The position numbers and the translations under genes are program-made. The notes beneath the pieces were generated by a model. The model was not told where the DNA came from and did not search any database. It worked only from the letters and a program-made list of their open reading frames with translations. Positions 1-64,000 of a stretch of DNA of 64,000 nucleotides are shown piece by piece (position 1 is the stretch's first letter; every line of letters begins with the position of its first letter). This stretch comes from Rhodoplanes elegans (GTDB lineage: Bacteria; Pseudomonadota; Alphaproteobacteria; Rhizobiales; Xanthobacteraceae). The stretch covers positions 1 through 64,000 of the forward strand of contig NZ_NHSK01000051.1 of the NCBI RefSeq assembly GCF_016653355.1, given 5' to 3'.

Positions 1-433
1 TCTGGGGCGCCTTGATCGTGATGGTCTTGTCGTCGAGCACGATGCGGGTGTCGCCGCGCTCGATGATCAGATCCTCGCTGCCCTTCGGGGCCGGGTGATC
101 CTCGTCGAACGGGCCGCGGATCGCCCACGAGCCGGTGCCGAGCACGCCGGAGGGCGACAGCACCATCATGCGCTCGCCGACCACCGGCTTCGCCTTGATC
201 TTCAGATCGCCCGAGGCGACCGGCTGCACCGGCACCCACGGGCTCTTCACCACCTCGCCGGTCGCCGGATCCTTGCCCAGCTCGGTGCGAACCTGCCAAT
301 CGTCGTTCTGCTCCCGAACTTCCGTCACCTTGCCGGACAGCACGATGCGGGCGACGCGCTGGTCGATCTCGACCAGGCGCGCTTCGAGGGTCCGAAGATA
401 CTTCTCCAGCCGGCGGACATAGGGGTCGCTCAC
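1..433 (-). CDS. Phage baseplate assembly protein V (gp45/gpV-like), C-terminus outside window
   Basis: About 144 codons of the N-terminus are visible. GTG at 433 is the likely start because it overlaps the stop of the upstream gene in the GTGA arrangement used throughout this prophage. The start of the protein is a short predicted coiled coil. It continues into an OB-fold-like stretch (VGERMMVLSPSG) and a beta-rich region (LIIERGDTRIVLDD), as in gpV spike proteins that tip the contractile tail. This marks a myovirus-type tail. In phage Mu the sheath, tube and tape-measure genes stand between gp37 and this gene. Here gpV follows the gp37-like gene directly, so the tail module is arranged differently. 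Confidence 0.72.
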   Translation of the reverse strand, partial: MSDPYVRRLEKYLRTLEARLVEIDQRVARIVLSGKVTEVREQNDDWQVRTELGKDPATGEVVKSPWVPVQPVASGDLKIKAKPVVGERMMVLSPSGVLGTGSWAIRGPFDEDHPAPKGSEDLIIERGDTRIVLDDKTITIKAPQ

Positions 434-1011
434 ACCGGACCTCCCTCGTCGACCGGCTCCGCGGCACCGTCGAGCACCGCCTCGACGTCGCTCACCAGCA
501 CGCGGGCGAGCGGGTCAGGCCCGAGCCCGATCAGCGACTGCTTCCAGGTGACGGCGTAGAAGGCCGAGCCCTTGGCGAAGGTCTCGGCCGTGAACAGCGG
601 CCGCGCCTCGGCGTCCTCGGGCGACGTGATGTTCTGCAGGCCCCAGCGCGACGTCGTGAAGTCGGCCAGCACGTCGAGGATCCCGTGCGACAGCGCGAAG
701 GCGACCTCCTGCCGTGGCGTGGAACGCTCGCCGAGCGCCATGTCCTCGGTCACCACATAGGCGGCGCATTCGAGCCCGATGCGCCAGTCGCCGCCGACGC
801 CGACCGGGCCGCGCCAGCGCGTCAGCGCCACGGCGATCATGGGGGCCAGGAAGATGTCCTTCTCGATCAGGTCGGACACGTCGATCCGGCCCGGATGCGA
901 CCGCACCGTGACGCCGGGAAACAGCGGCTTCAAAGCGGCTTCGACGGCTGGCAGGAAGCCGACCAGGCGCGACGCCGCGAGCCGCTCCGCGATGGTGGCG
1001 GGACCGATCAT
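430..1011 (-). CDS. Mu gp37-like protein (DUF1834)
   Basis: 193 aa. Residues 1-60 contain MIGPATIAERLA and the stretch FLPAVEAALKPLFPG, and the middle has the DUF1834-type run DIFLAPMIAVALTRWRG. This family sits between gp36 and the tail genes in Mu-like phages and is thought to act at the head-tail junction or tail completion, with no known enzymatic activity. Its start overlaps the gpG-like gene by ATGA, and its own stop overlaps the gpV start. The family assignment rests on sequence resemblance and position together. The exact structural role is unproven. Confidence 0.7.
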   Translation of the reverse strand: MIGPATIAERLAASRLVGFLPAVEAALKPLFPGVTVRSHPGRIDVSDLIEKDIFLAPMIAVALTRWRGPVGVGGDWRIGLECAAYVVTEDMALGERSTPRQEVAFALSHGILDVLADFTTSRWGLQNITSPEDAEARPLFTAETFAKGSAFYAVTWKQSLIGLGPDPLARVLVSDVEAVLDGAAEPVDEGGPV

Positions 1012-1502
1012 GCGCCGCCTCCCACGCCGGCGAGGCGGCCGAGCCAGTCGGTCGCGAGGCGCTCGACCTTCTCGCGGTCCTCGGCCGAGAAGCCGACGAA
1101 GGGCCGCGCCGGGATCGTCACGCTCCTGGCGAACACGGTCTTGCCGCCGACCTTGAAGACCAGGCGCTGCGCCGTCTTCGGCGTGATGGTCGCGCCGTCC
1201 TGGTGGACGTGGGCGTACTCCCAGGACGAGCCGACCTCGACCTGGTCGGCGCCGGCGATGAAGGCGATCGAGTCGAGCAGGTGCCGGCCGCTCTCCAGCA
1301 GGATCGAGGTGCCGGCCCGGTTGGGCGCCCAGGCCGCGCCGTCCGGCGACGTCTTGGTCTCGCTGATCCGCTCGCGCGTCGAGGCTTCGAGGATGCCGCC
1401 GATCTCGGTCATCAGCTCCTCGGTCTCGGCGCCGGAGAGGCGCGAGGTCAGCGCATTCAGCTGATCGAGACCGGACGTGTCGACGATGATCGCGACCGAC
1501 AT
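1008..1502 (-). CDS. Phage virion morphogenesis protein (Mu gpG / P2 gpS-like)
   Basis: 164 aa from ATG at 1502. The pattern LTSRLSGAETEELMTEIGGILEASTRERI, then SPDGAAWAPN and GRHLLDSIAF, and the C-terminal IPARPFVGFSAEDREKVE are typical of the virion morphogenesis family (Phage_tail_S), which functions in tail completion and head-tail joining. In Mu the G gene lies between F and I; here it is between gp36- and gp37-like genes, as in P2-type tail modules. The start overlaps the preceding stop by one base (TGATG). Confidence 0.8.
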   Translation of the reverse strand: MSVAIIVDTSGLDQLNALTSRLSGAETEELMTEIGGILEASTRERISETKTSPDGAAWAPNRAGTSILLESGRHLLDSIAFIAGADQVEVGSSWEYAHVHQDGATITPKTAQRLVFKVGGKTVFARSVTIPARPFVGFSAEDREKVERLATDWLGRLAGVGGGA

Positions 1503-1969
1503 CACCAGCCTCGCAAGCGGTCGCGTGTGAACAGGCGCTCGTTGGCGACGACGATCGCCTCGTTGGGCGACACGCTCCCTTCCGGCTCGCCCGTGCCGCC
1601 GGTGCCGCCGCCGCCCGGGCCGTCGAAGGTGAGCGCCGCCTTGCCGGCCGCGATCGCGGCGAGGCGCTGGATGGCGACGTCGTAACGCTCCTTGATCCGC
1701 TCGTTCGAGCGCCCGAACGACAGCGCCACGCGATAGAGCGCGATGTCGATCGTGTAGAGCCGCAGCGTGGCGCGGCTGTCGTCGTCGATGCGGGCGAGCT
1801 CGTCGCGGGTGTAGCGCGCCGCCAGGATCGCCCGCACCTCGGCCGTCGCGTCGTCGAGCCCCGCGTTGATGCGCCCGTCGTCGCGCTGCCGTGTCGTCTC
1901 GTCGGCGGCCAGGATGGTCGCCTCGGACGGATAGCGGGCCAGCACGTCGGCAAGGGTGGCGAAGCTCAT
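1502..1969 (-). CDS. Mu gp36-like head-tail connector (DUF1320)
   Basis: 155 aa from ATG at 1969. The N-terminal MSFATLADVLARYP and the helical core AEVRAILAARYT...LRLYTIDIALYRVAL, followed by ERYDVAIQRLAAIA, match the DUF1320 family, which adopts an adaptor-like helical fold at the portal-tail junction. A Gly-rich linker (residues about 115-130) separates a short C-terminal extension. It is co-transcribed with the gpG-like gene, whose ATG overlaps this stop. Confidence 0.78.
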   Translation of the reverse strand: MSFATLADVLARYPSEATILAADETTRQRDDGRINAGLDDATAEVRAILAARYTRDELARIDDDSRATLRLYTIDIALYRVALSFGRSNERIKERYDVAIQRLAAIAAGKAALTFDGPGGGGTGGTGEPEGSVSPNEAIVVANERLFTRDRLRGW

Positions 1970-2232
1970 GACCGGCCATCCTCCGCGCCGCGCAGCGCCG
2001 CCTGCGCCTCGGCGAGCTTCTCCCCCGTCATGCACGGCCTCGGGTCAGCCATGAAGTAAAGGCTCGCTTGCGCCTCGGCGAGCCGGACCTTCAGCCCGGC
2101 CACCTCGGCCTCCAGCACCGCGATCCGCGCGTCGCGGGCGGCGATGATGCCCTGGGCCACGCGGTGCAGCTCGCCCGGGATGCCGATCGGCTCCTCGGCC
2201 AAGGGAGTGTCTCCGGGGGTGCCGTCGGTCAT
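1966..2232 (-). CDS. Small phage protein with coiled coil, unknown function
   Basis: 88 aa from ATG at 2232. The central stretch AARDARIAVLEAEVAGLKVRL is a clear heptad coiled coil. The C-terminal part contains PRPCMTGEKLAEAQAAL. The stop overlaps the start of the gp36-like gene (ATGA), so it belongs to the head-gene transcript. I recognise no family. Its position between capsid and connector genes suggests an accessory structural or chaperone role, which is inference only. Confidence 0.55.
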   Translation of the reverse strand: MTDGTPGDTPLAEEPIGIPGELHRVAQGIIAARDARIAVLEAEVAGLKVRLAEAQASLYFMADPRPCMTGEKLAEAQAALRGAEDGRS

Positions 2233-2234
2233 GA

Positions 2235-2450
2235 TCAGCTGCCGGACAGGTTGGTCGCGACGCCCGACGCGCGGCGCAGGCAGTCGAGCGCGGCGTCGGC
2301 GTAGCCGAGCGCGTGGCTCATCGCTTTCGCCTCGGCCTCGGCGCCGTCGACGCCGGCCATGCGCTCGGCGAGATCGCGGAGCGACACGCCGTCGTGGAAC
2401 GCCCTGCGGCCGGCCTGATACTCGGTCTCGTCGAAACTGGGATGGGGCAT
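2235..2450 (-). CDS. Small phage protein, unknown function
   Basis: 71 aa from ATG at 2450, chosen because AGGAG lies at a good distance upstream. The product begins MPHPSFDETEYQAGRRAFHDG and is predicted helical (LRDLAERM, KAMSHALGYADAALDCL). It is separated from the next gene by two bases. No recognisable family. Confidence 0.5.
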   Translation of the reverse strand: MPHPSFDETEYQAGRRAFHDGVSLRDLAERMAGVDGAEAEAKAMSHALGYADAALDCLRRASGVATNLSGS

Positions 2451-2479
2451 GGGGGCTCCTGCTCGGTTCCGGGGGAGAT

Positions 2480-2505
2480 GGCCGGAGCGGCGAGCCGCTC
2501 CGGCC
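2480..2505 (-). terminator. Perfect 12-bp hairpin between capsid and connector genes
   Basis: GGCCGGAGCGGC (2480-2491) and GCCGCTCCGGCC (2494-2505) are perfect inverted arms with a 2-base loop. They lie in the 140-base gap between the two small head genes. There is no T-run on the minus strand, so it may attenuate or stabilise the transcript rather than terminate it. Confidence 0.4.
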
Positions 2506-2590
2506 GAGGCCCTTGCGGGCCGCACGTCCGGCACCCCCGTGACCGGACGTGATCGGGTGCCGCCGGCTGGCGGCGGTCGGGCACACGTCG

Positions 2591-3091
2591 TCAGGCGTTC
2601 CAGGGCTCGGCGACCGCGCCGACCGTGAACAGCGGCTTGTGCTCGGCTCTCGTGAGCACGATCACATCGCCGGGCAGGAAGAGATCGCCGTCGTGCAGAA
2701 CGGTCCGCTCCGGCGCGATGGAGAACACACGCGCCTCGGCCGAGGCGACCGGAGGGTCGCCGCCGGCAGCGGGTGTGGACCCCGCCGCCGGCGCCGCCGT
2801 CTCGTCGTCGCTCGCTTGGATATCGGTGGCGGCCGGCGGGGACACGGGACCGGGATCGCCGGCCGCCTGATCCGATGCCGGCCCAACAACCGCGTCCGCG
2901 GAGACATCCGGCCTCGGAAACTCGGAGGGCGCGCCGCCCTCGTCGGCGATCGACGGCTCGTCGACCGCGGGGGCCGCTACGGCCTCGGTCGCGGGGACCG
3001 GGGTTTTGAGCGGCGGCATCGTGGGAGTGGCGGCCGGCGCGGCCGGCGCTTCGGTCGCGGCGCCCGCGGGCGCCTTCGGCTTCTTGGCCAT
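2591..3091 (-). CDS. Phage head-region protein with Ala/Pro-rich linker
   Basis: 166 aa, ATG at 3091 with AGGAG upstream. Residues 1-115 are low-complexity Ala/Pro/Thr with a Lys-rich N-terminus (MAKKPKAPAG). The last 50 residues form a small folded domain (RTVLHDGDLFLPGDVIVLTR). Proteins of this layout follow the major capsid gene in many Mu-like phages, at the position of Mu gp35. The folded tail resembles the small beta domain of those proteins. Function unknown; a capsid-associated or assembly role is inferred from position. Confidence 0.5.
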   Translation of the reverse strand: MAKKPKAPAGAATEAPAAPAATPTMPPLKTPVPATEAVAAPAVDEPSIADEGGAPSEFPRPDVSADAVVGPASDQAAGDPGPVSPPAATDIQASDDETAAPAAGSTPAAGGDPPVASAEARVFSIAPERTVLHDGDLFLPGDVIVLTRAEHKPLFTVGAVAEPWNA

Positions 3092-3125
3092 GGGTGGGGG
3101 CTCCTGATCAGATGATGGCCGCCGA

Positions 3126-4088
3126 TCAGGCGACGGCGTTCTCGATGAAGTAGCCGACGTCCTGCGCGACGATCAGCTCACGCACCTTCTCGCCGACCCG
3201 CACGCGCTCGCCGCCTTCGAGGCCGATGTTCGGGTCCTGGACCGAGCCGGCGATCCGGGTGCCGACCTGCGCCGTGAAGCCGAACGTGATGCCGCGCTGC
3301 GTGGTGGCGGCCGGGTCGATGTAGAGGCAGGCGATGTGCTTGCCCCACACCCGGGCGAGGCTCGCGGCCTGCCCCTTCTTGGCCGTGTTGACGTAGCTCT
3401 CGCCGACCAGCACCCGCCGGACCTCGAACAGCGCGGCGAACTCCTCCCGCGTGATGACGCCCTTGTTGGTCAGGTTGCCGCGCACGGCGTTGACCAGGTG
3501 CGGATGCGAGGAGAGCTTCGACCAGACGGCGTGACCGAGCACCAGCGTGTTCGGGCGGTAGACCAGCGTGCCTTCGAGGGCCGCCTTGATGACGCCGATC
3601 GGGTCCGAGTTGGTGTAGTCGGAGAACTGCGAGGTGCCCGACAGCGTGACCTTGCGGCCGGCCGCATAGGTGGCCGCGGCGTGGACGATCCCGGCGACGC
3701 GGATCTCGCGGGCGAGCTGCAGGAGGTCGGTCAGGCCCTCGGTCGCGCGGGCCCGCGGATCGTAGTTGCCGAGCCCGGCCGCCCGCTGCCGCGCCGCCTC
3801 GTTGATGTCCGAGATCGGGATCAGATCGTCGAGGCCGTGATCTTCGGTCGACCCGTCCTTCTCGGTGCCGGTGAACTCGACCCGGTTCGGCTGGCCCATC
3901 CGGCCGACCTTCGTCTCCGGCACCGTGAAGCCCTCGGCGAGCGGATACTCGGTCCACTTGAAGCTCTCGGACCCGACCGGCACACGCGGCAGCACGTCGT
4001 CGGCGATCAGCGTCTGGGCCGGGTTGCGGTAGCCGACCGCGATCGCGGTCAGGGCCGGGTTGACGGGAAACGGGCGGTTCGGAGCCAT
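3126..4088 (-). CDS. Major capsid protein
   Basis: 320 aa. The sequence has the features of the major capsid protein of B3-type Mu-like phages: an N-terminal segment with YRNPAQTLIADDVLPRVPV, a central region rich in ATEGLTDLLQLAREIRVAG, and the C-terminal KVRELIVAQDVGYFIENAVA. No long propeptide is visible. It follows the decoration-protein and protease/scaffold genes, the expected head-module order. It should form the icosahedral shell after proteolytic maturation by the upstream protease. Confidence 0.85.
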   Translation of the reverse strand: MAPNRPFPVNPALTAIAVGYRNPAQTLIADDVLPRVPVGSESFKWTEYPLAEGFTVPETKVGRMGQPNRVEFTGTEKDGSTEDHGLDDLIPISDINEAARQRAAGLGNYDPRARATEGLTDLLQLAREIRVAGIVHAAATYAAGRKVTLSGTSQFSDYTNSDPIGVIKAALEGTLVYRPNTLVLGHAVWSKLSSHPHLVNAVRGNLTNKGVITREEFAALFEVRRVLVGESYVNTAKKGQAASLARVWGKHIACLYIDPAATTQRGITFGFTAQVGTRIAGSVQDPNIGLEGGERVRVGEKVRELIVAQDVGYFIENAVA

Positions 4089-4117
4089 CGGGCGATCCTT
4101 CGGGGCGGGTGAACGGT

Positions 4118-4507
4118 TTAGGCGGAGGCCGGCACGTAGACGGCCGAAGGCGCGACCAGGATCGGGACGATGTCGCCCTCGACCGCGGCGGCCTGGACGA
4201 TGCCGAACACCGTCACGGTCGCGGCGGCGACGGCGGGCGCCGGCACGACGACGGCGCGCCCCTGATCGTCCGAGGTGACGCGGGCGCCGCGCGTGAGATT
4301 GCCGCCGGCGACCACCTCGGCGAGGCCGAGCTGGATCACGTCGACCTGACCGGCCGCCTTGGCCCCCGTCGAGGTCGAGACGCCGAGCCCCACGGCCGTG
4401 TTGCTCGCCGCCTCGATCGCGGCGTGCTTCGAGGCGTGGAAGGCGACGAGCCGGTTGCCGCGGATCGCGGCATCGGCCGTGAAGCTCTTGATCAGCGGCT
4501 CGGTCAT
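4118..4507 (-). CDS. Capsid decoration (cement) protein, DUF2190-like
   Basis: 129 aa from ATG at 4507, overlapping the upstream stop. The signature LAEVVAGGNLTRGARVTSD followed by QGRAVVVP, the Ala/Val-rich beta repeats and the ending VPILVAPSAVYVP match the small beta-rich decoration proteins encoded next to capsid genes. Such proteins bind the outer capsid surface and stabilise it. Confidence 0.7.
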   Translation of the reverse strand: MTEPLIKSFTADAAIRGNRLVAFHASKHAAIEAASNTAVGLGVSTSTGAKAAGQVDVIQLGLAEVVAGGNLTRGARVTSDDQGRAVVVPAPAVAAATVTVFGIVQAAAVEGDIVPILVAPSAVYVPASA

Positions 4508-5019
4508 CAGATCTGGCCTCCGTTGGCCTGCACGACCGCGTCGGCGAGGCTGAGATGGCGGCCGGCCTCGGCCGCGGTCTTGATCAGGGCGTTGGCGCTC
4601 GCGAGCAGCGCATCGCTCGGAGCCGCACCGGCGGCCGGCACCCGCTGCTGATCGAGCGTCGAGGGCTGCAGCCCGGCCGGCGTCGCGGCGAGCAACGCCG
4701 TCACCTGGGCGAGACCGTCGGCGGTCGCGCACAGCGCCGCGTACTGGTCGCGCTGCGCCGGAACGATCTTCTTGTCCTTGAGGGCGCCGTCGAGCAGCGT
4801 CCCGACCTTGGCCTCGTGATCGGCCTTGTCGCGCGCCGCGAGCTGCGCCTGCGCGGTGGCGAGCTGCTCGTTGGCGGCTGCGAGCGTCACCAGCGCCTGG
4901 TCGTGAACGGCCTTGTCGACCTTGGCCGCCCCGGCCGTCTGGAGCGTGGTGAGAGCCGCGAGGCAGGCCGCCTCGTCGGCCGTCTCGGCCAAGCCGAGCG
5001 CCGTCGCAATCGTCTTCAT
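4507..5019 (-). CDS. Predicted internally initiated scaffold protein (Mu gpZ-like)
   Basis: ATG at 5019 lies in frame inside the protease gene and is preceded by GGAG six bases upstream, a better ribosome site than most starts in this element. The product would be 170 aa, starting MKTIATALGLAETADEAAC, with only the coiled-coil scaffold half. Mu makes its scaffold Z this way from gene I. Use of the internal start is inferred from the ribosome site and the Mu precedent. Confidence 0.5.
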   Translation of the reverse strand: MKTIATALGLAETADEAACLAALTTLQTAGAAKVDKAVHDQALVTLAAANEQLATAQAQLAARDKADHEAKVGTLLDGALKDKKIVPAQRDQYAALCATADGLAQVTALLAATPAGLQPSTLDQQRVPAAGAAPSDALLASANALIKTAAEAGRHLSLADAVVQANGGQI

Positions 5020-5574
5020 GTTGGCTCCGTGCGAGGTTGGTTCCGCGGCGGCGAGCGCCGGCATGCTGAGGGCGGGCGCCGTCACGAGCGCCGCGGAGTG
5101 GATGTAGGTCGCGGCGCCGTCCGGGCTGTGCTTGAAGGTCGGGGACACGTAGCGGTGCGTGCGGGCGGCGAGCGCTGCGATACCCGCCGCGAGCCAGCTC
5201 ACCTTCGCGAACAGGCCCTCGGGCCGCGCCTGCAGGGCCGTGATCCAGCCGACCGCGTCGACGCGCTCACCCTGCACGGCCTTTTTGGAGATGCCGTGAT
5301 CGAAGTCGAGCGGCAGTTCGACCCGGTCCTGATCGAAACGCGCCGCCAGCACCTCGGGATCGAAGCTGAAGGTGCGTCCGTCGCGGGCCGTTACCTTGCC
5401 GCGCGGCGCGATCTGCACCCACTCGGGCGGATCGAAAGCGCCCGCAGCGGCATTGGCGTCCACCACGGCGAGAGTCACGACGCCGAGCGCGACGCCGGTC
5501 GCGTCGCAGGTCGCCAGCGGCGACGCGGCGAGGCGCGAAAGATCATCAAGGGGGGTTGCGGTCCGAGGGCTCAT
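4507..5574 (-). CDS. Head maturation protease / scaffold (Mu gpI-like)
   Basis: 355 aa. The N-terminal half (about 1-185) is a Mu I-like protease domain with WVQIAPRGKVTARDGRTF, ELPLDFDHG and DAVGWITALQARPEGLFAKVSW. The C-terminal half is a Gln/Ala-rich coiled-coil scaffold. In Mu the same frame encodes protease (I) and, from an internal start, scaffold (Z). This gene has a matching internal start. The 361-base non-coding gap upstream suggests a separate promoter. Confidence 0.82.
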   Translation of the reverse strand: MSPRTATPLDDLSRLAASPLATCDATGVALGVVTLAVVDANAAAGAFDPPEWVQIAPRGKVTARDGRTFSFDPEVLAARFDQDRVELPLDFDHGISKKAVQGERVDAVGWITALQARPEGLFAKVSWLAAGIAALAARTHRYVSPTFKHSPDGAATYIHSAALVTAPALSMPALAAAEPTSHGANMKTIATALGLAETADEAACLAALTTLQTAGAAKVDKAVHDQALVTLAAANEQLATAQAQLAARDKADHEAKVGTLLDGALKDKKIVPAQRDQYAALCATADGLAQVTALLAATPAGLQPSTLDQQRVPAAGAAPSDALLASANALIKTAAEAGRHLSLADAVVQANGGQI

Positions 5575-5935
5575 GGGTGCACGCTACCGGTGCCCCGAAC
5601 GCGCCGGGCCGCTGACAGGTGTCAGCCCTCCCGATCGCCCGTGTCGCCGTCCCGATCCCCCTGCAGAGCCTCCTGATCACGTCACGGCGCCGGCGACCGA
5701 GCCCCGGCCGTCAGACCGCCCCGTGGCGCCCCGTTGAAGGGGGTATTGAAAGCGTTTCGAGGGAGGGTGGCCGCAGGTGCCCCGGGACGTGAACGCGCAT
5801 CAGCGGGCTTCCTGACGGCTCGCGCCGACCCGGCTTCCGTTCCGGCCCGGAAGCGCCTATATTCTGCGTCGGTGGCCGAGCCATGTGGACCCGTCCAAAT
5901 GCGGGCGCGGGGACGTCACGCCCCCCCGGCCACCG
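5575..5935. other. Non-coding gap in the head operon
   Basis: No supported gene in 361 bases, unusual in an element where genes otherwise overlap. It holds the palindrome at 5611-5626 and a minus-strand leader for the protease/scaffold gene. A 57-codon frame reading minus from near 5893 was considered too weak to call. The stretch is a candidate late promoter region. Confidence 0.5.
5611..5626. promoter_or_regulatory. Palindromic site GCTGAC-N4-GTCAGC
   Basis: Perfect inverted repeat, 37 bases upstream of the protease/scaffold start on the minus strand. The same 6-base arms with 4-base spacing recur at 13308-13323 and, imperfectly, at 13245-13260, next to the mor gene. I infer a binding site for a dimeric phage regulator, most simply Mor. 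Confidence 0.45.
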
Positions 5936-7228
5936 TCACTCCTCCTCCCGCGATGCTGCCCGTTCCGCCGCCCGCCGGCGCAATCGCTCCTGCCGGTCGC
6001 GATCGGCCCGATAGAGCGTCTGCACGCGCAGATACCTCGCGACCGAGCGGCGCAGCACCACCACGTAGGACAGCCCGTCGATCTCGGCCAGCACGACGCG
6101 GGTGCCCGTGTCGCCTTCGGCGAGCCACTCGCCGGCGTCCAGCATCTCTTGGATCCGGCCGAAGGTCGCGACGTCGACCTGGGTGTGCTTCTCGACCTTC
6201 CGGGCCAGCGTGTCGGAGGACACCACGACGATCGGGCTCTGCGCCTCCATCTCGACAGCCGCTCGCTCCGATGCCGCGACCGGGACATGGACGCGCTCGT
6301 CCATCTTGGCGATCGCCTTCGGCCAAATCGCGCGCCCGTCCGCGCCGTCGTCCCACAGCTTGGCGATGGTCCGCGACGCGCGCTCCGGCCCCGCCGTGTC
6401 GAGCTGATCGGTGAGCTGGCGCACCAGCGTGCGGGCGCGCGACAGGCCCGGATTGGTGTCCCAGCCCGGATCGATGCCGACCGGCACCTCGGTCACCTCG
6501 CCGGTACGGCGGTTGGTGAAGGTGCGGGTGCCGAGATCGGGCGCCTCGTCCGAGTAGCTGATCGCATCCTCGGCGTCGCTCTTCGGACGCGAGAGGTAGT
6601 CGTCGCGGTCGGCCTGGTCGAGCTGGCGGACCGAGCATTTGCAGCTCCAGCCGTTGGGCGGGAAATGTGTCGACCAGAACGGATGGTCGACCAGCAGGAT
6701 GGTGCCGACCAATCGCAGATGCTCGGGCCGCTTCCGCTCGCTCGCGGAGCGCACATAGAGCAGATAAGGCAGCGCCCGCTTGGTGCGCTGGATGCGGTTC
6801 CACTGGCCGGCGGCGCGGGCCGCCCGCATGTTGCTCCAGAACGTGATCTGCAGCCGCGCCGGCGCGGCGAAGTTCACGACCTTGGGCTTCCAGCGACCCT
6901 CGGGATCGACGAGCTCGCGCGGCCCCCACCAGCCGAGCGGCGTGAGCCTGGTCTGCATGTCGGCGCGGAACTTCTCGAAGCCTGTGCCCTTGGCGATCGC
7001 GGTGTCGATCGCCGCCTGGAACTCGGACAGCACCCGCGTCTCGGTGACGCCGGCGACCGTCATCGCGTGGGCGTGCTCCTGGCCCCAGACGTCCTGGTAC
7101 GAGAAGCCTGGTCGCAGATCCTTGGCTCGGAAGTACTGCAGGACTTCGGGCGGCGCATCCATGCCGCGCTTCACGGTCGCCGCGAGCGCGGCGACCAGGT
7201 GGAGAAGCTGCCGCCGGGTGGGCCGCAT
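5936..7228 (-). CDS. Phage head morphogenesis protein, SPP1 gp7 / Mu gpF family
   Basis: 430 aa. The N-terminal half carries the minor-head pattern QAAIDTAIAKGTGFEKFRAD and RLQITFWSNMRAARAAGQWNR. The hallmark Cys motif GWSCKCSVRQL is at about 195-205. A C-terminal extension of about 150 residues (QSPIVVVSSDTLARKVEKH, VVLAEIDGLSYVVVLRRS) resembles the barnase-EndoU-ColicinE5/RelE-like module often fused to these proteins. It is injected or retained at the portal. Nine bases separate it from the portal gene. Confidence 0.82.
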   Translation of the reverse strand: MRPTRRQLLHLVAALAATVKRGMDAPPEVLQYFRAKDLRPGFSYQDVWGQEHAHAMTVAGVTETRVLSEFQAAIDTAIAKGTGFEKFRADMQTRLTPLGWWGPRELVDPEGRWKPKVVNFAAPARLQITFWSNMRAARAAGQWNRIQRTKRALPYLLYVRSASERKRPEHLRLVGTILLVDHPFWSTHFPPNGWSCKCSVRQLDQADRDDYLSRPKSDAEDAISYSDEAPDLGTRTFTNRRTGEVTEVPVGIDPGWDTNPGLSRARTLVRQLTDQLDTAGPERASRTIAKLWDDGADGRAIWPKAIAKMDERVHVPVAASERAAVEMEAQSPIVVVSSDTLARKVEKHTQVDVATFGRIQEMLDAGEWLAEGDTGTRVVLAEIDGLSYVVVLRRSVARYLRVQTLYRADRDRQERLRRRAAERAASREEE

Positions 7229-7237
7229 GGCGCTGTC

Positions 7238-8878
7238 TCAGTCCGCCGCGTCGCCGAGGCCGCGCGCCTTGGCGGTGACCACCGCGAGCGCCTCTGCGCA
7301 CTTCGTGCCGTCGACCTGGCGCGCGAGGTCGGGGAGCTTGCCGATCAGTTCGTCGAAGCTCGACGCCCTCTCGATCGCGGCCCGCAGGGGGGCGAGCAGC
7401 GGATCGACCAGCTCTTCCCAATCGCCGAGCGCCTCGTCGGCGAGCGCCTCGAGCTCCGCCTCGACGTCGATCGCCTCCGGCTTCGCCGCTGCACCCGCGG
7501 TGGCCGCCGCGGTCGCGAGGCAGCCCGTGCAGGCGCAGCCGGCGACGTGCGCGGACAGCGCGGCCGGCTTGCCGGGCGGACGCGAGGCGGGGTCCGACGT
7601 CGCCGGGGGCGCGGCTTCGGCCGGCGCGGGCCGCGCGGCCGGTGCGAGCAGCTCGTCGTCCTCGGCCGGCTCACTGAGGCCGAGCTTGCCGCGCACCTCT
7701 TGCTGCGACACCTTCAGTCCGAGCGGCACGAGCTTCTCGATTGCGGCCGAGAGCGCGGTCGTGTCCTCCGGCTCGGCGACCGGCATGTCGATCGACGGAT
7801 AGACGGCCTGCGGTCCATAATTCAGGGCGACGAACCACCGCACCAGCTGGCCGTTGAGCGTGTGGGCGAGCTGCCGGCAGTCGGCCCGCAGGATGTCGAG
7901 CCGGACCTCGTTGTGCACCTTGGCCTGGGCGAGGCTCGCGCCCTTGTCGGCCGTCATGGTCTGCCCGACGACGAGCTTCGAGACGTTGCGGTCGACGTAC
8001 TCGATCAGCTTCTCGAAAGTCGACCCTTCGAGCGCCTTGCGCTCGATGAACTCGATCTCCATGCCCTGCGGGATGATGGCCGCCGCGTCGCTCGACAGGC
8101 CGGCGACGGCGCGCAGCAACGTCTTCTTGTCCGCCTCGGACGCACCGCTGTGGTACTTGCCGAGCCGCAGCGGCATTCCGAAGATTTCGGAGAATGCGGC
8201 CCAGTCCTTCAGGGTGAACTGCTGGATCAGGAACGCCCAGCAGGCGGCACGCGCGAAGCCGCGGCGGATCGGGATGCCGGTCTTCGAGCGTGGCGCATGG
8301 ACGATGAACTTGCCGGCCGGCAGCGGCTCTCCGTCCGGGTTGGCGTCGACCGCAAGCCGCAGCTCGCTCTGCGAGACCAGGTCGTAGTGGAAGAACCGCT
8401 GGTCACGCCATTTGAGGGCGACGGGACGCAGCAGGCCGTCCTGATAGTCCCAGATCGGCTCGACCACGGCATAGCCCTTGGCGATGCCGTCGGTGAGCGC
8501 GCCCATGGCATCCACGAAGCCTGGATCGTCGAGGAGCGCGTGAACGGCGTCGCCGATCTTGGTCGGCACGCCCTGAGGCACCTTGACGCTCGGCTCGATC
8601 GCCTCGATCGCGAGCCGCCGGGTCTGCACCTGTGCGGCATAGTGGAGGTAGCGTTCCTCCATCTCCTCGGCGAGCGTGAGATAGTCGCGGGCGTAGCCGA
8701 TCGAGGCCTGGCGCAGCACATAGGCGATGCGCTCGGGCGTCAGCCCCGACGCGACCGCCTCGTGCAGGACGGCCCGCACGCCGATCGTCGTCGGCGTCGC
8801 GATCTCCTGGCCGAGCAGCGCCCGGTCGAACGGCCGGCCGTCCGGGCCGAGGATACTGCTCTTCGTCGGGCTCACCAC
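7238..8878 (-). CDS. Portal protein, DUF935 family (Mu gp29-like)
   Basis: 546 aa if GTG at 8878 is used. GTG at 8875 is equally plausible and would give the GTGA overlap with the terminase stop seen elsewhere. DUF935 features: RALLGQEIATPTTIGVRAVL, YAVVEPIWDYQDGLL, FIVHAPRSKTGIPIRRG, GMPLRLGKYHSGAS and VGQTMTADKG. An Ala/Pro linker with CACTGC (about 455-465) precedes a helical C-terminus. It forms the dodecameric DNA entry pore, following terminase and preceding the gpF-like gene exactly as in Mu. Confidence 0.88.
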   Translation of the reverse strand: MVSPTKSSILGPDGRPFDRALLGQEIATPTTIGVRAVLHEAVASGLTPERIAYVLRQASIGYARDYLTLAEEMEERYLHYAAQVQTRRLAIEAIEPSVKVPQGVPTKIGDAVHALLDDPGFVDAMGALTDGIAKGYAVVEPIWDYQDGLLRPVALKWRDQRFFHYDLVSQSELRLAVDANPDGEPLPAGKFIVHAPRSKTGIPIRRGFARAACWAFLIQQFTLKDWAAFSEIFGMPLRLGKYHSGASEADKKTLLRAVAGLSSDAAAIIPQGMEIEFIERKALEGSTFEKLIEYVDRNVSKLVVGQTMTADKGASLAQAKVHNEVRLDILRADCRQLAHTLNGQLVRWFVALNYGPQAVYPSIDMPVAEPEDTTALSAAIEKLVPLGLKVSQQEVRGKLGLSEPAEDDELLAPAARPAPAEAAPPATSDPASRPPGKPAALSAHVAGCACTGCLATAAATAGAAAKPEAIDVEAELEALADEALGDWEELVDPLLAPLRAAIERASSFDELIGKLPDLARQVDGTKCAEALAVVTAKARGLGDAAD

Positions 8879-10497
8879 AGCGCCCTCCCTCCGCCGGTGT
8901 CGAACATGGGCACGTTGTCCGATCCCATCTCACTGACCGGCACGTAGCCGTACTCCGGCAGATTCGCGCGTGACGCGGCCCAGGCGAGCGCGCCGGCGAC
9001 CGCCGTGTCGCCGTGGCGATTGAAGCCGTCGGCGCCCTTGCTCGCGTGATCCTCCGGCACCTTGATGATGCCGCCGACATACTGGAGGGCCTGGTGGTCG
9101 CGCAGAATGTCCTCGTCGGCCGGCAGCAGCACGGTGCGGTCCGTGAAGGCCTCGATATAGGCCGGCATGTTGGCCCGATACCACTCCTGAGACAGCTTCA
9201 CTTCGACGATCGACGGACCGAACTTCTGCGCCGTCGCCTCGGCCAGATAAGCGCCGTTGCCGGTGGCGTCGAGCATGCCGCCCGCCATCCGTGGCAAACG
9301 CTCGACGATGTAGAACAGGATGATGCGCTGCACGTCGAAGGGCGCGTTACGCAGCTCGACCACGAAAGCGGTGCGCCGCACCAGGTCGGCGCCGATCTCG
9401 AACGGCAGGATGGCCGTGAGATCGCCGGTTCGCGCGAAGTCCTCGCCGAACACGTGCTGCCGGCGACGATCGAGCCGATCGAGGACGGGCTTCAGCTCGC
9501 GCTCGCAGAAGTCCAGGGCCGTCGCCTTGCGGGTCTCCTCGGGCGCGTTCTTGAGCGCGTCCTCGCAGGTCCACCGCACCACGGGGATGCCGCGCCCCAT
9601 GCAGGCCTCGATCTGCACGCGGGTCAGCGCCGCGCCTTCGGCCTCGGCCGGGATCGCGTCCAGCTCCTGTCGCATCGCAGCGGTGCGCGGGCCATAGGCG
9701 GCGCGGATCTTCGCCTCCCACGCGGCCTCCGCCTCGGCCGTCCAGCGCTCGCCCTTGATCAGGCAGACCCGCTTGTAGAGGCCGTTTCGAACGGCCTTCG
9801 AAAACGGGATGTGATGGACCTTGAACGGCGTCTTTCCGGCGCGCGCCTCGCGCACCAGGTCGTTGAACGGGTTGAGCGTGCCGTTGTGGGTCGAGATGAC
9901 GCGGATCTTGCCGCCCCAGATCAGCAGCGCGTTGACGCTGTCGAGCACGGCGCGGACGTCCTTGTGGAACGCGGCTTCGTCGATGCAGACCGTGCCCTGC
10001 AGGCCGCGGATGTTCTCGGGCCGGCTCGACAGCGCCTCGACGCGGTTCCCCGAGGCGAAGCGCACCCGGAAGGCCGAGATGTAGTTCGTGGATCCGTCGT
10101 CGCGCTGGTCCTCGAACAGGAACTCCTCGACGCCCCCCAGCTCCTGCGCGACCACCTTGGCGAAATGCGCCACGTAGCCGATGAACTCGCGGCCCTTGTC
10201 CTTGGTGTCGCCGATGTAGAAGCAGTTCTGGCCACCGGCCGAGCGCTTGGCCGCAGCGATCAGCGTGTGGTCGAGGGCCTCGGCGAACGTGATGCCGGTG
10301 CGGCGTCCCTTCTCGCCGAGCTTCAGGTCGGACGTGTCGGCGATCCATTCGGCCTGGTGGGCCATCAGCACGCCATCCGCGAGCGGATCGAGCCCCTCCG
10401 GCACCTCCCCGCCGCGCGGCAGATCGGCCGGCAGCGGGGCGCCGGGATCGCGCGAAAGCACCGGCGGGCCGGCGACGCGATCGGGTTCATCCGCCAT
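8872..10497 (-). CDS. Terminase large subunit (Mu gp28-like)
   Basis: 541 aa. The ATPase part has an atypical Walker A-like GEKGRRTGITFAEALDH near residue 60 and the Walker B stretch LQGTVCIDEAAF. The motif III-like VISTHNGTLNPF follows. The C-terminal nuclease part has GEDFARTGDLTAILP with conserved acidic residues and GMLDATGNGAYLAE. It packages phage DNA headfully from transposed copies. It overlaps both neighbours. Confidence 0.88.
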   Translation of the reverse strand: MADEPDRVAGPPVLSRDPGAPLPADLPRGGEVPEGLDPLADGVLMAHQAEWIADTSDLKLGEKGRRTGITFAEALDHTLIAAAKRSAGGQNCFYIGDTKDKGREFIGYVAHFAKVVAQELGGVEEFLFEDQRDDGSTNYISAFRVRFASGNRVEALSSRPENIRGLQGTVCIDEAAFHKDVRAVLDSVNALLIWGGKIRVISTHNGTLNPFNDLVREARAGKTPFKVHHIPFSKAVRNGLYKRVCLIKGERWTAEAEAAWEAKIRAAYGPRTAAMRQELDAIPAEAEGAALTRVQIEACMGRGIPVVRWTCEDALKNAPEETRKATALDFCERELKPVLDRLDRRRQHVFGEDFARTGDLTAILPFEIGADLVRRTAFVVELRNAPFDVQRIILFYIVERLPRMAGGMLDATGNGAYLAEATAQKFGPSIVEVKLSQEWYRANMPAYIEAFTDRTVLLPADEDILRDHQALQYVGGIIKVPEDHASKGADGFNRHGDTAVAGALAWAASRANLPEYGYVPVSEMGSDNVPMFDTGGGRALW

Positions 10498-11086
10498 CGG
10501 ACGGCGCCTCCGACGGTACGGGCTCCGGCTGCACGGGACGCACGCCGAGGAAGTCGCGGCGGAGCTGGGCGATCACGTCGGCCGACAGGCCGCCTTCCTT
10601 GGCGACGGCGTCGATCACCTTCTCGGTCTTGGTGTCCAGCTCCTTCATCAGCCGGGCCTTGTGCTCGGTCGAGGCCTTCAGGGCGTTGACGGTGTGATGG
10701 AACGCCTTGGCGAGATCGTGCGCGCCCTTGGCGTCGAGCGCCTGGTCGTCGAGCAGCTCGTCGATCAGGGTCTTCAGGAACTCGCCCAGCACCAGGTCGG
10801 TCTCGGCGACCTTCTCGGGCGTGAGCGCCGGCGCGATCGCCGAATAGATCGCCTGCCGCTCGGCGATGCGGCGCGAGCGCGCCGCGAGCTTGGTCGAATG
10901 CCGGTTGAAGGCGCCGCGCGACACCGGGTCCAGGCCCTTGGCCTGCAGCCGGTCGTTCAGCTCGAACAGGATGTCGGCCTGGGTCCGCTTGCGCTGATTG
11001 AGCTCCGACAGCGCCCACAGGATGTCGTCCTGCGCCTCCTCGGGCAGCAGGTCGATCGACGACAGGCGCCCGCGGCCCTCTGCCAT
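10487..11086 (-). CDS. Terminase small subunit-like protein, DUF3486 (Mu gp27-like)
   Basis: 199 aa. The DUF3486 signature is clear: RLSSIDLLPEEAQDDILWAL, RKRTQADILFELNDRL and GAFNRHSTKLA. It is predicted all-helical with a long coiled region. In Mu this gene precedes gp28 and is thought to be the small terminase that recognises packaging sequence. It overlaps the large terminase by 11 bases. A shorter protein at 26615-26986 repeats the same N-terminal signature. Confidence 0.82.
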   Translation of the reverse strand: MAEGRGRLSSIDLLPEEAQDDILWALSELNQRKRTQADILFELNDRLQAKGLDPVSRGAFNRHSTKLAARSRRIAERQAIYSAIAPALTPEKVAETDLVLGEFLKTLIDELLDDQALDAKGAHDLAKAFHHTVNALKASTEHKARLMKELDTKTEKVIDAVAKEGGLSADVIAQLRRDFLGVRPVQPEPVPSEAPSDGG

Positions 11087-11096
11087 GGCGCGTTCC

Positions 11097-11399
11097 TCAG
11101 ACGCTCGGCGCCGACGGGCGCTTGACGCCGTCGAGCACGGCGCGACGGGCGACGTGATCCTCGCCGCGGCTGGTCAGGGTGGCGACGAGGACCGACTCCG
11201 CGGAGACGATGCGCACCGCACCGAGCTGCTCCAGATGGCGCAGTTCGCCGTGCACCCACTCGCGGGTCCGGCTCACGCCGAAGTGTTCGAGCCGCCGCCG
11301 CAACAGCTCGGAGTTCAGCGTTCCGTCCGGCTCCTCGGCGAGCGTGCGCAGAAGGATCAGCCGGGCCTCCTCGCGGATGATCGTGTCCATCCCGCTCAT
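11097..11399 (-). CDS. Mu gp26-like winged-helix phage protein (VpaChn25_0724 family)
   Basis: 100 aa. The conserved string MDTIIREEARLILLRTLAE, then LNSELLRRRLEHFGVSRTRE, WVHGELRHLEQLGAVRI and AVLDGVKRPSPS-like end are characteristic of this small family found just before gp27 in Mu-like phages. The pattern is a winged helix-turn-helix. Its DNA target is unknown. Confidence 0.75.
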   Translation of the reverse strand: MSGMDTIIREEARLILLRTLAEEPDGTLNSELLRRRLEHFGVSRTREWVHGELRHLEQLGAVRIVSAESVLVATLTSRGEDHVARRAVLDGVKRPSAPSV

Positions 11400-11400
11400 G

Positions 11401-11718
11401 TCACTTCACCTGCTCCAGCAAAAATTCCTGCAGCCGCGCCGAGGTCGCCGCGATCGGCGCGATGCGCTCGGTCAGCGCCTTCAGCTCGCCCCGCACCTCG
11501 GAGAGCGACAGCTCGAGCCGATGGGCGGAATCGCGATCGGGCAGCACGTCGACCCGGCCCGTGACCTGGGTCATCCGCAGCTCCAGGGCACCGACGCGCT
11601 CGTCGATCTTGGCGAGCGCATCGGCGTTCGCCTTCCGGCGCTGCGAGACGACCGTGTAGACGATGCCGGCGGCCGCGACGGCCGGTCCGGCGAGAGGCGC
11701 GAGGTCGGACAGGTCCAT
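11401..11718 (-). CDS. Mu gp25-like protein (DUF2730)
   Basis: 105 aa with one N-terminal membrane segment (LAPLAGPAVAAAGIVYTVVS) followed by a coiled coil (ALAKIDERVGALELRM, LELSLSEVRGELKALTERI). This organisation and its position between lysis genes and gp26 match DUF2730. Role unknown; probably membrane-anchored during the lytic phase. Confidence 0.7.
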   Translation of the reverse strand: MDLSDLAPLAGPAVAAAGIVYTVVSQRRKANADALAKIDERVGALELRMTQVTGRVDVLPDRDSAHRLELSLSEVRGELKALTERIAPIAATSARLQEFLLEQVK

Positions 11719-12018
11719 TCAACGTCCTTTCAAGCCGGCCGCGAGGGCCTCGTAGAAGGCGATCAGCCGGCGCCCGCAGCGGTCGTGCGCCCACTCGCTG
11801 ATCTTCAGCTGCGCCACCAGGCGCTCGACCTCGGCGGCCGACAGCGACCCCTTGCCCTGCGGCCGCGGCACGAGCGTGTGCGGCCCGAAGCAGGCGACGA
11901 GATCCGCAGGCAGCGGCGGCAGCGTCGTGCGGGTGTCAACGACCCCAGAGGTCACGCAGCCGGCGAGCAGCATCGTCAGGCAGGCAATCGCCGGCAGTCG
12001 GGCGAGCTTGCAGCGCAT
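11719..12018 (-). CDS. Outer-membrane spanin lipoprotein (Rz1-like)
   Basis: 99 aa from ATG at 12018, preferred over ATG at 12039 because GGAGGAG sits about seven bases before it. A short basic start (MRCKLARLPAI) leads into a lipoprotein signal with lipobox LLAGC; Cys should be acylated and anchored in the outer membrane. The gene begins inside the i-spanin gene in another frame, the classical Rz/Rz1 overlap. The mature part (about 78 aa) is Pro-containing near its N-terminus. Confidence 0.65.
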   Translation of the reverse strand: MRCKLARLPAIACLTMLLAGCVTSGVVDTRTTLPPLPADLVACFGPHTLVPRPQGKGSLSAAEVERLVAQLKISEWAHDRCGRRLIAFYEALAAGLKGR

Positions 12019-12292
12019 CGACTTTCTCCTCCAGGGCATGGCGCTCGGCCGCGTCGGTCTCGGCTCGCGCCTGGTCGGCTGCCGCAGCGGCGTCGCGGGC
12101 GCGCGCCTCGCGCTCCAGCTTCGCGATCGTCGCCCGCAGCGCGGCCGTCTCGTCGAGGCGGGCGCGCAGCGACCAGCCCTGCGAGAATCCGATGACGAGC
12201 GAGATCAGGGCCGGCACGACGATGCGGCCGACTGGCGAGCGGAACACCGCGACGAGGCCGGACCAGGCGGCCGAGAGGGCGATCGGGATCAC
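11936..12292 (-). CDS. Inner-membrane spanin (Rz-like)
   Basis: 118 aa from GTG at 12292, which overlaps the endolysin stop as GTGA. One membrane segment (GRIVVPALISLVIGFSQGWSL, about 24-44) is followed by a long charged coiled coil (ETAALRATIAKLEREARARD) and the periplasmic end CLPDDAARRLRDLW. Together with the overlapping lipoprotein it should bridge inner and outer membranes and fuse them at lysis. Confidence 0.68.
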   Translation of the reverse strand: MIPIALSAAWSGLVAVFRSPVGRIVVPALISLVIGFSQGWSLRARLDETAALRATIAKLEREARARDAAAAADQARAETDAAERHALEEKVDALQARPTAGDCLPDDAARRLRDLWGR

Positions 12293-13233
12293 GAGTGGTC
12301 CCTCCAGCGCCACCAGATGATCAGGCCGACCAGCACGATCGCGGCGAGCGCGATCCACAGCCGGGGCATCTGCGCGGCGTGGACGACGATGTCCCAGAGG
12401 CCGATCTCCTGGGCGCTCGCCTTGATTTGCTTCGCCTGGTCGACGGAGTCCTGGACGACGCCGGCGACCTGCGCGACCTCCTCGGCGCCGAGCACCGTCG
12501 CGGCCCCGGCGATCTTCGAACGCACCAGCGGCTTCTCCGGCGGCGGCTCCGCGCCGCGCGGCAGCGGCGCCGGATCCGCGGCCGCGCGCGGCTCGGCCAG
12601 CACGGCCTTCCATTTGCGCAGCCACACCTGGCGCTCGGCGAGCCCGTTGGTGCCGCCGTTGACACGGCGCGTCACGGTGCGGCAATCGTCCCGCTTCGCC
12701 GGCTCGATGCAGCGCAGCGCCACGAACTCGGCGACCGCGACCCGGAACGAGATCTCGGGATCGGCGATCTGGTCGGGATCGGCGGCGAGGTCGACGCCGG
12801 CGATCTCACCGAAGTGCTCGTAGCTCGCCCGGCCGGTGAGCTGAAGGTCGCCTCCGCCGCGAAAGCGGAAGCCGTCGCCCGGCTCGGTGTTGCCCAGCTC
12901 GCGCGCCTTCCGAGTGTTGCCGAGGCCGTAGACGCGCTCGGCCAGCTCGTCCGGCCGGCCGGCGAGGCGCGCGGCCTCCGCCTCGGTCACTCGGGCCGAA
13001 TGACGACCGACGCCGAAGATCTCCATGATGCGCGGCGCGCGGTAGCGCATGTTCTCGCGCACGATGGTGCCCGCACCGTTCTCGTGGCTGATCTGCGCCA
13101 TCAGGTGGGCGACGACGAGCGGATCGTCGATGCCGTGCTCGGCGAACACGGGCTTGGCGATGCGGGCGATCGTCACGATCTTGGCCTGCGGCGCCCGCGG
13201 CCACAGCTTCGTCAGCATCGACTTGGTGATCAT
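12289..13233 (-). CDS. GH19 (chitinase-like) endolysin with C-terminal membrane anchor
   Basis: 314 aa. Residues 1-200 are a family 19 glycoside hydrolase lysozyme: VVAHLMAQISHENGAG carries the catalytic Glu, and GDGFRFRGGGDLQLTGRASY is the family hallmark. A Pro-rich linker follows. The end is a single membrane helix (PRLWIALAAIVLVGLIIWW) with an Arg-rich cap. The tail anchor is unusual for an endolysin and no separate holin is evident nearby. It is the first gene after the mor palindromes. Confidence 0.82.
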   Translation of the reverse strand: MITKSMLTKLWPRAPQAKIVTIARIAKPVFAEHGIDDPLVVAHLMAQISHENGAGTIVRENMRYRAPRIMEIFGVGRHSARVTEAEAARLAGRPDELAERVYGLGNTRKARELGNTEPGDGFRFRGGGDLQLTGRASYEHFGEIAGVDLAADPDQIADPEISFRVAVAEFVALRCIEPAKRDDCRTVTRRVNGGTNGLAERQVWLRKWKAVLAEPRAAADPAPLPRGAEPPPEKPLVRSKIAGAATVLGAEEVAQVAGVVQDSVDQAKQIKASAQEIGLWDIVVHAAQMPRLWIALAAIVLVGLIIWWRWRDHS

Positions 13234-13244
13234 GCCCCGCGCCC

Positions 13245-13323
13245 CCTGACAGGTATCAGGCTTGCGTCCCTGTCGGGACCGTGCCGGGACGGGGCGAGAG
13301 AGGAACAGCTGACGATCGTCAGC
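13245..13323. promoter_or_regulatory. Two CTGAC-N4-TCAG palindromes between mor and endolysin
   Basis: CCTGACAGGTATCAGG at 13245-13260 (near perfect) and GCTGACGATCGTCAGC at 13308-13323 (perfect) lie in the 125-base gap downstream of mor and upstream of the endolysin start at 13233. Both share half-sites with the palindrome at 5611. The placement suits activation of the late transcript by Mor. Confidence 0.5.
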
Positions 13324-13358
13324 ACCGCCGCGCGCGGCGGTGGCGGGCGGCAGCGAGC

Positions 13359-13772
13359 CTAAAACAGGCGACCTTGCTTGTCATCCTGCTCGGCGCGGCC
13401 GCGGGCTCGCGCTCGATAGGCACTGCGCTCCGTCATGCCGGCGGCACGCGCCGCCTCGGCGGCAGAAGCGCCTCCGGCGAGCGCCTTGGCCAATCGACGA
13501 CGGGCGTCCGCGATGGCACCGGTCGGTCCGCGCGGGATCAACACGTTGATGCCGCAACTTCGGCCGCTGCCAGTGCCCTGGCGGTAAAGCGCGCAGATCT
13601 TGTCAGCGGCCTCGCGGCCGACACACTGCACCAACTCGTGCTCGTCGGAAGTGATCCGGGCTGGAATGGACATGCGCGTGCCACCGTGGCTCTCCGCGAG
13701 CTTCAACGCCGCTTCGAGGCCTGCGACCTCGGCGATCTCGGCGAGCAGCGCGGGGAGCCAGGAGTAGCTCAT
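13359..13772 (-). CDS. mor: Mor-family transcription activator
   Basis: 137 aa from ATG at 13772, overlapping the upstream stop. Mor/C family features: MSYSWLPALLAEIAEVAGLEAALKLAESHGGTRM, then CVGREAADKICALYR and INVLIPRG, and a C-terminal helix-turn-helix (GGASAAEAARAAGMTERSAYR). In Mu, Mor made from the middle transcript activates the C gene, and C activates late genes. No second activator gene is visible here, so this protein may drive late genes directly through the palindromes just downstream. Confidence 0.85.
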   Translation of the reverse strand: MSYSWLPALLAEIAEVAGLEAALKLAESHGGTRMSIPARITSDEHELVQCVGREAADKICALYRQGTGSGRSCGINVLIPRGPTGAIADARRRLAKALAGGASAAEAARAAGMTERSAYRARARGRAEQDDKQGRLF

Positions 13773-13993
13773 CGCCGTCGGAGCCTTTTGATCGTGTAGG
13801 TCGCGATCAGCTGCATGCCGTTGTCGGCGGCCCTGCGCCAGGTCAGCGTCACCGAGAAAAATTCCTCGCCGTGTGCCCACCCTCGCGCCCCCGCACGGCT
13901 GTAGCCGGCACTCCGCCACAGCTTGTCCACGGCGCGCAGGGACTTCTCGGCTGCGACGAGCTGATCGAAATCGACGGTGCCGTGTCTTTTCAT
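13769..13993 (-). CDS. Small phage protein, unknown function
   Basis: 74 aa from ATG at 13993. Mixed alpha-beta composition with KSLRAVDKLWRSAGYS and EEFFSVTLTWRRAADN, and a basic end (TIKRLRRR). Overlaps mor by ATGA. No family recognised. Confidence 0.5.
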   Translation of the reverse strand: MKRHGTVDFDQLVAAEKSLRAVDKLWRSAGYSRAGARGWAHGEEFFSVTLTWRRAADNGMQLIATYTIKRLRRR

Positions 13994-14220
13994 CGGCGTG
14001 TGCTCGGCACCACGGTGACGACCGTGCCGCCCGTCACGACGAACGTCACCCGCTCGGTGACGATCCGGTAGTCCGTGCCGTCCAGCCTGTCGGCGGCAGC
14101 GACGGCGCGGGCGATCGATGCGGCCATGGCACGCCGCACCGCCTCGACGTCGAGGCCGCCCTCGCGCTCCAGGAAGCGCAGCACGGCGTGGTCGGAGACG
14201 CGCGGCCCGGGCGCTTTCAT
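13990..14220 (-). CDS. Small phage protein, unknown function
   Basis: 76 aa from ATG at 14220. The start MKAPGPRVSDHAVLRFLERE with a conserved-looking DHAxxRFLER string and the beta-rich end TERVTFVVTGGTVVTVVP resemble small proteins found before mor in alphaproteobacterial Mu-like prophages. The HAxxRFxER pattern is seen in some toxin-like nucleases, but the similarity is too short to name one. Confidence 0.5.
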   Translation of the reverse strand: MKAPGPRVSDHAVLRFLEREGGLDVEAVRRAMAASIARAVAAADRLDGTDYRIVTERVTFVVTGGTVVTVVPSTRR

Positions 14221-14684
14221 CGCGCGCCCCTGCGGCTGCGCCGCCAGTCCTCCGGCATCTCGAAGGTGCCGCCGCGCCACAGGCCGCGCTTGGCATCGCG
14301 GGCGGCCGCCTCGTCGCGCGCCCATCGCCCGTGCGAGTAGCGCGTGTAGTCGACCGCCCAGCCGGCCCGCACCATCGCGGCATTCAGCTCGCCCACACTG
14401 GTGCGACAGACGCCGAGCTGGCGGCCGTAGCGGTCGCGGCCCGTGATGGTACATGTAACGTCGCGGCCCTGGACGAGATCAACCAGCGCGCGGCGCGCTT
14501 CCAGCCCGCAGGCATAGGGCCGGCCCGATGCGGACGCACAGGTCTGTCGCATCTCGGGCGCGTCGATGCCGGCGAGCCGCACGACGGCGTCGCCGAGGGT
14601 CAGGGTGTCGCCGTCGATCACCACGACCTCGCCGGCGGCGGCCGGCGCGGCGAGGAGCACGAGCAGGAGCGCGAGGCGTTTCAT
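14217..14684 (-). CDS. Secreted thermonuclease (SNase-like)
   Basis: 155 aa. A signal peptide (MKRLALLLVLLAAPAAAGE) precedes a staphylococcal-nuclease fold: IDGDTLTLGDAVVRLAGIDAPE with the conserved Asp pair, ACGLEARRALVDLV with the catalytic Glu, and GRDRYGRQLGVC with the catalytic Arg. Likely acts in the periplasm on DNA or RNA. In phages such genes may degrade incoming DNA (exclusion) or host DNA. The ATG at 14684 lies three bases from the upstream stop. Confidence 0.82.
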   Translation of the reverse strand: MKRLALLLVLLAAPAAAGEVVVIDGDTLTLGDAVVRLAGIDAPEMRQTCASASGRPYACGLEARRALVDLVQGRDVTCTITGRDRYGRQLGVCRTSVGELNAAMVRAGWAVDYTRYSHGRWARDEAAARDAKRGLWRGGTFEMPEDWRRSRRGAR

Positions 14685-14686
14685 GA

Positions 14687-15559
14687 TCACTTCCCTTGAC
14701 GCTTGTCGCGGCGCCGGTCGACCGGCTGATAGGCGATGCGGGCGTGCCAGCCGCAATAGGGCAGCCCCTCGGCGGTGCGGCCGCCGCAGAAGAAGAAATC
14801 CGGCGAGCCGGGATCGCCGAGCGGCCAATGGCACGTCGACGACGTGAGATCGAGCAGCGTGCAGCGCTCGCCGAAGGCGGCGTCGGGCGCCGCCAGCTCG
14901 GCCTGCGCGGCCGCGGCAGCCTGCTCGGCCGCGAGCTGCTCGGCGCTCGCTGGCGTCGTGTCGTCGGCGCGGAAGCAGAGCTGCTGCGAGCGAGCGGGCT
15001 TGGGCGCCTTCGGCGGCTTCGCCAGAGCGCGTGCCTCCGCGCGCTCGCGCTCGCGCTCCGCCGCCGCGATCCGCGTCTTCAGCACCACCTCGGTCCGTCG
15101 ACCGGTGAGGCCGAGCCGCTGGACCTTCCCGGCGACCTGGCTGCGCGTGCCGCCGATCGCCTCGGCGATCTCCTGATAGGACCGGCCGGCCCGCCACTCC
15201 TGCGCGATCCACGCCTCCAGCGCCTCGTCCCAATCGACGTAGCCGGACGCGAGGTAGCGGATCGGCGGCAGCGGGAGCGGCGCGCCGGGCTGCGCCGGCG
15301 GAGCGGCGACGATCACGGGCGCCGGCGCCGGCTCCTGGACAGGAGCCGGCTCGATCGGCGCGACGACGATGGGCGCCAGCTCCGGCGCCGGCTCGGGTGC
15401 CGGCTTCGGGACGTCGAGGCCGAGCCGCTTGACGATCACGCCGACCTCGTAGGGCGTGATGCCGCGGATCGCCATGGCGATCTGGCGCGGCGTGCGCTGC
15501 CCGTCCCACAGGCGGCTGACGGCCTCGCCGTGCGTCAGGACGATGGCGTCGAGCATCAT
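14687..15559 (-). CDS. GcrA-like cell-cycle regulator with duplicated N-terminal HTH
   Basis: 290 aa from tandem ATGs at 15559/15556 after GGAGGGG. Residues about 85-130 carry the GcrA helix-turn-helix (WDEALEAWIAQEWRAG, GTRSQVAGKVQRLGL). The C-terminus has the GcrA sigma-70-binding signature HWPLGDPGSPDFFFCGG and YCGWHARIAYQP. Ahead of this, residues 5-45 (AVSRLWDGQRTPRQIAMAI, VGVIVKRLGL) look like a second, diverged HTH joined by a Pro/Ala linker. Host GcrA binds RNA polymerase domain 2 of sigma-70 at methylated promoters. A phage copy could redirect host transcription in middle infection. Confidence 0.8.
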   Translation of the reverse strand: MMLDAIVLTHGEAVSRLWDGQRTPRQIAMAIRGITPYEVGVIVKRLGLDVPKPAPEPAPELAPIVVAPIEPAPVQEPAPAPVIVAAPPAQPGAPLPLPPIRYLASGYVDWDEALEAWIAQEWRAGRSYQEIAEAIGGTRSQVAGKVQRLGLTGRRTEVVLKTRIAAAERERERAEARALAKPPKAPKPARSQQLCFRADDTTPASAEQLAAEQAAAAAQAELAAPDAAFGERCTLLDLTSSTCHWPLGDPGSPDFFFCGGRTAEGLPYCGWHARIAYQPVDRRRDKRQGK

Positions 15560-15741
15560 CCCCTCCGGTTGCGCAGGTTGCGGCGCTTGACGGCCAGATC
15601 GTGACGCCATCGCTCGATCAGCGTCTTGGCCGGCGCGTCGGTGCGCGCCCGGGCGCGATCGAGGAACAGGCGCATGACGACGTGATCCGGGTCGGTCAGG
15701 ACGCTCTCGGGGAATTCCTCACCGCCCAGCAGGACACGCAT
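15556..15741 (-). CDS. Small phage protein, unknown function
   Basis: 61 aa from ATG at 15741. Charged and helical (VVMRLFLDRARARTDAPAKT, RWRHDLAVKRRNLRNRRG), strongly basic at the C-terminus. Its stop overlaps the gcrA-like start. Possibly nucleic-acid binding from composition alone. Confidence 0.45.
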   Translation of the reverse strand: MRVLLGGEEFPESVLTDPDHVVMRLFLDRARARTDAPAKTLIERWRHDLAVKRRNLRNRRG

Positions 15742-16021
15742 GGCGCTCTCCGATCGGTTCGGCCAGTGCGGGGGCTGCCGCCTCGACGAGCGCCCGCACC
15801 GCGGCCTCGTGAGGAGCTAGAAGGGAAAGCAGCATCGACGCTTGGCCGACCAGGGCGGCGCTCTCGCGGAGCTGGTCGAGCGTCACGCCGAGGCGCTCGT
15901 TCGGGTAGCGCGCCAGGAAGACCTCGACGCCATGGTTCGCCAGCACCTCGCGGTTGGCGTAGATGCGCAGCTCGAAGGCGAGATCGGCGAACGAAGTGGT
16001 CGGCATCACGAGCGTGCTCAC
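15719..16021 (-). CDS. Small phage protein, unknown function
   Basis: 100 aa from GTG at 16021, chosen over ATG at 16006 because GGAGAG lies five bases ahead and the GTG overlaps the upstream stop. Helical: FADLAFELRIYANREVLANH and LDQLRESAALVGQASMLLSL. It overlaps the next gene by 23 bases. No family recognised. Confidence 0.48.
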   Translation of the reverse strand: MSTLVMPTTSFADLAFELRIYANREVLANHGVEVFLARYPNERLGVTLDQLRESAALVGQASMLLSLLAPHEAAVRALVEAAAPALAEPIGERHACPAGR

Positions 16022-16395
16022 GAGGGCTCTCCGGTCAGGGCGTCGATCGACGCCTGGTCGAGCCGCACCGCGGCGATCACCACGTCCTCGGGCCCCAGGA
16101 TGGCCAGCACCACGTTGGCGCCCGCCGTGGTGAGCATGAGGGCGGCGGCGCGTCCCGGTGCGACCATGCACCGGTCCGCCACGTCGATCGTCACGGTCAG
16201 GCCGCCGATCGGGCGCGCGTCGATGACATGCCGGATCGACGCAGCGACGAGGCGCAACTGGCGATCGTCCAAACGGACAGGTGTGATGCGGAACGCGCCG
16301 CGCAGGGTCAGGATCATCCCGCCGGTGTCCCGCAGCAGGTCGAGCTGCGGGCGGCTCAGCGCGATCTCACGGGCCTGCGAGGATGCGGCGGTCAT
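16018..16395 (-). CDS. Phage protein, unknown function
   Basis: 125 aa from ATG at 16395 (ATGA overlap with the upstream gene). The sequence alternates short strands and helices (GGMILTLRGAFRITPVRL, LRLVAASIRHVIDARP, LTVTIDVADRCMV). No motif I can name. Confidence 0.45.
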   Translation of the reverse strand: MTAASSQAREIALSRPQLDLLRDTGGMILTLRGAFRITPVRLDDRQLRLVAASIRHVIDARPIGGLTVTIDVADRCMVAPGRAAALMLTTAGANVVLAILGPEDVVIAAVRLDQASIDALTGEPS

Positions 16396-16970
16396 GACAG
16401 CGGTCCGTTGTATTGCCACCAGCCCTGTGAGCCGGAGCAGGGATACGGCGGCACGACGGGCTCGACGTCCCGCATGGGCCAGCCCCAATTGAAGGTCTGG
16501 TCGCGGTCGGAGTCGTTGGTGAAGCCGAAGGCGCGGGCGCACTCGTCGCCCGGGATCGCTTTGCCGATCACGGCCGTGCAGACGATGGCGCCATAGGGAA
16601 GCCGCAGCGCGTCGTCATGGCCCATCGCGGCGGCGATCTCGGCGGTGTCGACCGTCACGGCGCGCGAGCGGCGACGGCGGAGGCCGGCTTCCTGCTCAGC
16701 CTTCAGCCACGCCTCGACACGCAGCAGAAACGGCAGCGCGATATCGCGATGAAGACACGGCGTGCTGCCCGGGTCGGCAGCCGCGAGCTGCCAGATCAGC
16801 GTGGAGACCTCGGGAAGCCGCATGCGCCGCACGGCCGCGTGGATGCCGATGCGCTCCCCCTCGACGGGCGGGTTGATGTAGTGGCTGTACGGGCGCTCGC
16901 GGAATTCGTAGGGCTTCGCCCCGATGGCGATCAGCGAGGCCCAGGGCTGCCAGACGGTGATGATCTTCAT
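16392..16970 (-). CDS. ASCH/PUA-like domain protein
   Basis: 192 aa from ATG at 16970. The N-terminus MKIITVWQPWASLIAIGAK with a following FRERP is the ASCH-fold entry seen in RNA-binding and nuclease-like proteins. RIGIHAA and LPYGAIVCTAVIGKAI are the expected core strands, and FNWGWPMRDVEPVVPPYPCS closes the barrel. The insert at about 65-115 is basic. ASCH proteins bind or process modified nucleic acids. The phage target is unknown. Confidence 0.72.
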   Translation of the reverse strand: MKIITVWQPWASLIAIGAKPYEFRERPYSHYINPPVEGERIGIHAAVRRMRLPEVSTLIWQLAAADPGSTPCLHRDIALPFLLRVEAWLKAEQEAGLRRRRSRAVTVDTAEIAAAMGHDDALRLPYGAIVCTAVIGKAIPGDECARAFGFTNDSDRDQTFNWGWPMRDVEPVVPPYPCSGSQGWWQYNGPLS

Positions 16971-17749
16971 CACGCCCTCCCGGCCTTGCCGGCTTGGCTC
17001 TTCCGGCCCAGCGCCTGGCGCAGCTTGCGGCCGAGGCCGCGCTGCACGGCGGCATAGTCGTCGCCGTCGAAGAACTCCCAGCCCTGCTTGCCGACGACCG
17101 TGAAGGCGTAGCGATCGAGATCGTCGAGCGGGCGGGAAGCGACGAACAGATAGACGACGCCGAGCTGCACCAGGCGCATCCACTGCGCCGTGATCACGGC
17201 CCGCTTGATATCGAGCGCATCGGCCTCGCGGCCCGGCCACTCCACCCCGGCCTCGCGGGTGATCCAGCTCTTCAGCGCCTCGATCACGGCCGCGGCGTCG
17301 CGGGCGTCGCGCAGCCAGCGGGTGTGGACGATGCCCGTCTGCCGGGCGACGAAGGCGAGCAGCGCGGCGTCGGTGCGATCCTGCACGATGCCCAGGTCGT
17401 GAGCCGAGATCCACAGCGCGCGCAGCTTGGCCGCATAGGCGCCGTCGAGCTGCAGCGTGCCGTCGGCACCGCCGTGCCGCGGGCCAGTGCCGCGCGGCAG
17501 CTCGTCCGGCAGGCCGCTCGCGAACGCCGACTTGAAGTGGCCTTTGGGCTGGCCCGAAAGGTCTTTTAAGCGGTCGATCACCTGCGCGGCTTGGGCGCGC
17601 GTCAATGCCTTGGCGCTGCGGCGACCGGTCAACCCTTCGAGCACGTCGCGATAAGTGGCGTCGTCGAGGCCGATGCGCGCCTTGAGGGCGTGCATGGCGC
17701 CGATCTGCTTCGACGTGGCGGTCGGGACATTGGCGGGCAGTGCGTTCAT
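16970..17749 (-). CDS. gemA: GemA regulatory protein (DUF1018, Mu gp16-like)
   Basis: 259 aa. DUF1018 features: SKQIGAMHALKARIGLDDATYRDVLEGLTG, SAKALTRAQAAQVIDRLKDL and a C-terminal ALLAFVARQTGI...WLRDARDAAAVIEALK region. In Mu, GemA modulates host gene expression and DNA supercoiling. A basic C-terminus (RGLGRKLRQALGRKSQAGK) suggests nucleic-acid contact. It sits in the semi-essential early region, as in Mu. Confidence 0.8.
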   Translation of the reverse strand: MNALPANVPTATSKQIGAMHALKARIGLDDATYRDVLEGLTGRRSAKALTRAQAAQVIDRLKDLSGQPKGHFKSAFASGLPDELPRGTGPRHGGADGTLQLDGAYAAKLRALWISAHDLGIVQDRTDAALLAFVARQTGIVHTRWLRDARDAAAVIEALKSWITREAGVEWPGREADALDIKRAVITAQWMRLVQLGVVYLFVASRPLDDLDRYAFTVVGKQGWEFFDGDDYAAVQRGLGRKLRQALGRKSQAGKAGRA

Positions 17750-17961
17750 CGGATGCTCCCTTCCGGGACGATCTCGCCGTCGATGGTGCTCGGTTCGCGT
17801 GCCAGATCGAGCTTCACGTCCCCGTGCGAGACCATGCCGCGCAGCTGGCACTCCAGCGCGTCGGCAAGCCAAGCCGACCCGCAGGTCAGGTCGACCGACA
17901 CGGTGTCGTCGAGCCGCGAGATGGACACCGACACGGCGGTCTCGCTCGGGGCGTGGGTCAC
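17746..17961 (-). CDS. Small phage protein, unknown function
   Basis: 71 aa from GTG at 17961 (GTGA overlap). Beta-rich: ETAVSVSISRLDDTVSVDLT with a CGSAWLADALECQL segment. Its stop overlaps gemA. No family recognised. Confidence 0.45.
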   Translation of the reverse strand: MTHAPSETAVSVSISRLDDTVSVDLTCGSAWLADALECQLRGMVSHGDVKLDLAREPSTIDGEIVPEGSIR

Positions 17962-18155
17962 GGCCCGACGTCCTGAGCAGCGGATTGCACGTTCAGCGCC
18001 GTGACCAGCTCGCCGGCAGCGTGCGCACGGCGGAGATCGCCGAACAGCTCCCGCGCGGCCGGAACCGTGGTGCAGGACAGAGCGATGGTGACCGTGGTGC
18101 CTCCGGTCGAGAGGCTCACGTCCTTGATGCGGGCTTCGGTGGTCGGGGATGTCAT
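17958..18155 (-). CDS. Small phage protein, unknown function
   Basis: 65 aa from ATG at 18155. Begins MTSPTTEARIKDVSLSTGG, beta strands followed by one helix (ARELFGDLRRAHAAGEL). Similar in size and strand pattern to its downstream neighbour, but not clearly related. No family recognised. Confidence 0.45.
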   Translation of the reverse strand: MTSPTTEARIKDVSLSTGGTTVTIALSCTTVPAARELFGDLRRAHAAGELVTALNVQSAAQDVGP

Positions 18156-18169
18156 TGGCGGTCTCCTGA

Positions 18170-18886
18170 TCAGGCGCTCGCGAGGTCGATGGTGATGGGC
18201 TCCCAGACAGCCGCTGGCGAGACGCGACGGTGGAAGCGGACGTACTGCTTCGAGCCGACGACCCGGATCGCGTCGGCGATCGCCTGCATGGCCGAAACCC
18301 ACTCCGGATCGTCGATCTGGAGACGCCGAAGTGCGAACAACGCGGCCCGGTTGATGCGGCCTTCCTTGTCGACGGCGAAGGCGTGCTCGACCAAGGCTCG
18401 CAGTTGCGGCAGCGAGCCGTTCGACCATTGGGTGATGCAGGCATCGACGAGCGTCTTCGCAGCCTGCAGCTCCGGGCCGAAGCTGATCTGATCCTGAACC
18501 TGGACCGTCACCTTCAAGCACCCGTCATAGGACGTGAACGTCACGTTCCCCTTCGCGCCGCCGCGGCGAGCGCCGTACTTCTCGGCGAGCAGATCGAGCA
18601 ATGCGCCCACGTCATCGAAGGTGTGACCTCTGAACCTCGCGATCTCGTCCGACAGGATCGAGGCGTGGTGGATGATCTTGCGGACCATCGCGTCTTCGAG
18701 CTGGTGCTCGGGCCGCACCGTCTCGATCGGCACCAGCCGGCCGGCGCTGTCCGGCATGTAGCGCTGGCCCGCGATCTCGATCCAGGCGCGGTCGATGGCG
18801 GCCTGCAGGAGCGAATCGCTCGGCGCCGGCGCGATCGTGCTCGGGTCGAGCGGCGTGCCGTCAGGGCTGAGGATCTGCGTGTTCAC
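18170..18886 (-). CDS. DUF3164 family phage protein
   Basis: 238 aa from GTG at 18886, seven bases after AGGAG. DUF3164 features: RYMPDSAGRLVPIETVRPEH, ISFGPELQAAKTLVDACITQW and FHRRVSPAAVWEPITIDLA, with the central KGNVTFTSYDGCLKVTVQVQD. The family is common in the early regions of Mu-like phages; function unknown. It overlaps the DnaA-domain gene by 26 bases. Confidence 0.78.
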   Translation of the reverse strand: MNTQILSPDGTPLDPSTIAPAPSDSLLQAAIDRAWIEIAGQRYMPDSAGRLVPIETVRPEHQLEDAMVRKIIHHASILSDEIARFRGHTFDDVGALLDLLAEKYGARRGGAKGNVTFTSYDGCLKVTVQVQDQISFGPELQAAKTLVDACITQWSNGSLPQLRALVEHAFAVDKEGRINRAALFALRRLQIDDPEWVSAMQAIADAIRVVGSKQYVRFHRRVSPAAVWEPITIDLASA

Positions 18887-19535
18887 GGGCGGTCTCCTGA
18901 TCAGGTTCGGGGGGCTCGGCGTACTCGTAGCCGAGGCCCTGGAGGGCGTCGGCGAGGGCATCGGAGAGGGCGGCGGACGAGGCGGCGAGCTGCGCCATGC
19001 GCAGCCTCGCCTCGCTGTCGAAGGCCCGTGACCGCAGGCGGGCGAGCTCGTCGAGCTGGGCGAGGAGCTGATAGGTGGTCGCGGCCACATCCTCGAGATC
19101 GAGCAGGCGGGCCGCCACGGCGACGATCTCGTCGATCGACAGGCGCCCTGCCTCGCGCGGCGCCACGCCGTCCATCACGCGGGACGCCGCCTCGACCGGA
19201 TCGGCATCCCGCCAGCGCTTGTCGCCGCCGGAGGTGCGCATCACCATCTGGCGGGCCTGGCCGACGCGCTCGGCGAAATCGTCGTCGGTGTCGAGCCTCC
19301 CCTGGGCGCGACCGATGGCATGCAGGATCGTCGTGTGGTCGCGGTCGCCGAGGCGGCGACCGATCTCCGGCATGCTCAGTGGTGTCAGCTCACGAGCGAG
19401 CCAGCACACCGCCTGCCGGGCCGTGACGTACTCTTTGGCGCGGCGGTTGTAGGCGATCATGTGGGCCGGCACGTCGAACGCCCAGGCGACCGCGTTGACG
19501 ATCATCTTCAGGGTGACGCGGGGCTCGCCGCTCAT
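18861..19535 (-). CDS. DnaA domain IV-like DNA-binding protein
   Basis: 224 aa from ATG at 19535. Residues about 15-80 are a DnaA-box-binding domain: VTARQAVCWLARELTPLSMP, EIGRRLGDRDHTTILHAIGR, matching the DnaA signature helix and the DHTT base-reading motif. No AAA+ ATPase part is present. The rest is helical (IDEIVAVAARLLDLEDVA, SEARLRMAQLAASSAAL). It may bind host DnaA boxes, compete with DnaA, or regulate phage replication; these are inferences. Confidence 0.8.
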   Translation of the reverse strand: MSGEPRVTLKMIVNAVAWAFDVPAHMIAYNRRAKEYVTARQAVCWLARELTPLSMPEIGRRLGDRDHTTILHAIGRAQGRLDTDDDFAERVGQARQMVMRTSGGDKRWRDADPVEAASRVMDGVAPREAGRLSIDEIVAVAARLLDLEDVAATTYQLLAQLDELARLRSRAFDSEARLRMAQLAASSAALSDALADALQGLGYEYAEPPEPDQETAREHADPQP

Positions 19536-19909
19536 GCCGCGTCGCCTCCGAACGGGCACTCGACGACGCGCAACGCGGCGCGGTGCGGCTTCGGGAAGAG
19601 CACCACGCCCGGCACCTGGCCGCAGGCGACCTGCACCAGCATGTCGAACTGCGCCGTGGTGAGCGCCGGCTGCGCCGCAGACGCGACGACTTGCTCGGAG
19701 AGCAGCTTTCGCGCGGCGTCGTCGAGCAGAGCGTCGCGGCTCGCCTTCAAATCGGCTTCGAGGCGCTCGGCGGCCTCGGCGGCGGCGTGAAGCGATGCGG
19801 CGAATACCGCTTCGCCCTCGCGCGTGAACTCGCACGTGCCGTTGCAGATCGCCGTCATCCAGTGCGCGAGGCGCAGGATCTGCTCGGAGAGCGGGGGCTC
19901 GGGGATCAT
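19532..19909 (-). CDS. Phage early protein, unknown function
   Basis: 125 aa from ATG at 19909. Helical N-terminal two-thirds (EQILRLAHWMTAICNG, AAAEAAERLEADLKASRDAL) with a beta-rich end containing FDMLVQVACGQVPGVVLFP. ATGA overlap with the DnaA-domain gene. No family recognised. Confidence 0.45.
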   Translation of the reverse strand: MIPEPPLSEQILRLAHWMTAICNGTCEFTREGEAVFAASLHAAAEAAERLEADLKASRDALLDDAARKLLSEQVVASAAQPALTTAQFDMLVQVACGQVPGVVLFPKPHRAALRVVECPFGGDAA

Positions 19910-20232
19910 GACCGGCCTTCCTTCCGTGCGAAACGGGGACGGAAGCAGTTCATGAGGGCGCCGGTGCTGCGATCGAGGTGCTTCCGGAGCCCGAGGATGT
20001 CGTGGGCGAAGTTGAACCCGTCCGCGGCGAGCAGGGCTTCCAGACGGAGCGGGCACCCATTGGCGTGGGTCGCCGTGACGTCCATCTGAACGTCGAGCTG
20101 AGAGAAGCGATCGTGGTGCCGCGCCGCCTGCAGCTCCTTCCACGCGCGGCGCGCAATCTTGCGGATCACGATGGCGTCGACGGCGGAGACCTGGAAGCTC
20201 GGCAAATCGCGCTTTCTGTTCGGCGTGGTCAT
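19906..20232 (-). CDS. Phage early protein, unknown function
   Basis: 108 aa from ATG at 20232. Contains VSAVDAIVIRKIARRAW, a helix also seen at the start of several small early phage proteins, and LDVQMDVTATHANGCPLRLE followed by FNFAHDILGLRKHLDR. The layout suggests a compact alpha-beta fold. No function assigned. Confidence 0.5.
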   Translation of the reverse strand: MTTPNRKRDLPSFQVSAVDAIVIRKIARRAWKELQAARHHDRFSQLDVQMDVTATHANGCPLRLEALLAADGFNFAHDILGLRKHLDRSTGALMNCFRPRFARKEGRS

Positions 20233-20615
20233 GCGGCATCTCCCTTGATGCGGCTGTGGGGGCACGCGCCCGAGCGGCAGGCGCGGGCGACGCGGGCGCG
20301 CACCGAGGAGGTGGCGGCGAAGCCGAGCTTCTGCTGATCGAGGCAGTGGTCGCGGGCGATCTCGCCGAGCACCGGGCAGTCGACCACGGCGCCCATCAGG
20401 GCGCCGGACACGCGCGCCTCGACGGCCGCGTAGTCGCCCTTGTAGGAGCGGCTCAGGACGGCCGAGACCACGGCGGCCGAGTAGCCGACGCGGACGGCCG
20501 CGGCGTTCTGGGAGGTGCGGGTCGCCTCGGCGGCGAGGGCCTCGACCCACGCCGGCAGCTCGACACCCCAGGCCTCGGCGGCCTTTTCGGACGGCGTCTT
20601 CGGGGCGGGCTTCAT
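20229..20615 (-). CDS. Phage HTH transcriptional regulator-like protein
   Basis: 128 aa from ATG at 20615. The pattern WGVELPAWVEALAAEATRTS then VRVGYSAAVVSAVLSRSYKG is a helix-turn-helix shared by small regulators in Mu-like prophages, followed by VEARVSGALMGAVVDCPVLG. A C-terminal Cys pair (ACRSGACPHS) is present. DNA target unknown. Confidence 0.6.
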   Translation of the reverse strand: MKPAPKTPSEKAAEAWGVELPAWVEALAAEATRTSQNAAAVRVGYSAAVVSAVLSRSYKGDYAAVEARVSGALMGAVVDCPVLGEIARDHCLDQQKLGFAATSSVRARVARACRSGACPHSRIKGDAA

Positions 20616-21223
20616 GCCGAGACCTCCTCGGCCGCGGCCTCGCCCATGACGGCGCCACGGTTCGGGTCGAACACGACATGCGCGCGCAGCACCTGGGGAG
20701 CCTTCGGGCCGGTGTTCATGCCCGGCCGGAGCTTCCAGACGGCCGGCTTCTTCGGTCCCCCCGGCACCACGGCCATGAGGTAGCCGGCCGCGACCAAGCG
20801 CTTGATGTAGGTGCGTGTCGTGATCTCCTCGACCGCCAACTCGTCCGTCGACGCCGCGAGGATCAGCTCCGCATAGGCGAAGTGACCGAGATGGCGGATC
20901 GCGGTCCACAGCTGCTGCTGCGCCGAGGGCGGCGCCTGCGTTCCATCGCGCCGCAGCCGCGGCGTCGCCGCCGGGCTCTTCACCAGGCGATAGTGCGGCA
21001 CGCGCCCGCCACCGACCTGGCGCGCGATGCCGCCCCTGACCAGACGGCCGACGAAGTCGTGCACACTGGCGCGATGCGCGTTCGAGAGCGCGACCACCTC
21101 GCCGGACGTCCATTCGCCGGCCTTGTCCAGCTCACGGATGACCGACCAGTAGTGATCGTGCCCGCGCGGGATCACGATCGGAGCCTTGAATGCCGTCGGC
21201 GCCGGGACGAGAGGCTTTGGCAT
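20612..21223 (-). CDS. Phage protein with tandem winged-HTH-like segments
   Basis: 203 aa; ATG at 21223 shares a base with the stop of the MuB-like gene (TGATG). Two winged-helix-like halves are visible: residues 25-75 (DHYWSVIRELDKAGEWTSGE, VHDFVGRLVRGGIARQ) and 95-155 (QQLWTAIRHLGHFAYAELIL, TYIKRLVAAGYLMAV). It follows the transposition genes. Probably DNA-binding; no named family. Confidence 0.5.
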   Translation of the reverse strand: MPKPLVPAPTAFKAPIVIPRGHDHYWSVIRELDKAGEWTSGEVVALSNAHRASVHDFVGRLVRGGIARQVGGGRVPHYRLVKSPAATPRLRRDGTQAPPSAQQQLWTAIRHLGHFAYAELILAASTDELAVEEITTRTYIKRLVAAGYLMAVVPGGPKKPAVWKLRPGMNTGPKAPQVLRAHVVFDPNRGAVMGEAAAEEVSA

Positions 21224-21987
21224 CAGGCGCTCCGTCGCTGCGCGTCGACGTTGCGCGGCGCCGGCGCCCGCGACGTGAAGAACGCGGTGCCGCCCCAGGC
21301 GGCGCGGTCGATCGTGGTCAGGCCGCGGTTTCGCGCGAGCTCGGTCACCCGGGCGAGATTGACGACGATGCGCCGGGCGCGGCCGTCGGACTGCTTTCTG
21401 ATCTCGTCGAGCAGATCGGGCGTGATGGTGACGCGCGGGCACAGCGCGGCGGCGAGTGCCGCTGTGTCGTCGAGGTCGCAGGGCTGCGCCGACATCCAGT
21501 CGAGGACGCGGTTGTGGACGCGCTCGTGCTGGACGAGCTTCGCCGGCAGCCGCTCCTCGCCGATCAGGATCACGGGGCAGCCGGCGACGTCGCCGATCTC
21601 GCGCAACAGCTCGACCATGCCCTTGTCGACCAGCTTGTCGGCCTCGTCGACGATCAGCGGGCGCCGCGGGTCGTCGCCGAGCGTCGCCTTGGCCTGGTCG
21701 GCCATGTCGTTGATCGTGCCGCGCGCCTGGATGCCCAGCTCGAACAGCAGGCTCTTCAGGAAGCTCTTGCGCGTCCAGGACTCGCCGACCTCGACCCGCA
21801 CGGCGCGCGTCTTGTTCTGCGCGAAGATCGAGGCGTAGGTCTTGCCGTAGCCGGACGGGCCGTGACAGACGCCGATGTTGGGAAGGTGCGGCGCGCGCTC
21901 GATCAGCCGCATGGTGAGCGCCATGAAGTTGGCGACGTTCTTGAGCGGCACCTGTCCGCCCTTGACGCCAAGGGGTGTCGTCGACAT
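21223..21987 (-). CDS. AAA+ ATPase, transposition target activator (MuB-like)
   Basis: 254 aa from ATG at 21987 after GGAGGG. Walker A is GPSGYGKT (about 43-50), Walker B is RPLIVDEADKLV, and GCPVILIGEERLPAKL fits sensor I. The C-terminal half has helical DNA-binding-like segments (PDLLDEIRKQSDGRARRIVV). MuB forms ATP filaments on target DNA and stimulates the transposase, also giving target immunity. It follows the transposase gene by 32 bases. Confidence 0.88.
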   Translation of the reverse strand: MSTTPLGVKGGQVPLKNVANFMALTMRLIERAPHLPNIGVCHGPSGYGKTYASIFAQNKTRAVRVEVGESWTRKSFLKSLLFELGIQARGTINDMADQAKATLGDDPRRPLIVDEADKLVDKGMVELLREIGDVAGCPVILIGEERLPAKLVQHERVHNRVLDWMSAQPCDLDDTAALAAALCPRVTITPDLLDEIRKQSDGRARRIVVNLARVTELARNRGLTTIDRAAWGGTAFFTSRAPAPRNVDAQRRSA

Positions 21988-22019
21988 CTTCCCTCCGTTG
22001 ATGGTCTCGAATTGCTGCT

Positions 22020-24251
22020 CTAGAGCCCCGTCGCGTCGTGCCAGGACGCGACGGGGTTTTTCGTTTCGGCCGCACGCGCATCCTCGGCGACGAGCGGATC
22101 GCAGAAGTCGTAAGTGAGCGCGAAGCCCTTGAACTCCGGGCCGGCTCGGTAGCCGCCGAGCCACATCGCCTCGTCGGCCGCCACCGGCTCGCCGGCAACG
22201 ATCCGGGCGATCAGATCGAGGGCGCGCTTCCAGCGCTGGTGCTTCGTCTCCTCGGTGCGCAGCGGGCGCACGACCTGATCCTCGGCGATCAACCGTGCCT
22301 GCAGGGCGAGCACGTCGGCCGACGGTGTCGGCGGCTCGACCGCGCGCGGCGTCATGGCGTCGAGCGCCGCGGCGATCGCCGGCGTCTCGTGCTGTTCGGT
22401 GCGTTTCGGCAACGTGATCACGTTCGGCGCCTTCGCAGCCTCGACGTCGCGCTCGGCCACGGACAGCACGCGCTCGATCAGGGCCGGCCCCTTGGTGATC
22501 TCCTTGATGGTGCGCCGCGCCTCGCGGGTCGCCTCGTCGAGGATCTCGGCCTGCGCGGCGCGCCGCGCCGCCATCAGGGCCGCCGGATCGATGCCGGCCA
22601 GCTCGGGGCATAGGCCCTCGCCGACGAAGCGGCCGTCGTCGGCATCGAAGGCGTAGATGCGGCCGGCATCGGCCGGGTCCATGCGCACCAGCACGCGGTC
22701 GCCCGGCAGCGCCTCCATGACCACGTAGTGGAAGCCGTCGACCCGCACGCCGAGCTTCGTCACCTCGCGGGTGCCGTCGCCGCCGGCGACCGGCATCAGC
22801 AGGAGATCGAGGGCGCGCGGATCGACGGTGCGAATCGGCCGCTTGGAGGCGGCGGCCGCGAGCCGCGGCGAGGTTTTCAGCGCCGCGTGCTCGCGCTCGG
22901 CGTAGACGGTGTCGACCCAGCGATCGACCATGGTCTGCAGCGCGGCGCCGGTGAGGCTCACGCCGAACGTCTCGGCGGTGTCGGCGCCGAGGTTTTTCGC
23001 GAAGCCCTGGCGATCTTCGAGGCGCTTGCGATCGGCGACCGAGTGACCGACGAAGCCCGGTAGCAGCGTGGCGCAATCGTGCTGGAACGTCTTGATGACG
23101 CGCTCGACGAAGGCCTTCTGCTGCGGCTGGTAGGGATCCGACAGCTCCATCTCGATGCCGAGCGCAGCGAACAGGCGCTGCGTGTCGCGGGCGACGAAGT
23201 CGGAGCCGTTGTCGGTCTTGATCTTGTCGGGCACGCCCCAGGCGAGGATCGCTTTGCGGATCAGCAGCGCCACGGCCGAGGCGCGCGGCGTGCGCGAGAC
23301 GTAGAGCACGGTGCGCCGGGTCGCGATGTCGATCGCGGCGTAGATCGTGTGGCGGCCGTCGATGCACAGCGCGTCGATCGGCGAGGCGTCGATCATCCAC
23401 AGCGTGTTCGGCTCGACGACCCAGCGATAGGAGCCGACGCCGGACGGCGCCAGGTGCGAGCGGTAGCGGTCCGGGTTGGAGAGCTTCGTCAGGGCGACGT
23501 GCTCGTCCTGCTTCAGCTTCGCGACGACGTGCTGGATGGTGCGGACTGGCGGCACCGGCACGGCCTTGCCGTTGCCGAGGTCCAGCGTGTCGCCGAACTC
23601 CGAGCGGATCAGCTGGCGCAGGTGATGCGCCGAGAGGTGCGGGTTCTGCGCGAGCAGCGCCAGCAGGAAGGTCCGCACGCGGCCGCCGGCGGCCTGATCG
23701 AGCACGCCTTTGCCCTTGCGGGCGGCGCTGCGATCGACGGCCAAAGCATCGGTGCGACCGGTCTCGCGGGCGGCACGCCAGCGCGCCAGCGAGCGCGGCG
23801 ACAGCGCCGGGACGATCTCGCGGATCCACGGCTCGATCGTGAGCGAGCCGGCGTTGTAGGCGTCGACGAAGAACTTGGTGCGCGCCGTCTCCGAGAGGCG
23901 CTGCCCGTTCGAGCAGGCCCGGTAGGCCGCGACGATGGCGAGCCGCGCGTCGCGCTCCAGCGCGGCGCGGTCGGAGAGGTCTCGGCCGGTCGACGGCGCG
24001 GGTGCGGGCGGCGCCGGCACGTCGGCGGCGCCGATGGTCCGGTGCCGGCGCTCGTAGGCGATGCGGGCGAGCGGCGGCAGGAGGGCGACGTTGAACTCCA
24101 GCCCGCCGCCACGGCCCGAGCGACGCCGCGCATAGGCGAGGCTCTCGGCCCAGCCCTCGCGGTCGGCGAGCAGCTGGACACCGCGCTCGGTGTCCGGCAG
24201 ACCCGGAAGGGCTTCAGCGGCGAGCTCGCGCGCCGTGCACCACTCCCTCAT
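22020..24251 (-). CDS. DDE transposase of Mu-like phage (MuA-like)
   Basis: 743 aa from ATG at 24251. The N-terminal region carries the Mu-type end-binding domain (MREWCTARELAAEALPGLP, TERGVQLLADREGW) and a second HTH region (LSPRSLARWRAARETGR). The integrase core has D288 in MIDASPIDALC, D347 in KTDNGSDFVA and E383 in QQKAFVERVIKTF, giving D-D-35-E spacing. A Mu C-terminal beta-barrel (LGVRVDGFHYVV, GDRVLVRMDP) follows. It cuts and joins prophage ends during replicative transposition. All three catalytic residues are present, so it should be active. Confidence 0.95.
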   Translation of the reverse strand: MREWCTARELAAEALPGLPDTERGVQLLADREGWAESLAYARRRSGRGGGLEFNVALLPPLARIAYERRHRTIGAADVPAPPAPAPSTGRDLSDRAALERDARLAIVAAYRACSNGQRLSETARTKFFVDAYNAGSLTIEPWIREIVPALSPRSLARWRAARETGRTDALAVDRSAARKGKGVLDQAAGGRVRTFLLALLAQNPHLSAHHLRQLIRSEFGDTLDLGNGKAVPVPPVRTIQHVVAKLKQDEHVALTKLSNPDRYRSHLAPSGVGSYRWVVEPNTLWMIDASPIDALCIDGRHTIYAAIDIATRRTVLYVSRTPRASAVALLIRKAILAWGVPDKIKTDNGSDFVARDTQRLFAALGIEMELSDPYQPQQKAFVERVIKTFQHDCATLLPGFVGHSVADRKRLEDRQGFAKNLGADTAETFGVSLTGAALQTMVDRWVDTVYAEREHAALKTSPRLAAAASKRPIRTVDPRALDLLLMPVAGGDGTREVTKLGVRVDGFHYVVMEALPGDRVLVRMDPADAGRIYAFDADDGRFVGEGLCPELAGIDPAALMAARRAAQAEILDEATREARRTIKEITKGPALIERVLSVAERDVEAAKAPNVITLPKRTEQHETPAIAAALDAMTPRAVEPPTPSADVLALQARLIAEDQVVRPLRTEETKHQRWKRALDLIARIVAGEPVAADEAMWLGGYRAGPEFKGFALTYDFCDPLVAEDARAAETKNPVASWHDATGL

Positions 24252-24700
24252 CGCCGCGCCTTCCACTGTGCATCGGCGGCCTCGATCTCGCGGTCGAGCT
24301 TCTCGCGCAGCTCGCGCGCCTTCTCGCGCCGGAGAAGGGCCTCGTACTTCGCCTCGATCACGATCAGGCCGGCCTCGTTGAGCAGCGTGTTGAGCGGGCG
24401 GACGTCCCCGGTCACCACGACGAGCCCGGCGAGCCGCTGCGCCGAGATGGCGTGCGGCTTTTCCGGGGACGCGTAGGCGTCGAGCGTCGCCTTCGACACG
24501 CGCTCGCCGAGATGCTCCGACAGCGCGGCAGCCACCTCCTCGCGGGAGCGGCCGCACTCGTCGAGCGTCTTGGCGATCGCGCGGGAGAGCCGCCGCGCCG
24601 GGGTCCACGCCTTGACCTGGTCCGCGTCGAAGCGCGGCACCACGGGCGCCGGCGCGTAGTCGCGGAACAGGTCGAGCGTGCTCGGGTCCCGGCGCGGCAT
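24248..24700 (-). CDS. Phage early protein with regulator-like helices, unknown function
   Basis: 150 aa from ATG at 24700. Residues 35-85 (ARRLSRAIAKTLDECGRSRE, LSEHLGERVSKATLDAYASP) look like an HTH, and the C-terminus is a long charged coil (ALLRREKARELREKLDREIE). It precedes the transposase gene, as small DNA-binding proteins do in several alphaproteobacterial Mu-like phages. Function not assigned. Confidence 0.55.
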   Translation of the reverse strand: MPRRDPSTLDLFRDYAPAPVVPRFDADQVKAWTPARRLSRAIAKTLDECGRSREEVAAALSEHLGERVSKATLDAYASPEKPHAISAQRLAGLVVVTGDVRPLNTLLNEAGLIVIEAKYEALLRREKARELREKLDREIEAADAQWKARR

Positions 24701-24705
24701 GGCGG

Positions 24706-25545
24706 TCACCGCTTGGCCTGGGCCGTCGCCCGGCTGCGCGCAGCGAGCCACGACGTGATCGCGTCGTAGTTCGCCTCGAAGAACGCGTGCTGCTGCTTCT
24801 CCTTCAGCTTCGCGAACTTGCCCGCGAGCCGCTCCCAGGCGGCCGTACGGGCCGGCGCCGGCGTCTTGTCGATCGACGCGATCGCCGCGGCGACCGAGGA
24901 GACCCCGGCGTGCGGATCGAGCAGCAGTGCGGCGATCGCCTGCTGGCGTGGCTGCGGCTGCTGGGCGAGCGTGAGCAGGTCGATCTGCTGATCGGCGATC
25001 GGGTGCAGCGCGATCGCCGTCCGGACCGCCCCGTCGATGCCGGTCGCGATCTGGGCCGCGATGCGCACCGAGCGCTCGGAAATGCCGAGCACGTCGGCCG
25101 CGACCGTTGAAAAGCTTGCAGAAAAAACCTCGGCAGAATCTGCCGCAGTTTCCTTCCGGGGCCGACCACCGCGATTGACCGCGTGCTGGCGGTCGTGAAT
25201 CTCCTTCCACGCCGCAATGGCGACGCAGCGGTCCAGCTCGGTCTGGCCGACCCGGTAGAAGTTCTCCTTGATCTCGCGGAGCCGGCAGGTGGCCTCGTCG
25301 GCGTAGCGCTCGGGGTCCTTCAGCTCGACCTCGATCGTCGTGCGCCCGGCGGCCCGGTGCGCGGCGAGCCGGTGTCCGCCCGTGATCAGTCGATACGTGC
25401 CGTCGCCGGTGGCGACGACCTCGATCGGGGGCAGCTCCTCACCGGCGGCGATCTGCTCGGCGAAGGCCTCGACCCAGTCGGGCCGGATCGGCCGCAGCCG
25501 TCCGGAGGCGTCGATTTTCTCGATCTCGATTGTCGTGATGGTCAT
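24706..25545 (-). CDS. ParB-like nuclease-domain protein
   Basis: 279 aa. The N-terminal ParB/Srx domain is clear: LRPIRPDWVEAFAEQIAAGE, LPPIEVVATGDGTYRLITGG with the HRLAAHRAAG motif. A middle HTH (VAADVLGISERSVRIAAQIA) and a C-terminal helical domain follow. In Mu-like phages such proteins precede the transposase and may bind phage ends or mediate partition-like functions. A minus-strand terminator lies 49 bases upstream, so it may have its own promoter or need readthrough. Confidence 0.8.
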   Translation of the reverse strand: MTITTIEIEKIDASGRLRPIRPDWVEAFAEQIAAGEELPPIEVVATGDGTYRLITGGHRLAAHRAAGRTTIEVELKDPERYADEATCRLREIKENFYRVGQTELDRCVAIAAWKEIHDRQHAVNRGGRPRKETAADSAEVFSASFSTVAADVLGISERSVRIAAQIATGIDGAVRTAIALHPIADQQIDLLTLAQQPQPRQQAIAALLLDPHAGVSSVAAAIASIDKTPAPARTAAWERLAGKFAKLKEKQQHAFFEANYDAITSWLAARSRATAQAKR

Positions 25546-25593
25546 CTGCTCTGCCGCTTCGCGGATGGTTTGAAGGTCGGTTCAAAGGTCCGG

Positions 25594-25631
25594 AAAAAAG
25601 CCGGCGGACGCGCCGGGAGCGCGCCCGCCGG
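25594..25631 (-). terminator. Intrinsic terminator upstream of the parB-like gene
   Basis: Arms 25601-25613 and 25619-25631 (13 bp, one mismatch, 5-base loop) are followed on the minus strand by six T (25594-25599). It should stop the early transcript that starts near ner before the transposition genes. That makes readthrough or a second promoter necessary for parB-transposase expression. Confidence 0.65.
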
Positions 25632-25756
25632 AGTTCGGACCAGTCGTGTGCGGGGCAGCGCCCCGCCGCGGGGAGCCCCCGCAACCCACCACTTTGCGCA
25701 GGTGGCGCGCATCCCCCATGATCGGCGTGCTGAGAACCGAACCGGAGGGATTGGGG

Positions 25757-26026
25757 ATGACCGAGAAGGAGACGAGGCTGGAGCGGGTCCGTCGTCGCTT
25801 CGACAAGCAGACGAGGGACGACTCGACGTTCTGGCGCTTTCCGCTCACCGAAGCGGTGATGACGCTGTTGCGTTCCGGCGAGCCAGTCACGATCGACTCG
25901 TTGATCGAGCGACTGAAGAAGCCCCTGGAGGTACCGGACGTCCCGCTCACGGCTGGCGCTTCAATGGCGGCCATCGACCGCCTCCAGAAGCTCCGCACCG
26001 AAATGGAAGGTGATCACCAGAAGTAA
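25757..26026 (+). CDS. Small plus-strand phage protein in the early region
   Basis: 89 aa from ATG at 25757 with GGAGG upstream. The composition is that of a real, charged protein (ETRLERVRRRFDKQTRDDST, EAVMTLLRSGEPVTIDSLIE, AIDRLQKLRTEMEGDHQK). It runs against the early operon and overlaps the 3' end of the convergent gene by 66 bases. A lysogeny-expressed small gene or an antisense control of early transcription are possible. No family recognised. Confidence 0.55.
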   Translation: MTEKETRLERVRRRFDKQTRDDSTFWRFPLTEAVMTLLRSGEPVTIDSLIERLKKPLEVPDVPLTAGASMAAIDRLQKLRTEMEGDHQK

Positions 26027-26239
26027 GCGCGCCCAAGCATCCTCGTCTTGGCGGCCGATCTCGTCTGCCGCGGCGACCACGGCGCCGCGGTAAGCGGCGA
26101 TCTCGCTTTCGTCGGGATGAGTGGCCTGGAGTGTCTCGAAAGCCTGTTCGAGCGTCGGCGCATCCTTGGCCGACGCTCCCGTCCTGACGGGCGCGAGCGA
26201 GGCCGCGATCGCCTGCGCGAGCATGAGGTGCGGGCTCAT
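25961..26239 (-). CDS. Small early phage protein, unknown function
   Basis: 92 aa from ATG at 26239. Helical (MSPHLMLAQAIAASLA, TLEQAFETLQATHPDESEIA, WARLLLVITFHFGAELLE). Last gene before the minus-strand terminator. It overlaps a plus-strand gene at its 3' end. No family recognised. Confidence 0.5.
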   Translation of the reverse strand: MSPHLMLAQAIAASLAPVRTGASAKDAPTLEQAFETLQATHPDESEIAAYRGAVVAAADEIGRQDEDAWARLLLVITFHFGAELLEAVDGRH

Positions 26240-26505
26240 TGCAGGGCCTCCAGATCTTGCGTGGGGATCGCGTCCGCCGCGACCATGGCGTCGTGCTGCA
26301 GGCGGGCGAGGCTCGGTGCCTGCTCGCGCACCATCGTCACGAGGCTCTCGCGCGCAGCGCGCAGCGCCAGCACGTGCGCCTGGCGCAGGTCGCGCTCGAC
26401 GTCGCAGATCGTCCGCGCGCGGATCTGCTGATGCAGCTGCGCCTTCGCCTCGTGATAGGCGATCGTGACGGCCTGGAGCCGGCGGGCGAGCGTGATCCGG
26501 CTCAT
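26236..26505 (-). CDS. Small early phage protein, helical
   Basis: 89 aa from ATG at 26505. Almost wholly helical and charged (AYHEAKAQLHQQIRARTI, VERDLRQAHVLALRAARESL). ATGA overlaps at both ends. No family recognised. Confidence 0.5.
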   Translation of the reverse strand: MSRITLARRLQAVTIAYHEAKAQLHQQIRARTICDVERDLRQAHVLALRAARESLVTMVREQAPSLARLQHDAMVAADAIPTQDLEALQ

Positions 26506-26618
26506 CGCGCACCTCGCGTCATCAACTCGAGGATCGCGGCCGAGACCGTCAGCCAGGCGCACAGCAGCGTCGCCGCGACGATCAGGCGTGCATAGGCGCG
26601 CTCGGCCCGGCCGATCAT
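26502..26618 (-). CDS. Very small single-pass membrane protein
   Basis: 38 aa from ATG at 26618, overlapping both neighbours by ATGA, which is the main support for its being real. One membrane segment (LIVAATLLCAWLTVSAAIL) flanked by Arg residues. Function unknown. Confidence 0.45.
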   Translation of the reverse strand: MIGRAERAYARLIVAATLLCAWLTVSAAILELMTRGAR

Positions 26619-26986
26619 GGCGTCCCCCGTGCGGAGGTCTCGACCACACCCGAGACGTCGCCGCCGCAATGCGGGCAGCGGAACGTCACCGTCTTCAGGG
26701 CCGGCACGGCGCCGCTGCGCCGGACGTAGCCGTCCCGCCGGATCCGCGTGGCCCAGCGGTTGAACGAGGACGGAGCGATCGTCTTGGCGCCGATCGCCAC
26801 CACGGCGAGGTTCAGGTCCAGGAGGATGTCCTGCTGGGTGCGCTTGCGCGCCAGCACGGCATCGGCGGCCGCGTCGACCGCGGCGTCGGCCGCTGTCGGC
26901 AGCAGCTCGACCGAGCACAGCTGCCCGCGCTTGCCGGCACTGGCCTTGTCCGGACTAGGCCGATCGGTGGACACCGGACGGGTCAT
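26615..26986 (-). CDS. DUF3486-like early protein with C-terminal Cys pair
   Basis: 123 aa from ATG at 26986. Residues 20-85 repeat the signature of the gp27-like protein at 10487-11086: SVELLPTAAD..., RKRTQQDILLDLN and SSFNRWATRIR line up with IDLLPEEAQ, RKRTQADILFELN and GAFNRHSTKL. A zinc-ribbon-like fragment RCPHCGGD follows, with only one CxxC. It is the second gene after ner. I infer a DNA-binding helical domain shared with the small terminase and used for an early role. Confidence 0.6.
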   Translation of the reverse strand: MTRPVSTDRPSPDKASAGKRGQLCSVELLPTAADAAVDAAADAVLARKRTQQDILLDLNLAVVAIGAKTIAPSSFNRWATRIRRDGYVRRSGAVPALKTVTFRCPHCGGDVSGVVETSARGTP

Positions 26987-27285
26987 GACCCCCTCCGCGC
27001 TGTCGACAGGCATGCGGGGATTTGACTGGAGGGGGCTGTATCGAGTCGGGTACGCTTCCGGGGTGAGACGGGTCCGCCGCGGTATCGCTCGGGCCACAGG
27101 ACGGAGGGCTCGACCCCGAGGGCCGCCGCGATCGCACGCTCGCCGCGCACGTTCCGGCGCCGCAGTGCGACCCCGCACGCGGAGGGTTCGAGACCGGCCG
27201 CGAGCGAGATCCCGATCAGGGTCAGCCCGCGGCGGTGCACCTCTGCCTTGATGGCATGACGATCCCACGTCCGACGTCGCCGCAT
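26983..27285 (-). CDS. ner: Ner-like early regulator
   Basis: 100 aa from ATG at 27285 after a GAGGCGAG ribosome site. Residues 1-70 match the Ner/Nlp family: RTWDRHAIKAEVHRRGLTLI, GISLAAGLEPSACGVALRRR and the family end GVEPSVLWPERYRGG. In Mu, Ner is the first early gene and represses both the repressor and early promoters to favour lytic growth. Here it is divergent from the repressor, as in Mu. The last 30 residues are a non-conserved basic tail. Confidence 0.85.
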   Translation of the reverse strand: MRRRRTWDRHAIKAEVHRRGLTLIGISLAAGLEPSACGVALRRRNVRGERAIAAALGVEPSVLWPERYRGGPVSPRKRTRLDTAPSSQIPACLSTARRGS

Positions 27286-27301
27286 CTCTCGCCTCAGAGG
27301 A

Positions 27302-27328
27302 CCGGCCGCCCCCAGCGGCCGGTTTTTT
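27302..27328 (+). terminator. Hairpin with T-run between ner and repressor
   Basis: CCGGCCGC (27302-27309), 5-base loop, GCGGCCGG (27315-27322), then six T (27323-27328). On the plus strand it would stop transcripts arriving from the early region before the repressor. On the minus strand the same hairpin lies in the ner leader. Confidence 0.55.
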
Positions 27329-27360
27329 GGGACACGCAAATCAGAATTCAGACGATATTC

Positions 27361-27395
27361 GCCAAACTTGGCTGAGGCGTCAAGCCAAACTTGGC
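27361..27395. promoter_or_regulatory. Paired operators GCCAAACTTGGC
   Basis: Two identical 12-bp sites at 27361-27372 and 27384-27395, 23 bp apart (about two helical turns), in the repressor-ner control region. Each has GCCAA/TTGGC arms around a 2-base centre. They are likely sites for the repressor, Ner or both. The second overlaps a TTG at 27391, which argues for the downstream start of the repressor. Confidence 0.65.
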
Positions 27396-27411
27396 GAGGC
27401 AGGGCTGTGAA

Positions 27412-28071
27412 TTGAGCGAGCCAGACCTAAGGGCTTTTGCAGAGCGGCTCCGAGACGCTGTCGAACGGGCAGGCGGTAAAACCGTTGTTGTTCAACGTTC
27501 TGGCGTTCCAGATCGCTCTTTGAGTCACTATCTCGCGGGAACCACCGAGCCGAAGGCATTCGCTCTAGCCGCGATCGCCGAAGCATGTTCAGTGAGCATG
27601 GAGTCGCTGATGGGCTCAGCGGCTCCTGCCGGTCTGCCAAATTTGGCGGAGCGATTCGCCTTCGTTCGTCGTTACGACGTGCGCGCGAGCGCCGGTAACG
27701 GAGCCCTCACCACCGCCGACGAGCTGGAAGGTGGCGACTTCGTCGCGTTTCGGGCCGATTGGCTGCATCGGATCGGAGTAAGCCCGCGCCAAGCCGAGGT
27801 GCTGATCGCGATCGGAGATTCGATGGAGCCGACGATCCGCGACGGCGACCTGCTGCTGATCGACCGCTCGTTCGACCGGCCCAAGGACAACGGGATCTAC
27901 GTCTTGGTGTTGGGCGGCATGGTTCTGGTGAAGCGCGTCCAGACGCGCCGGGACGGAAGCGTGGTCTTGCTTTCCGACAACCAGAGGTACGAAAATGAAG
28001 TCGTGCCGGCGGACGAGCTGCCGGACCTCAAGGTCGAAGGGCGGGTGCGCTGGTTCGGCCGGACAATTTAG
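27412..28071 (+). CDS. Phage repressor, HTH plus S24 (LexA/CI-type) domain
   Basis: 219 aa from TTG at 27412; TTG at 27391 in the same frame is an alternative but lies inside an operator. Residues 5-60 form an HTH (AFAERLRDAVERAGG, VVQRSGVPDRSLSHYLAG). The S24 domain has the catalytic Ser in IGDSMEPTIRDGD (about S137) and Lys in MVLVKRVQ (about K174). The hinge RASAGNGAL is a plausible self-cleavage region, so RecA-dependent SOS induction is possible, unlike the Mu repressor. A third GCCAAATTTGGC operator lies within the gene. Confidence 0.88.
   Translation: MSEPDLRAFAERLRDAVERAGGKTVVVQRSGVPDRSLSHYLAGTTEPKAFALAAIAEACSVSMESLMGSAAPAGLPNLAERFAFVRRYDVRASAGNGALTTADELEGGDFVAFRADWLHRIGVSPRQAEVLIAIGDSMEPTIRDGDLLLIDRSFDRPKDNGIYVLVLGGMVLVKRVQTRRDGSVVLLSDNQRYENEVVPADELPDLKVEGRVRWFGRTI
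27636..27647. promoter_or_regulatory. Third operator copy GCCAAATTTGGC inside the repressor gene
   Basis: A perfect 12-bp palindrome differing from the two upstream operators at one central base. Its position about 250 bp downstream would allow DNA looping by a repressor oligomer. Confidence 0.5.
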
Positions 28072-28088
28072 GCTGCGAGGACAGGACC

Positions 28089-28394
28089 ATGGATACTGCC
28101 GTCGGCATCATGGCGATCGTCGCTGGCTTCGGCCTGTTGATGCTGCCGTTCTGGATTTGCTTGTCTGGGCGGGGCGCCGGCTTGATGATCGGCACCTTTT
28201 TGGCATGCCTCGCGACGCCGCTGGCGGGCGTTTTCCACCTTCTTGCCGGCCTGCTGGTGTGGATTTTTGCCTTCGTTCTCGCCGGTCTGGCGCACCGGGC
28301 GCTGAAGCGCGAGCTGTTCGAGCAGCGGCTGCTCGCCGAGGTCCGCGCTGCGCGCCAGGCGGCCGGCCGACCTCCGCAACAGAGGAGCGCATGA
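28089..28394 (+). CDS. Small membrane protein, repressor-linked
   Basis: 101 aa, ATG 17 bases after the repressor stop and preceded by AGGACAGG, so probably co-transcribed with the repressor in the lysogen. Two to three hydrophobic segments (GIMAIVAGFGLLMLPFWICL, GTFLACLATPLAGVFHLL, LVWIFAFVLAGLA) and a charged cytoplasmic tail (HRALKRELFEQRLLAEVRAA). Homologous in layout to the next gene. Candidate exclusion or immunity protein by position; function unknown. Confidence 0.65.
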   Translation: MDTAVGIMAIVAGFGLLMLPFWICLSGRGAGLMIGTFLACLATPLAGVFHLLAGLLVWIFAFVLAGLAHRALKRELFEQRLLAEVRAARQAAGRPPQQRSA

Positions 28395-28642
28395 TGGATG
28401 GCGCCCTCGTCGTCGGGCTCGCCTTCGTGGCGATCGTCGTCTTCGCTCCGTTCTGGTACGCGCTGGCCGGCTACGGCGTCCCGATGAAGGTCGCGACGTT
28501 CGCGGTGTGCCTCGCGGTGCTCGGCGCCGCGGTGTTTTTCTGGGTCGCCGGGCTGATTCTGTGGCTCGTCGCCTGGGTGCTCGCATTCGTCGCCAACGGC
28601 GATCCGGAGCGCCGAGCCGCCGCCGAGCAGACCGCGAAGTGA
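28391..28642 (+). CDS. Small membrane protein, paralogue of preceding gene
   Basis: 83 aa from ATG at 28391 (ATGA overlap; a second ATG follows at once). Three hydrophobic segments (VVGLAFVAIVVFAPFWYALA, FAVCLAVLGAAVFFWVAGLI, LWLVAWVLAFVA). It shares PFWxxLxGxG, a central TFxxCLA and GLxxW...WVLA/FVLA with its neighbour. Ends in a charged tail. Last gene of the phage left end. Confidence 0.62.
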   Translation: MMDGALVVGLAFVAIVVFAPFWYALAGYGVPMKVATFAVCLAVLGAAVFFWVAGLILWLVAWVLAFVANGDPERRAAAEQTAK

Positions 28643-28700
28643 GGCTTCTCGAGCAGCGTTCGAAGGGCGTTTGTCGGGCCTCTGAACGCCGCGCTGGTTT

Positions 28701-28843
28701 TTCGGAGTTCCGCTTTTCGCTTTGGTCGCCCTTACCGGCTGTTCTTGTTGATATTGCACACGGAATTTCGCTCTCCGGCCATTCTCGGCGAACTCCGAAT
28801 CCAGTTCGGAGTTCGCACTGAGCGGAAACGAGAATTTCCGCCG
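28701..28843. repeat. Five imperfect repeats, candidate transposase-binding sites at the phage left end
   Basis: Copies of a motif close to TCGGARTTYSSC: plus strand near 28701 (TTCGGAGTTCCGC), 28759 (CACGGAATTTCGC) and 28804 (GTTCGGAGTTCGC); minus strand near 28800-28787 (ATTCGGAGTTCGCC) and 28843-28829 (GGCGGAAATTCTCG). The third and fourth form a perfect 12-bp inverted repeat (28788-28799 and 28805-28816). Mu ends carry several such MuA sites in mixed orientation. Confidence 0.55.
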
Positions 28844-28961
28844 CCGCCCCGCCGGCCGTGCCATTCGATCTTGCGCCCCGCCGCCCGCCGGATCGGCCCG
28901 CCAGCGCCGCCTAGGTGCCCGTCGCGCCGTCAAAAGATCGCCAGAGCACGGGAATGCTCGG

Positions 28962-30242
28962 TTGATCCCACATCTGCCATCTGATCTTGCGGGTTACACC
29001 CGCCTGCTGGTCGTCCTGACGATCCTGTCGACCTTCAATCAGCTCGATCGTCAGCTCACCGTGATCCTGCTAGAGCCGATCCGCTGCGAGTTCGCGCTCT
29101 CCGACGTCGAGCTGGGGCTGCTGTCGGGCTTCGGCTTCGCGATCCTCCATGCCGGGCTCAGCATTCCGGCCGCCGTGTGGGTGGTGAACCGCGGACGGCG
29201 AAACCTCGTCGCCGTCTCGACCGCGGTGTGGGGCCTCGCCACCGTCGCGTCAGGCCTCGCCCAGTCGTTCGGCCAGCTTCTGCTCGGACGCATCGGCATC
29301 GGCATCGGCGCCGGCGAGGCCGGCGTGACGCCCGCCTCGCACGCGATGATCTCCGACGCCTTCCCGCAGCAGGAGCGCGCCGGCGCGATGGCGGTGTGGT
29401 CCTCGGGCATCAATCTCGGCGTGCTCCTCGCCTTTCTGGTCGGTGGCTTCGTGGGCCAGCGTTACGGCTGGCGCGCCGCCTTCGTCGGCTGCGGCCTCGC
29501 CACGGCGGCGATGGCGCTGGTGGTCCGCTTCGCCCTCGCCGAGCCGGCGCGCGCGGCCGATCGCGCCGCCGATGCGCTGCGCGCCATGCCGTCGCTCGCC
29601 CTGCTCGCGCTGACGATACGGACCATGTGGGGCGAGCCGGCGCTGCATCACATCGTCTTCGGCGCCACCATCACGGCGACGGTCGGCTACGGCGCGATCT
29701 CGTGGGTGCCCTCATTCCTGGTGCGGGTGCACGGGCTCGACCTCGCCACCACGGGCACCTATCTGGCGCTGGTGATCGGGGTGGGTGGTGCCGGCGTGGT
29801 GCTGCTGGGCGGGCGCCTCGCCGATCGGCTGCAGCGCTTCGGGCTCGGCTGGTCGCTCGTCGCGATCGGGCTGTGGCTGATCGTCGTGAAGCCGTTCGGG
29901 CTGATGTTCTATCTCACCTCCAGCACGACGGTCGCGCTCGTCGCCTTCGTGCTTCCCGCGACCGCCGCCAACGCCTATCTCGGCCCCGCTCTCGCGGCGC
30001 TCCACAACGGCTTTCCGCCGACGGTGCGGCCGGCCGCCTCCGCCGTGTTCCTCATCGCCGTCAATCTGATCGGTCTTGGCGTCGGCCCGCTGCTGGTGGG
30101 CGCGCTCAGCCAGCTCGTGTTCGCCGAGGCCGGGCCGCGCTCGCTCGGCTACGCGCTCGCCGTGATGCAGGGGCTGGGCGCCTGGGGCGCCCTTCACTTC
30201 ATCCTCGCCGGCCGTTGGCTCTCCCGCCGCGGCGCGGCCTGA
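28962..30242 (+). CDS. MFS transporter, Spinster-like
   Basis: 426 aa with about 12 membrane segments. The start LLVVLTILSTFNQLDRQL with the conserved Asp-Arg in helix 1, PASHAMISDAFPQQERAGAM and the middle loop with basic residues fit the Spinster-type branch of the major facilitator family, which export lipids or amphipathic compounds in other organisms. The only nearby start is TTG at 28962 with no good ribosome site. The true start may have been lost or moved by the prophage insertion just upstream. The substrate is unknown; it stands about 800 bases before the NRPS cassette. Confidence 0.78.
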   Translation: MIPHLPSDLAGYTRLLVVLTILSTFNQLDRQLTVILLEPIRCEFALSDVELGLLSGFGFAILHAGLSIPAAVWVVNRGRRNLVAVSTAVWGLATVASGLAQSFGQLLLGRIGIGIGAGEAGVTPASHAMISDAFPQQERAGAMAVWSSGINLGVLLAFLVGGFVGQRYGWRAAFVGCGLATAAMALVVRFALAEPARAADRAADALRAMPSLALLALTIRTMWGEPALHHIVFGATITATVGYGAISWVPSFLVRVHGLDLATTGTYLALVIGVGGAGVVLLGGRLADRLQRFGLGWSLVAIGLWLIVVKPFGLMFYLTSSTTVALVAFVLPATAANAYLGPALAALHNGFPPTVRPAASAVFLIAVNLIGLGVGPLLVGALSQLVFAEAGPRSLGYALAVMQGLGAWGALHFILAGRWLSRRGAA

Positions 30243-31058
30243 ACTGCCCTGCCTCGCACTGACGTCGATCCACTCCGCTCATCCCCGCGGACGCGGGGAT
30301 CCAGAGCCACACATCGTGTCGCCACTGGGTCCCCTTCGCGGGACGAGCAGACACCGGCTCCGAGTTCATCCCGGCCTAGAAGTGTCCAGCGTGCCCGGGC
30401 GCCGTCGTGATCCTGCCGGCGCTGCTCGCCTGGGATGCACGCACCAGCACGGTCGGCGGCGTCACCGCCGTGATCGATCCGCAGACCAGGCAGCCGCGTC
30501 CGCTCGGCGCCGAGCCGCCGTCGGTCGCGCCGCCCGAGGGCAAAGGCGCGCCGATGGTCGGCCCCGCCGCCGACGGAAACCCGCAGGCCCCGGGCCGGGC
30601 CTCCCGTCACTGCGGCGGACGTCCGCTGCCGCAGCGGGCGGCCATGCCGGGCGATTCGCGCTCCGCTGTCCGGCGCCGGGTGGTCCGGGCCGGCCGTCGA
30701 CGCCGCTTCCGTAACCCCTCGCTAACCAGCCGAACAGCCTCCGTAATCGTGCGGATTCAGGGTCCGCGGGGCCGTCCCGCAAGGCCTCCGGTGCTGCTGC
30801 GGCGCAGCGTTCACGGTCCCTAAACGGCTCATTCAGCGGGCATTCATGTGCCGGTGCCCAGGTTGCCGAGCGTGAGAGGCTGCCGGATCCAAAAGCCTCG
30901 GGGGAAGCGCAGGACCACCCATCCCGTCCGTGCCGTCGCGAGCCGCCGTATCGGCGGCGTGCGGCACACCCTCGACCCCAGGGCCCGGCAGCACCGAACG
31001 GCAGCACGATCTCGGCCCGGCGCGGGCGACCGCGCAGGACCGCAACCAGAGCAGACCG
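30243..31058. other. Long intergenic region between transporter and NRPS
   Basis: About 816 bases without a gene I can support. It starts with the palindrome at 30281-30300. A 138-codon frame from 30407 has a plausible first 60 residues but then turns into Arg/Pro-rich antisense-like sequence and was not called. The last 200 bases should hold the promoter of the NRPS gene. Confidence 0.5.
30281..30300. repeat. REP-like palindrome after the MFS gene
   Basis: ATCCCCGCG-GA-CGCGGGGAT, perfect 9-bp arms. Sequences of this type are dispersed in Hyphomicrobiales genomes between genes. It may also serve as a terminator for the MFS gene. Confidence 0.55.
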
Positions 31059-34000
31059 ATGGCCCATCGTATCGACTTCGGCGACCTCCGCGACGGCGCG
31101 ACCGGTGGTCCCGCCCGGATGCAGGAGGCGCTCCGCGCCGGCCTCGCCGCGACCGGGAACGAGGGGCATGCCCGGATGATCTCCGGCCAGGACGTGCTGT
31201 TCTGCGGCAGCCCCGACCCGTCGCCGCGCTGGCGGGCGGGCGAGCGGCTGCATCATCTGTTCGAGGACGCGGCCGACCGGTTCGGTCGCAACGCCGCGGT
31301 GGTCACGTCCGACGCGTCGCTGACCTATGCCGAGCTCGACCGCCGCGCCAACCAGGTGGCCCGCCACCTGATCGCCCGCGGCGTGAAGGCCGGCGATCGC
31401 GTCGGCCTGCTGTTCGACAAGACGGTCGAGACCTACGTCGCGCTGGTCGCGGTGATGAAGGCGAACGCCGCCTATGTGCCGCTCGATCCCGGCCTGCCGG
31501 CCGAGCGCATCCGCTACATGCTCGGCGACGCGATGATCCGCACCATCGTGTCGATGGCGAGCTTCTCCGAGCGGCTGTCCGCCCAGGACGCCACCGCCGT
31601 GCTGCTCGACGCCGAGCGCGCCGAGATCGACGCCCGCGCGCCCGACCGGCTGTTCGCCGGCGAGGTCGGCGAGACCGACGACCAGGGCTGCTACGTCATC
31701 TACACGTCGGGCACCACCGGCAATCCGAAGGGCGTGCTGGTCGAGCATCCGAGCATCTGCAACTTCGTGCGCGTCGCCGCGGACCGCTACGGCTACCGGC
31801 CGGGCGACCGCGTCTACCAGGGCATGACCATCGCGTTCGACTTCTCGATCGAGGAGACCTGGGTGCCGCTGATGGCCGGCGCCACGCTGGTGCCGGCGCG
31901 CGCCGGCGGCGGGCTGGTCGGCGAGGAGCTGGCCGACTTCCTGCACGAGCGCCGCGTCACCGCGATGTGCTGCTGCCCGACGCTGCTCTCCACCATCGAG
32001 CGCGACCTGCCGCATCTGCGCCTGCTGATGGTCGGCGGCGAGGCCTGCCCGCAGAACCTGGTGATGCGCTGGAGCCGGCGCGGCCGCACCATCCTCAACA
32101 CGTATGGGCCGACCGAGGCGACCGTCACGGCGACCGTCACCGAGCTCGTGCCGGAGAAGCCCGTCACCATCGGCATCCCGATGCCGACCTACTCGATCGT
32201 GATCCTCGACCCGGCGGAGCCGCGCTCCATGCCGCGCGGCGAGCTGGGCGAGATCGGCATCGCCGGCATCGGCGTCGCCGCCGGCTATCTCAACCGCGAG
32301 GAGCTGACGGGCCAGAAGTTCATCGACGACTTCGTCGGCATCCCGAACAACGCCTCCAAGCGCATCTATCGCACCGGCGACCTCGGCCGCATCAACGACG
32401 CGGGCGAGATCGAGTATCTCGGCCGCATCGACACCCAGGTGAAGATCCGCGGCTACCGCATCGAGCTCGTCGAGATCGAGTCGGTGATGATGGAGATGCC
32501 GCAGATCGCCCAGGCCGCGGTGTCGACCTTCGAGCCCGAGCCCGGCCAGCCCGAGCTGGTCGGCTATTATGCGCTGAAGCCCGGCGCGGCGGCGCTGCCG
32601 AAGGCCGAGATCGTCCAGGCGCTCAAGCGCCGGCTGCCCGCCTACATGGTGCCCGCTTATCTGGAGGAGCTGGCCGCGATCCCGATGTCGGCCTCGAACA
32701 AGGCCGACCGCAAGCGCCTGCCGAAGCCGACCGGCGGTCGCGTCCAGGCCGGCGGCAGCGACAAGGTGGTCGCCGCTCGCACCGACAACGAGCGCCTGCT
32801 GGTCGAGGCGATCGCCGAGATCCTCACCGTCGAGCGCGTCTCGATCGAGGACCACTTCTTCGACGACCTCGGCGCCAACTCGCTCCTGATGGCGCGCTTC
32901 TGCGCCCGCATCCGCCGCAACCCGGGCATGGAGAACGTCTCCATGCGCGACATCTACACCAACCCGACGATCGCCAGGCTCGCCGCGATCTTCGACGCCG
33001 ACGGGCAGGCGGCCGAGGTCGCGGTCGCGCCCGAGCCGTTCCACGTCCCGTCGGACTTTTCGTATTACGCCTGCGGCGCGGCTCAGCTCCTGTTCTACGG
33101 CGCGATGAGCCTGCTCGGCCTCGCGGTCTTCGACATCGGCCTCGAATGGGCCTATGCGGTGGCCGGCGACCCGGTGCAGCTCTATCTGCGCAGCGTGATC
33201 GCGGCGGTCGGCGGCTTCTTCGGGCTGACGGCCGTTTCGGTGATCGGCAAGTGGCTCCTGGTCGGCCGCTTCACGGAGGAGCGCATCCCGATCTGGTCGG
33301 CGCGCTACTTCCGCTTCTGGGCCGCCAAGACGCTGATCCGCAACGCGCCGGTTGCGCTGTTCGCCGGCCACCCGATCTTCAACGTCTATCTGCGCCTGCT
33401 CGGCGCCAAGGTCGGCCGCAACACCATCGTCAAGACGCGCTTCGTGCCGGTGGCCACCGACCTGATCTCGATCGGCGACGACACCATCCTGCGCAAGGAG
33501 ACGATCCTGCTCGGCTACCGGGCGCAGTCGAACTACATCACCACGGGCCGCGTCAGCATCGGCGACCGCGCCTTCGTGGGCGAGGCGAGCGTGCTCGACA
33601 TCGACACCGCGATGGGGAACGACACCCAGCTCGGCCACGCCTCCTCGCTGCAGAGCGGCCAGCGCGTGCCGGACGGCAAGCGCATGCACGGCTCGCCCGC
33701 CATCGAGACGACGGCTGACTACGTGCGGGTGGAGGCGCCGCCCGCGTCGATGCTCCGCCGGGTGCTCGCCGAGACCGTGCAGCTCGCCGGCCTGTTCGCG
33801 ATCGTCATCCCGCTGCCGATCGTCGCGCTCGCCCTGTGGGAGCAGCACTCCGCCACGGCGGCCGGCGCCGCCGCCGCGACCGGCTTCTGGACCTCGCTGC
33901 CGACCGTGCTGGCCGTGTCGGTGATCTCGTTCTTCGGCTCGCTCGTCACCGGGCTCGCCGGCGTGTGGGCGGTGCCGCGCCTCGCGCGCTTCTTCCTGAA

Positions 34001-35267
34001 GGAAGGCCGCACCTACTCGACCTTCGGGCTCCACGCTTGGCTGCAGGGCCTCACCGAGAAGTTCTCGAACTCGCTGTTCTTCAACGTGCTGTTCGGCGAT
34101 AGCTCGGCCATCGTCCACTACATGCGCTTCGTCGGCTGGAACCTGAACAAGGTCGACCAGACCGGCTCGAACATGGGCACCAACCAGAAGCACGACAACC
34201 CGTTCTGCTGCGAGATCGGCTCCGGCACGATGGTCTCGGACGGGCTGTCGATGATCAACGTGGAGATGTCGGCCTCGGCGTTCCGGCTCTGCGACACCCG
34301 CATCGGCGACAACAACTACCTGGGCAACAACATTCACTATCCGCCCGGCGGCCGCACCGGCGCCAACGTGCTGCTCGGCACCAAGGTGATGATCCCGATC
34401 GACGGCCCGGTGCAGGAGAATGTCGGCCTGCTCGGCTCGCCGCCCTTCGCCATTCCCCGCATGGTCGAGCGCGACAAGTCGATGCTCGGCGCCATTCCCG
34501 AGGACGAGCGGCTGCGCCGTCTCGCCGCCAAGAACCGCTACAATGCCGTGACGGCGGCGCTGTTCCTCGCCACCCGCTGGCTCCTGGTGTTCGCCTCGTT
34601 GGCCGTGTGGCAGGCCGCGCTGCTGACCTACGACCGCTTCGGCGTCTTCTCGCTGTTCGCCGCCGGTGCCGTCACGTCGGCCGCCGCGGTGCTGTGGTTC
34701 ACGTTCCTGGAGCGCGCCTCGCTCGGCTTCGGCTCCCTGAAGCCCGAGATGGTGACCATCTACGATCCGTATTTCTGGAGCCACGAGCGGCACTGGAAGC
34801 TGTCCGACTGGCCGCACGTCCAGCTGTTCGGCGGCACGCCGATCAAGAGCCTGATCCTGTGGCTGATGGGCGTGAAGGTCGGCCGCAAGGTCGTCGACTT
34901 CGGCTGCTCGATCACCGACCGCAGCCTCACCCAGGTCGGCGACTACGCCAACCTCAACGAGGGCAGCGTCCTGCAGGCGCACTCGCTGGAGGAGGGCGTG
35001 TTCAAGTCCGATCACATCCGCATGGGCACGGGCTGCACGCTCGGCCCCTCGGCCTTCGTGCACTACGGCGTGACGCTCGGCGAGCACGTGGTGATCGACA
35101 CCGATGCCTTCCTGATGAAGGGCGAGGTGGTCGACTCCCACACCACTTGGCGGGGCAATCCGGCCAAGCTGTTCCGCCGGCACGGCTCCGCCGACGGCGC
35201 GCTCGGCGCCGCCGTCTACCGGGCCCCGGAGGCGGTCGCCCCGGCCTACCGGATCGCGGCGGAGTAG
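31059..35267 (+). CDS. Pls/PosA-type NRPS: adenylation, carrier and membrane beta-helix domains
   Basis: 1402 aa from ATG at 31059; a longer frame opens upstream but its first 43 residues look non-coding. Residues about 55-545 are an adenylation domain: YTSGTTGNPKG near 215, NTYGPTEATVT, YRTGDLG, and a Lys in the SASNKADRK end. Residues 575-645 are a carrier with S608 in DDLGANSLLMARF. There is no condensation domain. From about 668 the protein is membrane-embedded with hydrophobic helices alternating with left-handed beta-helix segments (VGRNTIVKTRF, SIGDRAFVGEAS, GDNNYLGNN), as in the NRPS terminal domain of poly-lysine synthetase and PosA. It should load an amino acid and transfer or polymerise it at the membrane. 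Substrate not predicted. Confidence 0.88.
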   Translation: MAHRIDFGDLRDGATGGPARMQEALRAGLAATGNEGHARMISGQDVLFCGSPDPSPRWRAGERLHHLFEDAADRFGRNAAVVTSDASLTYAELDRRANQVARHLIARGVKAGDRVGLLFDKTVETYVALVAVMKANAAYVPLDPGLPAERIRYMLGDAMIRTIVSMASFSERLSAQDATAVLLDAERAEIDARAPDRLFAGEVGETDDQGCYVIYTSGTTGNPKGVLVEHPSICNFVRVAADRYGYRPGDRVYQGMTIAFDFSIEETWVPLMAGATLVPARAGGGLVGEELADFLHERRVTAMCCCPTLLSTIERDLPHLRLLMVGGEACPQNLVMRWSRRGRTILNTYGPTEATVTATVTELVPEKPVTIGIPMPTYSIVILDPAEPRSMPRGELGEIGIAGIGVAAGYLNREELTGQKFIDDFVGIPNNASKRIYRTGDLGRINDAGEIEYLGRIDTQVKIRGYRIELVEIESVMMEMPQIAQAAVSTFEPEPGQPELVGYYALKPGAAALPKAEIVQALKRRLPAYMVPAYLEELAAIPMSASNKADRKRLPKPTGGRVQAGGSDKVVAARTDNERLLVEAIAEILTVERVSIEDHFFDDLGANSLLMARFCARIRRNPGMENVSMRDIYTNPTIARLAAIFDADGQAAEVAVAPEPFHVPSDFSYYACGAAQLLFYGAMSLLGLAVFDIGLEWAYAVAGDPVQLYLRSVIAAVGGFFGLTAVSVIGKWLLVGRFTEERIPIWSARYFRFWAAKTLIRNAPVALFAGHPIFNVYLRLLGAKVGRNTIVKTRFVPVATDLISIGDDTILRKETILLGYRAQSNYITTGRVSIGDRAFVGEASVLDIDTAMGNDTQLGHASSLQSGQRVPDGKRMHGSPAIETTADYVRVEAPPASMLRRVLAETVQLAGLFAIVIPLPIVALALWEQHSATAAGAAAATGFWTSLPTVLAVSVISFFGSLVTGLAGVWAVPRLARFFLKEGRTYSTFGLHAWLQGLTEKFSNSLFFNVLFGDSSAIVHYMRFVGWNLNKVDQTGSNMGTNQKHDNPFCCEIGSGTMVSDGLSMINVEMSASAFRLCDTRIGDNNYLGNNIHYPPGGRTGANVLLGTKVMIPIDGPVQENVGLLGSPPFAIPRMVERDKSMLGAIPEDERLRRLAAKNRYNAVTAALFLATRWLLVFASLAVWQAALLTYDRFGVFSLFAAGAVTSAAAVLWFTFLERASLGFGSLKPEMVTIYDPYFWSHERHWKLSDWPHVQLFGGTPIKSLILWLMGVKVGRKVVDFGCSITDRSLTQVGDYANLNEGSVLQAHSLEEGVFKSDHIRMGTGCTLGPSAFVHYGVTLGEHVVIDTDAFLMKGEVVDSHTTWRGNPAKLFRRHGSADGALGAAVYRAPEAVAPAYRIAAE

Positions 35268-35304
35268 ATCCGTGCCGCCGACCGACCTGATCACGTCGAC
35301 AAGC

Positions 35305-35327
35305 ATGGCCGGGCTCGCCCCGGCCAT
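35305..35327. repeat. Intergenic palindrome, rhizobial type
   Basis: ATGGCCGGG and CCCGGCCAT-type arms around a short loop, 38 bases after the NRPS stop. The motif resembles dispersed palindromes of Hyphomicrobiales. It may weaken readthrough from the NRPS gene to the GNAT gene. Confidence 0.5.
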
Positions 35328-35378
35328 TCGCGTTCTTCGCGCCGGCCGCGGCCGGGCGCGCCGCCGGAGCATGCAGCC

Positions 35379-35882
35379 GTGGACATGACGACGAAGCCGA
35401 GAGTCCGAGGGCTCTTTCCGGGGGCGCCCGCGCCGGCGAGCGTGCGGCTCGCCGACGTGACGGCCGACAACTGGCGCGACGTCGCCGCGCTCGAGCTCGA
35501 GCCCGAGCAGCGCGATCTCGTCGCCGGCAATCTCTACTCGATCGCCGAGTCGAAGTTCGATCCGCTGGCGCGGCCGCGCGCCATCTACGCCGGCAGCGAG
35601 CTGGTCGGCTTCCTGATGTACGACGTCGGCAGCGACGATCCGCGGCGCGCCGTCATCTACCGGTTCATGATCGACCGCCGCTTCCAGGGCTTCGGCTACG
35701 GCCGTGCGGCGCTGGAGCGGGCGCTCGACGAGATCCGCGCCGTGCCCGACGTCGCCACCATCGCGATCTGCTACGAGCCGGCCAACCCGGCCAAGAAGCT
35801 CTATGCCAGCGTCGGCTTCGTCGAGATCGGCTCCGACGAGGATGGCGAGGTGATCGCCGAGCTTCCGGTGACGGCGGCATGA
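35379..35882 (+). CDS. GNAT acetyltransferase, BltD/PaiA-like polyamine acetyltransferase
   Basis: 167 aa from GTG at 35379 (GGAG upstream; ATG at 35385 is an alternative). The family pattern is that of spermine/spermidine acetyltransferases: ALELEPEQRDLVAGNLYSIA, AIYAGSELVGFLMYD, RFMIDRRFQGFGYGRAALE with the acetyl-CoA-binding RxxGxG-like loop, and CYEPANPAKKLYASVGF. It would acetylate a primary amine with acetyl-CoA. It lies between the NRPS and the carrier-activating enzyme and upstream of an acetylpolyamine amidohydrolase, which together point to polyamine chemistry. Confidence 0.82.
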   Translation: MDMTTKPRVRGLFPGAPAPASVRLADVTADNWRDVAALELEPEQRDLVAGNLYSIAESKFDPLARPRAIYAGSELVGFLMYDVGSDDPRRAVIYRFMIDRRFQGFGYGRAALERALDEIRAVPDVATIAICYEPANPAKKLYASVGFVEIGSDEDGEVIAELPVTAA

Positions 35883-35894
35883 GGCGGAGGACGG

Positions 35895-36590
35895 ATGCTG
35901 CTCGACGGTGACACGACGCACGATGCGCTCCCCGCGGCCGGACGGGCGTTCACCGGGACGGCCCACCACCCCGAGGTCGCCGCCCTGCAGCGCGTCCTCG
36001 ACGTGCTCGTCCCCGGCGTCGCGGTGGGTTGCCGGGCGATCCTTCCGGGCGACGAGGCGGCGCTGCGCGAGGCGGAGGCGGACTCGATCGTCTCCACCAT
36101 CGTCGCGGTGCGGCGCGCCAGCGGTGCTGCCCGCGTGGTCGCGCGGGCGCTGCTCGATGACCTCGGCCATCGCGACGTGGTCCTGGTGCGCACCGCCTCC
36201 GGGGCGCCGGCCTGGCCCGACGGGATCGTCGGCTCGCTGGCGCACGATCAGGAGATCGCGGTCGCCGCGGTGGCGAGCCGGGCGCGCATCGCGGCGCTCG
36301 GCATCGACGTCGAGCCGGCCGACCCGCTGCCGGACGACATCGTCGATCTCGTGGTGACGGCGGCCGAGCACGACGGTCTCGACCGCGATCCCTTGCACGG
36401 GCGCCTGCTGTTCGCCGCCAAGGAAGCCGTGTACAAGGCGATGCATCCGCTCGACGGGGTCTTCCTCGATTTCCACGACATCGTGGTCGACCTCGCCGCC
36501 CGCACGGCCGTCGTCCCGAGCGGCCGCATCCTCGATCTCGCCGTATGCCGCGCGCCGCGGATCGTCGTTCTCGCCCTCCTGCGCGCGTGA
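35895..36590 (+). CDS. 4'-phosphopantetheinyl transferase (EntD/Sfp superfamily)
   Basis: 231 aa, ATG after GGAGGACGG. Motifs of the EntD group: GSLAHDQEIAVAAVA, LGIDVEPADPLP with the metal-binding Asp and Glu, and LLFAAKEAVYKAM with the catalytic Lys. It transfers the pantetheine arm of coenzyme A to the carrier serine, here most likely S608 of the adjacent NRPS. Twelve bases separate it from the GNAT gene. Confidence 0.85.
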   Translation: MLLDGDTTHDALPAAGRAFTGTAHHPEVAALQRVLDVLVPGVAVGCRAILPGDEAALREAEADSIVSTIVAVRRASGAARVVARALLDDLGHRDVVLVRTASGAPAWPDGIVGSLAHDQEIAVAAVASRARIAALGIDVEPADPLPDDIVDLVVTAAEHDGLDRDPLHGRLLFAAKEAVYKAMHPLDGVFLDFHDIVVDLAARTAVVPSGRILDLAVCRAPRIVVLALLRA

Positions 36591-36616
36591 GGCCGGGGCC
36601 GCTCCCCGCAGAGTTC

Positions 36617-37648
36617 ATGATCACGATCTACAGCGACGCTCACGCCTTGCACGACGGCAAGGCGGAGTTGCACGACGGCAAGCTGGTGTCGAGCTTCGAG
36701 ATGCCGCGCCGGGCCGAGCTGGTTCTCGCGCGCGTCCAGGAGGTCGGTCTCGGGCCGGTGTCGCCGCCGAAGATCTTCGGGCTCGATCCGGTGCGGCGCG
36801 TGCACGCGCCGGACTACGTGGCGTTCCTCGAGACCGCCTGGGACGAATGGGTCGCCGAGCACGGTGAATACGACGCGCTGCCGTTCACCTGGATCGGCCC
36901 GGGCATGCGGCGCGTCGTGCCCGATCATATCGACGGCAAGCTCGGCTACTATTCGTTCGATGCGGGCACGCCGATCACGGCCGGCACGTTTCGCGCGATC
37001 AGGTCCGCGGCCGACGTCGCGCTCACCGGCGCCGAGCTGATCGTGCGCGGCGAACGGGTCGCCTTCGCCCTCACGCGGCCGCCCGGTCATCATGCGCATC
37101 GCGCCTGCTACGGCGGCTACTGCTTCTTCAACAACGCCGCCGTGGCGGCGCAGGCGCTACGCGACGCCGGCGCCGATCGCGTCGCCGTGCTCGACATCGA
37201 CTATCACCACGGCAACGGCACCCAGGATATCTTCTACAGCCGTGGTGACGTGCTGTTCGCGTCGCTGCACGCCGATCCGGTGCAGGAGTATCCTTATTAT
37301 CTCGGTTTTTCCGATGAGACCGGAGAGGGAGCGGGAGAGGGCACCAACGTCAATTACCCGCTGCCGTTCGGCACCGGGTTCGACGTCTGGCACGCGGCGC
37401 TGCGCCATGCACTCGCCCGCATCGCCACTTTCCGGGCCGACGCGCTCGTCGTCTCGCTCGGCGTCGACACCTACAAGGGGGACCCGATCTCGCGTTTCCG
37501 GCTCGACACCGCTGATTATCCGGTGATCGGCGCGGCCCTCGCCGGCGCGGGGCTGCCGACCCTGTTCGTGATGGAGGGCGGCTACGCCGTCGAGGCGATC
37601 GGCGTTAACGCCGTCGGAGTGCTGCAGGGATTTGCGGACGCGGCATGA
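36617..37648 (+). CDS. Acetylpolyamine amidohydrolase, class II HDAC-like
   Basis: 343 aa from ATG at 36617. The deacetylase core is intact: RPPGHHAH (active-site His pair), LDIDYHHGNGTQDIFY with the Asp-x-His zinc ligands, and SLGVDTYKGDP with the third ligand. The long loop HADPVQEYPYYLGFSDETGE and the MYGLPF-like EYDALPFTW stretch are typical of bacterial acetylpolyamine amidohydrolases rather than histone deacetylases. It removes acetyl groups from N-acetylated polyamines. It ends the cassette, before a strong terminator hairpin. Confidence 0.85.
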   Translation: MITIYSDAHALHDGKAELHDGKLVSSFEMPRRAELVLARVQEVGLGPVSPPKIFGLDPVRRVHAPDYVAFLETAWDEWVAEHGEYDALPFTWIGPGMRRVVPDHIDGKLGYYSFDAGTPITAGTFRAIRSAADVALTGAELIVRGERVAFALTRPPGHHAHRACYGGYCFFNNAAVAAQALRDAGADRVAVLDIDYHHGNGTQDIFYSRGDVLFASLHADPVQEYPYYLGFSDETGEGAGEGTNVNYPLPFGTGFDVWHAALRHALARIATFRADALVVSLGVDTYKGDPISRFRLDTADYPVIGAALAGAGLPTLFVMEGGYAVEAIGVNAVGVLQGFADAA

Positions 37649-37659
37649 CGTCGACGTGC

Positions 37660-37698
37660 GAAGATCCACCGGTACGGACTCCGCACCGGTGGTTCTTC
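37660..37698 (+). terminator. Hairpin ending the NRPS/polyamine cassette
   Basis: Arms around 37660-37672 (GAAGATCCACCGGT-like) and 37685-37698 (ACCGGTGGTTCTTC) pair over 13 to 14 bases with a loop of about 12. It lies 12 bases after the amidohydrolase stop and before a convergent gene. There is no long T-run. Confidence 0.55.
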
Positions 37699-37725
37699 GT
37701 CATCGGCTCATCAGGCGCCGTCAGA

Positions 37726-38106
37726 TCACGGGCAGTACCAGACCGGGCCGATCTGGATGCAGCCGCGGTTGCGCCAACCCGGCGGACGTCCACCATAGCG
37801 ACGCCAGCCCGGCGGGGGACCACGATAGCCAGGACGCGGGCCGTCCCAGGCGCGTCCGCGCCGCCAGTCGTCGCGACGGTCGAAGCGCCCGTCGCGACCG
37901 TCGAAGCGACGCTCGTTCATCCGCCCGTCGCCCGGGCCGCGCCCATCGCCGGGCCCGAGGCCGCGTTGCGCGAGCGTGATCGGCGCTTCGGCCGAAGTCG
38001 CGCCGCGCGCGCCGTCCTGCGGCGCGGCGGCCGGTGACGCGGCGAGCGCCGGCGCTCCGCCCAGCATCAGAACGACGGCCGCTGCGCTCAGGAAACTCTT
38101 CGGCAT
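37726..38106 (-). CDS. Secreted Gly/Arg/Asp-rich protein
   Basis: 126 aa from ATG at 38106 after GGAGG. A signal peptide (MPKSFLSAAAVVLMLGGAPALA) is followed by a low-complexity Gly/Asp/Arg/Pro segment and the ending GCIQIGPVWYCP. Proteins with this end are common in rhizobia and Methylobacterium relatives, with unknown roles outside the inner membrane. Convergent with the polyamine cassette, divergent from nasT. Confidence 0.65.
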   Translation of the reverse strand: MPKSFLSAAAVVLMLGGAPALAASPAAAPQDGARGATSAEAPITLAQRGLGPGDGRGPGDGRMNERRFDGRDGRFDRRDDWRRGRAWDGPRPGYRGPPPGWRRYGGRPPGWRNRGCIQIGPVWYCP

Positions 38107-38291
38107 GTAGTGTCCTCCGGGGGGCTCGCGTGCGGCGTGGTGAACGCCTTCGTCAGGACAAAGCCCGAGTGCCGCACAAGTTTCACGAAGCGCGGCAAAT
38201 CGCCTGCGACGGTTTGCATCGCAGTGCCGTTCCGGCGACAATGCCGGCCGCGGGGCAGGGCGATGCCGGACGGGGTGGTGCGAGCCGGGCG

Positions 38292-38876
38292 ATGCAGGAC
38301 GGGGTGGTATCCATCGCGGTGGTCGACGCCGACCGGGCCCGCGCCGCGATCGTGGAGGAGGGGCTGCGCGCCGCGGGCATTCCGCGCGTCGCCATCGTGC
38401 CCGACTCGCCCGATCTCCTCGACCGCCTCGTCGCGCTCGCGCCCGACGTCGTGGTGATCGCCCTCGACAGCCCCAATCGCGACGTGCTCGAGCAGATGTT
38501 CAAGGTGTCGCGCGTCGTCGAACGTCCGGTCGCCATGTTCGTCGACCGCTCCGACGCCGCCACCATGCAGGCCGCCATCGATGCCGGCGTCTCCGCCTAT
38601 GTGGTCGACGGCCTCAAGCCGGAGCGGGTGCGCGCCATCGTCGACATGGCGGTGATGCGCTTCAACGCCTACAGCCGCATGCGCCGCGAGCTGGAGGAGG
38701 CGAAGACGGCGCTCGCGGATCGCCGGACCATCGACAAGGCGAAGGGTCTCTTGATGGCCCGCAAGGGCCTGTCCGAGGAGGCCGCCTACGCGCTGCTGCG
38801 GCGGACCGCCATGAACGAAAAGAAGCGCATGGTCGAGATCGCCCAGGCGATCATCACGGCGGCGGAGCTGTTCTGA
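38292..38876 (+). CDS. nasT: NasT antiterminator, ANTAR domain
   Basis: 194 aa from ATG at 38292. A receiver-like N-terminal domain (VSIAVVDADRARAAIVEEGL, VVVIALDSPNRDVLEQM) lacks a clear phospho-acceptor cluster. The C-terminal ANTAR module (ALADRRTIDKAKGLLMARKG, YALLRRTAMNEKKRMVEIAQ) binds paired hexaloop hairpins in nascent RNA and prevents termination. NasS holds it inactive until nitrate or nitrite binds. Its target is very likely the leader at 40132-40221. Confidence 0.88.
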   Translation: MQDGVVSIAVVDADRARAAIVEEGLRAAGIPRVAIVPDSPDLLDRLVALAPDVVVIALDSPNRDVLEQMFKVSRVVERPVAMFVDRSDAATMQAAIDAGVSAYVVDGLKPERVRAIVDMAVMRFNAYSRMRRELEEAKTALADRRTIDKAKGLLMARKGLSEEAAYALLRRTAMNEKKRMVEIAQAIITAAELF

Positions 38877-39919
38877 TGGCCAAGACCCGTCTCACCGTGG
38901 GCTGGGTGCCGCTCACCGACGTCGCCGTCCTGATCGCCGCGGCCGAGCGCGGCTTCGCGGCGGCCGAGGGCCTCGACCTCGTGCCGGTGCGCGAGACCTC
39001 GTGGGCCAACACGCGCGACAAGCTGGTGTTCGGCCACTTCGACGCCGCCCATATGCTGGCCCCGCTCGCGGTGGCGACGACGCTCGGCCTCGGCCATGTC
39101 GCGCTGCCGCTGGTCGCGCCCTTCATGTTCAACATCGGCGGGCATGCTGTGACGGTGTCGCGGCCGCTCGCCGCTCTGCTCGCGCCGCGCGGCGGCTTGT
39201 CGGGCCGCGTCGCGGATGCTGCGGCGGCGCTCGGTGACGTCGCCCGCGGCCGCGCCGCGGCCGGCGAGGGGCCGCTGACCTTCGCGGCCGTGTTCCCGTT
39301 TTCGGTCCATGCCTATCTGCTCCGGCGCCTGTTCGTCGCCGCCGGGCTCGATCCGGAGCGCGACGTCCGCCTCGTCGTGGTCCCGCCGCCCTTCATGGTC
39401 GATGCCCTGAGGCGCGGCCTGGTCGACGGCTTCTGCGTCGGCAGCCCGTGGAACAGCGTCGCGGTCGATGAGGGGGTCGGCACCATCGTGCTGCTCGGCA
39501 ACACGGTCGTGCCCGGCGCGCCCGACAAGGTGCTGGCGCTGCCGGCCGACCGCGCCGACACGCCGGAGGCGGCGGCGCTGATCCGTGCGCTGGCAGCAGC
39601 CGGCGCCTGGTGCGCGGCGCCGGAGAACCGGGCCGACCTCGCCGCGCTGCTGGCCGAGCCGCGCCATCTCGATCTGTCGGCCGACGTGATCCGGCGCACC
39701 CTGGAGGGCGCCCTCGTGATCGACGGCGCCGGCACGGTGCGTAACGACCCCAGCTTTCTGATTCTCGGCGAGGGCCGCCCCGAAAGCACTCAGGCCGACT
39801 GGCTGCACGACGCGATGACGGCGGCTGGCCATCTGCCGGAGGGGCGGCGCGAAGCCGTGCGCGCCGTGTTCCGTGGCGATCTCTACGATTCCGCATGCGC
39901 CGCCGCGGCGCCGCGCTGA
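38876..39919 (+). CDS. nasS: NasS nitrate/nitrite sensor (NrtA-like, cytoplasmic)
   Basis: 347 aa; ATG shares a base with the nasT stop. The NrtA/CmpA periplasmic-binding fold is recognisable (VGWVPLTDVAVLIAAAERGF, RETSWANTRDKLVFGHFDAA, GFCVGSPWNSVAV), but no signal peptide is present, so it stays in the cytoplasm. In other proteobacteria NasS binds nitrate or nitrite and releases NasT. Tight coupling to nasT supports the pairing. Confidence 0.88.
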   Translation: MAKTRLTVGWVPLTDVAVLIAAAERGFAAAEGLDLVPVRETSWANTRDKLVFGHFDAAHMLAPLAVATTLGLGHVALPLVAPFMFNIGGHAVTVSRPLAALLAPRGGLSGRVADAAAALGDVARGRAAAGEGPLTFAAVFPFSVHAYLLRRLFVAAGLDPERDVRLVVVPPPFMVDALRRGLVDGFCVGSPWNSVAVDEGVGTIVLLGNTVVPGAPDKVLALPADRADTPEAAALIRALAAAGAWCAAPENRADLAALLAEPRHLDLSADVIRRTLEGALVIDGAGTVRNDPSFLILGEGRPESTQADWLHDAMTAAGHLPEGRREAVRAVFRGDLYDSACAAAAPR

Positions 39920-40065
39920 CGCGTCTGGTCTGCTCACGACGTGTTCATCTGCTGCTTTTGCGGTGCCGAAAAGTCGCGCATCGTGATCGCCCGTGGCGAC
40001 CGCTCGGGCGCGGCACGCGCTCTCTAATCCCCGGACATTAAGTGATTTTCCGCAGCGCGGCAGGA

Positions 40066-40082
40066 TTGGCACGCGCCTTGTA
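40066..40082 (+). promoter_or_regulatory. Sigma-54 promoter of the nas operon
   Basis: TTGGCACGCGCCTTGTA matches the sigma-54 consensus TGGCACG-N4-TTGC except for T instead of C in the -12 element. It lies 162 bases before nrtA and at the start of the leader RNA. Nitrogen control through NtrC is expected. Upstream NtrC sites were not identified with confidence. Confidence 0.72.
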
Positions 40083-40131
40083 TATCCATTGTCAGTGGCC
40101 TCGCCGACGCTGACGGGGCCGCCTTCCAAAC

Positions 40132-40221
40132 GCAGCAACGCCGCTGCTTCGATCTGTCCAGCGCACCGCATCCCGGGCGGCGCGTCGTGTCGGTTCGAAG
40201 CGGCGGCGTTTTTTGTTTTTT
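40132..40221 (+). promoter_or_regulatory. ANTAR-type leader hairpin overlapping an intrinsic terminator
   Basis: GCAGC-AACGCC-GCTGC (40132-40147) is a 5-bp stem with a hexaloop having A at position 1 and G at position 4, the rule for ANTAR targets. Its 3' half is also the 5' arm of a 16-bp terminator stem (40137-40152 with 40195-40210, one G-U pair), followed by TTTTTTGTTTTTT. Binding of NasT to the hexaloop hairpin should block the terminator. A less regular hairpin at 40091-40116 may be the first of the pair. Confidence 0.75.
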
Positions 40222-40243
40222 CGCCGACCGAGGACGAGAGAGC

Positions 40244-41551
40244 ATGACCAGCACCCCCCGCGCGCCGCGCTCCACCCGCCGCCGCTTCCTGCGCGATGTC
40301 GCCAACACGGCAGCCCTCCTCGCCGCCGCCAAGGCCACGTTGCCGGCGGGCGCGTTCGCACAAGGGGCAGGGCCCGAGGTGAAGGGCACGCGGCTCGGCT
40401 ACATCGCGCTCACCGATGCCTCGCCGCTGGTGATCGCGAAGGAGAAGGGCTTCTTCGACAAGCACGGCCTGCCTGACATGGACATCGCCAAGCAAGCCTC
40501 GTGGGGCGCGACGCGCGACAACATGGCGCTCGGCACCGAGCGCAACGGCATCGACGGCGGTCACATCCTGCGGCCCAAGACGCATCTCTACGCGACCGGC
40601 AAGGTGATGCAGAACAATCAGCCGCTGCCGATGTACACGCTCCTCAATCTCAACGAGGACTGCCAGGCGATCTCGGTCTCCAACGAGTACAAGGACCTCA
40701 AGATCGAGAAGGACGTCTCGCCGCTCAAGGCCGCTTTCGAGCGCAAGAAGGCGCAGGGCAAGGAGCTCACCGCCGCCATGACGTTCCCGGGCGGCACGCA
40801 CGACCTGTGGATCCGCTACTGGCTCGCCGCCGGCGGCATCGACCCCGACACCGACATCAAGGTGATCACGGTGCCGCCGCCCCAGATGGTGGCGAACATG
40901 AAGGTCGGCAACATGGACTGCTTCTGCGTCGGCGAGCCGTGGAACGAGCAGCTCGTCAACCAGAACATCGGCTATACGGCGCTGACGACGGGCGAGCTGT
41001 GGTTCCGCCATCCCGAGAAGATCCTCGGCATGCGGGCCGACTGGGTGGACAAGAATCCGCGCGCCGCCAAGGCCATCCTGATGGCCGTGATGGAGGCGCA
41101 GCAGTGGTGCGACAAGCCCGAGAACAAGGACGAGATGGCCGCCATCATCGGCCGCCGGCAGTGGTTCAACGTTCCGGTGCCGGACATCATCGGCCGCATC
41201 AAGGGCGACATCAACTACGGCAACGGCCGCACCGCCAAGGGCACCAATCTCTACATGAAGTTCTGGGGCGAGGGCGGCTCCTCCTCCTATCCGTGGAAGA
41301 GCCTCGATACCTGGTTCGTCACCGAGAACATCCGCTGGGGCAAGTTCGATCCTTCGATCGACATCAAGGCGCTGGTCGACAAGACGAACCGCTCGGACCT
41401 GTGGATCGAGGCGGCGAAGACGCTCGGCGTCTCGGGCATTCCGACCGCCGACAGCCGCGGCGTCGAGACCTTCTTCGACGGCGTCAGGTTCGATCCCGCC
41501 GACCCGATGGCCTATCTGCGCGCCCAGCGCATCAAGCGCGTGACCGTGTAA
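40244..41551 (+). CDS. nrtA: Nitrate ABC transporter, substrate-binding protein NrtA
   Basis: 435 aa from ATG at 40244 after GAGGACGAGAG. A Tat signal ([20 protein letters not shown]) sends the folded protein to the periplasm. The CmpA/NrtA fold is evident (LGYIALTDASPLVIAKEKGF, ASWGATRDNMALGT, GGHILRPKTHLYATGKV, MDCFCVGEPWNEQLV). It binds nitrate or nitrite and delivers it to NrtB. First gene after the NasT-controlled leader. Confidence 0.9.
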   Translation: MTSTPRAPRSTRRRFLRDVANTAALLAAAKATLPAGAFAQGAGPEVKGTRLGYIALTDASPLVIAKEKGFFDKHGLPDMDIAKQASWGATRDNMALGTERNGIDGGHILRPKTHLYATGKVMQNNQPLPMYTLLNLNEDCQAISVSNEYKDLKIEKDVSPLKAAFERKKAQGKELTAAMTFPGGTHDLWIRYWLAAGGIDPDTDIKVITVPPPQMVANMKVGNMDCFCVGEPWNEQLVNQNIGYTALTTGELWFRHPEKILGMRADWVDKNPRAAKAILMAVMEAQQWCDKPENKDEMAAIIGRRQWFNVPVPDIIGRIKGDINYGNGRTAKGTNLYMKFWGEGGSSSYPWKSLDTWFVTENIRWGKFDPSIDIKALVDKTNRSDLWIEAAKTLGVSGIPTADSRGVETFFDGVRFDPADPMAYLRAQRIKRVTV

Positions 41552-41565
41552 GGTCCTAGCAACAG

Positions 41566-41676
41566 CCCTCGTCCCGAGGAGGCCGCGCAGCGGCCGTCTC
41601 GAAGGACGGGGGCGGCTCTCCGAGATCGGGCCTCGTGGTTCGAGATGCGGCCTTCGGCCGCTCCTCATCACGAGGG
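41566..41676. repeat. Composite rhizobial intergenic palindrome between nrtA and nrtB
   Basis: Outer arms CCCTCGT.../...ACGAGGG, inner GAGGAGGCCGCG-type arms matching GCGGCC...GCTCCTC, and TCGAA/TTCGA near the middle form a long cruciform. Units with this text are dispersed in Hyphomicrobiales genomes. Here it is inside the operon and may set the nrtA to nrtB mRNA ratio. Confidence 0.65.
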
Positions 41677-41703
41677 CGAAGGCAACAATCCCAGGAGCCC
41701 CCC

Positions 41704-42642
41704 GTGGCGACATCCATGCCGAAGCTCAAGACCGTGTCGCAGGTGCGGCTCGCCGCCGAGAGCGGCGCGCCGCCCGCCGTCGCGCCTACCGCGCAGAAAC
41801 CCGCGACGGTCGTGCCGCTCGCGCTGAAGACGCCGCCGGTCGCCGCGCGCGTCCTGCCGGTCGCGCGCCGGATCGCGGCGACGCTCGTGCCGCCGCTCGT
41901 CGTCACCGCGCTCCTGCTCCTCGTCTGGGAAATGGCGTGCTGGAGCCCGACCTCGTCGCTGCCGCCGCCCTCGCGGGTGTGGAGCGAGGCGAGCGACCTG
42001 ATCCTCGATCCGTTCTTCGTCGCCGGCTCGCAGGACATCGGGCTCGGCTGGCGCGTGCTCACCTCGCTGCAGCGGGTGGCGATCGGCTTCGGGCTCGCGG
42101 CGGTCGCCGGCGTGCTGATCGGCGCCGTGGTCGGCCAGTCGGTGTGGGCGATGCGCGGCTTCGATCCGGTGTTCCAGGTGCTGCGCACCGTGCCGCCGCT
42201 CGCCTGGCTGCCGATCTCGCTCGCCGCGTTCCGCGACGCCAATCCGAGCGCCATCTTTGTGATCTTCATCACCTCGATCTGGCCGATCCTGATCAACACC
42301 GCGGTCGGCATCCGCAACATCCCGCAGGACTACCGCAACGTCGCCCGGGTGCTGCGGCTCAATCACCTCGAGTTCTTCGTCAAGATCATGGTGCCGTCGG
42401 CAGCGCCCTACATCTTCACCGGCCTGCGCATCGGCATCGGGCTCGCCTGGCTCGCCATCGTGGCGGCCGAGATGCTCACCGGCGGTGTCGGCATCGGCTT
42501 CTTCATCTGGGACGCGTGGAACTCCTCGCGGCTCCCCGACATCGTCGTCGCGCTCGCCTATATCGGCGGCGTCGGCTTCCTGCTCGACCGGCTGGTGGCG
42601 GGCGCCGCCGTGCTGGTCACCCGCGGCACCGCGTCGAACTGA
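41704..42642 (+). CDS. nrtB: Nitrate ABC transporter permease NrtB
   Basis: 312 aa from GTG at 41704, six bases after AGGAG. A hydrophilic N-terminus of about 60 residues, then membrane helices (LVPPLVVTALLLLVWEMACW, VAIGFGLAAVAGVLIGAVVG, IFVIFITSIWPILINTAVG) and the EAA loop HLEFFVKIMVPSAAPYIFTG that docks the ATPase. Binding-protein-dependent permease of the NrtB/SsuC type. Confidence 0.88.
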   Translation: MATSMPKLKTVSQVRLAAESGAPPAVAPTAQKPATVVPLALKTPPVAARVLPVARRIAATLVPPLVVTALLLLVWEMACWSPTSSLPPPSRVWSEASDLILDPFFVAGSQDIGLGWRVLTSLQRVAIGFGLAAVAGVLIGAVVGQSVWAMRGFDPVFQVLRTVPPLAWLPISLAAFRDANPSAIFVIFITSIWPILINTAVGIRNIPQDYRNVARVLRLNHLEFFVKIMVPSAAPYIFTGLRIGIGLAWLAIVAAEMLTGGVGIGFFIWDAWNSSRLPDIVVALAYIGGVGFLLDRLVAGAAVLVTRGTASN

Positions 42643-43463
42643 TGGAGCCCGCCATGGACGCCTGTCTCAAGGACGCTTACCTGAAGATCGACCACGTCGG
42701 CATCAGCTTTTCGCGCGCCGGCACAACGTCGGAAGTGTTGCGCGACGTGACGTTGCGCATAACGGCCGGCGAGTTCGTCTCGATCATCGGCCACTCGGGC
42801 TGCGGGAAGTCGACGCTCCTCAACATCGTCGCCGGACTCCTCCGCGCCTCGACGGGCGGCGTGATCCTCGAGGAGCACGAGGTGAACGAGCCGGGGCCGG
42901 ACCGCGCCGTCGTGTTCCAGAACCACAGCCTGCTGCCGTGGCTCACCGTCTACGAGAACGTCGCGCTCGCCGTCGACAAGGTGTTTCGCGGCAAGCGCTC
43001 GCGGGCCGAGCGGCGCGAGTGGATCATGGAGAACCTCGCGCTCGTCAACATGGCCCACGCCAAGGACAAGCGGCCGGCCGAGATCTCCGGCGGCATGAAG
43101 CAGCGCGTCGGCATCGCCCGGGCGCTCGCCATGGAGCCGAAGATTCTTCTCCTCGACGAACCCTTCGGGGCGCTCGACGCGCTGACCCGGGCTCACCTCC
43201 AGGATCAGGTGATGGAGATCCACGCCCGCCTGAACAACACCATGATCATGATCACGCACGACGTCGACGAGGCCGTGCTGCTCTCCGACCGCATCGTGAT
43301 GATGACCAACGGCCCGGCCGCCACGATCGGCGAGGTGCTGACCGTGAACCTCGCCCGGCCGCGCCGTCGGCTCGATCTGGTCGACGACCACGAGTACAAC
43401 CGCTGCCGTGCCGCCGTGATCGAGTTCCTCTACGCCCGCAACCGCTTCGTCGAGGCGGCGTGA
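42642..43463 (+). CDS. nrtC: Nitrate ABC transporter ATP-binding protein NrtC
   Basis: 273 aa; ATG at 42642 overlaps the nrtB stop (a second ATG is at 42654). Walker A GHSGCGKST, signature ISGGMKQRVG, Walker B ILLLDEPFGALD and the switch His in MIMITHDVDEAVLLSD are all intact. It is the short form with one ATPase domain and no NrtA-like regulatory C-terminus. Powers nitrate uptake through NrtB. Confidence 0.9.
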   Translation: MEPAMDACLKDAYLKIDHVGISFSRAGTTSEVLRDVTLRITAGEFVSIIGHSGCGKSTLLNIVAGLLRASTGGVILEEHEVNEPGPDRAVVFQNHSLLPWLTVYENVALAVDKVFRGKRSRAERREWIMENLALVNMAHAKDKRPAEISGGMKQRVGIARALAMEPKILLLDEPFGALDALTRAHLQDQVMEIHARLNNTMIMITHDVDEAVLLSDRIVMMTNGPAATIGEVLTVNLARPRRRLDLVDDHEYNRCRAAVIEFLYARNRFVEAA

Positions 43464-43537
43464 GGGGACGATGGTGGGTTCGCTGGAAACACGGTCATGA
43501 TCTCCGTTGAAACTCCGGGGAACAGCGCTCGCTCTCC

Positions 43538-43560
43538 CTCTCCCCGCGCAACGGGGAGAG
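43538..43560. repeat. Intergenic palindrome before the FAD reductase gene
   Basis: CTCTCCCCG-CGCAA-CGGGGAGAG, perfect 9-bp arms, in the 133-base gap after nrtC. Similar units occur between genes in Hyphomicrobiales. It may limit readthrough from transport to reduction genes. Confidence 0.55.
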
Positions 43561-43596
43561 GTGCAGGCCGGCTGGCTCCGAGTATGGGAGCCAGCC

Positions 43597-44859
43597 ATGC
43601 GTGAGCGGCTGGTCGTCGTCGGCAACGGCATGGTCGGGCTGCGCCTGGTCGAGGAGGTGACGCGGCGGGCGCCCGAGCGCTACGACATCACCGTGGTCGG
43701 CGCCGAGCCGGTGCCGGCCTACAACCGCGTGCTGCTCTCGGCACTGCTCGCCGACGAGGTGACGGACGACGACTGCCGCTTCCGCGATCGCCGCTGGTAT
43801 CTCGCCAACCGGGTGCGACTGATCACCGGGGCGCGGGCGACCGGCATCGACACGGCCGAGCGCGAGGTGCGCATCGGCGGCCACGGCGTCGTGCCGTACG
43901 ACCGTCTCGTGCTCGCGACCGGGTCGGAGCCGATCCGACTTTCGGTGCCCGGCATGGACCTGCCCGGCGTGATCACGTTCCGCGATCTCGCCGACGTCGC
44001 GCTCATGCGCGAGGCGGCGCGGCGCAGGGTTCCGGCCGTGGTGATCGGCGGCGGCCTGCTGGGCCTCGAGGCGGCCTACGGGCTCGCCCGCGCCGGGGTC
44101 GCCGTCACGCTCGTCCACCTCGCCGACCGGGTGATGGAGCGGCAGCTCGATCCTGGCGCCGCGCGGATCGTCGAGGCGGCGATGCGTGAGCGCGGAGTTG
44201 ACGTCGTGCTGGAGGCGCAGACCGCCGCTGTGGAGGGTCGTGATCAGGTCGAGGCGGTGCGGCTCGGCGACGGTCGGCGGCTGCCGGCCGGTATCGTCGT
44301 CGTCGCGGTCGGGGTGCGGCCGTCGGTCGGGCTCGCCGTCGGGGCCGGCCTGTCGGTGGAACGCGGCATCGTCGTCGACGATCGGCTCGCGACCTCGGCC
44401 GACGGCATTCATGCGATCGGCGAGTGCGTGTCGCATCGTGGCACCGTCTACGGTCTGGTCGAGCCGGGCTACGTGCAGGCCGCCGTGCTGGCGCGCCGGC
44501 TCGCCGGCGATGACGCGCACTATTCCGGGACGCTTCTTTCGACGCGCCTGAAGGTCTCCGGCGTGCCGGTCTTCTCGGCCGGCGACGTGATGCCGCCCGC
44601 TGGCGCCGAGGTCATCACGCTTTCGGATCCGACGGCGGGCCGCTACGTCAGACTGGTCGTCGCCGAAGATCGACTTGTCGGCGCCATCCTGGTCGGCGAG
44701 ACGCGCCACGCCGGCTTCTACCAGGATCTGATCACGACAGGTGCGGACGTCTCGGCGATGCGCGATGAGCTAGTGTTCGGCCCACCCGTCGAGATGCCTC
44801 TCGGTGCAATCGAGCCGGCACTCGAACCGGCCGCCGAAGCGGTCGCCGAGGCAGCCTGA
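43597..44859 (+). CDS. FAD/NAD(P)-dependent reductase of the nitrate operon (NirB N-terminal-like, Flp-like)
   Basis: 420 aa. Start MRERLVVVGNGMVGLRLVEE is the FAD dinucleotide-binding motif, and VPAVVIGGGLLGLEAAYGLA the NAD(P)H motif, with LATGSEP between. The protein corresponds to the first 400 residues of NirB but lacks its siroheme part. Comparable stand-alone flavoproteins in rhizobial nas operons pass electrons from NADH to the nitrate or nitrite reductase. Ten bases separate it from nirA. Confidence 0.82.
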   Translation: MRERLVVVGNGMVGLRLVEEVTRRAPERYDITVVGAEPVPAYNRVLLSALLADEVTDDDCRFRDRRWYLANRVRLITGARATGIDTAEREVRIGGHGVVPYDRLVLATGSEPIRLSVPGMDLPGVITFRDLADVALMREAARRRVPAVVIGGGLLGLEAAYGLARAGVAVTLVHLADRVMERQLDPGAARIVEAAMRERGVDVVLEAQTAAVEGRDQVEAVRLGDGRRLPAGIVVVAVGVRPSVGLAVGAGLSVERGIVVDDRLATSADGIHAIGECVSHRGTVYGLVEPGYVQAAVLARRLAGDDAHYSGTLLSTRLKVSGVPVFSAGDVMPPAGAEVITLSDPTAGRYVRLVVAEDRLVGAILVGETRHAGFYQDLITTGADVSAMRDELVFGPPVEMPLGAIEPALEPAAEAVAEAA

Positions 44860-44869
44860 GGATCGCCCG

Positions 44870-46648
44870 ATGACCGACTTCTCCGCCGAGCAGAAGCGTT
44901 ATCTGGAGGGCATGGCGGCCGGCATGGCCGTGATGAAGTCGGTGGCGGGCGCCGGCCCGGGGCCTGCGGCGCAGCCGGCGCCGAGTGGACCCGACGCCCT
45001 GCATCTCGTCGCACAGGACAAGGTCCTGGCCGGGGGACAAAAACTCGCCGATCAGGAGAAGTGGAAGCGGGCCGAGCATCCACTCGATGCCTATGCGCGG
45101 CTGAAGATCGACGCGGATGCCGGCAAGGCGCCGAACCCGCAGGACAACTTCCGCTGGCGGTATCATGGCCTGTTCTGGGTGGCGCCCGCCCAGACCTCTT
45201 ACATGGCGCGACTGCGCATCCCGAACGGGATTCTGAATCATTGGCAGTTCGCCGGCGTCGCCGACCTCGCGGAAAAATTCGGCGGCGGCTACGTCCATGT
45301 GACGACGCGCGCCAACCTGCAGATCCGCGAGATCGCGCCCGAGAGCGCGGCGCCGTTCCTCGAAGGCCTGTCGGATCTCGGCCTGACGGCGCGCGGTGCC
45401 GGCGCCGACAACATCCGCAACGTCACCGGCTCGCCGACCGCCGGCATCGATCCGCAGGAGCTGATCGACGCGCGGCCGCTGGCGCGCGCCTGGCACTTCC
45501 ATATCCTGAACGATCGCTCTCTCATCGGCCTGCCACGAAAGTTCAACGTGTCGTTCGACGGCGGCGGACGGATCCCGGCTCTGGAGGAGACCAATGATAT
45601 CGGCTTCCAGGCGGTCGAGGTGTTGGACGGCGCCGCCGTGCCGGCCGGCATCTGGATGCGGCTGGCGCTCGGCGGCATCTCGGGCCACCGCGATCTGGCG
45701 CGCGACACCGGCGTCGTCGTGAAGCCGGCCGACTGCACGGCGGTGGCGGACGCGATCGTGCGGGTGTTCATCGCCGAGGCGGACCGCACGAACCGAGCGA
45801 AGTCGCGGCTCAAATACGTGCTCGATCGGCTCGGCTTCGAGGCGTTTCTCGCCGAGGTGGAGGCGGTGCTGGGCCGCAGGCTCGACCGGGTCGAGGCGAC
45901 GCAGGTCGCACCGCGCCCGCCGATCGACCGCATGGGGCATCTCGGCGTGCATCCGCAGCGACAGGCGGGACGTGTCCATGTCGGCGTCGTCGTCCCGGTC
46001 GGCCGCCTCTCGGTGGATCAAGTGCGCGGTCTCGCCACGATCGCCCGCGATCTCGGCGACGGCGATGTACGGCTGACCGTGTGGCAGAACCTGATCATGT
46101 CCGGCGTCGCGACGGAGCGCGCCGGCGAGGTGGAGCGCCGTCTCGCCGACCTGGGCCTCTCGGCGCAACCGACTTCGATCCGGGCCGGCCTCGTCGCCTG
46201 CACGGGCATGACCGGCTGCAAGTTCGCCAACGCCCACACCAAGGAGCATGCGCTCACGATCGCCGATCGGGTCGAGGCGCGCCTCGCGCTGGACGTGCCG
46301 GTCAACATCCATCTCACCGGTTGTCCCAACTCTTGCGCCCAGCACTACATCGGCGACATCGGGCTGATCGGCGTGAAGGTGCTGGTGGGCGACGACGGCG
46401 ACACGGTGGAAGGCTACGACATCGTGGTCGGCGGCGGCTTCGCCGAGAACGCCGCGATCGGCCGCGTGCTGTGGACCGGCGTTCGGGCCGACGCGGCCGC
46501 CGATCACGTCGAGGCGCTGCTGCGCGCCTATCTGGCCGGCCGCGGCGGACCCGCCGAGACGTTTCAGCAATTCACGCTGAGGACGGGCATCGATCATTTG
46601 AAAGGCGTGGCGCCACGCGAGGTGCGCACCCTGGAGGCCGCCGAATGA
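44870..46648 (+). CDS. nirA: Assimilatory nitrite reductase NirA (siroheme, 4Fe-4S)
   Basis: 592 aa from ATG at 44870. Nitrite/sulfite reductase ferredoxin-like half domains (YMARLRIPNGILNHWQFAGV, VHVTTRANLQIREI) surround the cofactor ligands C444 and C450 (CTGMTGCKFA) and C485 and C489 (CPNSCAQHY), all present. It reduces nitrite to ammonium with six electrons from ferredoxin or a flavoprotein partner. Siroheme is supplied by the CysG at the end of the operon. Confidence 0.92.
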   Translation: MTDFSAEQKRYLEGMAAGMAVMKSVAGAGPGPAAQPAPSGPDALHLVAQDKVLAGGQKLADQEKWKRAEHPLDAYARLKIDADAGKAPNPQDNFRWRYHGLFWVAPAQTSYMARLRIPNGILNHWQFAGVADLAEKFGGGYVHVTTRANLQIREIAPESAAPFLEGLSDLGLTARGAGADNIRNVTGSPTAGIDPQELIDARPLARAWHFHILNDRSLIGLPRKFNVSFDGGGRIPALEETNDIGFQAVEVLDGAAVPAGIWMRLALGGISGHRDLARDTGVVVKPADCTAVADAIVRVFIAEADRTNRAKSRLKYVLDRLGFEAFLAEVEAVLGRRLDRVEATQVAPRPPIDRMGHLGVHPQRQAGRVHVGVVVPVGRLSVDQVRGLATIARDLGDGDVRLTVWQNLIMSGVATERAGEVERRLADLGLSAQPTSIRAGLVACTGMTGCKFANAHTKEHALTIADRVEARLALDVPVNIHLTGCPNSCAQHYIGDIGLIGVKVLVGDDGDTVEGYDIVVGGGFAENAAIGRVLWTGVRADAAADHVEALLRAYLAGRGGPAETFQQFTLRTGIDHLKGVAPREVRTLEAAE

Positions 46649-48252
46649 ACGCATCCGTGCAACCTCCGTCCGTGTTCGTGCTGCCCGAGACCGCGCCGTT
46701 CTCGGCGGAGCAGCGCGCCTGGCTCGGCGGGTTCTTCGCCACGCTCGCCGCGCCCGGGACGGCGCCGCTGCCGGTCGCTGCGCCGGATGGCGCCGCCGCG
46801 TCCGCGGGTCCGGCCCTCGCCGACAACGACGACGCGCCATGGCACGATCCGGCCATGCCGCTCGCCGAGCGCCAGCAGCTCGCCGAGGGGCGCCCCCTGG
46901 CCCCGCGTCTGATGGCGGCGATGGCGCAGCAGGATTGCGGCCAGTGCGGCTACACCTGCGCGGCTTACGCGAACGCGCTGGTCACCGGCGCCGAGGCGCG
47001 GCTCAATCTGTGCGCGCCGGGCGGCAAGGACACGTTCCGCGCCGTCAAGGTCCTTTCAGCCGAGATCGGTGCCGCGGAGACGCGCACGGCGCCGTCGCTC
47101 GCTCCGTCCGTCGCCGAAACCGCGTCTGCTCCGACGGGTGAGCGTGGATTCTCGCGGGAGGCGCCTGTCGAGGCCGTATTCGTCGGTCGCCGCCGGCTCA
47201 ACGGGCCGGGCTCGGAGAAGGAGACGTTCCACGTCGAGCTCGATCTCTCCGAGAGCGGCGTCACCTACACGGTCGGCGACAGCCTCGGCGTGCTCGCGCG
47301 GAATGCGCCGGGTCTGGTCGATGCGGTGATCGCCCAGCTCGGCGCGCGCCCCGAGGGGCTGGTGAACGGCGAGCCGCTGTTCGAGGTTCTGTCGCGCGAC
47401 GTGTCGCTCGGCGCCGCGCCCGACGCGCTGTTCCAGCTCTTCTCCTACGTCACCGGCGGCGCGCTGCGTCAGAAGGCCCGTGCTCTCGCGGTCGGCGAGG
47501 ATCCGGACGGCGACGCCGCGTCTCTGGACGTGCTCGCGGCGCTGATGAAGTTCGGCGTGCGCCCCTCCGCCGAGGCCTTCGTCGAGGCGCTCGATCCGCT
47601 GCAGCCGCGACTCTACTCGATCTCGTCGTCGCCGAAGGCGAACCCGGGTCGCGTGTCGCTCACCGTCGATGCAGTGCGCTACACGGTGAACCGGCGGGGC
47701 CGCTTCGGCGTCGCGTCGACGTATCTCGGCGAGCGCCTCGCCGTCGGCGATTGCGTTCCGGTCTATATCCAGCGGGCGCACGGCTTCGGCGTGCCGCAGG
47801 ACCCGACGACGCCGCTGATCATGATCGGGCCCGGCACCGGCATCGCGCCGTTCCGCGCCTTCCTGCAGGAGCGCGCCGCGACCGGCGCCCCGGGGAAGAA
47901 CTGGCTGTTCTTCGGTCATCAGCGACGTGATCAGGACTTCTTCTACGAGAGCGAGCTGAACGCGCTGAAGAGCGCCGGCGTGCTGACGCGCTTGTCGCTC
48001 GCCTGGTCGCGCGACGGCGCCCAAAAATTCTACGTGCAGGATCGCATGCGCGAGGTCGGACCCGAGCTGTTCGCCTGGCTGGAGGAGGGCGGCCATGTCG
48101 CGGTGTGCGGCGACGCCAAGCGGATGGCCAAGGACGTCGAGCGGGCGCTGGTCGACATCGTCGAGCGGCATGGCGGCAAGGCGGCGGACGCCGCCGTCGC
48201 CTACGTGGCGGCGTTGAAGAAGTCGGGCCGCTATCAGGCCGACGTGTATTGA
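46645..48252 (+). CDS. CysJ-like flavoprotein reductase with N-terminal Fe-S segment, no flavodoxin domain
   Basis: 535 aa; ATG overlaps the nirA stop. Residues about 95-125 hold four Cys (DCGQCGYTC...NLCAPGG), a likely 4Fe-4S site. The rest is a CysJ/NADPH-P450-reductase type FAD and NADP module: PRLYSISSSPKANPGRVSLT for FAD, MIGPGTGIAPFRAFLQER and LFFGHQRRDQDFFYE for NADPH, ending SGRYQADVY. The FMN flavodoxin domain of CysJ is missing. It probably feeds electrons from NADPH to NasA or NirA. Confidence 0.85.
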   Translation: MNASVQPPSVFVLPETAPFSAEQRAWLGGFFATLAAPGTAPLPVAAPDGAAASAGPALADNDDAPWHDPAMPLAERQQLAEGRPLAPRLMAAMAQQDCGQCGYTCAAYANALVTGAEARLNLCAPGGKDTFRAVKVLSAEIGAAETRTAPSLAPSVAETASAPTGERGFSREAPVEAVFVGRRRLNGPGSEKETFHVELDLSESGVTYTVGDSLGVLARNAPGLVDAVIAQLGARPEGLVNGEPLFEVLSRDVSLGAAPDALFQLFSYVTGGALRQKARALAVGEDPDGDAASLDVLAALMKFGVRPSAEAFVEALDPLQPRLYSISSSPKANPGRVSLTVDAVRYTVNRRGRFGVASTYLGERLAVGDCVPVYIQRAHGFGVPQDPTTPLIMIGPGTGIAPFRAFLQERAATGAPGKNWLFFGHQRRDQDFFYESELNALKSAGVLTRLSLAWSRDGAQKFYVQDRMREVGPELFAWLEEGGHVAVCGDAKRMAKDVERALVDIVERHGGKAADAAVAYVAALKKSGRYQADVY

Positions 48253-48260
48253 GGACGAGG

Positions 48261-50576
48261 ATGACCGCATCGTCGACCACCCCGGTCCACACAACCTGCC
48301 CGTATTGCGGCGTCGGCTGCGGCGTCGTCGCGACGCCGGACGGGCAGGGGGGGCTCGCGATCGCCGGCGATCCGGAGCATCCGGCGAATGCCGGCCGGCT
48401 GTGCTCGAAGGGGGCGGCGCTCGGCGAGACGCTCAGCCTCTCGACCCGTCTCCTGCACCCGGAGGTCGATGGCCGCCGCACCCGCGGCACGCGGCTGATC
48501 GTGCTGGATCCGCGCCGCACCGCGACGGCCGAGGAGGCGGATCGGCACCTCGCGATCGCGCCGGGGCAGGACACGGTGCTGTTCGCCTATCTGCTCACGC
48601 AGATCGCCGAGATCGGTGCGCTCGACCGCGCGTTCATCGCGGCGCACACGACCGGCTTCGACGAGACGCTCGCCCGCGCCCGCGAGATCGCCCCGAGCCT
48701 CGCCACCGTCGCGGCCCGCACCGGCCTCTCCGACGGCGAGGTGAGCGCGTTCGTCACGGCGTGGCGCGATACCGAAAAGGTCGTGACCGTCTACTCGCAG
48801 GGCGTCAACCAGTCGGCGCAGGGCACCGACAAGGTGACCGGCATCGTCGCCTGTCATCTCGCCACCGGCCGCATCGGCAAGCCCGGCACGGGGCCGCTGT
48901 CGTTCACCGGGCAGCCGAACGCGATGGGCGGCCGCGAGGTCGGCGGCCTCGCCAACATGCTGGCGGCGCATATGGGCTTCGCGCTGGCCGAAATCGATCG
49001 CGTGCGCCGCTTCTGGGGCGCGCCGCACATCGTCACGGGCGAGGGGCTGAAGGCCGTCGATCTGTTCGACGCCGTCGCCGACGGTCGCATCAAGGCGCTC
49101 TGGGTGATGGGGACCAACCCGGCCGTGTCGCTGCCGCGCGCGGATGCAGTGCAGGCGGCGCTCGAGAAGCTCGAGCTGCTGATCGTCTCCGAGAACGTCG
49201 CGTCGAACGACACGCTCGCGGCCGGTGCTCACATCCGGTTGCCGGCCGCCGCGTGGAGCGAGAAGGACGGCACCGTCACCAACTCCGAACGGCGCATCTC
49301 ACGCCAGCGCGCCGTGCTGTCGCTGCCCGGCGAGACGAAGCCGGACTGGTGGATCATGTCGCGCGTCGCGGCGCGGCTCGGTCACGCCGCGGCGTTCGCT
49401 TACACGGGCCCCGCCGCGATCTTTCGCGAGCACGCGGCCCTCTCCGGCTTCGAGAACGACGGCGCGCGCGCCTTCGACATCGCCGGTCTCGCCGATCTCA
49501 CTGACAGCGAGTACGACGCGCTGGCGCCGGTCCAGTGGCCGGTGCTGCGCGGCACGCGCGCCGGCACGGCGCGGCTGTTCGGCGACGGCGGCTTCGTCAC
49601 GGCCGACCGCCGCGCCCGTTTCGTGCCGGCCGCGATGCCGGCGCTCGCCGCGGCCGTGTCGCCGCGCTATCCGCTGCGGCTCAACACCGGCCGCATCCGC
49701 GACCAGTGGCACACGATGACGCGCACCGGGCTTTCGCCGCGGCTCGGCGCGCACCGGCCCGAGCCCTTCCTCGAAATCCATCCCGACGACGTCGCCCGCT
49801 TTGGCCTGTCTGACGGCGGCTTTGCCCGGGTCGAGACCGCGCATGGCAGCGCCGTGCTGCGCGTCGTCGCGACCGACGTGGTGCGGCCCGGCGAGATCTT
49901 CGCGCCGATCCACTGGACCGCCGAGACGTCGTCGCACGGCCGAGTCGGGCCGCTGGTGCAGGGCGCGACCGATCCGTATTCGGGCCAGCCCGAGGCGAAG
50001 GCGACTCCGGCGACCGTGGCGCCGGTGACGATGCGGCGCGCCGGCTTCGCGCTGTCGTGCGGGCCGTTGTCGCTGCCGCGGGATCTCTGGTGGTCACGGA
50101 TCGCCGTGGCCGGCGGCTTCGCCTGGAGCCTTGCCGCGGACGCGCCGATCGAGACCCTGGCGCCCGCCATGCGTGCGCTGTTTCCGGATTGCGAATGCGC
50201 CGAGCTGCACGATCCCGCCCGCGACGTGATCAGGATCGCCGCGTTCGCCGACGGGCGGCTCGCCGGCGCCGTGTTTCTCGGTCCGGCTGGGCGGACGCCG
50301 CGTTGGGAGACGCTCGCGCCGTCGCTCGGCGAGACTTTTGCGCCGTCGACGCGCCTCGCGATGCTCTCGGGCCGCGCGCCGGACGGGGCCGCGGCATGCG
50401 GGCCGCTGGTCTGCTCGTGCTTCTCGGTCGGACGCGACGCGATCCTCGCGGCCGTCGCGGACGGTGCGACCGACACGGCCGCGATCGGTGCGGCCGTGAA
50501 GGCGGGCACCAATTGCGGCTCCTGCCTGCCCGAGCTGAAGCGGCTTCTCGCGGAGGCGTCCCGTGCCGCAGCCTGA
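48261..50576 (+). CDS. nasA: Assimilatory nitrate reductase NasA, apparently lacking part of the Mo-cofactor core
   Basis: 771 aa from ATG at 48261. The N-terminal 4Fe-4S ligands are C13, C16, C20 and C48 (TTCPYCGVGCG, GRLCSKG). The later molybdopterin part is normal (VMGTNPAVSLPRADAV, DGTVTNSERRISRQRA, GRIRDQWHTMTRTG), and a BFD-like 2Fe-2S end (CSCFSVG, TNCGSC) is present. Between LLHPEVDG (about residue 71) and TRLIVLDPRRTAT (about 77), NasA proteins normally have about 110 to 120 more residues, including the conserved NTNSRLC/SSA and LVGSN segments. Here they are absent, in frame. The enzyme may be inactive or the sequence may be misassembled. Confidence 0.88.
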   Translation: MTASSTTPVHTTCPYCGVGCGVVATPDGQGGLAIAGDPEHPANAGRLCSKGAALGETLSLSTRLLHPEVDGRRTRGTRLIVLDPRRTATAEEADRHLAIAPGQDTVLFAYLLTQIAEIGALDRAFIAAHTTGFDETLARAREIAPSLATVAARTGLSDGEVSAFVTAWRDTEKVVTVYSQGVNQSAQGTDKVTGIVACHLATGRIGKPGTGPLSFTGQPNAMGGREVGGLANMLAAHMGFALAEIDRVRRFWGAPHIVTGEGLKAVDLFDAVADGRIKALWVMGTNPAVSLPRADAVQAALEKLELLIVSENVASNDTLAAGAHIRLPAAAWSEKDGTVTNSERRISRQRAVLSLPGETKPDWWIMSRVAARLGHAAAFAYTGPAAIFREHAALSGFENDGARAFDIAGLADLTDSEYDALAPVQWPVLRGTRAGTARLFGDGGFVTADRRARFVPAAMPALAAAVSPRYPLRLNTGRIRDQWHTMTRTGLSPRLGAHRPEPFLEIHPDDVARFGLSDGGFARVETAHGSAVLRVVATDVVRPGEIFAPIHWTAETSSHGRVGPLVQGATDPYSGQPEAKATPATVAPVTMRRAGFALSCGPLSLPRDLWWSRIAVAGGFAWSLAADAPIETLAPAMRALFPDCECAELHDPARDVIRIAAFADGRLAGAVFLGPAGRTPRWETLAPSLGETFAPSTRLAMLSGRAPDGAAACGPLVCSCFSVGRDAILAAVADGATDTAAIGAAVKAGTNCGSCLPELKRLLAEASRAAA

Positions 50577-52065
50577 CCGCCATCCGGAGGAGACGCGCGC
50601 CGGTGGCCTCGCGCCGCTCGCCGTTCTGCCCGTGTTCGTGCCGCTGCGCGGACAGCGCGCCGTCGTGATCGGCGGCAATGCCGGAGCCGCCTGGAAGGCG
50701 CGTCTCCTCGCCTCCGCCGGCGCCCGCGTCGACGTGATCGCGGACGAGATGTCCGACGAGATGCGCGCCGCCCCGCAGTCGGTGCCGGACGGTATTGTCG
50801 TGCTCCATGCGCGCGGCTGGCGGCCCGACGACCTCGAGGCGGCGCGCGTCGTGATCGTCGCGGTGGAGGACGAGGCGGAGGCGCAGGCCGCCGTCGCGGC
50901 GGCGCGGCGCGCCGGCGCCATCGTCAACGCGGTCGACCGGCCGCATCTGTGCGACGTGCAGTTCGGCGCCATCGTCAACCGCTCGCCGCTCGTCGTCGGC
51001 ATCTCGACCGATGGGGCCGCGCCGGTTCTCGCCCAGACGTTGCGCTCCAAGATCGAGGCGCTGATCCCGGTCGGCCTGGCGCGCTGGCTCGACGCCGCCA
51101 AGGCATGGCGGGCCGAGGTCGCCGGCCGCTTCGTCACGATGACGGCGCGCCGCGCCTTCTGGCAGCGCTTCGCCGACCGGGCTTTTCTCGAACCCGATCG
51201 CTGCCCGACCCGTGACGATCTCGACGATCTGCTCGCCGGCGATGCCGGCGCGAGCGAGGGCGCGATTACGCTGGTCGGTGCCGGCCCCGGCGCTCCCGAG
51301 CTGATGACGCTCAAGGCCGTGCGGGCGCTGCGCAGCGCCGACGTGGTCCTCTACGACGATCTCGTCTCGCCCGAGGTGCTCGCCTTCGCGCGACGTGAGG
51401 CCCGCACGCTCCTGGTCGGCAAGACCGGCCATCGCCCGTCCTGCCGGCAGGACGACATCAACGCCCTGATGGTCGGCCTCGCGCGGCAGGGCAAGCGCGT
51501 GGTGCGGCTGAAGAGCGGCGATCCCGGCGTGTTCGGGCGCGCCGGCGAGGAGATCGCGGCGGCGCGCGCCGCCGGGATCGCGGTCGCCGTGGTGCCGGGG
51601 GTCACGGCCGCGCAAGGCGCGGCGGCGAGCCTCTCCGTGTCGCTCACCGCCCGCGGTGTGGCGCGTCGCGTGCAGTACGTCACGGGTCACGATCGCGATG
51701 CACGCCTGCCTGACGATCTCGACGGCGCGGCGTTGGCCGATCCGTCCGTCACGACCGTCGTCTACATGCCGCGCAAGACCTTGCCGGCCCTGGTCGCGCG
51801 GGCGCTCGCCGCCGGGCTGCCGCCGACCACGCCGGCCGTCGCCGTGGCGAACGCGACCCGGACGGACGAGCGCGACGTGATCACGACCGTCGCTGCACTG
51901 GTGCACGACATCGACGCTCTGACGACCGGACCGTGCGTCGTGATAATCGGCGAGGCGATGCGCGCGGCGGCACGCGACGGCTGCTCCGACGACCTGAGTC
52001 CGTATTCGTCCCGAGGTCGGGCCTGCATGACCGCCATGCGGAATTCCGCCGCGGCGCGCGTCTGA
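50563..52065 (+). CDS. cysG: Siroheme synthase CysG
   Basis: 500 aa from GTG at 50563, overlapping nasA by 14 bases. The N-terminal part is the precorrin-2 dehydrogenase/ferrochelatase (VFVPLRGQRAVVIGGNAGAA, ARRAGAIVNAVDRPHLCDVQ). The C-terminal part is uroporphyrinogen-III methyltransferase (LVGAGPGAPELMTLKAVRAL, RLKSGDPGVFGRAGEE, YVTGH). It makes siroheme for NirA. Last gene of the nas operon. Confidence 0.92.
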   Translation: MPQPDRHPEETRAGGLAPLAVLPVFVPLRGQRAVVIGGNAGAAWKARLLASAGARVDVIADEMSDEMRAAPQSVPDGIVVLHARGWRPDDLEAARVVIVAVEDEAEAQAAVAAARRAGAIVNAVDRPHLCDVQFGAIVNRSPLVVGISTDGAAPVLAQTLRSKIEALIPVGLARWLDAAKAWRAEVAGRFVTMTARRAFWQRFADRAFLEPDRCPTRDDLDDLLAGDAGASEGAITLVGAGPGAPELMTLKAVRALRSADVVLYDDLVSPEVLAFARREARTLLVGKTGHRPSCRQDDINALMVGLARQGKRVVRLKSGDPGVFGRAGEEIAAARAAGIAVAVVPGVTAAQGAAASLSVSLTARGVARRVQYVTGHDRDARLPDDLDGAALADPSVTTVVYMPRKTLPALVARALAAGLPPTTPAVAVANATRTDERDVITTVAALVHDIDALTTGPCVVIIGEAMRAAARDGCSDDLSPYSSRGRACMTAMRNSAAARV

Positions 52066-52393
52066 TCACGTCGGATCACGACGCCAGGGCGCTCGGGACG
52101 GACCTGCAGGGTCGCCGCGTTTACGATTTCCACGATGGCGTGGTCGCCCTGAAATGCCACGGCCCGTTGCATGTTTCCATATTCGCGACAGGCGCGTGAC
52201 GCCGAAACCGGTAACGCTCCGGCCCGGGGTCGAGACGAATTCTAGATAATATTTTTGGGTTCTTTATTAGTAAGTGCTCATAACCACGGCTATCACCTGT
52301 TAAGTCTGGCTTAAAGCCGGACCGGGTAAGTCCCGTGGCGGAAAGACCAAAGGCGGCAATGCGATAATCGCATCGCCCCGACGATCGCCACAG
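52066..52393. other. AT-richer leader before the chemotaxis operon
   Basis: No supported gene. From about 52235 to 52320 the base composition falls well below the window average (TAGATAATATTTTT, TTCTTTATTAG). Two small hairpins follow: TCTGGCTT/AAGCCGGA (52305-52321) and CGGG/CCCG around TAAGT (52324-52336). The zone should hold the promoter of the chemotaxis operon. It does not match a riboswitch I can name. Confidence 0.45.
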
Positions 52394-52753
52394 GTGTGTA
52401 CCGTGATCAGTCCCAACCAGAATGCTGTCCCGGAGGTCGCAGTCCTCGACCTCGCCGGTGCGCAGACGGTCCGCACCATCGCGGCTGCGCACGAGCGACT
52501 CCGGACCGAGCTCGACCGTGCCGTCGCGGTGCGGATCCGGCTCGACGACGTCTCCGAGTTCGACCTCACGCTCGTCCAGCTCCTGCTCGCCGCCCGGCGC
52601 AGCGCGCGTGCGGCCGGCAAGTCTCTCGATCTCGCCGCGCCCGCCGGGGGCGCGCTGCGCCGCGCGCTCGATCGCGCCGGCTTTCTCGCCGTCGATCCCG
52701 CCGACCCGTGCGGCGGCGCCCCGTTCTGGCTGCAAGCAACGGATCATCCATGA
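52394..52753 (+). CDS. STAS-domain protein of the chemotaxis operon
   Basis: 119 aa with GTG at 52394 (GTG at 52403 is an alternative). The pattern VRIRLDDVSEFDLTLVQLLL followed by SARAAGKSLDLAAP and ALRRALDRAGFL is a STAS fold. The usual phosphorylatable Ser/Thr after the Asp-Val strand is not obvious: DLT is at that place. STAS proteins head several alphaproteobacterial chemotaxis operons and may link receptor output to another switch. The stop overlaps cheY. Confidence 0.75.
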   Translation: MCTVISPNQNAVPEVAVLDLAGAQTVRTIAAAHERLRTELDRAVAVRIRLDDVSEFDLTLVQLLLAARRSARAAGKSLDLAAPAGGALRRALDRAGFLAVDPADPCGGAPFWLQATDHP

Positions 52754-53118
52754 GCAAGACCATCCTCAACGTCGACGACTCCGCCAGCGTGCGCCAGATG
52801 GTGCAGCTCACGCTGCAGGGCGCCGGATACCGCGTGCTGCAGGCGAACGACGGCGCCGACGGCCTCGCCAAGGCGAAGGCCAATCCGGTCGACATGATCG
52901 TGACGGATCTCAACATGCCGGTGATGAACGGCCTCGCGCTGATCCGCGAGCTGCGCAAGCTGCCGACCTATCGCGGCGTGCCGATCCTGTTCCTCACCAC
53001 CGAATCCGACGCCAACGTGAAAAAGGAGGCCAAGGAGGCGGGCGCCACCGGCTGGATCACCAAGCCGTTCCAGCAAGACCAGCTCGTCGCCGTGGTCAGG
53101 AAGGTCCTCGGCGCATGA
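52750..53118 (+). CDS. cheY: Response regulator CheY
   Basis: 122 aa, single receiver domain. Phospho-acceptor D53 ([11 protein letters not shown]), acidic pair D9/D10 (NVDDSASVR), Thr in FLTTES and K105 (TKPFQ) are all present. Phosphorylated by CheA it should bind the flagellar motor or compete as a phosphate sink. ATGA overlaps at both ends. Confidence 0.92.
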
Positions 53119-55247
53119 CCATCGTCGATGCAGCGGACACGTTCCGCCAGGAAGCCCAGGAGCTCTTGGAGCAGCTCGAGCACACGCTCCTCGACCTCGA
53201 GCATCGGCCCGGCGACGCCGACCTGATCGACGCCGCCTTCCGGGCGCTCCATACGTTGAAGGGCTCGGGCGCGATGTTCGGTTTCGACCGGCTGGCCGCC
53301 TTCACGCATCACGTCGAGACCGCGTTCGATCGCGTCCGCAAGGGCGAGGTGGCGGCGACGGCCGAGCTGATCGCGCTCACCCTCCACGCGAAGGATCAGA
53401 TGCGCCGTCTGATCGAGGCGCCGGCCGACGCCGACGAGGCGGCCAGCGACACGATTCTGCGCGGGCTCCACCTGATCCTGGCGAGCGGGCCGACGAGCAG
53501 CACGGCGCGCGACGCCGTCGACGGCGCGGCACGGTCGCAGGCGCCGGCCCCGGCGGCCGCCGCCGAGCAGACGTTCCGGGTGACGTTCCGCCTGCCCAAG
53601 GGCGCGATGGCGACCGGCACCAACCCGCTCCTGCTGATCGAGGACCTTCATTCGCTCGGCACCGCGACCGTGGTGGCGCGCACCGGCGAGGTTCCCGGGC
53701 TCGAGGAGATCGACCCGCTCGATTGTCACGTCGGCTGGGAGGTGCTGCTCACCACCGCCAAGCCGCGCGACGCCATCGAGGAGGTGTTCATGTTCCTCCT
53801 CGACGACATGGAGCTGGGCATCGAGCTGGCCGCGCCGGCCGCCGCCGCGGCGGTGCCGCAGGCTCCGTCGACCGACGTGCCGGCCCTGTCCGATACGGCG
53901 GCCGTGTGGAGCACGCTCGATCGGCGCAGCGACGTCGGCGCGTCTCCGAGCGCGCCTCGCGAAGCGCCCCGCGCCGAGACGCGCGCCGCGACTCCGGCCG
54001 AGACCGCCGCCCCCGGCGCAACGGGCCAGGCCGCGTCCGCCACCGGTCCGGGAGCGGCCACCGGCCGCCACGGCGCCGGCAGCATCCGGGTGCCGGCGGA
54101 GCGGCTCGACGAGCTGATGGACCGGGTCGGCGAGCTCGTCATCGCCCAGTCGCGCCTGAAGCAGATCGCCGCCGCCTCGCACGACCCGCAGGTGAAGTCC
54201 GTCACCGAGGAGATCGAGCGCCTCGCCCGCGAGCTGCAGGACACCACAATGGGCGTCCGCATGATGCCGATCGGCTCGCTGTTCGGCCGCTTCCGCCGGC
54301 TCGTCCACGACCTCTCGCGCGACCTCGGGAAGGACATCGAGCTGATCACCTCGGGCGAGGAGACCGAGCTCGACAAGACCGTGATCGAGCGCCTCGCCGA
54401 TCCGCTCGTCCACCTCATCCGCAACGCCGCCGATCACGGCCTCGAGCAACGCGACGGGCGCGCCGCCGCCGGCAAGCCGGCGACCGGCCGCGTCTCGCTC
54501 ACCGCCCGCCACGCCGGCGCCGCGGTGCTGATCTCGGTCGGCGACGACGGCCGCGGGCTCGACCGCGACCGCATTCAGGCGCGCGCCGAGGAGAACGGTC
54601 TGATCGCGCCGGGCGCCCGGCTCGCCGACGAGGAGCTGTTCAAGATCATCTTCGCGCCGGGCTTCTCGACGGCCCGCGAGGTGACGAACCTGTCCGGCCG
54701 CGGCGTCGGCATGGACGTGGTGAAGCGCACCATCGACGACCTGCGCGGCTCGATCGACGTCAAGAGCACGCCCGGTCACGGCTCCGAGGTGACGCTGCGC
54801 CTGCCCCTCACGCTGGCCATCATCGACGGCCTCCTGGTGCGGGTCGGCAAGGGCCGCTACGTCATCCCGCTCGGCGCGGTCGAGGAGTGCGTCGAGCTCA
54901 CCCCGGAGGAGGATCTGCGCGCCAAGGGCCGCTGCTTCCTCAACATCCGGGGCGATCTCGTTCCCTATATCCGGCTGCGCGAGCAGTTCGCGTCCCGGCT
55001 GCCGCCCGATCCCTATCAGAAGGTCGTCATCGTCTCGGCCGGCGGCTTCCGGGTCGGCCTCGTGGTCGACCAGGTGATCGGCGATCATCAGACCGTCATC
55101 AAGTCGCTGTCGCGGCTGCACGCCGGCATCGGGGTGTTCTCCGGCGCCACCATCCTGGGCGACGGCAGCGTCGCCCTGATCCTCGACGTGCCGCAACTCG
55201 TCGCCGACGGGCAGGCCTCCGAGGAGCGGCTCAAGGCCGCGAGCTGA
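53115..55247 (+). CDS. cheA: Chemotaxis histidine kinase CheA
   Basis: 710 aa. The Hpt domain has the phosphorylated His at H46 ([16 protein letters not shown]). A P2-like region and an Ala/Pro linker follow, then the dimerisation helices ([20 protein letters not shown]), the ATPase with N box [13 protein letters not shown]1 VGDDGRGLD and G2 [11 protein letters not shown], and the CheW-like P5 domain at the end. It autophosphorylates under receptor control and passes phosphate to CheY and CheB. Confidence 0.93.
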
Positions 55248-55265
55248 GCCGCGAAGGATCACGCC

Positions 55266-55814
55266 ATGAACCGCTTCGAAACGTCCGATCACGTTGCCGG
55301 CCGGCCCCTCGAGGTGCTGACCATGGATCTGCAGGGCCAGACCTTCGCGCTGGAGGCCTCCCAGGTCCGCGAGATCCTCGATCTCGTGCCCGTCACCGAG
55401 GTGCCCGGCAGCGAGCCCTTCGTCAACGGGCTCATCAACGTGCGCGGCAAGGTCGTGCCGCTCGCCGATCTGCGCCTGAAGTTCGGCATGGAGCAGGCGC
55501 CCGACACGATCGACACCCGCATCGTGGTCACCGAAATCGAGATCGACCGGGTGCCGACGGTGATCGGCATCCGGGCCGACAAGGTGCACGAGGTGACCGA
55601 GCTCGCCGCCTCGGCGCTGGAGGACGTGCCGCGGGTCGGCACCCGCTGGCGGCAGGACTATATCCGCTTCATCGGCAAGCGCGGCGACGACTTCATCGTC
55701 GTTCCCGATCTCGCCCGCATTCTGTCACCGTCGTCCGCCGATCCGGGCCTCGACGCAACCAAGTCAGAGCGACGACCGACCTGCACGCCGGCCGCGCGTT
55801 CAGGAGACCTATGA
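55266..55814 (+). CDS. cheW: Coupling protein CheW (first copy)
   Basis: 182 aa from ATG at 55266 after AAGGA. CheW fold: [55 protein letters not shown] and [17 protein letters not shown] 20-residue C-terminal extension is Arg-rich. It links MCPs to CheA. Its stop overlaps the first receptor. Confidence 0.9.
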
Positions 55815-57553
55815 TGCGCTTCACGATCAAGCTCAAGCTGGCCCTCGCCTTCGCCGTGGTCATCGTCCTGTCCGGCGTCACGGCCTGGCTCGGCATCTCG
55901 AACCTCGCCTCGCTGGACGCCACCCTCAGTGCATTGGTCGATGGACCGGCGAAGCGCCTGGAGGCGTCGCAGCGCCGCAACCTCGACGTGATGGCGTTGG
56001 TCCGGGCCGAGAAGAACTTCGTGCTCGCGACCGACAAGGAGACGACCGCTCGCTACGAAGCCGAGATGCTCGACCTGCGGCAGGCGATCCTCAAGCAGGT
56101 CGACGCGGACGAGGCCGCCTCCACGGCGGTCGGGAAGCCGATCTGGGCGGCAATTCGCACGAATATCCAGCAGCTCGGAATGGTGCACGATCGGATGCGC
56201 GACGCCGCGCGCCGCGGCGACCGGGAAGAAGCCCGCGAGCTGTCGGCCACGGCGGCCCGCCAGCATGTGGTCGACGCTCAGAAGAATCTCGACCAGATCA
56301 CCGGCATCCTGCGCAACTGGCTGCAGGACGCCAAGAAGGCCGCGACCGACCAGTACGAGAGCGCCCGCAACCTGATGCTCGGCGTCGTCGGGGCCTCGCT
56401 CCTGTTCGCCGCCGTGATCGCGATCTGGATGGCGACCAGCATCAGCCGCAGCCTCGCCCGCGCCGGCGCGCTCGCCCAGGCCGTCGCCGCCGGCGACCTC
56501 ACCCGGACCGTCGACACCGCGTCCAAGGACGAGATCGGCGACCTCATCGGCCACGTCAACGCGATGGTGGAGAAGCTGCGCCAGGTCGTCGCCGAGGCGC
56601 TCGCCGCCGCCGACAACGTGTCGGCCGGCAGCCAGGAGCTGTCGTCGAGCGCCGAGGAGCTGTCGGAAGGTGCGACCGAGCAGGCCGCGTCGGCCGAGGA
56701 GGCGTCGTCCTCGATGGAGGAGATGGCGGCGAACATCAAGCAGAACGCCGACAACGCGACCCAGACGGAGACGATCGCCCGCAAGTCGGCGACCGATGCC
56801 GAGTCGAGCGGCGACGCGGTCGGGCGCGCCGTCGAAGCGATGCGCACCATCGCCGAGAAGATCACCATCGTGCAGGAGATCGCGCGCCAGACCGATCTGC
56901 TCGCGCTGAACGCGGCCGTCGAGGCGGCGCGCGCCGGCGAGCACGGCAAGGGCTTCGCGGTCGTCGCTTCGGAGGTGAGAAAGCTCGCCGAGCGCAGCCA
57001 GACCGCGGCGGCCGAGATCGGCACGCTGTCGTCGCAGACCGTCAAGGCTGCGCAGGAGGCCGGCGAGATGCTGACGCGGCTGGTGCCGGACATCCGCCGG
57101 ACCGCCGAGCTGGTGTCGGAGATCAGCGCGGCATGCCGCGAGCAGGACATCGGCGCCGAGCAGATCAACACGGCGATCCAGCAGCTCGACAAGGTGACGC
57201 AGCAGAACGCGTCCGCCTCGGAAGAGATGTCGGCGACGTCCGAGGAGCTCGCCGCCCAGGCCGAGCAGCTCCAGGCCAGCATCGCCTACTTCCGCACCGA
57301 CGAGAGCGCGGCGGCGGTGCCTGCGGCGACCGTGCGGCGTACGACGGCCGGCAAGGTCGCGGCCGTAAAGGCGGCGGCGGAGCGCCCGGCGCGTCCGGTC
57401 GGCAAGGCGGCGAGCGGCGCCAACAAGCTCGTCGATCAGGTGCGCGCCGCCTATGCGACGCCCGCCCGGGCGCCCGGCAAGGCCGGCTTCCGCCTCGACA
57501 TGACGTCCGGCGGGCCTGACGCACACGACGTTCAATTCGAGCGGGCGAGCTGA
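55811..57553 (+). CDS. Methyl-accepting chemotaxis protein 1 (one HAMP unit)
   Basis: 580 aa. TM1 (about 10-30), a four-helix periplasmic sensor of about 155 residues, TM2 (about 195-215), one HAMP unit and the signalling hairpin with tip [20 protein letters not shown]. Glu/Gln methylation-type residues flank the tip. After the coiled coil there is a variable Ala/Lys linker and the tail [14 protein letters not shown]. The ligand is unknown. ATG at 55814 is an alternative start. Confidence 0.9.
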
Positions 57554-57556
57554 CCC

Positions 57557-58084
57557 ATGACGCAGACCAGTGCCGGCGATACCTTCTATGTGACCATCGG
57601 GATCGGCCGCGAGATCTTCGCCGTTCCCGTCTCCATGGTGCTCGAGATCCTGCCGACCCAGCAGGTGTTCCGTATCCCCGACGCGCCGGCCCATCTCGAC
57701 GGTCTGATCGACGTGCGCGGTCGCGCCGTCGCGGTCATCGACCTGCGGACCCGGCTCGGCCTGCCGCGCATCGCGAGCGACGAGCAGACCCGCATCGTCG
57801 TGCTCGACGTGCCGCTGCCCGGCCGCACCCTGGCCATCGGCCTCACCGCCGATCGGGTGTTCGAGGTGGCGGCTCTCGACGAGGGGCGGCTCGAGCCGCC
57901 GCCCGACATCGGCACGGCGTGGAGCCACGACCACATCCTCGGCGTCGGCCGCCACCGCGGCGGGTTCGTCGCCGTGCTCGACATCGTCCGCCTGTTCACG
58001 TCGGACCCCGCCGTCCTCACCGCGCAGCGGGCCATGCCCGCGGCCCGGGACGACGGTTCGGCGCCGGCCGTGCGAGCCGCCTGA
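57557..58084 (+). CDS. cheW: Coupling protein CheW (second copy)
   Basis: 175 aa. CheW fold: YVTIGIGREIFAVPVSMVLE, QVFRIPDAPAHLDGLIDVRG, RAVAVIDLRTRLGLP and ADRVFEVAALDEGRLEPPP. It diverges from the first copy, so the two may serve different receptors or build different array geometry. Four bases after the first receptor. Confidence 0.9.
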   Translation: MTQTSAGDTFYVTIGIGREIFAVPVSMVLEILPTQQVFRIPDAPAHLDGLIDVRGRAVAVIDLRTRLGLPRIASDEQTRIVVLDVPLPGRTLAIGLTADRVFEVAALDEGRLEPPPDIGTAWSHDHILGVGRHRGGFVAVLDIVRLFTSDPAVLTAQRAMPAARDDGSAPAVRAA

Positions 58085-58131
58085 CGTCTATCTGACGTAC
58101 CCCCTGAAGTGTCCTTGCCAGGAATGCCCCG

Positions 58132-60006
58132 ATGCGACTCACGATCAAGCTGAAGCTCGCTCTCGCCTTCGCGACCATCATCGTCTTGTCCGGCGTCACG
58201 GCCTGGCTCGGTATCTCCAATCTCGCTTCCCTCGACCAGACGCTGCAGCGCATGGTCGACGGGCCGATGCAGCGTATGCAGTTCTCGCTCGAGCTGAATG
58301 GTGAGCTGTTGACGCTGGTGCGGGCAGAGAAGAACCTCATCACGGCGTCATCGAAGGAAGAGACGGACCGGTTCGAGACCGAGATGGCCGCGATCCGTCA
58401 GTCGATCGGCGCGGCGCTCGAGAAGGGCGAGGCGTCAGCGGCGGCCGAACGTCGCCCGCTCTGGGTTTCGGGACGAACCGCGTTTCAACAGTACACGCTT
58501 GTTCAGGACAAGATTCGCGAGGCGATGCGACGCGGCGAGCAGAATGAGGCTCGTACACTCTCCGGCACGGTCGCGCGTCAGCACGTCGGCGACGTTCAGA
58601 AGCATCTCCGGTCCATTATCGATGCGAACCAGAAGATCCTCGCGCAGGCCAAGGTCAACGCGGCCGAGCAGTACGAGGGCGCCCGCACGATGCTGATCGG
58701 CCTCGTCGCCTTCGCGCTCGTGACCGCGGTCGGCACCGCGGTGTTCATGGCGCTGTCGATCAGCCGTGGTCTCGCCAAGGCCGGCACGCTCGCTCAGGCA
58801 GTCGCGATCGGCGATCTGAGCCAGGAGATCGAGGTCAAGTCGAACGACGAGATCAAGGACCTGGTCGACTCGCTCAACCAGATGACGGGCAACCTGCGCA
58901 CCAACGCCCAGGTCGCCGACACGATCGCCAACGGCGACCTCACCGTGCGGGTGGAGCGCTTCTCCGACAAGGACACGCTCGGAATCGCGCTGGAGCGAAT
59001 GGTCACGAAGCTGCGCCAGGTGGTGGCTGAGTCGCTCTCCGCCGCCGACAATGTGTCGGCCGGCAGCCAGGAGCTGTCATCGAGCTCGGAAGAGCTGTCG
59101 CAGGGCGCGACCGAGCAGGCCGCCTCGGCCGAGGAGGCATCGTCCTCGATGGAGGAGATGGCCTCCAACATCAAGCAGAACGCCGACAACGCGACGCAGA
59201 CCGAGAAGATCGCCCGCCAGTCCTCCGAGGATGCCGAGAAGAGCGGCGAGGCGGTCGGCCGGGCCGTCGAGGCGATGCGCACCATCGCCGAGAAGATCAC
59301 CATCGTGCAGGAGATCGCCCGCCAGACCGACCTGCTCGCGCTCAACGCGGCCGTCGAGGCGGCGCGCGCCGGCGAGCACGGCAAGGGTTTTGCCGTCGTC
59401 GCGTCGGAGGTGAGGAAGCTCGCCGAGCGCAGCCAGACCGCGGCGGCTGAGATCGGGACGCTGTCGTCGCAGACCGTCAAGGCGGCGCAGGAAGCTGGCG
59501 AGATGCTCACGCGCCTCGTGCCGGACATCCGCAAGACCGCCGAGCTGGTGTCGGAGATCAGCGCGGCGTGCCGCGAGCAGGACATCGGCGCCGAGCAGAT
59601 CAATCAGGCGATCCAGCAGCTCGACAAGGTGACGCAGCAGAACGCCTCGGCGTCGGAAGAGATGTCGGCGACCTCGGAGGAGCTCGCCGCGCAGGCCGAG
59701 CAGCTGCAGACCAGCATCGCCTATTTCCGCACCGACGACAGCGCCGCGGCCGCGCCCGTCGCGGCGCGCCGTCCGGCGCCGGGTCGGGCGATGGCCGGCA
59801 AGGCTCTGACCAAGACGGCTGCATCGGAGGCGCCGGCGCGCGCGGCCGCGCGTCCGGCCGCGGGCGGCGCCAACAAGCTCGTCGAGCAGGTGCGGCAGGC
59901 CTACGCCCAGCCGCAGGCCAAAACCCAGACGCGCGGCGGCTTCAAGCTCGATCTCTCGGCCGGCGGCCCGGACGCGCACGACGCGCAGTTCGAGCGCGCG
60001 AGCTGA
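58132..60006 (+). CDS. Methyl-accepting chemotaxis protein 2 (two HAMP-like units)
   Basis: 624 aa. Same layout as receptor 1 with a related but distinct sensor ([20 protein letters not shown]). After TM2 there are two HAMP-like units, the added one starting at the ATG at 58882 and repeating after exactly 39 codons. The signalling domain is nearly identical to the others, and the end is [15 protein letters not shown] duplicate of receptor 1 or 3. Confidence 0.9.
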
Positions 60007-60129
60007 CACACACCTTCGGCGCCGCGGGGGCGGCGGGTTCGCCCCCGCTCCCCGCGGTGCCGCCACCCCCGCTCCGGCGGGTCATCGCCCGACAGCCCGA
60101 TCCGTCACGACCGCCCCGGCAGGTAACCC

Positions 60130-62115
60130 ATGCGACTCACGATCAAGCTGAAGCTCGCGCTCGCCTTCGCGACCATCATCGTCCTGTCCGGCGTTACGGC
60201 CTGGCTCGGAATCACCAATCTCGCATCGATGGACGCGACGCTCGAGCGGGTCACCGAAGGACCCGTCAAGCGCATGCAGATGTCACTCGAGCTGAACAAC
60301 AACCTGTTGTTGTTGGTCCGCGCCGAGAAGAACCTGGTCATGGCCGCGAGCAAGGACCAGGCGCAGGCCTACGACGCCGAGATCGCCAAGGATCGCCAGC
60401 TCCTGATCTCCCGGATCGAGAAGGCGGACGAGACCGCGACCGCACAGAACAAGCCATTGTGGGTCGCGATACGCTCGGCGATGCAGCAGCTCGCCACCAT
60501 TCAGGACCGTCTGCGCGAGCACATTCGCCAGGGCGATGTCGAGCACGCCCGCGAGCTGTCGACCGGGCAGGGCCGCCAGGCCGTGGCCGAGATGCAGAAG
60601 AACCTCAACACGGTCGTCGAGATCAACCAGCGTCGCCTCGAGGAGGTCAAGCAGGCCGCCAAGCAGGACTACGAAAGCGCCCGGACCCTGATGCTCGCGG
60701 TCGTCGCGGCCGCGATTCTGATCGCCGCCGGCATCGCGGTCTGGATGGCGCTGTCGATCAGCCGCGGTCTCGCCAAGGCCGGCGAGTTGGCTCAAGCCGT
60801 GGCGCTCGGCGACCTCGATCAGACGGTCGTCGTGAAGTCGAACGACGAGATCAAGGATCTGGTCGATTCGCTCAGTCGGATGACCACCAATCTGCGTGCC
60901 ACCGCGGCGATCGCCGACAAGATCGCCGAGGGCGACCTGAACGTCGCGTTCAAGCGGCTCTCCGACAAGGACGCGCTCGGCATCGCCTTCGAGCGCATGA
61001 CCGCCAATCTGCGCACCAATGCCGAGGTGGCGGACATGATCGCCGGTGGCGACCTGACCGTGCAGGTGCGGCGCTTCTCGGATCGCGACATGCTCGGCAT
61101 CGCGCTCGAGCAGATGGTGGAGAAGCTGCGCCAGGTGGTCGCCGAGGCGCTGACGGCCGCCGACAACGTCTCCTCGGGCAGCCAGGAGCTGTCGTCGAGC
61201 TCGGAGGAGCTGTCGCAGGGCGCGACCGAACAAGCGGCCTCGGCCGAGGAGGCGTCCTCCTCGATGGAGGAGATGGCGGCGAACATCAAGCAGAATGCCG
61301 ACAATGCGACCCAGACCGAGACGATCGCCCGCAAGTCGGCGGCCGACGCCGAGTCGAGCGGCGACGCCGTCGCCCGCGCCGTCGAGGCGATGCGCACCAT
61401 CGCCGAGAAGATCACGATCGTGCAGGAGATCGCGCGGCAGACCGACCTGCTCGCCCTCAACGCTGCCGTCGAGGCGGCGCGCGCCGGCGAGCACGGCAAG
61501 GGCTTCGCGGTCGTGGCCTCGGAGGTGCGCAAGCTCGCCGAGCGCAGCCAGACCGCGGCGGCCGAGATCGGCACGCTGTCGTCGCAGACCGTCAAGGCCG
61601 CTCAGGAGGCCGGCGAGATGCTCACGCGACTCGTCCCGGATATCCGGCGGACGGCCGAGCTCGTCTCCGAGATCAGCGCGGCCTGCCGCGAGCAGGATAT
61701 CGGCGCGGAGCAGATCAACCAGGCGATCCAGCAACTCGACAAGGTGACGCAGCAGAACGCCTCGGCCTCCGAAGAGATGTCGGCGACCTCGGAGGAGCTC
61801 GCGGCCCAGGCCGAGCAGCTGCAGTCCAGCATCGCGTACTTCCGCACCGACGAGAGCGGGGTGGCGTCCGCCACGGCGCGTCGTCCTGCGGCAGGCCGGT
61901 CGCCGGTCGGCAAGGCGTCGGCCAAGGCGGTGGCGGCCGAGCCCGCGGTGCGCGCTGCGCGTCCGGCCGCGGGCGGCGCCAACAAGCTCGTCGATCAGGT
62001 GCGGGCCGCCTACGCCCAGCCGCAGGCCAAGACCCAGACGCGCGGCGGCTACAAGCTCGACCTCTCGTCGGGCGGGCCGGACGCGCACGATGCGCAGTTC
62101 GAGCGCGCGAGCTGA
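60130..62115 (+). CDS. Methyl-accepting chemotaxis protein 3 (three HAMP-like units)
   Basis: 661 aa. A four-helix sensor ([20 protein letters not shown]) and TM2 are followed by three HAMP-like units; starts of the repeating block fall at 60880, 60997 and 61114, each 117 bases apart. The hairpin tip [20 protein letters not shown] and tail [14 protein letters not shown] are shared with its paralogues. It lies 123 bases after receptor 2. Confidence 0.9.
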
Positions 62116-62129
62116 GGCGGGCCGGGATC

Positions 62130-63035
62130 GTGAGCCGAGCACTCGCCAAGGCGTCCGCCGACGCTGGTACAGGAGCCGCCGAGCCGAGCTGGGTCGACGG
62201 CCACGACCGGCTGGGCGCGCGGGACTTCCAGCGCCTCGCCGCCTTCATCCACGACTACAGCGGCATCAAGGTGCCGCCTTCGAAGTCGACCATGATCGAG
62301 GGGCGGCTGCGCAAGCGCGTCCGCGCCCTCGGCATGCGCAGCCTCGACGAGTACTGCAAGTATCTCTTCAACGATCAGGGACTGGCCGCCGAGGAGGTCC
62401 ATCTGATCGACGTGGTCACCACCAACAAGACCGAGTTCTTCCGCGAGCCGGAGCATTTCCGCATCCTAACGGACAGCGTCCTGCCGCAGATCGCCGCCGA
62501 GCGGCGGATCTCGGTGCGCTCGCCCGTAAAGGTGTGGAGCGCCGCCGCGTCGACGGGCGCGGAGGCCTACACGATCGCCATGGTCCTCGCCGAGCAGCAG
62601 CGCCGCACGCCCGAGTTGTCCGGCGTCGTCTACGCGACTGACATCTGCACCGAGGTTCTCGGCACCGCCCAGGGCGGCATCTTCCCGGTGGAGATGGTGA
62701 CGCCGGTGCCGCCCGAGATGCGAACCCGCTACGTGATGCGGGCGAAGGATCGGTCGTCGCGGCTCGTGCGGATGGTGCCGGAGCTGCGCGCCATGGTGCA
62801 GTTCGGCCGCCTCAACCTGATGGACGCGAGCTACGCGATGGAGCGCGACCTCGACATCGTGTTCTGCCGCAACGTTCTCATCTATTTCGACAAGCCGACG
62901 CAACTCGCGGTGCTGCGCCGGCTCTGCGATCATCTTCGGCCGGGAGGCTGGCTGTTCCTCGGCCATTCCGAGACGCTGTCGGGCTTTGACCTGCCGGTAC
63001 GGCCGGCCGGCACGGCCGTCTATCGTCGGAGCTGA
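62130..63035 (+). CDS. cheR: Chemotaxis methyltransferase CheR
   Basis: 301 aa from GTG at 62130. The N-terminal CheR helical domain (FQRLAAFIHDYSGIKVPPSK, MIEGRLRKRVRALG) precedes the methyltransferase core: VTTNKTEFFREPEHF, VWSAAASTGAEAYTIAM for S-adenosylmethionine, and DIVFCRNVLIYFDKPTQ. It methylates receptor glutamates. No tetratricopeptide or extra module. Confidence 0.93.
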   Translation: MSRALAKASADAGTGAAEPSWVDGHDRLGARDFQRLAAFIHDYSGIKVPPSKSTMIEGRLRKRVRALGMRSLDEYCKYLFNDQGLAAEEVHLIDVVTTNKTEFFREPEHFRILTDSVLPQIAAERRISVRSPVKVWSAAASTGAEAYTIAMVLAEQQRRTPELSGVVYATDICTEVLGTAQGGIFPVEMVTPVPPEMRTRYVMRAKDRSSRLVRMVPELRAMVQFGRLNLMDASYAMERDLDIVFCRNVLIYFDKPTQLAVLRRLCDHLRPGGWLFLGHSETLSGFDLPVRPAGTAVYRRS

Positions 63036-63038
63036 GCC

Positions 63039-64000
63039 ATGGCGGCACCGGTCCGGGTCCTGGTCGTCGACGACTCCGCCTCGGTGCGGCAGACGCTGGC
63101 CGGCATCCTGGCCGAGGATCCGGACATCGAGGTGATCGGGACGGCGTCCGATCCGTTTGTGGCCGCGAAGCGGATCCAGTCCGAGGTGCCGGACGTGATC
63201 ACGCTCGACGTCGAGATGCCCCGCATGGACGGCATCACGTTCCTGCGCAAGCTGATGAGCCAGCGTCCGGTGCCCGTGGTGATGTGCTCGTCGCTCACCG
63301 AGGCCGGCTCCGAGACGCTGGTCCAGGCGCTGGAGGCCGGCGCCGTCGACGTCATCCAGAAGCCCCGGATGGGCGTCACCCAGTTCCTGATCGAGTCGCG
63401 GCTGCGCATCTGCGACGCCGTCAAGGCGGCGGCGCGCGCACGGCTGCACTGCTTGCCGCGGCGATCGACGCTCGCGGTTCAGAAGAAGCTGACCGCCGAC
63501 GTGATGCTGGCGCCGCCGCGCGCCAGCCAGGCCATGGCGCGCACCACCGAGACCGTGATCTGCATCTGCGCTTCGACGGGCGGCACCGAGTCGCTGCGCG
63601 CCGTGCTCGAGGTGCTGCCGGCCGACTGCCCACCGATCCTGATCGTCCAGCACATGCCGGAGATGTTCACGGCCGCCTTCGCGCGCCGTCTGAACGGCCT
63701 GTGCGCCGTCGAGGTCAAGGAGGCCGCCGATGGCGACACGGCGCTGCGCGGCCGCGTGCTGATCGCACCGGGCGATCGTCACATGATGCTCCAGCGCAGC
63801 GGCGCGCGCTATTACGTCGGCATCAAGAACGGGCCGCTCGTGTCGCGTCACCGGCCGTCGGTCGACGTGCTGTTCCGCTCGGCCGCGCGCTACGCGGGGG
63901 CGAACGCGGTCGGCATCATCATGACCGGGATGGGCGACGACGGCGCCCGCGGGCTCCTCGAGATGAAGCAGGCCGGCGCCCACACGGTCGCCCAGGACGA
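63039..64000 (+). CDS. cheB: Chemotaxis methylesterase CheB, C-terminus outside window
   Basis: About 320 codons visible from ATG at 63039. Receiver domain with D57 ([11 protein letters not shown]) and K in QKPRM. The esterase domain has the catalytic Ser in CASTGGTES, His in VQHMPEMF and Asp in [11 protein letters not shown]. It removes methyl groups and deamidates receptors when phosphorylated by CheA. Only the last few dozen residues are cut off. Confidence 0.92.

Follow-up and report, generated by a model that had tools for sequence, protein, structure and literature searches.

A Pls/PosA-type synthetase followed by acetyltransferase, phosphopantetheinyl transferase and acetylpolyamine amidohydrolase genes in Rhodoplanes elegans

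What do an acetyltransferase and a deacetylase, two enzymes predicted to work in opposite directions, do behind one and the same peptide synthetase? This question is raised by a locus of Rhodoplanes elegans (assembly GCF_016653355.1, contig NZ_NHSK01000051.1, positions 1 to 64,000 of the forward strand; this 64,000-nt stretch is the window, to which all coordinates refer). Four close-packed genes on its plus strand (31059-37648) form an operon-like block, in the order synthetase, GNAT acetyltransferase, Sfp/EntD-type 4'-phosphopantetheinyl transferase (PPTase) and acetylpolyamine amidohydrolase (APAH). This order and common strand had been given in a preliminary description, and all four genes were verified with NCBIfam and Pfam models. 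Purifying selection acts on each of them (dN/dS 0.18-0.53 against three Rhodoplanes relatives). Our main reading, to which we give a probability of about 0.5, is that a CHPA-type (Pls/PosA family) synthetase makes a cationic homo-oligomer, a dedicated GNAT caps or disarms it or its monomer, and the APAH deacetylates either the product compound or polyamines. The CHPA synthetase class is known; the cassette with acetyl enzymes appears to be a new variant, its function being predicted from sequence.

The synthetase and its adenylation pocket

The synthetase gene (31059-35267) lies in an open frame of 1,445 codons, with candidate starts at ATG 31059, 31119 or 31176. Its product was matched by TIGR02353, the Pls/PosA terminal domain, with 687.9 bits (cut-off 423.1) and by AA-adenyl-dom with 419.1 bits (cut-off 317.4). 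The A domain (about 31260-32702) is followed by one PP-binding carrier (32796-32987), whose LGANS serine (codon 32877-32879) is residue 650 of the open frame or 607 counted from ATG 31059, and by the polymerisation domain covered by TIGR02353 (33069-35165). No condensation domain was present among the three Pfam matches of the synthetase, and a single A-T module of this kind is the arrangement of CHPA synthetases. Hydropathy analysis showed six hydrophobic segments in three pairs, as in the six-TM domain of that class. In a structure model of moderate confidence (mean pLDDT 77, weak stretches included), the terminal half comprises three repeats, each made of a TM pair, some short helices and a stretch rich in strands, and its nearest solved folds are hexapeptide acyltransferases, with the match spanning about one repeat. 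Section 13 of PMC10522769 gives PosA the same three-fold repeat of TM pair, helices and strands. As judged from its domains, the synthetase is of the CHPA type, and the single-module membrane synthetase of the Pls/PosA kind put forward in the preliminary description is borne out by these domains and segments. Pls (epsilon-poly-L-lysine), PosA (delta-poly-L-ornithine) and the PDAP and poly-Dab synthetases all have the same A-T module and six-TM, three-fold beta-helix domain.

The adenylation code of the window synthetase reads DFECMGTVTK, with the code columns placed on the motif positions of the phenylalanine-activating domain. As a check on these columns, other rows of the alignment read DLEDIGTVVK and DGESVSVVNK, which match or come close to two printed codes, DLEDIGTV T/V/I K of Rhizobia and DGESISVVNK of the epsilon-poly-beta-lysine synthetase. 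Asp at position 1 and Glu at position 3 are shared with CHPA synthetases, and Phe at position 2 is shared with PDAP and PDAB synthetases, a position that PosA fills with Met and Pls with Ala (section 14 of PMC10522769). The pocket thus appears to be of the basic, short-chain (Dap/Dab) kind, and the monomer is predicted to be a short basic amino acid, in line with the basic substrate that had been expected for this enzyme.

The supply of such a monomer was then considered in a sister group of synthetases, whose code is mostly DFECLSAVTK. Among 33 loci chosen out of 66 for neighbour clustering, an aminotransferase lies directly upstream of the sister-group synthetase in 10; two of these aminotransferases were scored and reached 628.5 and 605.9 bits against an ectB cut-off of 552.2. 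Dat was over its cut-off in five of six sister genomes searched, and the match in the sixth is cut by a contig end. Since ectB/dat genes stand beside the sister-group synthetases, codes of the Phe type can be tied to diaminobutyrate. In the window genome, the search for Dat/EctB gave a best Dat match of 166.6 bits (cut-off 401.6), and that for SbnA a best match of 223.6 bits (cut-off 349.95), so the short diamino acid would be without a visible source. Dat was over cut-off in none of four Rhodoplanes genomes and in one of the 12 genomes with a whole or partial GNAT/PPTase core (the GNAT-bearing G209, with three copies on a different contig), and SbnA was over cut-off in none of 19 genomes searched. 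The monomer source is the main gap of the cassette reading. In Streptoalloteichus hindustanus, pddA-pddD (poly-D-Dab) likewise group a CHPA synthetase with pathway genes, and the PddC transaminase parallels the ectB/dat gene of our sister group, whereas the neighbourhood of the window synthetase showed neither Dat nor a racemase or aspartate kinase; unlike the window cassette, the system is presented without mention of an acetyltransferase in the text of its paper (PMC8225329).

The acetyltransferase and phosphopantetheinyl transferase core

The GNAT gene (35379-35882; start GTG 35379 or ATG 35385) encodes a protein with an Acetyltransf_1 domain (Pfam), and the PPTase gene (35895-36590) begins after a gap of 12 nt. 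The PPTase scored 61 bits for 4PPT_N (cut-off 27) and 44.9 bits for ACPS (cut-off 25), the domain pair of the Sfp type. For the GNAT, the best solved-structure matches by sequence are two Enterococcus faecalis entries named spermine/spermidine acetyltransferase (7.7e-14 and 8.5e-14), and its model has a GNAT fold (pLDDT 92.9), which together make it a candidate spermine/spermidine acetyltransferase. When folds were compared, many amine and peptide acetyltransferases tied by Z, and no substrate was singled out.

A GNAT profile searched against 297 genomes of the order gave 12 matches in 11 genomes. Eight of the nine best matches (E up to 1.7e-56) lie directly behind a synthetase and the ninth lies at a contig edge, while the remaining three (4.3e-40 to 3.7e-34) are not linked to a synthetase. 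The profile had been assembled exclusively from synthetase-linked GNATs, and no more than 13 candidates were scored per genome, which tilts this search towards linked matches; it shows that homologues of such closeness accompany the synthetase, and other GNAT relatives may exist. Given that eight of the nine strongest homologues directly follow a synthetase, the GNAT is apparently dedicated to it, and the tie between the two enzymes assumed at the outset holds in this sample.

These counts also bear on the product. The synthetase might aminoacylate a polyamine, with GNAT and APAH tuning the free polyamine pool or protecting one amine, and the names of the closest solved GNAT relatives and the action of the APAH family on acetylpolyamines (PMC11532494) speak for this. 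We nevertheless consider it very unlikely: the C-terminal half of the synthetase is a homopolymer domain, PMC10522769 names homopolymers as the products of such synthetases, the best GNAT matches follow the synthetase from genome to genome, and an aminoacyl-polyamine product takes its whole basis from enzyme names.

We asked how far the gene order extends. A first genome scan gave 16 loci. In the 297 genomes of the order, TIGR02353 (E up to 1e-50) had 54 matches in 51 genomes; 50 of the matches were fetched, which leaves aside the window synthetase itself and three fragmentary matches, one from G218 and two from G214, and 66 related loci were available in all, at least two pairs of which are the same contigs. 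GNAT directly follows the synthetase in 17 of the 66. All four genes stand in order in three, L008 (R. tepidamans), L009 (R. serenus) and L014 (Rhodoplanes sp.). No APAH was seen in the other 14 of the 17, and contig ends truncate some of these; L010, the closest locus that is not from Rhodoplanes, is without one, and in L069 an APAH gene lies upstream of a more distant synthetase. The four-gene order suggested by the preliminary description is therefore kept beyond the genus as a three-gene core, and as a full order it was seen, among the loci examined, only in Rhodoplanes. Among clade members, PPTase is kept and GNAT absent in L018 and L028, and GNAT is kept and PPTase absent in L011; the basal row L017 has neither. 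The core is thus dispensable.

A quick tree of 58 synthetases, with long branches flagged and fragments or duplicates (L013, L022, L023, L031, L032, L035, L036, L064, L073) left out, gave two state changes each for GNAT, PPTase and APAH and three for Dat. For GNAT and for PPTase, the two changes can be read as a gain plus a loss. One fork (SH-aLRT 99) holds 16 rows, of which 14 have GNAT and 15 have PPTase; the core is thus a repeated feature of one Hyphomicrobiales synthetase clade. Among 385 genomes of the class, a GNAT match was found in four: one is the window GNAT itself, and three are weak (2.0e-28 to 4.4e-31). Six synthetase loci located outside the order (code read in three) were without a match to GNAT, PPTase, APAH or Dat. 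A spread of the core beyond the order was rejected within this sample. The synthetase-GNAT-PPTase unit is a more robust result than the pairing of the two acetyl enzymes. PosA, by comparison, is described as a single-gene operon, whereas the window synthetase is trailed by GNAT, PPTase and, in Rhodoplanes, APAH. In the open-access literature searched, we recognised no description of this unit or of its combination with APAH. In genome G232, a contig ends within a Dat-linked synthetase (locus L072), and a close GNAT opens another contig (L082), on which no PPTase match lies behind it.

For this core we propose the following course. Judging by their families, the PPTase would arm the carrier, the A domain would load a basic amino acid, whose identity is suggested by the pocket, and the three-repeat membrane beta-helix domain would polymerise it, presumably into a cationic homo-oligomer, a short chain in which isopeptide bonds link units of a small diamino acid. 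The GNAT, from its near-exclusive linkage, may acetylate a primary amine of the monomer or oligomer, either as a chain cap or to disarm it in the cell. Acetyltransferases are known to confer self-resistance in the case of odilorhabdin and paenilamicin, both cationic peptides (PMC8749412 and PMC9054821), where, as in the cassette, an acetyltransferase is tied to a cationic product, although the product classes differ. For one-module synthetases, neither the control of chain length nor the tolerance of producers for their own polycations is settled; the PDAP paper leaves release and size distribution unexplained (PMC4668381). A GNAT kept behind the synthetase across a clade offers a concrete candidate for a chain-length or tolerance role.

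The amidohydrolase of Rhodoplanes

The APAH gene (36617-37648) encodes a Hist_deacetyl protein (Pfam) of the HDAC fold. The protein aligned over nearly its full length with the solved APAHs 9gkz (1.9e-133), 6phr and 3q9b and has the aligned catalytic motifs of the family, GHH, DxDxHHGNGTQ, GVDT and EGGY, all intact. The start is most likely ATG 36617, since the best solved APAH aligns from this Met even when the longer frame is used. By sequence it is an ordinary member of a widespread family, differing from the solved enzymes in sitting behind a synthetase.

Several results suggest that in Rhodoplanes it belongs to the block. Full-length APAH is present in exactly the four of six Rhodoplanes genomes that have the synthetase and in neither of the two that lack it, one of which is only 58% complete. 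The spacing from the PPTase gene is 26 nt in the window, 17 nt in L008 and 132 nt in L009, and in L014 the genes overlap by 4 nt, so that in three of the four genomes APAH overlaps PPTase or begins at most 26 nt from it. In none of the three comparisons does its dN/dS exceed that of the synthetase. From co-occurrence, spacing and constraint, APAH in Rhodoplanes looks like a real operon member. It is probably a late addition and may also serve general polyamine use.

How the APAH acts is the least certain step. In the main reading, it was added at the operon end in Rhodoplanes and would deacetylate the GNAT's compound or polyamines. A reading that differs in this step only keeps the core as proposed and takes APAH for a general polyamine deacetylase that sits in the operon and does not act on the product. 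We regard this as a real possibility that falls somewhat short of probable. APAH is common, being found in 80 of the 297 order genomes (E up to 1e-90), and ABC-ATPase cluster members lie near it in seven of 19 other loci fetched (five of the seven from one genus), one scored ATPase being over the PotA cut-off; with such a spread and such neighbours, the pairing with the synthetase may be a local rearrangement. The window enzyme is also the sole full-length APAH match of its genome, so a general polyamine use is to be expected. A Rhodoplanes-specific remodelling of APAH was rejected: only one column (His82) has a residue that is fixed in the four Rhodoplanes enzymes and found in no more than one of the 20 others, of which at least 70% agree with one another, a count that again fits a general enzyme. 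Against a bystander role stand the co-occurrence with the synthetase and the close spacing given above. APAH occurs somewhere in the genome in all eight genomes with a synthetase-linked GNAT and in 72 of 289 other genomes, which is no evidence of a link, since the eight come from three genera only and their relatives G105, G248 and G137 have APAH without the synthetase.

The odds that both acetyl enzymes act on one molecule are less than even. One way in which they could is that acetylation is a biosynthetic protecting step, the monomer or chain being acetylated in the cell and activated when APAH removes the group. Puromycin and bialaphos are precedents for such acetyl protecting logic, and the occurrence of GNAT and APAH in one operon-like block under constraint would fit; the 14 GNAT loci in which no APAH was seen, some cut by contig ends, argue against it, and we hold it to be unlikely. 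Distinctly unlikely, too, is a reversible acetyl cycle, in which GNAT would block the terminal amine and so stop or disarm the oligomer, and the recruited Rhodoplanes APAH would unblock it. If such a cycle were true, unblocking by APAH would set chain length or switch activity on. The Rhodoplanes APAH would offer a natural eraser beside the GNAT, making the chain-length and tolerance roles testable in one four-gene system.

The upstream gene and the stem-loops

Upstream of the block, an MFS gene (28962-30242) ends 687 nt 5' of the synthetase open frame and 816 nt 5' of its first ATG. Its product was over the cut-off for MFS_1 (Pfam), and none of the 25 NCBIfam matches listed was over cut-off. 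As a putative Spinster-type exporter it had been counted with the cassette in the preliminary description, a place that we reject: its product had no match beside a synthetase in the 66 related loci (L009 has only about 2.7 kb upstream), and upstream DNA similarity ends before the MFS gene, near 30787 in L008 and 30824 in L014.

Past the last gene, the hairpin said to close the block was recovered as a strong stem-loop (37666-37692, plus strand). With five T among the next eight bases, it is a possible terminator by sequence; it is missing from the output of the terminator scan of the window, which allows only shorter loops, and the folds of the corresponding region in L008, L014 and L009 are not alike. 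A 9-bp stem between the synthetase and GNAT genes (35305-35327, plus strand), absent from L014, is also found in L008 and L009.

Aminotransferase genes beside related synthetases

Within the sister group, whose synthetases are related to the GNAT/PPTase clade and mostly carry the pocket code DFECLSAVTK, an aminotransferase gene adjoins the synthetase at L015, L016, L021, L034, L037, L038, L040, L048, L062, and L072, two of these loci coming from Leisingera. Both sister-group aminotransferases tested (2/2) were ectB/dat, the diaminobutyrate aminotransferase, and the loci with this arrangement are likely poly-diaminobutyrate makers. In genome G232, the Dat-linked synthetase (L072) is truncated by the end of its contig; a close homologue of the acetyltransferase directly behind the window synthetase (GNAT) lies at the edge of a different contig (L082, 1-441). 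If the two were adjacent in G232, the GNAT would be tied to a diaminobutyrate pathway.

A second APAH-synthetase neighbourhood

An acetylpolyamine amidohydrolase (APAH) was found near a synthetase a second time, at L069. There, positions 2112-11289 group an amidase-like gene with the APAH, the gene of an old-yellow-enzyme-like oxidoreductase, and a CHPA synthetase whose code reads DYECISLVSK; the amidase-like and old-yellow-enzyme-like calls rest on model matches below the cut-off.

Genes flanking the cassette

Immediately 5′ of the cassette lies a Mu-like prophage region (genes within window 5936-28068), with a Mu-type transposase (22020-24608, minus strand), an S24 repressor (27391-28068, plus strand), a ParB-like protein, DUF3164, a terminase-like protein, a Mu F-like head protein, and an endolysin-like gene. 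This region also encodes a GcrA-type cell-cycle regulator domain (14687-15610; PF07750, 120 bits). The genes directly 3′ of the cassette (38034-39919) code for an ANTAR/response regulator and an NMT1-like binding protein; as a guess, they might form a nitrate-type uptake locus.
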